A program made the position numbers and the translations under genes. A stretch of DNA of 30,540 bases. It comes from a virus. Shown here piece by piece: positions 1 to 30,540 of the stretch. Position 1 is the stretch's first letter. Every line of letters begins with the position of its first letter. Location of the stretch: positions 1-30,540 of the IMG/VR virus record IMGVR_UViG_3300043772_000601. One strand, given 5' to 3'. Below the pieces are notes generated by a model, which ran no database searches, was not told the origin of the DNA, and was given only the letters and a program-made list of their open reading frames with translations.

Positions 1-78
1 TCCTTGTAGGGAAGCGTACTGAAACATTTGGTTTCCTATATTACCTAGGTTTCCAATTTCATTATGATAGATCGTCAT
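1..78 (-). CDS. GT11-like alpha-1,2-fucosyltransferase, N-terminal fragment
   Basis: This gene runs off the left edge and only its first 26 codons are visible. The ATG at 78-76 follows a good ribosome binding site (AAAGGA, 5 bases away) inside the end of the GT10 gene, which it overlaps by 17 bases. The peptide contains GNLGNIGNQMFQYA. GNQ-M/L-FQYA is the N-terminal signature of family GT11 fucosyltransferases, which move L-fucose from GDP-fucose to a sugar 2-OH. The gene directly follows a GDP-fucose synthesis operon, which supports the call. The catalytic HxRRxD-type motif would lie outside the window, so activity cannot be judged. Confidence 0.72.
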   Translation of the reverse strand, partial: MTIYHNEIGNLGNIGNQMFQYASLQG

Positions 79-892
79 CTAAATCCTTTAAGTAATTATC
101 ATAAATATAATCTTCTACCATCATAAAGTTGTTTTTTACTATCTCACAGTTTTCTTTGATCGCATCCATTTTTGAATAGTATATATCTTCCGTTAGTGCT
201 TCTGGATCAAACTTGCCGTCCAATAAAATAATTCCATCCGTATTAAACACCTCTCCAATACTGGGGTCTCCCCAATAAACTGGAATCGTTCCAGTAGAAA
301 AACAATCTAGAATCTTCTCAGTAAAGTACCCAGGATAGTTAGCGTTTTCATGAGCGATTGAAAACATATAGTCATCTAGACCCTGCTCTTTAAACTCTAT
401 TTCATTAATTCCACGACCATATAAGTCTACCTTGCCAGATAAAGAACTTGCTAATTCCATTCTTTTTTTGTGCCCCACCGCCCAATTTTTTGTAGAAGTA
501 ATCATAGATATTTTTTTACTTTTTTCACGGACACGGGGCTCCTGAATCCAGGTTGCAGTTGCTGGTATCCACTTTATCTTTTCATGCATATTAACTAATT
601 CTCTACTGTGAGTAAAAATCATATTAAAGTTCTGAATTATTGAGTCAAAATTGTTAGCAAATTTTTCATATGTCTGTGGAACAATTGCGGCAGACTCAGT
701 TAGGGTTGCATAATTATACTTAGAGTATTCATTACACGTTAGAATCTCGTCATCTAGCCATAATATTAAATCAATATCCGAGTCTTTTGTTTCAAAGCAG
801 GGCACAAGATTCTTAGGGAATCTATTAATCCGAGAAAATATTGTCATAGAGAATTCATCGTAAGCCATACCCTTAATATGATACTTTAACAT
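62..892 (-). CDS. GT10-family (alpha-1,3/4-fucosyltransferase-like) glycosyltransferase
   Basis: This 276-residue protein carries the C-terminal donor-binding signature of GT10 fucosyltransferases. Around residues 177-210 it reads FSIAHEN, then YFTEKILDCFSTGTIPVYWG. The family transfers L-fucose from GDP-fucose to a GlcNAc or related acceptor. Length fits bacterial GT10 enzymes, which are shorter than animal ones. There is no signal peptide or membrane segment, so it should act in the host cytoplasm. It overlaps the GT9-like gene upstream by 7 bases and the GT11-like gene downstream by 17, and lies in one operon with gmd and fcl. The acceptor is unknown. The family call is strong; the fucose donor is inferred from family and neighbours. 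Confidence 0.88.
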   Translation of the reverse strand: MLKYHIKGMAYDEFSMTIFSRINRFPKNLVPCFETKDSDIDLILWLDDEILTCNEYSKYNYATLTESAAIVPQTYEKFANNFDSIIQNFNMIFTHSRELVNMHEKIKWIPATATWIQEPRVREKSKKISMITSTKNWAVGHKKRMELASSLSGKVDLYGRGINEIEFKEQGLDDYMFSIAHENANYPGYFTEKILDCFSTGTIPVYWGDPSIGEVFNTDGIILLDGKFDPEALTEDIYYSKMDAIKENCEIVKNNFMMVEDYIYDNYLKDLDDDLS

Positions 893-1740
893 GTTCCTAC
901 CAATTCTTGATAAATATTTTCTATCAAAGCATCTTCATCCTGATCTAAAAGGTTTATATATTTGCATGGAACTTTAATATTATACAACCAGTCTACTGCC
1001 TCTGAGTTAGACATGCTTATCATCACTTTATTCTTATCATTCAGGTTTTCATTAATCTGCATAAAACTAAATGGACCTGACTGTCTACCAATTATATACT
1101 TACATTTTGTAGAAAGCCAAGATATTTCATTAAGATCTGAACCCGCTGTGTTAATAATATCTCTTGTATATACGATATTATCATTTTCTATATCTGACTG
1201 GTGTGTAAGTATAATTTTTTTATCTGGAAATCTGTCGCATAAGAGTTTTACTATATTGGATGTATTTAGTATTGAAGATTGACCAGATAAAACAGGACCG
1301 TTGGAAAACATTATTGTATTTTCATAGTCACACTCAAAGTCCAGCGGTACATCAAATACAGAGAAGTCTATAAATGTTTGATAAAATTCTCTATCTAATA
1401 TCTTAACTTCTTTATCTAAGAGTTCCTGTAAATAGTTGTACACCTCTTCGTACATTTCATGTAATGAAATCCAGTTGCAGTTTCTACCATTTGATAAGTA
1501 GTTTCCGATCCAGGTATTTATGTATAATTTATCTTCATAACTAAATGTGCGATCTTGTTGAAATCTATGTCCTATTAAAAAATGATTCATATTTAAATCT
1601 TTTACTATTTTATGATCATTATTATGAGCATATGAATAGTCGTTATATTCTAAAATTTCAGATAGATGTTTAACATATGGTTTAGAGAAAAATACATCAC
1701 CATTATGAAAATTATTAAAGAAAACAATCCTATCAATCAT
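886..1740 (-). CDS. GT9/ADP-heptose-transferase-like glycosyltransferase (putative)
   Basis: This 284-residue protein is not firmly recognised. Two segments resemble the GT-B fold of heptosyltransferase-like (GT9) enzymes: an N-terminal NFHNGDVFFSKPYVKHL, where GDV is followed by a helix, and a C-terminal KYIIGRQSGPFSFMQ, like the usual nucleotide-sugar loop ending in SGP. Between them is a strand of the type KKIILTHQ. The ATG overlaps the preceding stop by one base (TGATG), so it is translationally coupled to the DUF4254-like gene. Its place between sugar-nucleotide synthesis genes and GT10 suggests it adds or handles a sugar, but donor and acceptor cannot be read from the sequence. Confidence 0.55.
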   Translation of the reverse strand: MIDRIVFFNNFHNGDVFFSKPYVKHLSEILEYNDYSYAHNNDHKIVKDLNMNHFLIGHRFQQDRTFSYEDKLYINTWIGNYLSNGRNCNWISLHEMYEEVYNYLQELLDKEVKILDREFYQTFIDFSVFDVPLDFECDYENTIMFSNGPVLSGQSSILNTSNIVKLLCDRFPDKKIILTHQSDIENDNIVYTRDIINTAGSDLNEISWLSTKCKYIIGRQSGPFSFMQINENLNDKNKVMISMSNSEAVDWLYNIKVPCKYINLLDQDEDALIENIYQELVGTC

Positions 1741-2048
1741 CAGTATGTTTTATGCTTTCTTTGTATAAATTTTCCATTATCTAAATCTAGCCCAGACATA
1801 GATGCTTGAACAATTTCTACAATTTTTTCATCTATCTCATCAATTAGTTGGTTCCTCTGGACATTTAAATCACAGGCTTTTTTCAAGGAGTCCCACAATA
1901 GTTCTGCTCCCGCCGTGTCTGAAAAGTATTTTTCTTTATATTCATCGAATGACATTCTTCTAATCTCATAGAGGAGTTCTTGATTGTTCCACATTTTTAA
2001 ATCAATGGTATTTAATTTATCAATTAAAGATCCAAGGGTATCAGACAC
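1740..2048 (-). CDS. DUF4254-like small protein of glycan loci
   Basis: This 102-residue, mostly helical, charged protein starts with TLGSLIDKLNTIDLKMW and later has NVQRNQLIDEIDEKI. This pattern resembles DUF4254 proteins, which sit in polysaccharide and glycosyltransferase clusters and have no established function. There is no membrane segment. It overlaps the acyltransferase upstream by 8 bases and the GT9-like gene downstream by one base. The family assignment is from memory of the motif and is moderate. A helper or adaptor role for the neighbouring transferase is inference only. Confidence 0.6.
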   Translation of the reverse strand: MSDTLGSLIDKLNTIDLKMWNNQELLYEIRRMSFDEYKEKYFSDTAGAELLWDSLKKACDLNVQRNQLIDEIDEKIVEIVQASMSGLDLDNGKFIQRKHKTY

Positions 2049-2628
2049 CGCTCTCCCTCACATATTCTTGTTCAAGTCCTAACAAATCTCTTGGCCTGTC
2101 TTTTATTTTTTTAGCAGGGATTCCTGCATACACCGACCAATCATCTAAATTTTTAGATACTAAAGACATGGCTCCTACAGTGGTCCCTTCACCGACTACT
2201 ATTCCTGGTAATAAAACTGAACTAGATCCTATTAAAGAATGCTTTTTTAATGTTACCAGTCCACGTTTAACATTTTTATACTTATCTGGGATCACAGCAT
2301 TTGTTAAATACCCGCCAGAATAATCATCAGAAGCGGAATATATTTTTGTGCCGTGAGATATAGCAGAAAAATCTTCCATAATTATACCACCTGATGCAGC
2401 CAACAGACAATATCCTGCGATATGAATATTTGATCCTATGCTTAAATCCCCGCCCTCTGAGGCTGTTATAGTTGTATACGCATCTATTCTTACATTAGAC
2501 CCAATAGATATATTATGTAGTCCGATAATTGTGCAGTTTTTATCAATTAAAATATTATTTCCAATGTTTTTAAATCCTGCGTCAACCAAGTCTTTTTCTG
2601 TATAAAATCCAGAATTAAATAAATTCAT
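2041..2628 (-). CDS. Left-handed beta-helix (hexapeptide-repeat) acyltransferase
   Basis: This 195-residue protein has hexapeptide-type repeats along most of its length, for example NISIGSNVRI, LSIGSNIHIAG, IMEDFSAISHGT and IVVGEGTTVGAMS. It ends with the typical VYAGIPAKKIKDR cap of sugar O- and N-acetyltransferases (WbbJ/PerB-like). The family moves acetyl from acetyl-CoA to sugars. Lying directly after a PerA-like aminotransferase, it is a good candidate for acetylating the 4-amino group of a perosamine-type nucleotide sugar. O-acetylation of another sugar is equally compatible. The start touches the preceding stop at 2628. Confidence 0.85.
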   Translation of the reverse strand: MNLFNSGFYTEKDLVDAGFKNIGNNILIDKNCTIIGLHNISIGSNVRIDAYTTITASEGGDLSIGSNIHIAGYCLLAASGGIIMEDFSAISHGTKIYSASDDYSGGYLTNAVIPDKYKNVKRGLVTLKKHSLIGSSSVLLPGIVVGEGTTVGAMSLVSKNLDDWSVYAGIPAKKIKDRPRDLLGLEQEYVRESGV

Positions 2629-3719
2629 TAGTGGGACAACACTTTCTCTATAACATATTTAACTTCATCATCACTTAAATCTGGATAACTAGGTAGATTT
2701 AATCCTCTGCGAGAAATATCTTCTGCAACCATAAAACTCTGTTGAGTATTGTACATAGGCATTGTATGAATAGGATAGAATACTGGCCTAGTTTCTATTC
2801 TATTTGCACTTAGATAATTCATTAGATTATCACGATCTTTATATTCTGATCCCAATATACTACACATCCAATAACTGTGTCTAGTATTAGGAGCCTCACT
2901 ATGAAATTCATAACCAGTATTATAGAAACCTTCTCTGTATAAAGATGCTATTTCTAACTTCCTGTTAATTAAATAATCAGATCTTTGTAGTTGGGCGATA
3001 CCAATAGCACATGCAACATTGGTCAAACGGTAGTTATACCCTATGGCATCGTGCCAGTATTGTTTTCCTTCCGCCAAGCCCTGCCCCTTTAAATGAAAGC
3101 AAATGTCTATTAAATCCTTATTGTTTGAAACCACCATGCCGCCTTCACCAGTGGTTATTGTCTTGTTTCCAAAAAAACTAAATGTCGCTATGTCCCCAAA
3201 GGTGCCAACATGTTTATTTCTAAACATAGTCCCAAATGCTTCTGCACAATCCTCTACAAGAAATAGATTATTATCTTTACAAATTTTATTAATTAAATCT
3301 AAGTCGCATGGATGACCATATAAATGAACAGCAAGAATAGCCTTTGTTCTATCAGTAATCTTTCTAGTAATATCTTCTGGGTTCATCTGCCATGAATCAT
3401 ACAAGGAATCTACAAATACTGGTGTGGCTCCGACATACTTTATAGCATTTACTGGAGCGATATAGGTTAACGTTGGAACAATTACTTCATCTCCTGGACC
3501 AATGCCTAAACTTAATAGTGCTAAATGTAAAGCAACAGTACCATTTGAAACTGTTGTTCCATACTCCACACCAATTTTTTCTGTAAATAATTGCTCAAAC
3601 ATATCAACATTCGGGCCGCGAGAGGATATCCAGGAAGACTCTAAACATTCATTAACATATTTTTTCTCTAGTTCAGTAATGGATGGAGCGTAGACTGGAA
3701 TGTTCTTATGAATAGTCAT
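2628..3719 (-). CDS. DegT/DnrJ/EryC1 aminotransferase, GDP-perosamine-synthase-like
   Basis: This 363-residue protein is a PLP-dependent sugar aminotransferase of normal family length. The PLP-binding acidic segment is LVEDCAEAFG (about 154-163). The Schiff-base lysine is K186 in FSFFGNKTITTGEGG. The TVSNGTVALHLAL segment near 55-68 binds the cofactor phosphate. FGNKTITTGEGG is the form usual in PerA-type enzymes, which aminate GDP-4-keto-6-deoxymannose to GDP-perosamine, and Gmd encoded two genes upstream would make that substrate. A different 4-keto-sugar substrate cannot be excluded. It overlaps the fcl stop by 14 bases. Confidence 0.86.
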   Translation of the reverse strand: MTIHKNIPVYAPSITELEKKYVNECLESSWISSRGPNVDMFEQLFTEKIGVEYGTTVSNGTVALHLALLSLGIGPGDEVIVPTLTYIAPVNAIKYVGATPVFVDSLYDSWQMNPEDITRKITDRTKAILAVHLYGHPCDLDLINKICKDNNLFLVEDCAEAFGTMFRNKHVGTFGDIATFSFFGNKTITTGEGGMVVSNNKDLIDICFHLKGQGLAEGKQYWHDAIGYNYRLTNVACAIGIAQLQRSDYLINRKLEIASLYREGFYNTGYEFHSEAPNTRHSYWMCSILGSEYKDRDNLMNYLSANRIETRPVFYPIHTMPMYNTQQSFMVAEDISRRGLNLPSYPDLSDDEVKYVIEKVLSH

Positions 3720-4641
3720 TATTTTCTAAGAACCATCCGTATGTATCGTTTATCCCATTTTCTAAATCTATCGATGAAGACCACCCTAAATGATTTAACT
3801 TAGATATATCAAGTTTTCTTCGTGGAGTACCATTTGGCTTATCTTTGTCCCAAATAATATTACCGTTCCATCCAACTGTGCGAGAAATAATATCTGCCAG
3901 TTCTTTAATAGAGTATTCTTTTCCAGAGCCAATATTAATATGAGAAGAATCTTCATAATTATTCATAAGGAATATTAATGCATCTGAAAGATCATCTACA
4001 TGTAGGAATTCCCTGGTGGGACTACCGTCCCCAAACAAAGTAACTTGCTTTGAATTATTTAACAGCGCCTCATGAAATTTATAGATCATGGCTGGTATAA
4101 CATGGCACTGATTTATATTAAAATTATCATTGATTCCATATAAGTTTGCTGGCATGGCTGAAATAGCGTTAAAACCATATTGCTCTTTGTACCTTTGACA
4201 CATTTTTAGCCCTGCAATTTTTGCTAATGCATAGCCTTCATTTGTTTCTTCTAATGGTGCTGTCAATAGGTATTCTTCTTTTATTGGCTGTGGGGTAACT
4301 TTAGGATATATACACGCGGAGCCAAGGAACATAAGTTTCTTTACTTTATTTTCATATGAAGAATGGATAACGTTATTCTGTATAGCAAGATTATCATAAA
4401 TAAAGTCCGCTGGAGAACTTTGATTATATGTAATTCCTCCAACTTTTGCGGCTGCTAAAAAAACATACTCTGGTTTTTGAACAGCAAAGAATCTTTTTAC
4501 ACTCATTTGGTTACGCAAATCTAATCTAGAACGATCTGCTGTAATAATATTATGATAGCCAACCATTTTTAATCTTCTAACTAAAGAAGATCCTACTAAA
4601 CCATTATGACCTGCTACATAAATAGATGAGTTATAGTCCAT
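3706..4641 (-). CDS. fcl: GDP-L-fucose synthase (GDP-4-keto-6-deoxymannose epimerase/reductase)
   Basis: This 311-residue short-chain dehydrogenase/reductase makes GDP-L-fucose from the Gmd product using NADPH. It has the Rossmann motif GHNGLVGS (11-18), the catalytic serine in GSACIYPK (S108, with the epimerisation cysteine C110), YALAK (Y137, K141) and the catalytic histidine H180 in [23 protein letters not shown] near 62-70 is also typical. All key residues are present and length matches bacterial WcaG/Fcl. It overlaps the gmd stop by 11 bases. Confidence 0.95.
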
Positions 4642-5638
4642 TAATGCACATATCCTTTACTAGATCGTCAAAGGTGTACTCTGGGCTCCAGCCCAATTCT
4701 TTCTGTGCTTTAGAAGCATCCCCAAGAAGTCGATCTACTTCTGCTGGACGAATATATTTTTTGTCTACAACTACTACGGTTCTACCAGTTTTAGAGTCGA
4801 TTCCTATTTCATTAAATCCTTCACCCTGCCACTCAATAGACATACCAAAGTAGGGGGCACACCTTTCAACAAAGTCCTTGACTGTGTACTCTTCACCTGT
4901 AGCAATAACATAGTCGTCGGGCGAATCTTGTTGCATCATTAGCCACATCGCCCTAACAAAATCTTTGGCATGGCCCCAGTCTCTTAATGCATTTAGGTTG
5001 CCTAGTCTAAGAACATCTGCCTTACCCGACTGAATATCTCTTAGACCTAAGACGATCTTTCTGGTAACAAATGTCTCGCCTCTGCGTGGCGACTCATGGT
5101 TAAACAAAATTCCATTACAAGCAAACATATCATAGGCTTCACGATAATTCTTAGTAATCCAATAAGCATAAAGTTTTGCTACTCCATATGGAGATCTAGG
5201 GTAGAAGGGGGTAGTTTCAGACTGTGGGACCTCTTGCACTAATCCATATAATTCTGACGTAGCCGCCTGATAAAACTTTGTAACTGGATCTAAGTAGTTC
5301 ATTCTAATTCCTTCAAGCATCCTAAGTGTACCTAGGGCATCGGAATTAGCAGTAGACTCTGGTGTTTCAAACGACACCTGGACATGACTTTGAGCGCCAA
5401 GATTATAAATTTCGTCTGGCTGAATCTCACCAATTAATTTCACAGTAGATAGAGAATCTGTAAGATCTCCATAATGTAGTTTAAAGTTTGGATGGTCGTA
5501 AAGGTGATCTACTCTATGTGTATTGATAGATGATGACCTTCTTTTAATTCCATGAACAACATAATCTTTTTCTAGCAGCAACTCTGCAAGGTATGATCCG
5601 TCCTGACCAGTAATGCCAGTAATCAATGCTGTCTTCAT
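4631..5638 (-). CDS. gmd: GDP-mannose 4,6-dehydratase
   Basis: This 335-residue enzyme converts GDP-D-mannose to GDP-4-keto-6-deoxy-D-mannose, the first committed step to fucose, rhamnose and perosamine nucleotides. Visible features are the NADP-binding [12 protein letters not shown] (8-19), the family-specific [15 protein letters not shown] (31-45), the catalytic T127/E129 in AATSELYG, and Y151 xxx K155 in [12 protein letters not shown]. It looks intact and full length. GDP-mannose must come from the host, since no ManB/ManC is visible here. The ATG overlaps the upstream methyltransferase stop (ATGA). Confidence 0.96.
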
Positions 5639-6411
5639 ATTTTAACCTTACTTTTAATAACCACATTATATGGCCCAGTTCTTGGACGCTCCTCTTCTAT
5701 GTCTGATAAAAGGAATGATTCATGTATATTTGGAGTGTTCCATACTAAATAATGATATGGAAAATTAATCATTTTGTCAATATAAAACTGCTGAACATCT
5801 GGCATAAATTCGCCTAATGCGTATACACTAATTAAATAATTAAATTCTGGAAGCACTTCTTGGTTGTCAGAAAGTTTTTCATATGAAATATATTTAATAT
5901 TTTTGGTATACCCTAGAGAGTCTAAATATTTTTTCTGTAATTCGTTAGGCCAGTAAAGATCTACTAGAATATATGACTTGATACTGATATCAAATAGCGG
6001 GGCAAAGTCTAGAATCATCTTACATTGACCGCCATAGCCAGCACCGATCTCTAAAATATTTATATTATTTAAAGAACTGTCCTTCATATGTTGTAAAATA
6101 TCTAGTGCTTTAAAGACATAAGCAATGGTTGACGGTGAAAATAATTTATTATCACCAGGAATTTCTGGATATTCTGTTAATACTGGAGATCCTATTAAAT
6201 CATTCTCCGCCACCTTTTCCCAATTAATAAGATTAATTTTATCTGCGTATTCACTAAGAGCCCGTGACAGGAATTGTTTAGAAAACTCTTCTAACGTATG
6301 CTCTAAAATAGTTGTAAAATAACTATCTCTCTTAAAAGTATTAAAAGATTCTTCCTCTTTTACCGCTAGTTCACAAACTGGAACGTGTACATAGGCTGAA
6401 AGATCATACAT
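5635..6411 (-). CDS. SAM-dependent methyltransferase, putative sugar O-methyltransferase
   Basis: This 258-residue protein has the SAM-binding motif [16 protein letters not shown] in its middle, followed by a YILVDLY strand (motif II) and an aromatic-rich C-terminal part. GAGYGG after a long N-terminal helical region resembles putative sugar O-methyltransferases of polysaccharide loci. I place the start at the ATG at 6411, five codons inside a longer TTG-initiated frame, because GAGGAGA lies just upstream. This also cuts the overlap with the preceding gene to 8 bases. It heads the sugar operon. Methylation of the deoxysugar is inferred from context. Confidence 0.75.
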
Positions 6412-6625
6412 TTGTTTTCTCCTCAATAATGCAGTCTATGCAGTAGAAGTCTGCAAGATTATTATATGCCTCTTCAGTCAGCAGGGGGCACAACTGATTA
6501 AAGTCTGCAATCTCATTTGTGCAGTCAATATTAGAGCAGTAATATTCCTGTGGTTGCTTTATTTCTTCTATAGATCTTTTTTTAAATAAGAACACCATGG
6601 AACCCAAGGCTTCAGTCAGATTCAT
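6404..6625 (-). CDS. Small cysteine-containing protein, unknown
   Basis: I do not recognise this protein. From the ATG at 6625 it has 73 residues; a TTG 12 bases earlier is possible. It has cysteine pairs CSNIDC in the middle and CIDC near the C-terminus, with another single cysteine between, which would suit a small zinc-binding fold. The start lies inside the end of the upstream 56-residue gene, so the two are probably translated together. Confidence 0.6.
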   Translation of the reverse strand: MNLTEALGSMVFLFKKRSIEEIKQPQEYYCSNIDCTNEIADFNQLCPLLTEEAYNNLADFYCIDCIIEEKTNV

Positions 6626-6782
6626 AATCAATCCCAAGTTCTCTTAATTCAGTAAGGTCATCATTTTCTATAATTTCTTCATGGTAATGACCGTCTTTAA
6701 AAAATTTTACTTTTGAATAAAGGGCATGTTTTTGTACTACTTCTCCCCAACATGCTTCTGATTCTATCCAAATTAGTCCCAT
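6612..6782 (-). CDS. Small conserved-looking protein, 56 residues, unknown
   Basis: The ATG at 6782 overlaps the upstream stop (TAATG) and follows a strong ribosome binding site, AAGGAG, 6 bases away. The product begins MGLIWIESEACWGEVVQ and ends in an acidic ELGIDYESD. There are no membrane segments and no known motif. It fills a gap that would otherwise be empty, and its stop overlaps the next gene's start region. Coupling and ribosome binding site make it real; the function is unknown. Confidence 0.7.
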   Translation of the reverse strand: MGLIWIESEACWGEVVQKHALYSKVKFFKDGHYHEEIIENDDLTELRELGIDYESD

Positions 6783-7030
6783 TAGACACTCCTTGGCGGA
6801 TCGCCAGGAACCCCCTGAAAGTCACAAACATATCCAAATTGTTCTACTATCCCCCGCAACTTGAAGAGATGTTCCATAACAATCATTTGTTTTTCGTTTG
6901 ATAGAGCCATGATTTCATTCTCATAAACTCTTAAGGCAAGAAAATTTGGCATTTCTACAATATCAATAATGACATTATACGGAGGTTTATTTTCTTTAAG
7001 AATTTTAAAGACTAGTGGGTCATATTTCAA
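6782..7030 (-). CDS. Unknown small protein after whiB
   Basis: I do not recognise this protein. The longest frame starts at an ATG at 7075 deep inside the whiB gene. A TTG at 7030 lies 6 bases after AAGGAG and gives an 82-residue protein overlapping the whiB stop by only 11 bases, so I prefer it. The sequence looks like an alpha/beta fold: NVIIDIV and FLALRVY strands, then a long helix NEKQMIVMEHLFKLRGIV. It ends GVPGDPPRSV. Confidence 0.6.
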   Translation of the reverse strand: MKYDPLVFKILKENKPPYNVIIDIVEMPNFLALRVYENEIMALSNEKQMIVMEHLFKLRGIVEQFGYVCDFQGVPGDPPRSV

Positions 7031-7328
7031 TGTCTTCTCCTTCAGATACCAGACCAAGTATTCTAGCCCAAACATCTTGGGTCTTATGTGAATTTCTTAC
7101 ATTGTCTAGTTTACCATCATTTAGGAATACGCCGCCCCAAACACCAAAGGATTCCGTTTGAACCCCATAGTCAAAGCATTCTTTAATTACTGGACAAGAC
7201 ATACACCGTCTATCTATTTCTTTTGCTAGACCTTGATCCAACTCATATTTATCAAAATAGTCCTCAGTGTCTGTGCCTGCACATAATGCTTCAGTTACCC
7301 ACATATTTACTTGGCACTTTCCATCCAT
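7020..7328 (-). CDS. WhiB-family [4Fe-4S] transcription regulator
   Basis: The protein has all the WhiB hallmarks: four cysteines in the pattern ALC, then CMSC and C (C16, C42, C45, C51 counted from the ATG at 7328), and the turn GVWGG after the cluster. WhiB-like proteins bind an iron-sulfur cluster and pair with the sigma factor to control transcription. They are essentially confined to actinobacteria and their phages. An ATG at 7304 (MWVTEALC) is also a good start, and an ATG at 7385 is possible but overlaps the upstream gene more. In mycobacteriophage TM4 a phage WhiB interferes with host WhiB2; a similar role here is inference. Confidence 0.9.
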   Translation of the reverse strand: MDGKCQVNMWVTEALCAGTDTEDYFDKYELDQGLAKEIDRRCMSCPVIKECFDYGVQTESFGVWGGVFLNDGKLDNVRNSHKTQDVWARILGLVSEGEDIEI

Positions 7329-7509
7329 TACTACCTGGGAAGTATCTCTTGGCAACTCCCCAAGTTCCATGACGGAACATGCCATTTTTCTTATAGAAGC
7401 CGTCCTTAAGTGGCTTCCAGTCTACAATAACCCAACCGTCCCAGAATAGATTCTTGTGTGAATCTACTAACTCATGCGCGGCTTCGTAATTTACAAATGT
7501 CTGTGACAT
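7291..7509 (-). CDS. Small aromatic-rich protein, unknown
   Basis: This 72-residue protein is unrecognised. It is rich in tryptophan, lysine and glycine (LFWDGWVIVDWKPLKDG, then MFRHGTWGVAKRYFPG). It has no cysteine or membrane segment. Its ATG touches the deaminase stop at 7509, so it is translationally coupled. The order deaminase, this gene, WhiB suggests a cluster of early or host-takeover genes, but nothing in the protein shows a function. Confidence 0.65.
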   Translation of the reverse strand: MSQTFVNYEAAHELVDSHKNLFWDGWVIVDWKPLKDGFYKKNGMFRHGTWGVAKRYFPGSNGWKVPSKYVGN

Positions 7510-7865
7510 TATTCCTCACTCATTGTATAGATAACTTTTTTGATTCCATTGCTTTTAATAACTTCAAAACATCTCTTGCATGGGCGGCTATCCCTAGCCT
7601 CTCCTCTTTTATTTACCCTAGCAATATAAATAGTCGCACCATTTACATCTCTAGCCTTTTTGATAGCATCAATCTCAGCATGAACTGAACAGTGATCCTT
7701 GATATGCTCGCTAGAAACAATTCTTGGATGACTTCGTTCCTTATTCACTCCAGTAGAAATAACTCTTCCACCCTTTACAATAACAGATCCATGCTTCATT
7801 CTACACTGTGACTGTGATGCTAGATAAGACGCTACGGAAAGATATGCTTGGTCGCGCTTAGATAC
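7509..7865 (-). CDS. dCMP/cytidine deaminase-like zinc enzyme with an irregular start
   Basis: The catalytic zinc motif is HAEIDAI plus PCKRC, typical of deoxycytidylate deaminases, which make dUMP for dTTP synthesis. The first ATG in frame (7799, MKHGSVIV) has no ribosome binding site and would remove the family's N-terminal helix. That helix is encoded directly upstream in the same frame (SKRDQAYLSVASYLASQ). The open frame extends back to a stop at 7892-7890, but no ATG, GTG or TTG lies there. The coordinate given begins at a GTA 9 bases after AAAGGAG. A frameshift from the ATG at 7893 is the main alternative. The catalytic core looks intact. Confidence 0.75.
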   Translation of the reverse strand, partial: VSKRDQAYLSVASYLASQSQCRMKHGSVIVKGGRVISTGVNKERSHPRIVSSEHIKDHCSVHAEIDAIKKARDVNGATIYIARVNKRGEARDSRPCKRCFEVIKSNGIKKVIYTMSEE

Positions 7866-7893
7866 GGCGACCTGCTCCTTTGATAATCCTCAT
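7858..7893 (-). CDS. 11-codon mini-ORF at the deaminase 5' end
   Basis: An ATG at 7893 preceded by AGGAG (4-5 bases) opens an 11-codon frame (MRIIKGAGRRI) that ends at TAA 7860-7858. It is the only well-placed start between the SLOG-like gene and the deaminase. It lies one reading frame away from the deaminase N-terminal helix. It may be the true deaminase start joined by a +1 shift, a coupled leader peptide, or the mark of an indel in this copy or the assembly. Confidence 0.4.
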   Translation of the reverse strand: MRIIKGAGRRI

Positions 7894-7900
7894 GATTCTC

Positions 7901-8269
7901 CTATACCTTATAGATACTTACAGGAATATTATTATTCTCTGCCTCAGAAATTACTACATCAAAAATTTCTGAACGATCACTCTTCGTTGATAAATATACT
8001 ACACTATCTAGATCATACTTGTCAAAGTTTTCTGCAACATCATTCTTTAAAACTCGGTAGAACCTGGACTTGATTCCTTTTTGCTTAAAGAATCCTTCAG
8101 TCTTATTAACGAATTCAGCAGCGAATTGATTAATTTTATATGGACCCGCAGTATAAATCTCTAATTTATTATCTTGATTAGAAACATTTTGGTCAATGGC
8201 AACTACCACTGCTCGGGTAAAAGTATCATAATCGGAAAACTTTGTATTTCCGTAAACAAGAATTTTCAT
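7901..8269 (-). CDS. SLOG/DUF2493-like Rossmann-fold protein
   Basis: This 122-residue protein begins MKILVYGNTKFSDYDTFTRAV and continues with LEIYTAGPYKINQFAAEF and a helix ending in KGIKSRFYRV. This strand, then T/S-rich loop, helix and second strand with a glycine turn resembles the small YspA/DUF2493 branch of the SLOG nucleotide-binding superfamily. The usual GSR loop is replaced by GNT. SLOG proteins bind nucleotides or nucleotide-derived signals, and the precise ligand is unknown here. Confidence is moderate because only the fold-level pattern is visible. Confidence 0.55.
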   Translation of the reverse strand: MKILVYGNTKFSDYDTFTRAVVVAIDQNVSNQDNKLEIYTAGPYKINQFAAEFVNKTEGFFKQKGIKSRFYRVLKNDVAENFDKYDLDSVVYLSTKSDRSEIFDVVISEAENNNIPVSIYKV

Positions 8270-8277
8270 TTTATTCC

Positions 8278-8772
8278 TTAATAAATATCTCTAAAGGGAC
8301 CATCTATAATCCACTCGTCTTCATCTATGTTAATAATATTAATTGAATCGCCTATAAATGTCAAGTAACTTAGTGAAGGAGTGTGAATTACTACTGATGC
8401 TGTCTGTGGCTCTATGGTAATGCTACCATTCCCTGCCCTTACTATTCTAATTTGAGTTCCTAGTCTATATGGATAGTTTTTATGGTATCCAATAATAAAC
8501 TCAGACGGGGAGGCAGACTTTGCATAAACTGTAGAGTTATCAAAACTTTCATCTAAAGTAGCAGAAAAAGATACTGTGGAATTATCTCCAACTAATTTAC
8601 TTATATTTCCAGTATGAGTTAAATGATTATTCTCATCTAATAGAGTGACCCAAACACCCTGTGAGTGTAGCCTTAACGTTGAACTAGAAGAATTAAAATA
8701 AATATCTCCTTCATTATTAATGATAGGATCATTTGTTAGATCTGCTGGATTTATTGGAGATACAAATTTCAT
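8278..8772 (-). CDS. Putative phage structural protein (tail or decoration type)
   Basis: This 164-residue protein begins MKFVSPINPADLTNDPIINN and has GDIYFNSSSSTLRLHSQGVWVTL. The 'small item shown in a given frame, then W' pattern is common in phage tail-fibre and appendage proteins. The rest is beta-rich with few charges. I use the ATG at 8772 (ATGA overlap with the upstream stop) rather than a TTG at 8790. A virion role is inferred from composition. Confidence 0.55.
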   Translation of the reverse strand: MKFVSPINPADLTNDPIINNEGDIYFNSSSSTLRLHSQGVWVTLLDENNHLTHTGNISKLVGDNSTVSFSATLDESFDNSTVYAKSASPSEFIIGYHKNYPYRLGTQIRIVRAGNGSITIEPQTASVVIHTPSLSYLTFIGDSINIINIDEDEWIIDGPFRDIY

Positions 8773-9248
8773 ATAAATCTGCCGCCCCAAAGATTTTTAT
8801 CTACATTTACATATCCTGGTGGAATGGCTGCCAATCTACATTTACCCATCTCTTGAATTTCATAAGAAAGTATCTTACATCCAAGACCGCCATCCTCTTT
8901 TTCAAAATGTAAAGAGCAGTTGCCACACATAACCCCAATGGATGCATCTTTATTTTGGGCTGGAGGTTCATATCCAATCCAAATGCCTGTACTTTCGTCA
9001 TCTAGAGACCCATACTTTTCTGCTAAAGCAACTAAAGAGTCATGGAACTCTTTTTCTGGTTCAGACAACTGCTCGTATAAATCTTCCATTTTAGTCATTT
9101 TTTTAGACTGTGCTTCTGCTGCATACAGGGCACGTTGCTGCTGAATAGCAGCATTACGAGAAGGGTGTGTGCCATGCACTCGCCCACTTGGACTTACAAC
9201 AGAATATCCAGATTTACCACGATAGTTTTGCCTAATATCATACGGCAT
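8769..9248 (-). CDS. Two-part phage protein: N-terminal basic repeat-like segment and C-terminal Cys cluster
   Basis: This 159-residue protein has two parts. The first 45 residues (YRGKSGYSVVSPSGRVHGTHPS, then a helix with AAIQQQRALYAAE) resemble a short module often seen at the ends of actinophage proteins. The C-terminal half has four cysteines (MCGNC, GC, KC) followed by RLAAIPPGYVN, a likely metal site. A helix at 52-80 joins them. A strong ribosome binding site (GGGAGG) precedes the ATG. I do not know its function; the gene position suggests a virion-associated protein. Confidence 0.6.
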   Translation of the reverse strand: MPYDIRQNYRGKSGYSVVSPSGRVHGTHPSRNAAIQQQRALYAAEAQSKKMTKMEDLYEQLSEPEKEFHDSLVALAEKYGSLDDESTGIWIGYEPPAQNKDASIGVMCGNCSLHFEKEDGGLGCKILSYEIQEMGKCRLAAIPPGYVNVDKNLWGGRFI

Positions 9249-9279
9249 AAATCAGCCTCCCAAGCATTTATTAAATCTA

Positions 9280-10437
9280 TTATACCTTAAGAAGAGAAAT
9301 TTTCTTATTTTTTTCGGCTTGTGCTTTCATATGAATAAGTTCTATTGCCTCAGACCACTGATATTTGACTGTAAAAATATTAAAGTTCTGTGTGGCAATT
9401 TTAAAGTTGTTCTGCCTTTCCTCTTCTCTAACTTCTGGATCAAGCAACTGCTTTAGATGTTTAAGCCAATCTTTATTTGACTTAGCAATTCTTCCAACCC
9501 CCATATCTGCTAAGTCTCTATACTCTTGGGTATCTGATGCAACAAAGGGTATGCCAGATAGAGCATATTCAAGACCTTTTAGATTACTCTTAGCCTCATT
9601 AAACTGATTCGGATTCAACGGTACTATGCCAATATCTATTGGCATAAAAACATTAGCATAATACTCTGGCCTTGAGCCAGTGAACCCAGTGACTCTTTCA
9701 GGGTCGATATTGAGGGCTTCCGCGATCCATTTTGGTCTATCTAGCATAATACCCGTATGATGAAAATTTAAACCATACTTTTCAATAGTGGTTTTAATGG
9801 GTCCAGAGACATGCTTTAAATCATCTACTCGCCACATCATAATGCCTACCCAACCAATAGTAGGCTTAAATCCAGCAGTATCTAATCTATAAATAAAAGT
9901 TTGTGGGTCTAAAGAGTTTTTTACTCTATATACTGTATCGTTATACTGAAGCATTCTTTGCTCTAAGAATTTAGTGCTAGCAATAATTCCGTCTGCAACT
10001 GAATATGTTGATATTAGATGCTCTCTATTATTATCTGGATTTCTAATAGGATCGGTAGTAATAAATGCTAAATTATCCTCTGGAAGTTTCTCAAAGTGAT
10101 CGTCTGTGTCAATAATTACAGTTTGACCATACGACTTAGCAAGTTCAATATACTTAACTGCATCTTTATGCATAAAAAGTTTTAGAACTACTACATCTAG
10201 TTTATCAAAAGCCCATGAGTATTCTTTGATTACTGATCTATGCTTTGCTTTTAACCGTTCGATAGGTTTTACTGCGACAAAACCTTCTCCATCTTTCCAG
10301 CCAATTTCACCTACCATAACTTCATGACCTATTTTATTTAGGTGTAGCCCTGGAATCATCATTCTGACATTAGTACAACCTCCAGGCTGACCTTCTAAAT
10401 GATCTCCCCAGTCAGTAGATAGTAATCCTATTCTCAT
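9280..10437 (-). CDS. GT-B fold glycosyltransferase (GT4-like)
   Basis: The start is placed at the second of two adjacent ATGs (MRIGLLSTDWGDHLEG); the first is at 10440. The 385-residue protein has an N-terminal GG loop, GQPGGCTNVRMMIPG, of GT-B enzymes, and a C-terminal donor-site region with NEAKSNLKGLEYALSGIPFVAS and then TQEYRDL, the E-x7-E-like region of GT4. Donor and acceptor are unknown. It has no signal peptide. It stands apart from the sugar operon at 1-6411, separated by structural-looking genes, so it may act on a virion protein or on a cell-surface glycan. Confidence 0.8.
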   Translation of the reverse strand: MRIGLLSTDWGDHLEGQPGGCTNVRMMIPGLHLNKIGHEVMVGEIGWKDGEGFVAVKPIERLKAKHRSVIKEYSWAFDKLDVVVLKLFMHKDAVKYIELAKSYGQTVIIDTDDHFEKLPEDNLAFITTDPIRNPDNNREHLISTYSVADGIIASTKFLEQRMLQYNDTVYRVKNSLDPQTFIYRLDTAGFKPTIGWVGIMMWRVDDLKHVSGPIKTTIEKYGLNFHHTGIMLDRPKWIAEALNIDPERVTGFTGSRPEYYANVFMPIDIGIVPLNPNQFNEAKSNLKGLEYALSGIPFVASDTQEYRDLADMGVGRIAKSNKDWLKHLKQLLDPEVREEERQNNFKIATQNFNIFTVKYQWSEAIELIHMKAQAEKNKKISLLKV

Positions 10438-10456
10438 CATTCTCCATTAGTTGTGA

Positions 10457-10503
10457 TGTGGCGGGGGTGTTGCCGCACATTTTATTGTGTTTCCCCCGCC
10501 ACA
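10457..10503. repeat. Large hairpin in intergenic gap
   Basis: The 78-base gap between the lysozyme-like gene and the GT4-like gene holds a perfect 11-bp inverted repeat, TGTGGCGGGGG and CCCCCGCCACA, with a 25-base interior that can form a second 4-bp stem (CACA/TGTG). It is GC-rich in an AT-rich genome. There is no T-run on either side, so it does not look like a standard intrinsic terminator; it may stabilise mRNA ends or attenuate read-through. Confidence 0.6.
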
Positions 10504-10518
10504 CCGACTATCTATAAA

Positions 10519-11139
10519 TTATACCTTTTTTGGAGTGCATTTACCAGGAAACAGCGACCATCCAGTATTAAAGGGTGCAATAACCCATGAATAAGTCAGG
10601 CTAGATCCCCATAGGGAGTAATACATTCCTGCATTCTCGTACCATGAATCATTCTTAAACGAATAACCGTATCCCCAATTATGCATTCCATCATTCAAAA
10701 AGTGCTTTCTAACAATTTCTGATTGTTTTTTCTTGTCTAGCATATTATCTCTAGACCACCAGGATCTTCCTGACCAAGCACTCGTTTGAATTTGCCAAGT
10801 ACCCAGGGCACCTGAATACCATAAACTTGACTCATCAAGTGCCTGATGCTTTGATTCACGCCAGGTAATTGCCCAGGCTCCTCTAAGCATCCCAGGTCTA
10901 TTAAAACCTGCTTTAAACAGAATCTTTGCCTGCTTATCATTACATTTAGACGGCAGCGACCAGTTTCTATCTGTTACTGCCTTTCTTTCTAATGCGTCAG
11001 CGGTGGCAAAGTTTCCTATACCTTCCGCCAAGGGCGCAGACTTAGCATACGCCATGCTTGGTGCAGCAATAAAAGTAATTGCCAAAACTGCAGCGGCAAT
11101 CCAATCTACTGCCAAACCAATTTGGTTTTTTGTCGTCAT
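10519..11139 (-). CDS. Exported lysozyme/transglycosylase-like lytic enzyme
   Basis: From the ATG at 11139 (AAGGAGGT ribosome binding site 4 bases upstream) this is a 206-residue protein. It has a typical Sec signal peptide: a hydrophobic stretch WIAAAVLAITFIAAPSMAYA ending in an AYA cleavage site. The mature part has AWAITWRESKHQALDESS, where the glutamate is the likely acid, and SGALGTWQIQTSAWSG, the usual lysozyme/SLT-like pairing. It would cut peptidoglycan outside the membrane. It may serve lysis, or DNA entry if packaged. No separate holin was recognised. The catalytic glutamate is assigned by pattern only. Confidence 0.72.
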   Translation of the reverse strand: MTTKNQIGLAVDWIAAAVLAITFIAAPSMAYAKSAPLAEGIGNFATADALERKAVTDRNWSLPSKCNDKQAKILFKAGFNRPGMLRGAWAITWRESKHQALDESSLWYSGALGTWQIQTSAWSGRSWWSRDNMLDKKKQSEIVRKHFLNDGMHNWGYGYSFKNDSWYENAGMYYSLWGSSLTYSWVIAPFNTGWSLFPGKCTPKKV

Positions 11140-11189
11140 ATTGACCTCCTTGGGCGGCAACATCTATTTATTCTACAGCATAAAAATAA

Positions 11190-11294
11190 TTACCAATTAA
11201 TTATTTCTAGCATGTTATTGTACATATTAATATGTGGCTTTAATGCATAGCCGTTATCAGTTTTTACTAAACAGTAAAAAGTAAAGTATTTCAT
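11190..11294 (-). CDS. Possible 34-residue peptide coupled to the lipoprotein gene
   Basis: An ATG overlaps the lipoprotein stop (TAATG at 11296-11292) and opens 34 codons, beginning MKYFTFYCLVKTDNGY and ending LEIINW. The overlap is the same kind used by real gene pairs in this window. There is no strong ribosome binding site and no recognised motif. The same stretch contains two palindromes: TTTTTACT/AGTAAAAA at 11261-11280 and ACATATTAATATGT at 11222-11235. It could be non-coding regulatory sequence instead. Confidence 0.45.
   Translation of the reverse strand: MKYFTFYCLVKTDNGYALKPHINMYNNMLEIINW
11261..11280. repeat. Short AT-rich inverted repeat
   Basis: TTTTTACT and AGTAAAAA form a perfect 8-bp inverted repeat with a 4-base loop, just downstream of the lipoprotein stop. 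As RNA it would be a weak A/T-rich hairpin. It could be part of a terminator or an operator, but it also lies within the possible 34-codon ORF. Confidence 0.35.
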
Positions 11295-11686
11295 TAGAAA
11301 GTTGATGACTCACAGAGATAATTTTTAGCCCCAACAATTAGAGCCGCCCCAAACTTTGCGCCATCATCATTGTCCATATCATTATTTACAAGAGCCTGTG
11401 CCAGAACATAAGTAATTTCATCCTCTGACAAACCTCCAGCAAAACCTTCACAAATAGTTTGCCCTAAACTAAAAATATCAGACTCTTCGGCAATCTGACC
11501 ATAGATACCACCATTGTCCCTAATAAAATCAACAAACTTCTGTGAGTTAGTAACAACACCATCATCTGTATTAAGTGGTGCAGGAGCCTGCTCTGTAATA
11601 GTTACAGTTGGAGTTGGTTCCGACTGTGACGTACATCCAACTAGTGCCACCATAGAAATAGTGGCGGCTACAATAATCTTCTTCAT
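11294..11686 (-). CDS. Lipoprotein with a DUF732-like domain
   Basis: This 130-residue protein has a lipobox ending in LVGC with the lipidated cysteine at 18, after a short basic and hydrophobic signal. A Ser/Pro/Thr-rich linker follows. The remainder, from KFVDFIRDNGGIYG to TICEGFAGGLSEDE and then KNYLC, matches the DUF732 layout of actinobacterial exported proteins, with two cysteines that could pair. The gene has an AAAGGA ribosome binding site. It would sit on the host's membrane. Phage lipoproteins can block superinfection; that role here is inference. Confidence 0.7.
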   Translation of the reverse strand: MKKIIVAATISMVALVGCTSQSEPTPTVTITEQAPAPLNTDDGVVTNSQKFVDFIRDNGGIYGQIAEESDIFSLGQTICEGFAGGLSEDEITYVLAQALVNNDMDNDDGAKFGAALIVGAKNYLCESSTF

Positions 11687-11711
11687 ATTAATCCTTTTCT
11701 ATAAATGACTT

Positions 11712-11744
11712 GCCCACGACACTAATAATACAGTAGTCGTGGGC
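11712..11744. terminator. Possible terminator or attenuator hairpin
   Basis: GCCCACGAC (11712-11720) and GTCGTGGGC (11736-11744) form a perfect 9-bp GC-rich stem; inner bases can extend it with a bulge. It lies between the 52-residue gene stop (11758) and the lipoprotein ribosome binding site. The run after it on the transcribed strand (AAGTCATTTATAG) is only partly U-rich, so termination would be weak. Confidence 0.45.
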
Positions 11745-11757
11745 TGGGTGTCAATGA

Positions 11758-11916
11758 TTATGCTTGACGGGCAAAGATTGCATCAATCTCTGCAACATGG
11801 GACGGGCCAAATCGTGAAGCCTCGCTTCTTGCTCTGTCCCATTCACTCTGAAGTTTATAGTTGCTTGTGGCATCTGTTCTAAATACTTCTGAGAAAAAAT
11901 GTGCAAACGCTCTCAT
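11758..11916 (-). CDS. Small protein, 52 residues, unknown
   Basis: The ATG at 11916 follows AAGGAGG by 6 bases, one of the best ribosome binding sites in the window, and is preceded by a sigma70-like promoter. The product, from MRAFAHFFSEVFR to AEIDAIFARQA, is helical and charged, with RSEASRFGPSHVAEI in the second half. I have seen similar phage and bacterial microproteins but cannot name the family. Its own promoter suggests it is expressed independently. Confidence 0.75.
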   Translation of the reverse strand: MRAFAHFFSEVFRTDATSNYKLQSEWDRARSEASRFGPSHVAEIDAIFARQA

Positions 11917-11944
11917 AATATCCTCCTTGTGGGTTGATACTTTA

Positions 11945-11973
11945 ATCTTATCAGGGTAACTCTAAGAGGTCAA
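11945..11973 (-). promoter_or_regulatory. Sigma70-like promoter upstream of the 52-residue gene
   Basis: On the minus strand TTGACC (-35, 11968-11973) and TAAGAT (-10, 11945-11950) are spaced by exactly 17 bases. Transcription would start near 11938, about 20 bases before the ATG at 11916. It is the clearest canonical promoter I found and could drive the 52-residue gene, the lipoprotein, the lysozyme and perhaps genes further left. Confidence 0.6.
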
Positions 11974-11999
11974 ATTTAAAAGGCTTTTTGTGACCAGCC

Positions 12000-12167
12000 T
12001 CACTCATCATAGTCCCATCGAATAATCATCATTGCATATCTTAACCCCTGTCTAAACCACTCTGCTTCTGAAGAATAATCTTCTGCAAAAGGAGTTTCGA
12101 TACATTCTTCTATTTGATCTGAGAATCTATCTCGCCAATATTTTTGGCATTCATCATCGCTATGCAT
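12000..12167 (-). CDS. Small acidic protein, 55 residues, unknown
   Basis: An ATG at 12167 opens 55 codons ending in a TGA at 12000, immediately after the tRNA-Asn. The product, from MHSDDECQKYWRDRFSDQ to MIIRWDYDE, is acidic, rich in aromatic and charged residues and has two cysteines. The ribosome binding site is weak; GTGGAA just upstream could serve, or an in-frame GTG at 12173. No known motif. Confidence 0.5.
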   Translation of the reverse strand: MHSDDECQKYWRDRFSDQIEECIETPFAEDYSSEAEWFRQGLRYAMMIIRWDYDE

Positions 12168-12174
12168 TTCCACG

Positions 12175-12246
12175 CTGGCATGGTAGGATTCGAACCTACA
12201 ACCTATCGGTTAACAGCCGATTGCGCTGCCGTTGCGCCACATGCCA
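12175..12246 (-). tRNA. tRNA-Asn (anticodon GTT)
   Basis: A full cloverleaf can be drawn on the minus strand. The acceptor stem is TGGCATG/CATGCCA (7 bp). The D-arm is GCGCAACGGCAGCGC. The anticodon stem-loop is ATCGG CTGTTAA CCGAT with anticodon GTT, and the T-arm contains GGTTCGAATCC. No CCA is encoded. Phage tRNAs usually supplement the host pool; asparagine codons are common in this AT-rich genome. Confidence 0.93.
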
Positions 12247-12258
12247 CTGCTTAAAACG

Positions 12259-12329
12259 CTGGAGAATCAGGGGTCGAACCTAAACTAAATGTTCCAAAGA
12301 CATTTGTGCTGCCATTACACCATTCTCCA
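12259..12329 (-). tRNA. tRNA-Gln (anticodon TTG)
   Basis: The acceptor stem is TGGAGAA/TTCTCCA and the D-arm is GTGTAATGGCAGCAC. The anticodon stem-loop is AATGT CTTTGGA ACATT, giving anticodon TTG (reads CAA), as is typical of Gln tRNAs that begin with T. The T-arm contains GGTTCGACC with one G-T pair. CCA is not encoded. It sits 12 bases from tRNA-Asn, and the two are likely processed from one transcript. Confidence 0.9.
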
Positions 12330-12332
12330 TAA

Positions 12333-12434
12333 CCGATGTGCCAACGGGTAACTACACCATCCCAAGGTTTTCTGCACGTTTGACTAACTTCATGCTGGTA
12401 TCAACCGCGTAACTCGGCATTGCTGGCACATCGG
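12333..12434 (-). ncRNA. Paired-end structured element beside the tRNAs (putative)
   Basis: A perfect 11-bp inverted repeat, CCGATGTGCCA (12333-12343) and TGGCACATCGG (12424-12434), encloses 80 bases between tRNA-Gln and the next gene. The enclosed minus-strand sequence includes ATGGTGTAGTTACCCG, which resembles a tRNA D-arm, but no complete cloverleaf, CCA or T-loop could be drawn. It also has a 22-codon frame with no ribosome binding site. It could be a decayed tRNA, an RNA of another class or a processing hairpin. Confidence 0.45.
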
Positions 12435-12437
12435 AGT

Positions 12438-12797
12438 CTATTTAGTTATATCAAACGGGGTGCCTTCCCACATCTTCTTCATTCTATTAACGATTGCTCT
12501 TGACCAGGAATATCCTGCGTCACCGCCCCAGGCATCCCACATGATCTTTCCATTTGATGGATAGCCTTCTTCACCAGGAGAGAATCCCTTTCCCTGCTTA
12601 TCTACTTCATGTCTAGAGAAATAAGAGTACATTCTCTTAACTGTGTCTAATGAAAGGGATTCCTTTCTTGCCAGTTGTCCCGCCCGTGTCCATCCAACAG
12701 ATGTTCCTGCGCCTTTAGCCTTGCCTTCTTCTTTCCACTTCAATGCTCGTTTCGCATTTGATGACATAGCATCAGTGGGTGTGTACGTTTCAGCCAT
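12438..12797 (-). CDS. Conserved phage protein of unknown function
   Basis: This 119-residue protein contains segments I recognise as recurring in phage genomes but cannot assign: SSNAKRALKWKEEGKAKG, then TSVGWTRAGQLARKESLSLD, VKRMYSYFSRHEVDKQ and MWDAWGGDAGYSW. It is basic and helical with several tryptophans and no metal motif. The ATG overlaps the upstream zinc-protein stop by 8 bases. Confidence 0.7.
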   Translation of the reverse strand: MAETYTPTDAMSSNAKRALKWKEEGKAKGAGTSVGWTRAGQLARKESLSLDTVKRMYSYFSRHEVDKQGKGFSPGEEGYPSNGKIMWDAWGGDAGYSWSRAIVNRMKKMWEGTPFDITK

Positions 12798-12921
12798 TTA
12801 TTTTTCTCCACATCCAAAAACTAATATAATATGCATGGAAGTGTTTATGGCAAACTTCTGTTTTGAAGTTATCTCTTTCTCCCCGCCATTCTGCGGGGCT
12901 ACCACAAAATTTACATTCCAT
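12790..12921 (-). CDS. Small zinc-ribbon-like protein, 43 residues
   Basis: The frame begins MECKFCGSPAEWRGER and has CHKHFH later, so CxxC and CxxH could hold zinc. It ends in an aromatic-rich YYISFWMWRKI. It overlaps the next gene's start by 8 bases and begins 7 bases after the upstream methyltransferase stop, so it fits the tight operon pattern. No strong ribosome binding site is seen, so coupling is likely. Confidence 0.62.
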   Translation of the reverse strand: MECKFCGSPAEWRGERDNFKTEVCHKHFHAYYISFWMWRKING

Positions 12922-12927
12922 GACCAA

Positions 12928-13470
12928 TTATAGCATTCCAAGTTTTGTCGCGTAATCATACATCATAATTCCACTTGCGACACTAACATTTAGACTACGA
13001 ACACTTCCAAGTTGTGGGATCATCACAACATCGTCTGCCATTCCAAGACCCATGGGGCTAACGCCCCTCGCCTCTTCACCAAAGATCATGAAGGTGTCTG
13101 GCCTCCACTCGTATTGAGTGACTGGAATAGCCCCAGGTACATTATCCACTGCTACCCACCGCATATCTCTAATATGAGGCTCATTAAGATAAATATGATC
13201 TAGTGATGGAGCATATTTAAGATGAACATAGTTTTGAGTACCTACTGCACCACGGCGATCCCATCTTTTATTACCAATGATCCATGACTCTTTTGCTAGA
13301 AAAGCGTTACTGTTGCGAATTCCAGATGCTTTATTAAAATCACCAGAAATATTCTCAAACCCTACAACAAATGGAAGTCGGCGGGTATCAAGATCTGCTT
13401 TAATTTGATCATTCTCCCACTCCTTGTAATAGTCGATAACGTTCCTAGAGTTCTGTCCACTCTCCACCAT
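12928..13470 (-). CDS. SpoU/TrmH-type RNA 2'-O-methyltransferase
   Basis: This 180-residue protein has the knot-fold (SPOUT) motifs: motif 1 around NKASGIRNSNAF (46-57), motif 2 MIFGEEARGVS (128-138) and motif 3 IPQLGSVRSLNVSVASGI (151-168). These bind SAM in a trefoil knot and methylate the 2'-OH of a ribose in tRNA or rRNA. It most resembles the TrmH/TrmL group. The start ATG at 13470 follows AGGAG by 6 bases. It is a few hundred bases from two phage tRNAs, which suggests tRNA modification, but the target is unknown. Confidence 0.85.
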   Translation of the reverse strand: MVESGQNSRNVIDYYKEWENDQIKADLDTRRLPFVVGFENISGDFNKASGIRNSNAFLAKESWIIGNKRWDRRGAVGTQNYVHLKYAPSLDHIYLNEPHIRDMRWVAVDNVPGAIPVTQYEWRPDTFMIFGEEARGVSPMGLGMADDVVMIPQLGSVRSLNVSVASGIMMYDYATKLGML

Positions 13471-13795
13471 AATATGCTCCTGTGCTGTAGATAAGATACA
13501 TCATTGATTTTTCATCTTCTGTTAAATCTTCTGAGTCAACCCAGACTTCTGATTTATCTGTTAGATAAACAAAAGCATTTCCTTCCTCATCCATCTTTAA
13601 ATCTATGTATCCCTTAAACCATATAGAATTTAAAATGTCTGAATCCATTTTTTTCATATCGGCTAAGAGTTCTTTTTGTTCTTCATAAAACTTTTTAGTA
13701 ATTTTATATACTGGATCTCCTACAGGATTATATCCTACTACTTCAATGTACCCTTTTTCTAGAAAAATTTCTATGAGTTCTTCATTCATATCCAT
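13445..13795 (-). CDS. Unknown protein following large terminase
   Basis: This 116-residue acidic protein starts right at the terminase stop; a second ATG is six bases on. The N-terminal part (LIEIFLEKGYIEVVGYNPVGDPVYKIT) looks like a small winged-helix-type unit, followed by a helix EEQKELLADM and beta strands. No family is recognised. The position next to packaging genes suggests a packaging or head role, by context only. Confidence 0.6.
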   Translation of the reverse strand: MDMNEELIEIFLEKGYIEVVGYNPVGDPVYKITKKFYEEQKELLADMKKMDSDILNSIWFKGYIDLKMDEEGNAFVYLTDKSEVWVDSEDLTEDEKSMMYLIYSTGAYYGGEWTEL

Positions 13796-15571
13796 TTAAA
13801 TCATTCCAATGCTATTTATGTAGTCATCGATATTAGAGTTTTGTGCTGGGGGTCGAATAACATTTTTTTCTGCTTCCTCCCGCTGCTGGTCTCTAATAAA
13901 TTGTTTATATGTATGAACTTCAATCTCTGCTTCTTCTGACTGCTTTCTAGTATTTGATATTGCGTTATATATTGCTCCGCATACTGCGTCAGAGAGGTCT
14001 TTACTTCCCTTTCTGGGGTGGTCTACTTTATCCCTTAAAATTCTTAATTGAAGTAATTCATCTGTAAGAAGTTTAATGCTTGGCCCAATAATTCTTTCTT
14101 CTCCAACTAACATAGCCATATCGTCATAGTGTTTTTTGGCTACGGAAAGAGTCTCTGCGTCAATACCAATCATTTTTAATTCTGTCATAATGTCGTGAGA
14201 GTTCCATCTATCAAATGTTACTTTTCTAATATTAAACCCTCTTGATCTTAGGTCAACAATGAATTGTTTTACTTCAGAAAAGTCTACAGATTTATCTGAC
14301 GTTGGAGTCCACCATCTCACACAATCAACAACTACTACTGGGCTAACTACATTATGCTGCATAAAACTTTTAATATGCACCCATCTGTCAACGTGCGCCA
14401 TAGATACTGCACAATGGTCATGTTTTTGGGCTAGGTCAACATGTATGTAGTATTCTTTACCCTCTTGTGGAAGGAACCAGTCTTTAAACCTTCCATCATC
14501 GTCCACGCCATTCATTGGTTGATTAAAGCATGTCATAATCTTTTCTTTTGATTTAAAGAATGCATCAACAGCGTCTGGTGGCATACAGGCAAATCTACCT
14601 AAAGCATCTACTGGATTATTATAGAATGCAATCTTAAAATCGTTGATCGATCGGGTAGGATTAATGTCCCAAGTTGGTCTTTTTAATGCAAAAACTTTTG
14701 GATATTTGTATGCATTAATTTGATCTTCTTCCCACTCAATAGAGAATTCATTTTCTTTCACATCGTCTAGTTCATCATCTAGTTTAAAGGTATATGACTT
14801 AATGATAACTTCTTTGTCCGCCACAACTGCATCATATCGTTGTTGAATAAAATCATTTTTATATCGTGGAAAAGATAATAACACGACCTTTCCAAAGTCA
14901 GGGAATCGGGAATCTACAGAGGCCCTATACATGTCATAGATCGCCTGACCAGTCTTTGACTGTTCATTTCCACTGGTAGATACTGTACTAAACCCAGAAA
15001 TCTCATCAAGGATCACACAGATAACATTATATCCCTCCCAAGACTCTCTCTCTGAATGCCCTGAGTGACAAGTAATAGATTTATCAAATGTTACGCTTTG
15101 GGCGGTAATACTAAACTTTCCAGTAAACCAAGGAGAGTCCTCAATTCTTTTACGGAAACCCTTGAAGAAAACATTTTTTGCCTGCTCTGAGTTAATAGCA
15201 ATATTAATAATATCAATTGCATCACCTGGAGGTTTACCAAAATACTTGGCGGGATCTTTAAGGCATAGTAATAAATATACAAGATAGGTAACAGAAATAG
15301 TAGAAAGGTAATCTTTTCCAGAACCCTTTCCTAATTGCAGGATAACTTCATTACAAGTTTGTCGGTATCTCTTAACACCTTCTTCTTCACCATATAATTT
15401 AATGAGAGTTTCTTTTTTATAGATTTGAGTCATTGCTTTAATAGAATGATATTGATAGGAAGATAATGGAGGTAGGTGTAGATATTGTTCATTTGTAACA
15501 AATTCTTCAATTGCTACTGGATGTTCATCAAACTCATCCTCTTCTAGCGCGGATAAAAAATCATCAAACAC
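13796..15571 (-). CDS. terL: Terminase large subunit
   Basis: This 591-residue packaging motor cuts concatemeric DNA and drives it into the prohead. The ATPase part has Walker A GKGSGKD (81-87) and Walker B VICVILDE (183-190). The C-terminal RNase H-like nuclease has aspartates D379 (HVDLAQ), D454 (TFDRW) and D528 (DLSDAV). The start is a GTG overlapping the small subunit stop (TAGTG). It looks intact. Confidence 0.95.
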   Translation of the reverse strand: MFDDFLSALEEDEFDEHPVAIEEFVTNEQYLHLPPLSSYQYHSIKAMTQIYKKETLIKLYGEEEGVKRYRQTCNEVILQLGKGSGKDYLSTISVTYLVYLLLCLKDPAKYFGKPPGDAIDIINIAINSEQAKNVFFKGFRKRIEDSPWFTGKFSITAQSVTFDKSITCHSGHSERESWEGYNVICVILDEISGFSTVSTSGNEQSKTGQAIYDMYRASVDSRFPDFGKVVLLSFPRYKNDFIQQRYDAVVADKEVIIKSYTFKLDDELDDVKENEFSIEWEEDQINAYKYPKVFALKRPTWDINPTRSINDFKIAFYNNPVDALGRFACMPPDAVDAFFKSKEKIMTCFNQPMNGVDDDGRFKDWFLPQEGKEYYIHVDLAQKHDHCAVSMAHVDRWVHIKSFMQHNVVSPVVVVDCVRWWTPTSDKSVDFSEVKQFIVDLRSRGFNIRKVTFDRWNSHDIMTELKMIGIDAETLSVAKKHYDDMAMLVGEERIIGPSIKLLTDELLQLRILRDKVDHPRKGSKDLSDAVCGAIYNAISNTRKQSEEAEIEVHTYKQFIRDQQREEAEKNVIRPPAQNSNIDDYINSIGMI

Positions 15572-16089
15572 TAGAATCCTTCTGCCTTCCCAGTTACTTC
15601 TTCAAGTCTTTTTGCAACATCACGCTTACAATGATCACAGTCCGCCACCACTTCTTTAAGAATTTTAACAAGAACTTCTTGCTTACGCTCTGTTTCAATG
15701 ATCTGTTGAGCAATCTCGCTATCTTCAATTAGTCCTGCTTTTTGCAACATATCAATTTGCTTTTGCTGAATGTCTGCTACGATCTTGATTCCCGCTGTTT
15801 TTTTAGCAAGGTCTGAAGTCAGACCCGCCTGATTAATTACATCCCAACCCTCTTCAATAAGCATAGAGTAGTGTCTGTCGGCTCCTGCTAAAGCCTCTCT
15901 AGCACGCATCTGAACCTGTCTATCACTTTGAATGACTGAACGCCACTCATTTAAATACTCTTGAACTTCCGTTCTTTTAAATCCAGTAGTTTTAGCAATA
16001 GCAGCAGGATTAGTTGTTCCTTTTAAGAACACATCAACAACTCTATTAATTTTCTCCCAGCGTTCTGCTAGAACTATTTCAGTTGACAT
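15571..16089 (-). CDS. terS: Probable terminase small subunit
   Basis: This 172-residue protein lies immediately upstream of terL and overlaps its start by one base. The N-terminal part (VVDVFLKGTTNPAAIAKTTGFKRTEVQEYLNEW) is a helix-turn-helix likely to bind the packaging site. It is followed by helical segments suited to oligomerisation and a CDHC pair near the C-terminus. The assignment rests on position, size and HTH rather than a strong family signature. Confidence 0.72.
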   Translation of the reverse strand: MSTEIVLAERWEKINRVVDVFLKGTTNPAAIAKTTGFKRTEVQEYLNEWRSVIQSDRQVQMRAREALAGADRHYSMLIEEGWDVINQAGLTSDLAKKTAGIKIVADIQQKQIDMLQKAGLIEDSEIAQQIIETERKQEVLVKILKEVVADCDHCKRDVAKRLEEVTGKAEGF

Positions 16090-16381
16090 TCATCTTCTTT
16101 CTAATACTTTTTTTAGCATACACTGGACCCTTTAGTCGATCTACATAAAATGATCGGTACTCTCCAGTAGAAGGGCTGTAGCAGTCGATCCAGGTAATAT
16201 CTTTTTTAACATTGTGGGCAAGTTGAATAAATCTAAATGTACCTTTAACATCTTTAAACTTAAGCATGTCCCCTGGTTTAATTAATTCCTTGCCAAACTT
16301 TAGTTCATGGAAAACAGATATGTCTGAGTTTACCCCATAGTGGGTTCGTTCCTCTATAGGTTCACTTTTCTTTCTAGACAT
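16079..16381 (-). CDS. Small beta-rich phage protein, unknown
   Basis: This 100-residue protein has a basic N-terminus (MSRKKSEP), a central KPGDMLKFKDVKGTFRFIQL and a basic end (KKSIRKKMNVN). The pattern of PGD, alternating strands and W/Y suggests an SH3-like barrel. The stop overlaps the small terminase start by 11 bases, so it is co-translated with packaging genes. Confidence 0.6.
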   Translation of the reverse strand: MSRKKSEPIEERTHYGVNSDISVFHELKFGKELIKPGDMLKFKDVKGTFRFIQLAHNVKKDITWIDCYSPSTGEYRSFYVDRLKGPVYAKKSIRKKMNVN

Positions 16382-16392
16382 GCTATCTCCTA

Positions 16393-16569
16393 TCAGGTAG
16401 CGAATCCGCTACCGCCGCGAGTTGGTGCCCATACTAAACCTGGCCTATCGATATTTCTAATTAATGAGTAACCACAACTATCGCATTTTTGTGTGTCTCT
16501 TTTTTCAATACTAGAAATAACCTCTAGATCTTTATCACAAACATTACAATAGTATGTATATAAAGGCAT
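16393..16569 (-). CDS. FmdB-like zinc-ribbon protein
   Basis: From the ATG at 16569 (TAATG with the upstream stop) the protein starts MPLYTYYCNVCDKDLEV, as FmdB-family proteins do, with a second pair CDSC. Four cysteines would bind zinc. The tail has GRPG-type spacing and a Gly/Arg-rich end (TRGGSGFAT). FmdB was described as a putative regulator, but its function in phages is unknown. An ATG at 16578 is the alternative start. Confidence 0.75.
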   Translation of the reverse strand: MPLYTYYCNVCDKDLEVISSIEKRDTQKCDSCGYSLIRNIDRPGLVWAPTRGGSGFAT

Positions 16570-16913
16570 TACTTCCATGTCTCCTTTAGTGCAATACTCA
16601 ATAATACCAGATAACCCATAAGATCGTCAAGATCATTTTCTTTAAAGGTGTCATCACCATTCATAAATCTAGATAACTTATCATCTATACGAACTTTCAA
16701 TTGCTCAGTTGTGTCCGACCGTGAAAATACTCTTACGGGGTTAAGTGCTGAATTACCATATGATCGATTTTTTTCTATCAGTAGGGTGGTAACCCTATGG
16801 CATTCATCTTGAATTGCCATCTCAACAGTGTTGCGAGGAATTAACTGCACACCTTCTTTTATATCGTCCATAATTTTCTCAGCATACATGCGCTGTAGGT
16901 TTTGTTCAATCAT
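16569..16913 (-). CDS. DUF1599/MazG-like nucleotide-modification-associated protein
   Basis: This 114-residue protein has KNRSYGNSAL, then RIDDKLSRFMNG and NDLDDLMGYLVLLSIAL. This matches the layout of DUF1599-type, MazG-like proteins: KNxxYG, an IxDKLxR region, and an acidic DLxDLxxY helix. Relatives are associated with nucleotide metabolism. Catalytic activity is not shown. The ATG overlaps the HTH gene's stop (ATGA). Confidence 0.68.
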   Translation of the reverse strand: MIEQNLQRMYAEKIMDDIKEGVQLIPRNTVEMAIQDECHRVTTLLIEKNRSYGNSALNPVRVFSRSDTTEQLKVRIDDKLSRFMNGDDTFKENDLDDLMGYLVLLSIALKETWK

Positions 16914-17077
16914 TTTTTACCAAACTTTCTAGGGTCACGGATGAGATTATGTTTTACTAAGTAGCGATAGATAGTCTGATGACTTACCCCACATTCTTTA
17001 GCAATCTCTTCTAAAGATTTTTTATCTACAAGGTATCTTTTAGCAAGATAACTTTTATTTTCATATAATTTAGACAT
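16910..17077 (-). CDS. Small helix-turn-helix DNA-binding protein, 55 residues
   Basis: The ATG at 17077 opens 55 codons ending in TGA at 16910. It contains a classical HTH: SLEEIAKECGVSHQTIY then RYLVKHNLI, preceded by a basic helix. It overlaps the RuvC-like gene by 8 bases and the next gene by ATGA. Such single HTH proteins act as repressors, homing adapters or DNA-binding cofactors. No catalytic domain is attached, so a regulatory role is the simplest reading. Confidence 0.78.
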   Translation of the reverse strand: MSKLYENKSYLAKRYLVDKKSLEEIAKECGVSHQTIYRYLVKHNLIRDPRKFGKK

Positions 17078-17636
17078 GATTAACCAAATTCATATGTGCA
17101 TAATAGGCTAATCCAAATGCATCTCCAACATCGTTATCAGTCACATTAATATTAAATTTATTATTAAAATAATCTAAAGTTTTTTGCTTTCTTAAAGTTC
17201 TTGAATAATTTCTGTACCAATTGTCTGATTTGCCAGGAAATTCTAATTTAATTCCCTCTTTATCAGCCTTTGTTAAATTTTTATTACCTATATATGACTG
17301 CCATTGAATCGGAGGGACTGTAATAATGCTATTAGAATCCTTAGCCAATCCTCCAACTAATGCCCCTACAATCATAGCCATGTGAATAGCAACTGCTTGA
17401 GATTTTACCATGATGGCGGACTCTATACAAATATAATCTGGCTTGACTTCCTCTTTAATAAAAGGAATCTTATCCCTACAATCAATTACTTTGTCATAGA
17501 TATTGTTTCCATGAAATTCTACCTTGCCCCATTTAATTGGCTTGCCGTCAAACAGGCAGAAGGCAAAGGAATTAGTAGATGAATCCACTCCCAAGACTGT
17601 ACTAGCGTTTTGTTTTATTAGTTTTTTTAATGACAC
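17070..17636 (-). CDS. RuvC-like Holliday junction resolvase
   Basis: This 188-residue RNase H-fold nuclease starts at a GTG 9 bases after AGAGG. The catalytic acidic residues are D18 in LGVDSSTNS, E72 in ICIESAI, and the D169/D172 pair in DNDVGDAFGLAYYA. The central helix has KSQAVAIHMAM. RuvC enzymes resolve four-way junctions, needed before DNA packaging. Cellular RuvC is similar in length. Confidence 0.85.
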   Translation of the reverse strand: MSLKKLIKQNASTVLGVDSSTNSFAFCLFDGKPIKWGKVEFHGNNIYDKVIDCRDKIPFIKEEVKPDYICIESAIMVKSQAVAIHMAMIVGALVGGLAKDSNSIITVPPIQWQSYIGNKNLTKADKEGIKLEFPGKSDNWYRNYSRTLRKQKTLDYFNNKFNINVTDNDVGDAFGLAYYAHMNLVNHV

Positions 17637-17898
17637 TTTTAATAACCTCTAGGATTTCATTTCTATCTTTTGTTTTTTCATTATCGCTACAGATAAAACA
17701 TTTAACATCTTCATTATACCTACTAAGTAATTGACCACACTCACAGTATCTTTTTTCTCCACTTAGCCTTCTTTTATTTTCATAATACTTGGTCATTATT
17801 TTTTTGTTTGTCGCTAAACGACAACAGGCTGGAGTGCAATATTTTTGATTCTTTTTATTAGATTCAAATGGCTGCCCACAATTGGCACAGTTTTTCAC
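17602..17898 (-). CDS. Zinc-finger protein with two Cys clusters
   Basis: This 98-residue protein starts at a GTG whose bases overlap the Cas4-like gene's stop (GTGA). The first cluster is CANCGQPF...YCTPAC, a type often seen in small DNA-binding proteins. The second is CECGQLL...CFIC. The C-terminal third is basic and helical (EVIKSVIKKTNKTKR). It lies between two nucleases, Cas4-like and RuvC-like, and may help bind DNA, but that is inference. It overlaps the RuvC-like gene by 35 bases. Confidence 0.7.
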   Translation of the reverse strand: MKNCANCGQPFESNKKNQKYCTPACCRLATNKKIMTKYYENKRRLSGEKRYCECGQLLSRYNEDVKCFICSDNEKTKDRNEILEVIKSVIKKTNKTKR

Positions 17899-18671
17899 TC
17901 AACACCCACTTTGAGATTAGTAATCTTTACCTGACCATCCTCACGCTCTTCACATGCCTCTGATACTGGGCATCCTTTACAGGTCCAGGTAGACTTTGTG
18001 TACCCTCGTTTGGGGGGAGTATTGTTTTTATATGATTCACGAACCTCTTGCATCCAAGAAAACACATACTCAATATATTCTTTATTCTTATCATTCATCT
18101 CAATGGGAAGGCAAAGTAATTCATTGTCATTTTTATTTTCATACAAAATGAATCCCTCATCTACCCCCTCAATTTTCATATAAACTAATAATTGAAGAAG
18201 ATGGCTTGGAGAAGGGTGTCCTTCACCCTTTCTTTGAATGAAATATTGGTCTTTGATCGTTTTGATTTCACCGATAATCTCTTCATTATCAACCTCCAGT
18301 ACTAGGTCAGCGAATCCTCTTATAGGAGGGTCGGTGTTTTTAATCTCTCTTTCATTCTGTTTTAATAAACCTGTAGATTCAACAAGTTTTTCTATGCGTT
18401 CATGAGCGGCAGTTCCAGATCGCATTGATGCAATATTAGCGGCAGGAATATTTTCTGTAAATTCCGCCCCATTAAAAGCAATCCACCAGTATCTAGCGCA
18501 TGTACCATGCCCATATCCAATAGTGCTAGGAGCAAAAGAAACTTTCTTCTTAAACTCTTTATTTGTATTAGAGTTTTGATATGCAGAGTTAAGCATCTTA
18601 ACAAACTTGCGTGCATTCAATTTAGTATTCTTAGGTTTAGTCATCAGTGATGATAATAGATTCTTTGTCAT
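17895..18671 (-). CDS. Cas4/RecB-like PD-(D/E)XK nuclease with Fe-S cysteines
   Basis: This 258-residue protein has a nuclease core with H90 in GTAAHERIE, D122 in RGFADLVLEV, E135-x-K137 in IGEIKTIK and LLQLLVYM (motif QxxxY). Cysteines C58, C231, C234 and C240 are placed like the iron-sulfur site of Cas4 and AddB-type enzymes. It would be a single-strand exonuclease acting in recombination. No cas genes are nearby, so it is not part of a CRISPR system here. Confidence 0.85.
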   Translation of the reverse strand: MTKNLLSSLMTKPKNTKLNARKFVKMLNSAYQNSNTNKEFKKKVSFAPSTIGYGHGTCARYWWIAFNGAEFTENIPAANIASMRSGTAAHERIEKLVESTGLLKQNEREIKNTDPPIRGFADLVLEVDNEEIIGEIKTIKDQYFIQRKGEGHPSPSHLLQLLVYMKIEGVDEGFILYENKNDNELLCLPIEMNDKNKEYIEYVFSWMQEVRESYKNNTPPKRGYTKSTWTCKGCPVSEACEEREDGQVKITNLKVGVE

Positions 18672-18672
18672 A

Positions 18673-19005
18673 TTAACCTAAATTATATCTTACGATGTAC
18701 TTCAAACTGTCTACTAATTTGTCTAGGGCATCCTTTGTTGAATAGTAGATATTCTTTTTAATGTTATTTGGAGATCCAGTAGGGCCTTTAGCCGCCGTCG
18801 AATACCATGCTGCAAGAATTCCAAACTTAGCAGATAAAGCCTGAAGTTTTGCAATTAAAGTAAGTGCCTGGACAGGAGGAATGTCTGGCTTTGAAATAAT
18901 TTTTACAATAGCAGCCATCGCCTCATCAAGCCCGTCATCGCTGACAAAATCATGAATGTCAGCGAACTCCGACACCTGATTAATAAGATCAATTGTATTT
19001 TCCAT
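18673..19005 (-). CDS. Conserved phage protein, unknown
   Basis: This 110-residue, helix-rich protein has a hydrophobic central region (PVQALTLIAKLQALSAKFGILAAWYST), a proline/glycine-rich turn (KGPTGSP) and a helical end. No catalytic motif is visible. It sits between the Cas4-like nuclease and a small nuclease-like protein, in the recombination block. I know similar unnamed proteins from actinophages but cannot assign one. Function unknown. Confidence 0.65.
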   Translation of the reverse strand: MENTIDLINQVSEFADIHDFVSDDGLDEAMAAIVKIISKPDIPPVQALTLIAKLQALSAKFGILAAWYSTAAKGPTGSPNNIKKNIYYSTKDALDKLVDSLKYIVRYNLG

Positions 19006-19021
19006 CTATCTCCTCCAATAA

Positions 19022-19297
19022 TTACTCTAGTACTTCCCACTCAATAACGGCGAGCCTAGTCCTTCTTCCGCCGCTACCTAATACAGCCTGAAGCAAAGGA
19101 TTCTTTGTATTATCTGTCTTAAGGCAATCGGTAACAATCTTAGCCCACATATCTTGGTTTAGTGATATTGACTTACCATATTCTTTTACATCGATTACAA
19201 ACCTATCTATGTTTCCATCGGCTTTTTGATATTGACCGCGACCACTATTTTTATGAGCCTTTGCACCCATTCGTTTTAATTCAGACCGTTCACTCAT
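19022..19297 (-). CDS. Small PD-(D/E)XK nuclease/resolvase-like protein
   Basis: This 91-residue protein begins SERSELKRMGAKAHKNSGRG and continues NIDRFVIDVKEYGKSISLN and VLGSGGRRTRLAVIEW. The DVKEY element, an acidic residue followed by a lysine, after a strand of conserved D, fits a small restriction-fold nuclease such as the Hjc-like resolvases. It overlaps the zinc-ribbon gene upstream by 8 bases. Activity is not proven from sequence. Encoding this alongside RuvC-like and Cas4-like enzymes gives several nuclease candidates in one block. Confidence 0.6.
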   Translation of the reverse strand: MSERSELKRMGAKAHKNSGRGQYQKADGNIDRFVIDVKEYGKSISLNQDMWAKIVTDCLKTDNTKNPLLQAVLGSGGRRTRLAVIEWEVLE

Positions 19298-19481
19298 AAA
19301 CTAGCCTAGCACTATTCTCATGTCCATTAGAACATACCCAAAAAACTTTTTTATTCTCTGAATCATATTTGCCCATACGAGTTGTTTCAAAGCATTCAGA
19401 GCAGGAGAAACTTCCGTCTATATCTTTATATGTAGTTTTACTTTTTGATGGATTTTTAATAAATGTTTTAGGATCGATCAT
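19290..19481 (-). CDS. Small zinc-ribbon protein
   Basis: The 63-residue protein has CSEC and CSNGH, with strands VFWVCSN between, fitting a zinc ribbon. The start overlaps the recA stop by 4 bases, so it is coupled to recA. The N-terminal region is basic. Possible DNA-binding adaptor in the recombination block; no specific family recognised. Confidence 0.65.
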   Translation of the reverse strand: MIDPKTFIKNPSKSKTTYKDIDGSFSCSECFETTRMGKYDSENKKVFWVCSNGHENSARLVYE

Positions 19482-20485
19482 ATTTTTTCATACACCAATT
19501 TTGTAAGTTCTTCTTGCATATCAAGGTCTTCTCTTACCCTGTCAATAACATTAGCGCGACCTTGGATGCGATCACCTAGGACTGTATACCACGCACCGCC
19601 ACGCTCAATAACGCCTAGCATTTCGGCGCTATCAACTAGGTCCGCGACCTGATCTACTCCTACATGTGATCCCTGGAAATAAAAATCGTATGACCCCGTA
19701 ATAAACTGTGGACCAGTTTTGTTATAGTCAATAGTCCAATTAACGGGGCGACCAACCTTCTGTTCAATTAACTTATCTCCTACTGCAATTTTATCCTTGA
19801 TGCTTGAAGCCTCTGCTTCACTTGACCATAGTTTAACAATTGTACTAGAAAAGAACTTTACAGCCATTCCACCTGTGGGAATATGGCTAGCGTGCATAGA
19901 GCCAAACTGGTTGCGTTGTTGAGAGATAAGGATGAGAAGGGTTTTATCATTAACGTAGTTCAACATTTTGACCGCGTGAGTCATATCCTTTGCCTCCGCT
20001 CCAATTTGTTTAGTATCTTGCAACTGCTTTAGTTCAGAGCCATCTTTTTCAAAGTAGATTGCTGGCAGTAGTGCAGAGATGGAGTCTACAACAAGGAGGT
20101 CCACTCCCGACTGGATAAGTTGCGTCCCAATATCAACCATGTCGTTAATTGTTTTTGCGGAGGAATAAATAAGTTTTGAGGAATCGACTCCAAGTTTTTC
20201 AGCCCATTCAGGAGAATATGACTGTTCGGAATCGATCCACGCGCATGTCTTCCCTTCTTTCTGGGCATCTGCAATAAGTTGCAGGCAGAATGAGGACTTT
20301 CCAGCACTTTTATTGCCCCAGATAAGAACTTGCCGACCATACGCTAGCCCTCCTTTTAGAGCAACGTTTAGAGAAAGACTTGGAGTTTTCTGCTTATGTA
20401 TTTCTACATTAGCGGCGCTTCCCACCATCTTTCTTATTTTTGGATCTAATTTGGATAGAACTTCCTCCATCATCATGTCGCTCAT
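19478..20485 (-). CDS. recA: RecA/UvsX-type recombinase
   Basis: This 335-residue recombinase has Walker A GNKSAGKS (57-64), Walker B DLLVVDSISAL (129-139) and the L2-type region with ISQQRNQFGSMHAS (187-200). The SEQSYSPEWAEKLGVD element is typical of RecA. The C-terminal part is shorter and different from host RecA, as in phage enzymes. It drives strand exchange on ssDNA coated with the phage SSB. ATG at 20485 follows GGAGA. It is overlapped by the 80-residue gene over 77 bases. Confidence 0.93.
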   Translation of the reverse strand: MSDMMMEEVLSKLDPKIRKMVGSAANVEIHKQKTPSLSLNVALKGGLAYGRQVLIWGNKSAGKSSFCLQLIADAQKEGKTCAWIDSEQSYSPEWAEKLGVDSSKLIYSSAKTINDMVDIGTQLIQSGVDLLVVDSISALLPAIYFEKDGSELKQLQDTKQIGAEAKDMTHAVKMLNYVNDKTLLILISQQRNQFGSMHASHIPTGGMAVKFFSSTIVKLWSSEAEASSIKDKIAVGDKLIEQKVGRPVNWTIDYNKTGPQFITGSYDFYFQGSHVGVDQVADLVDSAEMLGVIERGGAWYTVLGDRIQGRANVIDRVREDLDMQEELTKLVYEKI

Positions 20486-20651
20486 TAAAGTGATTCTCCA
20501 ATACTTCCGATAAATTTTTTATCTCGTCGTTTCTAGAACGACCTAATGTTGATATTATTTGCTGCATAAGTTCTTCATCGTGTCCACGAATAACAAGAAG
20601 TTTTTCTCCATCTGAACCATGCAGAAAGTAAGCATCCATTATATCATCCAC
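20409..20651 (-). CDS. Small protein overlapping recA, unknown
   Basis: This 80-residue frame begins MDDIMDAYFLHGSDGEKLLVIRGHD, a coherent strand and helix, and its last third is basic and low in complexity (IRSKNKKDGGKRR). It overlaps recA by 77 bases in another frame, which is unusual here. It fills the space between mazG and recA. A start at the second ATG (20639) is also possible. The N-terminal half looks like protein; the tail may simply follow from recA coding. Confidence 0.55.
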   Translation of the reverse strand: MDDIMDAYFLHGSDGEKLLVIRGHDEELMQQIISTLGRSRNDEIKNLSEVLENHFNERHDDGGSSIQIRSKNKKDGGKRR

Positions 20652-20982
20652 GGGTGCCGTGCAGCCGTGCCCTTCTTTTATTTACTTCTGCTTTGGACTT
20701 AACTGTTTTATGCAGACTATAAACTACTTCTCCGTTATCTAAAAGACCTTGATACAAATCAAGAACTCTAATGATAATGTCTGCTAGTTCTTCTACAACT
20801 TGATCGTGCCCTTTTGATTTTCTAAGAGCCTCTAGTACCTCTGTTGCTTCTGAATGAATCATTGCAATCTGTTTTGCATAGAAGATAAACTTATCCTCTT
20901 CTGGTAGAGATCCTAGTGCGTCCCAAAAACCTTTTTCTACTGCTGTTTCATGCAATTTATCTGCTAAATAATCTAAGTTCAT
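20644..20982 (-). CDS. MazG-like NTP pyrophosphohydrolase
   Basis: This 112-residue protein has the metal-binding acidic pairs typical of MazG-like enzymes: SEATEVLEALR and EELADIIIRVLDLYQGL. These hydrolyse nucleoside triphosphates or analogues, and in phages probably adjust the nucleotide pool or lower (p)ppGpp. It overlaps dnaE by 4 bases (ATGA). Substrate is unknown. Confidence 0.82.
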   Translation of the reverse strand: MNLDYLADKLHETAVEKGFWDALGSLPEEDKFIFYAKQIAMIHSEATEVLEALRKSKGHDQVVEELADIIIRVLDLYQGLLDNGEVVYSLHKTVKSKAEVNKRRARLHGTRG

Positions 20983-23900
20983 CTAATAAATCCTTTAAGT
21001 GTTGTAGCGCCAGAAGTTGTTTCACTGAATATAGGCTTACAGTGCATCCCTGGCCTCATTTTTGCTAATGCTTCTGCGTACATAGAAGGAAAAATTACAA
21101 TAGACATAAGTTCTTTGTCTTCATTAGCAAGGACTGCATTAGCCATTTTGTCACCTTTTTTAGTTCTTCTTGGCTCCATGTCTACAACAAAATATTCTTC
21201 TGGTCCAAGAGTCATAGTCTTTGCCTTTAGAAATTGTACAAAAGAACTAGTGCTAGAGTCAAGGGAATCTGGGGCTAGATAAGATAGAATCCTGTTATCT
21301 GATATTAGTAGGATATACATCTTTCCAGGCTCAATCGTTGTATCTTGATTATGGAATACCCCCACACTGCCTGTCTTATCGACTATTTCTACTCTACTCC
21401 ACCCCTCCCCTCGCTTAATAGATTTGACCATCCCCATAACAATGAAGGCACCATTTTCATCATATTCTTCTAGAGGTCTAAAGTATGATTCTACCCAACG
21501 AGGAATATTAGTAACAAACTCTGGAATATTTAAGAATTCATATAGGCTTTCTCTTTCATCGCCAGTTCTTGGATTATCCTCAAATGCCGCAGCGCCAATT
21601 CTATTAAGTGCATCGACAGCACGACTATTAATACCAGAACCCTTTTTACTAGTGAATTCAATAAACTCTTTGTATGAACTAAACGGGCGTCCAGCAAGAA
21701 TCTTTTTAGAAATCCCAGCAGATAAGTATTTAATATTTCCAAGCCCAAATCTAATAGCATCACCCTCAAGTGTGAAGTCTTCTCCAGACTCATTGATGTG
21801 TGGGAGGCGAATCTTAATATTCATTCTTTTGGCTTCAATAAGATAATCAGTTCTCTTATCTTTATCTAATTCATTCTTAAGCAATGAATACATGAACTCT
21901 ATTGGGTAGTATCTCTTAAGCCAAGCCGTCCAATAAGATAGCGTAGAGTAGGCCACAGCATGACTCTTATTAAAGGAGTATCCAGCATGGGCCTCAAAAG
22001 TATGCCAGAGTTTTTCGGCGGATTCCTTAGAAATGTGTCGTGAAGCGCCAGAAACAAATTGATCCTTGAACTGGTCAAATTCTTTTGCATCCTTCTTCTT
22101 TCCAATAATCTTACGAACCTTATCTGCCTCTGCCATCGTCATTCCACCCAAGTAAACACAGGCTTGCATAACTTGTTCCTGGTAAAGGATACACCCATAA
22201 GTATCTTCTGTGAACTCCTTAACAATTGGATGAATATAAGATACTGCCTGACGGCCCTTCTTTCTTTTAATATAATCTGCACCAATAGTATTCATAGCCC
22301 CTGGGCGTACGAGAGCGTTTGAAGCAGAAAGTTCATTAAGATTACTTACCCCCATTTTTATGAGAAGGTTGGTATAAGGAGTCGCTTCTGCCTGGAAAAC
22401 GCCTTTAGTAAATCCAGCAGAAAGATCCGCATAAACCTCTGAATCATCCATTGGAATATCTTTAAGATTAATCTCAATACCTTTACGCTCTTTCACGCTT
22501 TCCAACGTATCTTTTACAACAGTGAGAGTCTTGAGTCCAAGAGCATCGATCTTAATCAATCCAATCTCTGCCGCCTGTTCCATATCTACTGCGACAACAG
22601 AAATTCTATTATCGCTGTGAGAATCTTTACGAGTTTCAATGGGGGCGTACTTAGAGATATCATCTTTGGAAGTTACAATACCTGCCGCATGTAAACCTGT
22701 GCCACGAATACGACCACGCAATCTATCAGCATACTCAACAACTTCTGGGTAACGTGAGCGGAAGTCTGAGGCAGTAGAACTACGCATGAATTCTTCCCAG
22801 GTCTCAACGCCCTTCAATGCTTTATTTACCTCTGTAAGTGGGATGCCAAAGGCTCTAGCAACGTCTCTAACGACTCCCTTATCCCTAAAAGTATTGAATG
22901 TAGCGATAGCAGCGACATGCTGATACTCAGAGATTAGGTAGTCTTTTACCTCCGTTCGACGGCGGTCTTCATAATCTGTATCGATATCAGGAAAGTCATT
23001 TCTTTCTGGATTAATAAATCGAAAGAATAGTAGCCCATGCTCAATAGGATCAACATCAGTGATTCCCAGAGCGTAGCAGATTAGACTCCCCGCCGCTGAT
23101 CCACGACCAGGGCCTACAAGGATTCCATTATTCTTAGCCCAACTAATCATATTTGCTACAACAAGAAAGTATGATGCAAAGTTTTTCTCTTTAATAATCT
23201 GCAATTCTTCCTTGACACGATCAAGATATTCTAATTCAATAAGTTCTTTTTCGCGGAGCCCATCCATGACTCTCTTCTTTAATTCCTCGTCAGGATCTTT
23301 ATGCTTAACAGGAAGTAGATCAAGGTTCTCTTTAATATCATAGCCGCTGATCTTATCTGAGATCTCTAGGCTGTGTTCATAGATATCTTCACGCTCAATA
23401 CCCTGAGCGAGCATACGGTCCTTAACATCCTGATACCCCATAAGCCAAATATCTAGATCCTTAAATGACATTTGCCTATCACCATATAGATAGTCTAGTC
23501 TCTCCATAAGATCTTTAATCTTACGACTCTTATTAAAATCTGCTTCCTTAAGCACATTAGGATGAGTTCCAAGGATGAGCATGATCTCTTCCGCTATCCG
23601 ATCTTTTGGAGAGGCAAAGTGACAATCTAGAGTTACCACAGACTTAATCCCCATAGAGTCTGCAAGATCTAACAAATTATGGTTCAAATCAGCAGGGTTG
23701 TGGGGCTGAATTTCCATGTAAAAATCATCGCCAAATACATCCTTGAACCATCCAGCATATTGTCGGGCGGCAGTAGGGTTATCGTTCTCAAATGCCTTAG
23801 CAATAATACTATTCATACAACCCGATAGAATAACTAAACCGTTTTTATTAGACTCAAGCATGTCAAAGTCGGTGCGTGGCTTAACAAAAAATCCTTCTTC

Positions 23901-24236
23901 CCAGGCATTCCTGGAAATAAGGTTCAGATTATCTAAACCAACATCATTCTTGGCTAGTACGATAAGATGGTTATAGATTTGATCATCTGGAGTGCGTTCT
24001 TTCCTAGACCTTTTATCTAGTCGATCAGTAGTGAAATACGCCTCTAGACCAAGAATAGGTTTAATGTTATTGTCGCGGCCTGCCTTTATCATATCCCTGT
24101 GACCACTCAATGTCCCGTGGTCGGTAATACTTAGGCTGCTCATGCCTACTTCTGCTGCACGCTTTACTAGTTCTTCTGGAGAAGAATATCCGTCTAGAAG
24201 AGAATAGTAAGAGTGTGAATGATGATTATGAAACAC
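20979..24236 (-). CDS. dnaE: DNA polymerase III alpha subunit (DnaE type)
   Basis: This 1085-residue replicative polymerase starts at a GTG after GGAGG. It has an N-terminal PHP domain with H6, H8, D39/H40, E65, H90 and C205/H206, which look intact and might give proofreading. The polymerase core has GPGRGSAAGS (375-384) and the catalytic DID in FPDIDTDYEDRRR (D417, D419), with the third D564 in IKIDALGLKTL. A helix-hairpin-helix-type region and an OB-like end follow. A clamp-loader or tau partner must come from the host. Phages carrying DnaE rather than family A or B polymerases are less usual. Confidence 0.95.
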   Translation of the reverse strand: MFHNHHSHSYYSLLDGYSSPEELVKRAAEVGMSSLSITDHGTLSGHRDMIKAGRDNNIKPILGLEAYFTTDRLDKRSRKERTPDDQIYNHLIVLAKNDVGLDNLNLISRNAWEEGFFVKPRTDFDMLESNKNGLVILSGCMNSIIAKAFENDNPTAARQYAGWFKDVFGDDFYMEIQPHNPADLNHNLLDLADSMGIKSVVTLDCHFASPKDRIAEEIMLILGTHPNVLKEADFNKSRKIKDLMERLDYLYGDRQMSFKDLDIWLMGYQDVKDRMLAQGIEREDIYEHSLEISDKISGYDIKENLDLLPVKHKDPDEELKKRVMDGLREKELIELEYLDRVKEELQIIKEKNFASYFLVVANMISWAKNNGILVGPGRGSAAGSLICYALGITDVDPIEHGLLFFRFINPERNDFPDIDTDYEDRRRTEVKDYLISEYQHVAAIATFNTFRDKGVVRDVARAFGIPLTEVNKALKGVETWEEFMRSSTASDFRSRYPEVVEYADRLRGRIRGTGLHAAGIVTSKDDISKYAPIETRKDSHSDNRISVVAVDMEQAAEIGLIKIDALGLKTLTVVKDTLESVKERKGIEINLKDIPMDDSEVYADLSAGFTKGVFQAEATPYTNLLIKMGVSNLNELSASNALVRPGAMNTIGADYIKRKKGRQAVSYIHPIVKEFTEDTYGCILYQEQVMQACVYLGGMTMAEADKVRKIIGKKKDAKEFDQFKDQFVSGASRHISKESAEKLWHTFEAHAGYSFNKSHAVAYSTLSYWTAWLKRYYPIEFMYSLLKNELDKDKRTDYLIEAKRMNIKIRLPHINESGEDFTLEGDAIRFGLGNIKYLSAGISKKILAGRPFSSYKEFIEFTSKKGSGINSRAVDALNRIGAAAFEDNPRTGDERESLYEFLNIPEFVTNIPRWVESYFRPLEEYDENGAFIVMGMVKSIKRGEGWSRVEIVDKTGSVGVFHNQDTTIEPGKMYILLISDNRILSYLAPDSLDSSTSSFVQFLKAKTMTLGPEEYFVVDMEPRRTKKGDKMANAVLANEDKELMSIVIFPSMYAEALAKMRPGMHCKPIFSETTSGATTLKGFIR

Positions 24237-24250
24237 GGTCCTCCAATAAA

Positions 24251-24287
24251 TGAGTAAGCAGTAGGAGTATATCCTACTGCTTACTCA
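24251..24287 (-). terminator. Strong hairpin between ssb and dnaE
   Basis: TGAGTAAGCAGTAGGA (24251-24266) pairs perfectly with its complement at 24272-24287, a 16-bp stem with a 5-base loop. It lies between the ssb stop and the dnaE start, on the transcript a few bases before the dnaE ribosome binding site. The base run after it (TTTATT) is modest. It could be a partial terminator that keeps SSB high and polymerase low, or an RNA-stability element. Confidence 0.65.
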
Positions 24288-24302
24288 ACGATCAAGATTT
24301 TA

Positions 24303-24956
24303 TTACCAATCGACATTAGTACTAGACGAGGTATCAACATCTACGCCCATGTAGAATGCTTCCTGGTCTGGATAGGAAACATTACGAACCGCGACCTTTT
24401 CTAGTTCAAAAGGCTCTACGTTCTTCCACTCAAACTTTTCTGTGTCGGTAGCAAGTGGGATAAGTGTGTAACTTGTTTGTGTACCAGTACCGCTGCGCTT
24501 GAGACGCCACTGGAGATTGGAAATAGATCCTGTATCTCCAGCATACTCAATTAGCATGTTTGTGGCGGGTGACTTCTGACCTACGCCTTGTGACCATACG
24601 GCAACATACTGCTCAGTACCGTCATCAACTAGTACGTTGGTGTAGAAACGCAAGCGTGCCTTCCATCCAGCCTTGGGGTCCTTACGGTGCATCTCGCATC
24701 CAAAGCAACGACCCTCATCATCCAGGCTGCAAAGACCCTTACGGCGATAATCTCTGGGGTTAGTGTGTTCTGCGACAACAATGGCAAGTCCACGATCTTT
24801 ATCATAACTTGGGGAATCGGGATCAAGTTCATTAACAAAGCGGATCTTCACGCTCTGACCATCTTCCAACTTGAGCCAACGTGCGCGGGTGCCTTCCTCT
24901 GTCTGAGGACGCTCCATCTTACTCTTAATATTCTTTAGACCTGTAATAACTGACAT
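24303..24956 (-). CDS. gp32-like single-stranded DNA-binding protein with zinc site
   Basis: This 217-residue protein has an OB-fold-like region and a zinc site with H64, C76, C84 and C87. The H64/C77/C87/C90 arrangement of T4 gp32 is close to it, so a gp32-like fold is likely. The end is acidic and serine-rich (GVDVDTSSSTNVDW), as expected for a tail that recruits partners. It sits just before dnaE. The ATG follows AGGAGA. It would protect ssDNA and help RecA and polymerase. Confidence 0.82.
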   Translation of the reverse strand: MSVITGLKNIKSKMERPQTEEGTRARWLKLEDGQSVKIRFVNELDPDSPSYDKDRGLAIVVAEHTNPRDYRRKGLCSLDDEGRCFGCEMHRKDPKAGWKARLRFYTNVLVDDGTEQYVAVWSQGVGQKSPATNMLIEYAGDTGSISNLQWRLKRSGTGTQTSYTLIPLATDTEKFEWKNVEPFELEKVAVRNVSYPDQEAFYMGVDVDTSSSTNVDW

Positions 24957-25006
24957 GATAGTTCTCCTAAAAAGTATTTGACCCTATACATGGGCCGATA
25001 TAAATA

Positions 25007-25954
25007 TTATAGCGCTAATATTAAACTATTTCCAGCATTTCTAAACATATTTTTGATCTCATCATCATTGAGATCACCTACATCTTTACCAGTCTTTAGA
25101 TTAATTACTTCTACTGACTTATTTTTGATATTAGTAGTGATCTTATCAATCATCTTTACCCCCGCGTCATCATTGTCTGGACATATAATGATACTGGTTG
25201 CGTATTTTTGAAGCAAGGAAATTTGGTATCTACTTACCGTTGCTCCTAACGTAGCCACCGCCTTTAACCCTACTTGATGTAATCTGATTGCATCGAACGA
25301 CGACTCTACAACGATTATGCTTCCTCGCTTAGATTTATTAAGATTAAATAAAGCCTTACTCTTAGGAAGACCTGTACTATTTTTAAAGGCTTTTCCTTCT
25401 ACCGACCTACCAACAAATCCTAAGCATTTGTTGAATTCATCAAAAACTGGGACTGTTACCATATCCTGCTTAGGAGAGTAGCCTAATAAAAATTCTTCCA
25501 TAGACGATTCGCTAATATTCCTGCCTAGAAAATACTCTTTAGCACGACTGTTACATTTTAAATCATCATGTAGGCGGCTAATAAGATTCATATCAAACTC
25601 TGGTGAATCTAGTGGCCTATCAATTTCTTCATCTATGACACGCTTGATATCAACGTCGTCTTTCTTAGAATTAATTAGTCGGGTGGCCTCAAAATAGTTT
25701 CTATTAGTGACACTCATAACCATATCCACTAGCGACCCCGACTCACCACATGAGAAGCAAATAAACATTCCGTTAGATTTATCAATCTCACATGCAGGGG
25801 TATGAACGTTATAGTGAAATGGGCAAAACAGAAGGAAGTGAGTATCGATTTCTCCGCCGATTTTAATGTCGGAAGACCTAAGAATAGACTCTATCTGTCC
25901 TTCTGTATAAAATTCATTGGTATAAGATTGTTTCCGCTTACTGCTAGATAGCAT
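25007..25954 (-). CDS. DnaG-like primase (CHC2 zinc finger plus Toprim)
   Basis: This 315-residue primase has the CHC2 zinc finger with C44, H47, C66 and C69 (CPFH...CFSC), followed by the Toprim domain with E217 (VVESSFDAI) and D260/D262 (CPDNDDAG). It is shorter than host DnaG, lacking the C-terminal helicase-binding domain. It makes RNA primers. The start at 25954 overlaps the upstream gene by 64 bases, which is large; a later start was not found. Confidence 0.88.
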   Translation of the reverse strand: MLSSSKRKQSYTNEFYTEGQIESILRSSDIKIGGEIDTHFLLFCPFHYNVHTPACEIDKSNGMFICFSCGESGSLVDMVMSVTNRNYFEATRLINSKKDDVDIKRVIDEEIDRPLDSPEFDMNLISRLHDDLKCNSRAKEYFLGRNISESSMEEFLLGYSPKQDMVTVPVFDEFNKCLGFVGRSVEGKAFKNSTGLPKSKALFNLNKSKRGSIIVVESSFDAIRLHQVGLKAVATLGATVSRYQISLLQKYATSIIICPDNDDAGVKMIDKITTNIKNKSVEVINLKTGKDVGDLNDDEIKNMFRNAGNSLILAL

Positions 25955-26193
25955 TGTGCCTTAGCCTTTCCAACATATACTCCATAGATAGTCAACAGGA
26001 ACGTATAGTTCTCACCCTTATATTCTAGGCTAAAGGCTGGATCTACGTCAAGATGCGGGACATAACCATTTGATCTCATCATGTCGATAAGAATGTTTTC
26101 ATATCTCTCACGAATTTGTGGAATGACAGCATCATCTTCGATCATTCCATCGATATGAAATTCTTTTATTCTTTTATGTCCGACATACTCCAC
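25891..26193 (-). CDS. Unknown protein between helicase and primase
   Basis: This 100-residue protein starts at a GTG with no visible ribosome binding site, just after a TATAAT box. It has a helix-rich first half (DAVIPQIRERYENILIDMMRS), then beta strands (YTFLLTIYGVYVGKAKAQCYL). Its position between a DnaB-like helicase and a primase suggests a replication role, but no known motif is visible. Confidence 0.6.
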   Translation of the reverse strand: MEYVGHKRIKEFHIDGMIEDDAVIPQIRERYENILIDMMRSNGYVPHLDVDPAFSLEYKGENYTFLLTIYGVYVGKAKAQCYLAVSGNNLIPMNFIQKDR

Positions 26194-26199
26194 ATGTCT

Positions 26200-26205
26200 A
26201 TTATA
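26200..26205 (-). promoter_or_regulatory. -10 box suggesting a leaderless transcript
   Basis: On the minus strand TATAAT lies 6 bases before the GTG start at 26193, where transcription would begin at or next to the start codon. No good -35 was found, and no ribosome binding site precedes the GTG. Leaderless mRNAs are common in actinobacteria. It is a candidate only, and a chance match in AT-rich DNA is possible. Confidence 0.35.
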
Positions 26206-26215
26206 CTGTAGTTAA

Positions 26216-27439
26216 CTATTCAATTGGATCAATAATTTCTTTAAAGATTCCTCTATCTAAATCTATGTCTAAGTAGAACGCGCCCATATATCCACTACGA
26301 TTTTTTCGTAGCACCGCTTCTAGAACAGTAGAGTTAGCCTTACGCCCCATGCCCAATACCCAATCACTGTCATATGCAATTTGTCGTGACCATGCAACCT
26401 GTCCAAGTTGTGGTACAGATTCTAGATCTGTTGCATCATCTGGTGTAGCAGAAGCAATAGCAATGATAGGAAGTTTTTGAGAGATTGCTAAGAGTTTTAA
26501 TTCTCTTGATAGATTTTTAATCTTAACCGTCTCATTGTTTGATGTACCTGAATTATCATTCATCAACTGTAGGTAATCAACAATAACTATATCTGGACGG
26601 TACTGATCAATCTTAGATGTAATAACGTTAGGAGTCATCTCTGCGCCAGTATCATTAGAGATGATTTTAAACGGAGGACGGCCTTCTAAAGTCTTCTCCG
26701 CCCAAAGCCTAAACTCATTATCACTTACTCTGCCAGCACTCAAGGCCCTATGGCTAAAAAATCCATCACCAATGATTGCAAAGATTCTATTACGAACTTC
26801 AGTCTCAGTCATTTCAAGACTCACAATCATGGGCTTGTACCCATGCTTCCATGCCTGTACAGCAAAATAAAGGGCTAGCCATGACTTTCCAATTCCAGGG
26901 TAGGCCATCAAAATTCCAAGTTGCCCCTTAGCAATACCCATAGGCAGGCACACATCAAACGAGGTAATACCTGTTTTAATACCTACCTCCCCATTCTCCG
27001 CCGACTTTCTGGTCTGTTCAAAATAGGAGAGCGCGCTATCAACATCTGTTACATCAATGTCTCTTACTTTCGCCCCCAAGCGAGACATGACAGTAATATC
27101 TTTAGACAATTCTTTTAGCGCATTACCAGATTCATTATTATTTACTAAATTGGCAGCACGGCGTAAAGAGTTGCTTAAAGACTCATGAAGGTACGCTTGA
27201 CGTAATCTATCAACATGGTAGATAGTAGGGCCCGACTGTACTGGCTCAAAGTCTTTGAATCTTGTTACGAGCAAATCGGAGTCGGGAATTTGACGGGTCT
27301 GATCGTAGTAGTCTTTGATAAATCCCCATACATCTGCACAGTCTTTAATTAACTCATCAGCATTGTTATCAAACAGCACATGGATATCTTTATTCTTACA
27401 GACTGAAGAGATTACCTCTACTTCCTCAGTGTACGCCAT
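26216..27439 (-). CDS. DnaB-like replicative DNA helicase
   Basis: This 407-residue protein has Walker A in AYPGIGKSW (179-187), Walker B IVIVDYLQLM (284-293) and the SLEMTETEVRNR motif (207-218), all typical of DnaB/gp41 hexameric helicases. An N-terminal helical domain precedes a linker. It would unwind the fork with primase and DnaE from neighbouring genes. The start touches a small gene upstream, which could be a loader. Confidence 0.93.
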   Translation of the reverse strand: MAYTEEVEVISSVCKNKDIHVLFDNNADELIKDCADVWGFIKDYYDQTRQIPDSDLLVTRFKDFEPVQSGPTIYHVDRLRQAYLHESLSNSLRRAANLVNNNESGNALKELSKDITVMSRLGAKVRDIDVTDVDSALSYFEQTRKSAENGEVGIKTGITSFDVCLPMGIAKGQLGILMAYPGIGKSWLALYFAVQAWKHGYKPMIVSLEMTETEVRNRIFAIIGDGFFSHRALSAGRVSDNEFRLWAEKTLEGRPPFKIISNDTGAEMTPNVITSKIDQYRPDIVIVDYLQLMNDNSGTSNNETVKIKNLSRELKLLAISQKLPIIAIASATPDDATDLESVPQLGQVAWSRQIAYDSDWVLGMGRKANSTVLEAVLRKNRSGYMGAFYLDIDLDRGIFKEIIDPIE

Positions 27440-27764
27440 TCAAATACTCCGCTCGTAATTTTTGAGTCTGCTCTCTTGCTGCCGACCTTATCCTATCATC
27501 TTTTTCCGCAGCCAGTCTAGAATTATGTATGGTGGAAAAATTATTATAGAACCAAGGTAGCGGGTGCATGTCTTTAGATAGTTTAAAATAAAACTCTAGT
27601 GTATATCCAACAGCCTCTACACCAAAATCTTCAATGAGGGATAGCATCCCCCACTTTTCTTTATACTTATTAATTACTGGAGCAGTGCCGTATTTATTAC
27701 GGTATAGCCCAATGTATTCTGATAGTAAGGCGTATGATTGCTTATCGTTTTTACTTGCTGCCAC
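27426..27764 (-). CDS. Unknown protein just upstream of the helicase, candidate loader
   Basis: This 112-residue protein is helical, basic and rich in aromatic residues (SYALLSEYIGLYRNKYG, LSLIEDFGVEAVGYTLEFYFKLS, LPWFYNNF). It overlaps the helicase start by 14 bases. Size, position and helical content fit a helicase-loading factor, but there is no gp59 or DnaC motif (no Walker A). The role is inference. Confidence 0.6.
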   Translation of the reverse strand: MAASKNDKQSYALLSEYIGLYRNKYGTAPVINKYKEKWGMLSLIEDFGVEAVGYTLEFYFKLSKDMHPLPWFYNNFSTIHNSRLAAEKDDRIRSAAREQTQKLRAEYLNGVH

Positions 27765-27936
27765 TTAAATCAGCCTCAATCTCCTGCACGCGCTGAATGA
27801 GTTGTTCTTCTACAAAATCGTATACACGATCCATAGCCTGAGATACATTTTCTCCCTGCCTGACGTTATCTTCAACACCTACGTCAACATGGATGTTCTC
27901 ATAATTACCAAGATTTCGAACGAATTTCAATCCCAC
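27751..27936 (-). CDS. Small phage protein, unknown (start uncertain)
   Basis: The sequence GLKFVRNLGNYENIHVDVG, then GENVSQAMDRVYDFVEEQL and RVQEIEADLSG, is coherent: a strand pair and a helix. The longer frame starts at an ATG at 27969 but overlaps the upstream gene by 65 bases; a GTG at 27936 has GAGG 6 bases before it and is my choice. The stop overlaps the next gene by 14 bases. Part of the replication operon, with no known domain. Confidence 0.55.
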   Translation of the reverse strand: MGLKFVRNLGNYENIHVDVGVEDNVRQGENVSQAMDRVYDFVEEQLIQRVQEIEADLSGSK

Positions 27937-28219
27937 TCTCACCCTCGTCGGGCTCACTTCCTGGGTCATCTAATGTCTCCAATTCAGCAAGGAATCCAAT
28001 TGGATTTCCTTTATCATCATCTTGCTCTCCGCCTAAATACTTAGCCAAATCATACCACGCCTTAGCCACCTTGAGCAAGCCTTCAGAGTCGGCGGTTGCC
28101 TTTGCAATATCTCCTGCACGCATAAGATTAATTGAGCAAGCAAGCAACGCACTTTCTGTACTAATTGTTTCACCAATAAAATTTACTAATTCATCTTCTT
28201 CAGTTTTCTTTTTAACCAC
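27905..28219 (-). CDS. Unknown phage protein in replication operon
   Basis: This 104-residue protein starts at a GTG that overlaps the preceding stop (TAGTG at 28219) with GGTGGA before it; a longer frame from ATG 28240 is possible but overlaps more. It is helical and ends in a very acidic stretch (LDDPGSEPDEGESGIE). Such tails occur in DNA-mimic or partner-binding proteins. No recognised domain. Confidence 0.6.
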   Translation of the reverse strand: MVKKKTEEDELVNFIGETISTESALLACSINLMRAGDIAKATADSEGLLKVAKAWYDLAKYLGGEQDDDKGNPIGFLAELETLDDPGSEPDEGESGIEIRSKSW

Positions 28220-28752
28220 TAAAATTCCACCGTCCTCCATACAGGAATATATTCGCCCTTGTCATTTTGAACGTACAAAACATCTCTGCGCCCTAGTCTA
28301 GCATCTACCTCTTCTTTTGTCACGGTTCTTTTCAAAGGTGTTATAGAACCGTCATTTCTAGGACGACCATAATGAATGTTGGCAAAATAATTTTGAATAT
28401 CTAATATGTCATTATCGTTAAAATAAAACTTACCCTTTGGGCCAGACTGTTGGGGTCTTTTTATATGCCCTTCTTTAATGGCAAATCTAATTCTTTCTGG
28501 ATGACGATCTACCATCTTACCGACCTCATTAATTAAATATGCTTTTTGAGCATGTTTTTTTGTGCTTTTATATGGATATCTAATTAATTTATTTTGTATA
28601 AAATTCCATGTTGTTACAACATCTGCTGGTATATTTATATGAATAATTTGATGCAATTCATTATTAATAAATAATTTTCTTCGGTACTTAGAAGTTTTTA
28701 GTACCCCATATCTCTTCCCATTTGATACAGAGTCTCTTGATTCATTATCCAT
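28219..28752 (-). CDS. Probable DNA-binding protein with MerR-like HTH
   Basis: This 177-residue, basic protein has KAYLINEVGKMVDRHPERIRFAIKEGHIKRP, a pattern like a winged or MerR-type helix-turn-helix, followed by FYFNDNDILDIQNYFANIHYGRPRNDG. The start at 28752 follows GGAGG by 9 bases. The N-terminal 60 residues are basic and do not resemble a known domain. It may bind DNA, for example at an origin, but this is inferred. Confidence 0.6.
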   Translation of the reverse strand: MDNESRDSVSNGKRYGVLKTSKYRRKLFINNELHQIIHINIPADVVTTWNFIQNKLIRYPYKSTKKHAQKAYLINEVGKMVDRHPERIRFAIKEGHIKRPQQSGPKGKFYFNDNDILDIQNYFANIHYGRPRNDGSITPLKRTVTKEEVDARLGRRDVLYVQNDKGEYIPVWRTVEF

Positions 28753-28889
28753 ACTCCAAAGCCTCCATATTTTTCAGGATACCGCATCGGCCATCTTTTA
28801 CCACATCTTAAACAGTATAACTCAATATGGATCTCAGAACTTAATGTTCTATCTATCATCACCTTACCGTTACATTTTTTACAAAACAT
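28698..28889 (-). CDS. Small zinc-ribbon protein
   Basis: This 63-residue protein has CKKC near the N-terminus and CLRCGKRW in the middle, a typical four-cysteine zinc ribbon. Its ATG touches the metallophosphoesterase stop, and its end overlaps the DNA-binding gene by 55 bases. Likely DNA- or RNA-binding, function unknown. Confidence 0.7.
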   Translation of the reverse strand: MFCKKCNGKVMIDRTLSSEIHIELYCLRCGKRWPMRYPEKYGGFGVWIMNQETLYQMGRDMGY

Positions 28890-29644
28890 TATGCAGTAAA
28901 GATCTTTCCATCCACTACACAGGTATAATCATGAATTTGAATTAATTGAATGTGTGGATAATCATTTACTACATGGGCTACAGCAAATCCCGCCTGCCAA
29001 TTCTTTTGAATAGAGTAATCCATTTGATCCTCATCACAAAGATGACCAATCTCATATCCCCTAAGTTCTTGGCCTGTAATGTTATATGTTTGAAAGTATG
29101 CACCCATACGATGTGAATGACCACGGACAAGAGAAACGCCCCAGTTATTAACATCGTTACGGACTGACTCCCCTGCGTGCTTTGAAATAGATTCTCCATG
29201 ATGACCATAGATATCTCCGAATCGTTTTACGGGTGGTTCATTCCAATTATGCCACTCAAATCCAGCATTAGAATAATCATATAATGTGTCTGCTGTTATT
29301 ATTTCAAGGAACTGCGGCGCTTTCTTAGCAAGGTATTCGCCGTGGCGAGTCCAGCCATGATTCCCATCGTGAAAATGACAATCAGCACTGGGGACGATCT
29401 TTCTGATATCTTTAAGGAACTGCCTTGTTTCACGAACTCCTCCATCATCTATAGATACTGACATTTCTAGGGGCTTATCTGCTGCCCAGCGACTTGTAGA
29501 ATCAGCATCATCAATATCTCCTAGCAGATCAACTGCGTCTGGCTTCCACCACTTCATTACCTTAAGGAATAGTTCTACCTTACGGGGGTCGTGCCTAGGA
29601 AAGTGAATGTCTGATACCATCATCCACTTAAGATCGTTTGTCAT
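28889..29644 (-). CDS. Calcineurin-like metallophosphoesterase
   Basis: This 251-residue protein has the full motif series: SDIHFPRHD (D12, H14), LGDIDDAD (GD about 42-43), DGNHGW (94-96), GHHGES and GHSHR. The family hydrolyses phosphomonoesters or diesters using two metal ions. In phages, relatives act on nucleic acids, RNA ends or nucleotides. The substrate here is unknown. It overlaps the HNH gene's stop by 17 bases. Confidence 0.85.
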   Translation of the reverse strand: MTNDLKWMMVSDIHFPRHDPRKVELFLKVMKWWKPDAVDLLGDIDDADSTSRWAADKPLEMSVSIDDGGVRETRQFLKDIRKIVPSADCHFHDGNHGWTRHGEYLAKKAPQFLEIITADTLYDYSNAGFEWHNWNEPPVKRFGDIYGHHGESISKHAGESVRNDVNNWGVSLVRGHSHRMGAYFQTYNITGQELRGYEIGHLCDEDQMDYSIQKNWQAGFAVAHVVNDYPHIQLIQIHDYTCVVDGKIFTA

Positions 29645-30089
29645 TATTAGCCTTTCGTCGGCATAAGCGAGAACAATAATCCCATAGATGTTCTTTAATC
29701 ACAGGGACGGTATAAATCTTATCACACCAGCCACAAATCTTGTCAACCTTTATTGACTTACAAGTTGACCTACATTTTACTCTTTTCTTCATTATGGATG
29801 GATAGCCATAAAAATCAACACCGCAATACTTACATTTTTTTTTAACCCATGAGGGATATAACTTGTACATAGATACAGTCTTCATGCCGTGGGCTTTATC
29901 GTGTTCTCTACGGTGGCATAAAAAAAGATTTTCTATTCTATTATCTGTTTTTATTCCATTAATATGATGAACTGACTCATACTCTTTCAATTCTCTTCCA
30001 ATATAATCTTCTATTATTAGAATATGTTCATAATATAACTTATTTATTGCTTTTTTATGATTAGAAGGAATCAAAGTATACTTTGACAT
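29628..30089 (-). CDS. HNH endonuclease with extra zinc ribbons
   Basis: This 153-residue protein has the HNH core SVHHINGIKTDNRIENLFLCHRREHDKAH (39-67), with H41/H42, N50 and H63 in the expected places. A C-terminal region adds several CxxC-type pairs (CKYC, CGWC, CSRLC). This arrangement is typical of free-standing homing-type HNH endonucleases in phages. Its start touches the structural gene's stop (30089), and it may be a mobile insertion in this operon. Confidence 0.82.
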   Translation of the reverse strand: MSKYTLIPSNHKKAINKLYYEHILIIEDYIGRELKEYESVHHINGIKTDNRIENLFLCHRREHDKAHGMKTVSMYKLYPSWVKKKCKYCGVDFYGYPSIMKKRVKCRSTCKSIKVDKICGWCDKIYTVPVIKEHLWDYCSRLCRRKANNDKRS

Positions 30090-30538
30090 TAAGTATTTAT
30101 GCCTGGACCTACTGCTATATAGTTCAATCTCACAGAAGTATTTACTGGAACTTCTTTCAAAAGTTCTATCTTTACTGTCATTCCATTTTTATTTAGCCCA
30201 ACAACGGTAGCAACTGCACCATTCACTCCGCCCTCTGCCTTAGCAGTATTAATATCTACAATGGTTACAGTTACATATGGATTTGCAGAAAACACTGCTG
30301 GAAATGTAATTGTCTGTGTTGTTCTGGAGTTATTTCCTTTTTGTAAAGTAATAACTCTTTGCCCCGTTACGATAGCAGCCTTGGCATCTTCTTGCTGACT
30401 AATTCCTTCTCCATATACATTTACAATTTGCTTAACATCATTGAGATCAGAAGATGATACCCTGTTGACCTGATCGATAATCTGTTTAAGCAGTTCATAT
30501 GTTAACGGTTGACCGTCACTAGGAATCTGAATTGTCAT
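30089..30538 (-). CDS. Probable phage structural protein
   Basis: This 149-residue protein begins MTIQIPSDGQPLTYELLKQIID and has a long helix and then threonine/asparagine-rich beta repeats (TQTITFPAVFSANPYVTVTIVD). The SANPYVTVT pattern is typical of receptor-binding or tail tip-associated proteins. The ATG is 3 bases from the window end, so upstream signals and any N-terminal extension are not visible. Confidence 0.6.
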   Translation of the reverse strand: MTIQIPSDGQPLTYELLKQIIDQVNRVSSSDLNDVKQIVNVYGEGISQQEDAKAAIVTGQRVITLQKGNNSRTTQTITFPAVFSANPYVTVTIVDINTAKAEGGVNGAVATVVGLNKNGMTVKIELLKEVPVNTSVRLNYIAVGPGINT

Positions 30539-30540
30539 CT

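Follow-up and report, generated by a model that had tools for sequence, protein, structure and literature searches.

In a group of related phages, the middle of a sugar locus is exchanged between near relatives while both of its flanks stay conserved, which is new here. On balance, if only just, we favour reading this locus as a phage-borne glycotype locus: judging from its sequence, it would provide GDP-L-fucose and N-acyl-perosamine, from which a short glycan would be built in the cytosol on a protein of the phage's own virion. The sugar genes of aquatic phages are often read as a means of changing host LPS. Here, a lineage with relatives that infect actinobacteria, which to our knowledge have no LPS, carries an apparently complete route to two deoxysugars, and the deciding enzyme is swapped in near relatives. 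The same phage backbone with a different sugar offers a natural comparison for the purpose of phage-made glycans, and the locus may supply soluble enzymes for rare sugars in compact form.

Locus layout and phage origin

The window, i.e. the whole stretch of DNA analysed (30,540 nucleotides, IMG/VR record IMGVR_UViG_3300043772_000601), begins with eight complete minus-strand ORFs and the start of a GT11 gene at positions 1-6426, the eight complete ORFs overlapping by 1-14 nt. All eight complete genes are intact. A second contig, L002, adds the complete GT11, a GT25, two GT2-type proteins and an RmlB-like dehydratase, giving 13 locus genes in total. The features of the window are as follows:

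1..78, minus strand: GT11 start (alpha-1,2-fucosyltransferase family), truncated by the contig end; GNIGNQMFQYA motif
62..892, minus strand: GT10 (alpha-1,3/4-fucosyltransferase family); PF00852, 38.0 bits (cut-off 23.9)
886..1740, minus strand: GT9-fold (GT-B) putative glycosyltransferase; AF2 model, pLDDT 87.4, pTM 0.85
1740..2048, minus strand: DUF4254-like small protein; DUF4254 (PF14063), 18.7 bits (below the cut-off of 27)
2041..2628, minus strand: left-handed beta-helix acyltransferase, AntD-like, probable perosamine N-acylation; PDB 3vbi, E 3.4e-49
2628..3719, minus strand: PerA-like aminotransferase, putative GDP-perosamine synthase; PDB 3bn1 perosamine synthetase, 1.9e-92
3706..4641, minus strand: Fcl-like protein, putative GDP-L-fucose synthase; NF047922, 453.5 bits (under the cut-off of 500)
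4631..5638, minus strand: Gmd, GDP-mannose 4,6-dehydratase; TIGR01472 (NCBIfam equivalog), 543.4 bits (cut-off 415)
5635..6426, minus strand: putative sugar O-methyltransferase, NanM-like; TIGR04371, 44.3 bits (cut-off 44, marginal)
6404..6637, minus strand: conserved small gene at the left edge of the locus; 53-68% identical in the seven relatives with the left edge present
7509-7799: dCMP deaminase-like gene
8278..8790, minus strand: hypervariable fibre-like gene p170; 30-36% identical in the five relatives aligned
9280..10440, minus strand: further glycosyltransferase, upstream of the locus; phrog_7162, E 3.8e-33; weak PF13692 match, below cut-off
13796..15571, minus strand: terminase large subunit; phrog_9, E 2.6e-20

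The window is phage DNA, with genes for a terminase, a DnaE-type polymerase, a UvsX-like protein, a primase and a helicase. It is a fragment of a phage whose nearest relatives are Streptomyces phages (Stanwilliamsviridae): both over about their full length, its terminase large subunit is 61.9% identical to that of Streptomyces phage Forrest, and the DnaE comparison gives 55.8%. These related phages, together with a WhiB gene, suggest that the host probably belongs to the actinobacteria.

Given that the locus lies at the window end and that its middle is unlike that of relatives, one might suspect an artefact, either a chimeric contig or host chromosome. We reject this at the locus junction and consider its probability negligible, since L002 carries the junction too: it repeats window bases 1-16426 (16.4 kb) with one mismatch and continues beyond the window end through the locus into genes common to the related contig L003. 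In each of the five relatives for which both flanks are present (L085-L089), this site is likewise occupied by a sugar locus. The assignment of the operon to a phage in the preliminary description is upheld. As every compared record is either a fragment or of unknown completeness, the absences of protein families reported below are soft.

Predicted sugar pathway

Gmd aligns with the E. coli enzyme in PDB 1db3 (E 3.4e-140) at the T-x-E (TSE) and YxxxK positions, and the Fcl-like protein with that in PDB 1bsv (E 4.4e-98) at S, C, YxxxK and H. We take the T, E and YxxxK of Gmd and the S, C, YxxxK and H of Fcl to be the catalytic residues. The latter protein is named Fcl-like, rather than a full member, because its score falls short of the NF047922 cut-off, and a ColC-like role is conceivable. 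The PerA-like protein belongs to the DegT family (410 bits, cut-off 19.8), retains the PLP lysine in FFGNKTITTGEGG and has perosamine synthases as its closest solved structures; a PerA-specific model is absent among its 23 NCBIfam hits, the top one being LegC at 359.3, below the cut-off of 420. The next gene's best-matching structure, 3vbi, is AntD of anthrose synthesis.

The genes around PerA recur together. In four of four distinct phage loci, PerA (at least 62% identical) is followed by an acyltransferase, a hexapeptide protein in the window and L166 and a GNAT in L165 and L167. Furthermore, a homologue of the DUF4254-like protein, so named because it scores under the PF14063 cut-off, is encoded downstream of PerA in the three other aligned phage PerA loci (75-78% identical; four loci including the window). 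No such gene was found next to PerA in 56 of 56 cellular loci, and L169, another phage contig with a 44% PerA relative, has neither an acyltransferase directly after PerA nor a DUF4254-like match. Gmd lies within the available flank of 13 of the 26 full-length cellular PerA relatives (identity at least 53%). In the PerA tree, 26 of the 29 cellular rows form a supported group (95/96) that leaves out the four phage sequences; the tree does not establish a single, phage-only origin, with two changes needed and one in 7% of bootstrap trees. Annotated phages yielded no perosamine synthase match at E 1e-60. At E 1e-10, 84 phage records matched, all below 60%, with 34.5% over 98% of the protein at the best place and 28.5-34.8% in the 15 listed of these 84.

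Among the glycosyltransferases, GT10 matches the fucosyltransferase FucT in PDB 2nzw over residues 165-232, GYxTEK included, and GT11 is complete on L002 (15561-16334, 257 aa; PF01531, 80.2 bits, cut-off 23.9). The GT25 on L002 scores 56.3 bits with PF01755 (cut-off 24); the second GT2-type protein (L002 17559-18350) bears that label only, as its PF00535 score of 21.7 is below the cut-off of 23.3. The GT9-like protein has no family match above a curated cut-off. The first Foldseek match of its model was the GT9 structure 3tov (E 8.9e-8, TM 0.52), and VIA gave Z scores of 15.1 for WaaC and 14.7 for 3tov, both GT9 heptosyltransferases; since NDH-PSI chains (15.6 and 15.3) are level with WaaC, the fold alone is no proof of a transferase. 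The methyltransferase ORF was listed from a TTG at 6426; its likely start is the ATG at 6411, which matches the ATG start of the L003 homologue. Three of four near relatives have this gene (55-74% identical), L004 showing no match. When the viral collection was scanned with the methyltransferase and with the GT9-like protein, the same phage alone was returned, although relatives found by a Gmd scan have GT9-like genes in four cases (36-42%) and methyltransferases in three (55-74%). The first two scans are uninformative on rarity, because exact peptide patterns miss known relatives.

In the proposed mechanism, Gmd would convert host GDP-mannose to GDP-4-keto-6-deoxymannose. The Fcl-like enzyme would turn part of this intermediate into GDP-L-fucose and the PerA-like enzyme another part into GDP-perosamine, to be N-acylated by the product of the next gene. 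The pathway seems to start from the host's GDP-mannose, because PF00483 (ManC/RmlA superfamily) occurs in none of the 12 records searched. Fucose could then be added by GT10 and GT11 and the amino sugar, probably, by the GT9-fold protein, partnered by the DUF4254-like one, while the GT25, the two GT2-type proteins and the methyltransferase might complete the short glycan. The preliminary description had listed adjacent, overlapping genes from the methyltransferase to the GT11 start, with intact catalytic residues in Gmd and Fcl. All of this agrees with our results, with Gmd, GT10, DegT and NanM above their cut-offs and the Fcl-like and DUF4254-like proteins below. Of its further claim, a whole pathway from GDP-mannose to a transferred sugar in one operon, one part stands: the operon looks suited to the synthesis and transfer of a deoxysugar glycan. 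The pathway is, however, not a linear one, but would have two branches, fucose and N-acyl-perosamine, in 13 genes on L002.

Exchange of the locus middle

In all four near relatives (L003-L006), a ColD-like dehydratase and a DUF6165 relative take the place of PerA, the acyltransferase and the DUF4254-like gene, between flanks that are 53-99% identical (p170 and the right flank of L004 excluded). The ColD-like proteins carry a His at the position of the PLP lysine, a motif that all 13 loci checked share; these include two pairs that each represent one contig. In L005, the best PDB match of this protein is WbdK/ColD (6.8e-59), and the DUF6165 relative scores 50.4 bits (cut-off 27). The swap is located at the branch-point intermediate, GDP-4-keto-6-deoxymannose. 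Because the flanks are kept while the branch enzyme is exchanged along with its partners, each phage would have its own glycan type, much like bacterial O-antigen types.

Two further locus arrangements also share both flanks. Compared with the window phage, L085 has a nucleotide identity of 78-87% in Gmd, 48-65% in the swapped part and 95-96% in the dehydratase; between L085 and L089, a GT9-GT10 block of 1.25 kb is 93-96% identical within surroundings of 60-79%. The preliminary description was made from one window only; the exchange of the middle is the strongest feature of the locus. In the literature searched, which covered few subscription journals, precedents come from cyanophages, pelagiphages and freshwater actinophages, but we found no report of locus exchange in actinophages (titles and abstract starts), and no single paper that brings together phage, perosamine, glycosyltransferase and virion or six terms of virion glycosylation.

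Could these sugar genes be loosely selected cargo that recombines without a specific phage role and partly decays? High mosaicism would fit, as would the ColD-like gene of L003, which is broken by an in-frame stop. Yet none of the eight complete window genes is broken, they overlap tightly, and L165 repeats the order Gmd-Fcl-PerA-acyltransferase-DUF4254-GT9-GT10-GT11, its acyltransferase being of another fold, so that we find this explanation improbable.

Candidate acceptors of the glycan

Three lipid-carrier and flippase families, PF02397 (initiating transferase), PF04138 (GtrA) and PF01943 (Wzx-type), occur in none of 12 records, in a search confined to these three. Since they were not found, the simplest reading is cytosolic assembly of the glycan on a virion protein of the phage, and the evidence leans to virion decoration over the host surface. 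In addition, none of the 13 locus proteins has a hydropathy segment over the threshold, compared with one, two and eight in the P22 controls GtrA, GtrB and GtrC; the scan is coarse, with ColD and UvsX, soluble by family, each scoring one segment at 1.65. Against this reading, the host could supply a lipid carrier and flippase, and the acceptors of glycosyltransferases are unreadable from sequence. Enzymes of GT25, GT11 and GT9 also occur in LPS synthesis.

Alternatively, the sugars may be placed on the envelope polysaccharide of the host, hiding receptors from rival phages, with a type that tracks host or competitor variation. Phage-island glycosyltransferases are usually read in this way, as in PMC7029224 and PMC9602691, and PMC10202952 contains a remark on superinfection. 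The locus lies near a fibre-like gene, as in host-recognition islands, and the hydropathy segment of 2.22 in the upstream gene p214 (10519-11163) indicates a possible membrane protein nearby. The missing carrier families, the absence of hydropathy segments, unlike in P22 gtrABC, and inferred hosts without LPS speak against it, and we regard this explanation as possible but on the unlikely side.

The fibre-like gene p170 is hypervariable between neighbours that are 72-96% and 84-89% identical in the same five relatives; the L005 and L006 versions are nearly identical to each other. Its homologue in L080 leads, as read by eye, into collagen-like repeats; the collagen family was found in none of the 12 records searched, L080 being outside these. 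With no Pfam match and an unusable AF2 model (pLDDT 31.5), p170 is a speculative candidate for a virion protein or glycan acceptor. It might have a part in a distinctly doubtful extension of the virion reading, an actinobacterial phage serotype locus: a polymorphic, recombining cassette, kept diverse by selection and taken from a gene pool in common with cyanophages and huge phages, would set the glycan of a virion fibre, perhaps p170, and gate recognition of the particle by hosts, rivals or grazers.

Lastly, the phage could place sugars on modified bases in its own DNA as a defence against restriction, as suggested for glycosyltransferases of freshwater actinophages and of cyanophages in PMC10202952 and PMC10611076, respectively. 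The dCMP deaminase-like gene would suit this role; the thymidylate-synthase/hydroxymethylase family PF00303, however, occurs in none of the 12 records. The acceptors of GT10 and GT11 are carbohydrates, which likewise argues against DNA as the target, and we consider it very improbable.

Comparison with known systems

Cyanophage islands (S-CAM7, S-SCSM1, P-SSM2; ACG-2014f) resemble the window in having Gmd and Fcl adjacent and glycosyltransferases on the phage. The preliminary description had called a whole pathway in one phage unusual, which does not hold: cultured cyanophages have Gmd-Fcl-glycosyltransferase clusters, and a DNA match covers both genes in each of the 20 phage records listed out of 85 matched. 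In S-CAM7, Gmd (69%), Fcl (47%), a ColD-like enzyme and a glycosyltransferase without significant match to GT10 stand in a row, with fibre genes on both sides; S-SCSM1 has Gmd, Fcl, an alpha-1,2-fucosyltransferase, NodZ and five further glycosyltransferases, according to PMC9602691. A ColD-like enzyme is found in 50 phage records, at 55-57% in the 20 listed. These islands differ from the window in lineage and, by inference, in host phylum, and in the window's group near relatives show the exchange with conserved flanks on both sides.

The host recognition clusters and hypervariable islands of pelagimyophages and cyanomyophages also have fibre genes and glycosyltransferases between conserved genes, as described in PMC7029224. 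Here, by contrast, what varies is a sugar-nucleotide pathway with a set order, of which one branch-point enzyme and its matching partners are swapped. Bacterial O-antigen and capsule loci with PerA or ColD use the same families of exchangeable sugar-specifying enzymes, and O-antigen loci have conserved flanks and a variable middle; the present locus differs in being on a phage, in lacking a detected initiating transferase or Wzx family and in having no membrane-like protein. P22-type gtrABC serotype conversion likewise relies on phage genes that alter a glycan, but the gtrABC products are membrane proteins, whereas the window locus looks soluble, without PF04138 in the 12 records, and has its own sugar-nucleotide enzymes.

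Within the window-phage clade, the PerA version is found in one phage only (window and L002). In L165, a contig of a related actinophage, Gmd, Fcl, PerA and the DUF4254-like, GT9-like, GT10 and GT11 genes follow each other as in the window, with two extra genes before PerA and 36-74% identity in the shared genes. A GNAT stands there for the hexapeptide acyltransferase, and a GHMP kinase, a SIS protein, a HAD/cytidylyltransferase-like protein and an epimerase are added, which likely form a heptose branch.

The sugar locus and its phage

The window is a virus record of 30.5 kb, on which all annotated genes lie on the minus strand. Because it carries genes for a terminase, a DnaE-type polymerase, a UvsX-like protein, a primase and a DnaB helicase, we assign it to a tailed phage. 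Its terminase and polymerase share 61.9% and 55.8% identity with those of Streptomyces phages; Streptomyces phage Gilson is classified in the Stanwilliamsviridae. From these sequences we infer an actinobacterial host, with which the presence of a WhiB-like gene in the window is consistent. Upstream of its terminase, Gilson has two glycosyltransferase genes and a third gene, whose annotation reads heptose kinase/adenyltransferase (L082, 15180-16904). The window encodes a short dCMP deaminase-like protein (7509-7799, 96 aa).

The sugar locus runs from position 6426 to 1 and encodes, in this order, a NanM-like methyltransferase, Gmd, an Fcl-like enzyme, a PerA-like aminotransferase, a hexapeptide acyltransferase, a DUF4254-like protein, a GT9-fold protein (GT-B by prediction), GT10 and the start of GT11, with overlaps of 1-14 nt among the eight complete genes. 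Positions 1-16426 are repeated with one mismatch on a second contig of the same phage (locus L163), which runs on (locus L002) through a complete GT11, GT25, GT2, a second GT2-type protein scoring just below the cut-off (21.7 vs 23.3), and an RmlB-like dehydratase of 336 residues, here EPI. The locus thus comprises 13 genes. The TDE and YSASK motifs of EPI, which we take to be functionally relevant, are intact.

Proposed pathway and the perosamine branch

In the established pathway, Gmd produces GDP-4-keto-6-deoxymannose, on which Fcl and PerA both act. In the pathway proposed here, Gmd would provide this intermediate, which the Fcl-like enzyme would convert to GDP-L-fucose, to be used as sugar donor by GT10 and GT11, and the PerA-like enzyme to GDP-perosamine. 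The product of the gene following PerA has 3vbi as its closest solved relative, which we take to be AntD, an N-acyltransferase acting on a 4-amino-4,6-dideoxysugar; the predicted end product of this branch is GDP-N-acyl-perosamine.

A scan with PerA yielded six loci, one from the same phage (L164) and five others (L165-L169). At an identity of at least 62%, four distinct phage loci are represented (the window, L165, L166 and L167; L168 duplicates L166). All four have an acyltransferase gene after PerA, of the hexapeptide kind in the window and L166 (58% identity) and of the GNAT kind in L165 and L167 (51% identity), and all four have a DUF4254-like gene downstream (75-78% identity to that of the window in the other three). 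At the sixth locus, L169 (PerA at 44%), neither an acyltransferase directly after PerA nor a DUF4254-like gene was found, and the next gene encodes a protein that is radical-SAM-like as judged by eye. Among 26 full-length cellular PerA relatives of at least 53% identity (the partial L219 being excluded), 13 have Gmd within the retained flank, which was limited to 6 kb or the contig ends. A DUF4254-like gene was found in none of 56 cellular loci, so that it appears to be a partner of the perosamine branch in phages. In L165, from another actinophage, a likely sugar-heptose set lies a few genes from PerA (15071-18108): a GHMP kinase, a SIS protein (below cut-off), a HAD/cytidylyltransferase-like protein and an epimerase.

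Exchange at the branch enzyme

Relatives of the locus were collected with a Gmd scan (80 of 274 kept) and an EPI scan (80 of 151 kept), and WhiB, p97 and orf77 served as marker genes for the left flank. In four near relatives (L003-L006), Gmd and the Fcl-like enzyme are 78-90% and 72-79% identical to those of the window; both flanks are present on the contigs of L003, L005 and L006, and that of L004 stops within the locus. The acyltransferase and the DUF4254-like protein have no match in any of the four, and their position is taken by a ColD-like gene together with a relative of DUF6165. The ColD-like protein of L005 matches WbdK/ColD at 6.8e-59 vs perosamine synthase at 2.7e-22, and the position of the PLP lysine of PerA is a histidine in all 13 ColD-like loci checked, in which two contigs are counted twice. 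As a ColD-like protein with these properties replaces PerA, the exchange is, judging by sequence, a swap at the branch point, between amination and loss of the 3-hydroxyl. The ColD type would be expected to give GDP-4-keto-3,6-dideoxymannose and, should the Fcl-like enzyme reduce this, colitose. The ColD-like copies of L004, L005 and L006 are intact; that of L003 (the same contig as L085; 11878-13083) is split by an in-frame stop.

Further arrangements exist. In a third, L086, the order is Gmd, an extra gene, Fcl, ColD-like, GT10, an FkbM methyltransferase and GT11, and L087 agrees with it at the labelled genes; a fourth, L088, has a different epimerase and lacks Gmd, GT10 and GT11. Additional ones occur in L084, L094 and L091, where the right flank alone is present.

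At the nucleotide level, two ColD-type phages, L085 and L089, are 60-79% identical up to position 10250, apart from 6001-7250, which covers GT10 and the final part of the GT9 gene and where identity is 93-96%. Between L085 and the window phage, identity is 78-87% at 2001-3250 (Gmd and the start of Fcl), 48-65% at 4001-7000 and 95-96% from 10251 on. It thus looks as if pieces were exchanged between conserved ends.

Another variable gene lies outside the operon:

8278-8790, minus strand: p170, which the methyltransferase gene follows some 1.9 kb downstream

The p170 protein is only 30-36% identical to those of five aligned relatives, of which the L005 and L006 copies are nearly identical to each other; in the same relatives, its neighbours p159 and p122 are far less variable, at 72-96% and 84-89%. 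In L080, the N-terminal motif of p170 stands ahead of collagen-like repeats. Our guess would be a fibre-like virion protein.

Cytosol or envelope

A hydropathy scan gave no segment above threshold in any of the 13 proteins of the locus, as against one, two and eight segments in GtrA, GtrB and GtrC of P22. The scan is crude: UvsX and ColD, which belong to soluble families, show one segment each at 1.65. Two window genes upstream of the locus, p214 (2.22) and p130 (1.68), score as well. With one strong segment and 74-95% conservation among relatives, p214 (10519-11163) is possibly a membrane protein.

No match to PF02397, PF04138, PF01943, PF00303 or PF00483 was found in any of the 12 phage records searched (20-96 kb, the window's own phage included), several of which are no more than short fragments, while L088 is without most of the cassette. 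Out of 14 control genomes, the same models matched 9, 7, 13, 9 and 14, respectively. For GT10, there was a match in 11 of the 12 records and in no control genome. These absences argue against a lipid-carrier route of the phage's own and against DNA glycosylation of the hydroxymethyl-based kind, and suggest that GDP-mannose is supplied by the host.

Distribution across phages

The contig of L166, with its PerA, acyltransferase and DUF4254-like genes, also bears a psbA-type gene and ferredoxin and is therefore probably from a cyanophage. L167, with PerA and the DUF4254-like gene, shares with it an upstream gene and the order Gmd-Fcl-PerA. An uncultured 636-kb phage (LR756504.1, 213269-216175) encodes an aminotransferase (30.8%), a DUF4254-like protein (77.5%) and a GT9-like protein (34%) in a row; a 34% GT9-like relative is also found in an uncultured 735-kb phage (LR756501.1, 310522-311361). 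In a tree with 29 cellular rows, 26 of these form a supported group that does not include the phage PerA sequences; the tree does not show a single phage origin.

In L152 (8607-11008) and L154 (8591-11008), the GT2b-GT2a-EPI core is flanked by UvsX and TerL, but in the clade of the window its place is downstream of WhiB; given these different positions, it has been relocated within the genome. In many of the contigs L100-L125, and in L132, TerL is followed by EPI and, where retained, by p159 at 51-56%, with no matches to Gmd or Fcl in the retained stretch. The cultured Arthrobacter phages Mimi (L229, 11989-13053) and Racecar (L230, 11956-13053) have EPI relatives of 62% and 57% identity, annotated as UDP-glucose dehydrogenase; glycosyltransferases and a nucleotidyl transferase are encoded several kilobases from them.

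Comparison with known systems

Loci of this kind are already known, given their precedents in several phage groups. The Gmd-Fcl islands of cyanophages have long been known; in S-CAM7, Gmd (69%), Fcl (47%), a ColD-like gene and a glycosyltransferase are consecutive, and are flanked on both sides by fibre genes. Pelagimyophages are described as having hypervariable host-recognition islands that include glycosyltransferases (PMC7029224), and the freshwater actinophages E7 and F5 as having glycosyltransferases as well as an 8-kb island, not the same in both, that encodes hypothetical proteins (PMC10202952). What is new here is a two-branch sugar pathway in an actinophage lineage, together with its exchange at the branch enzyme.
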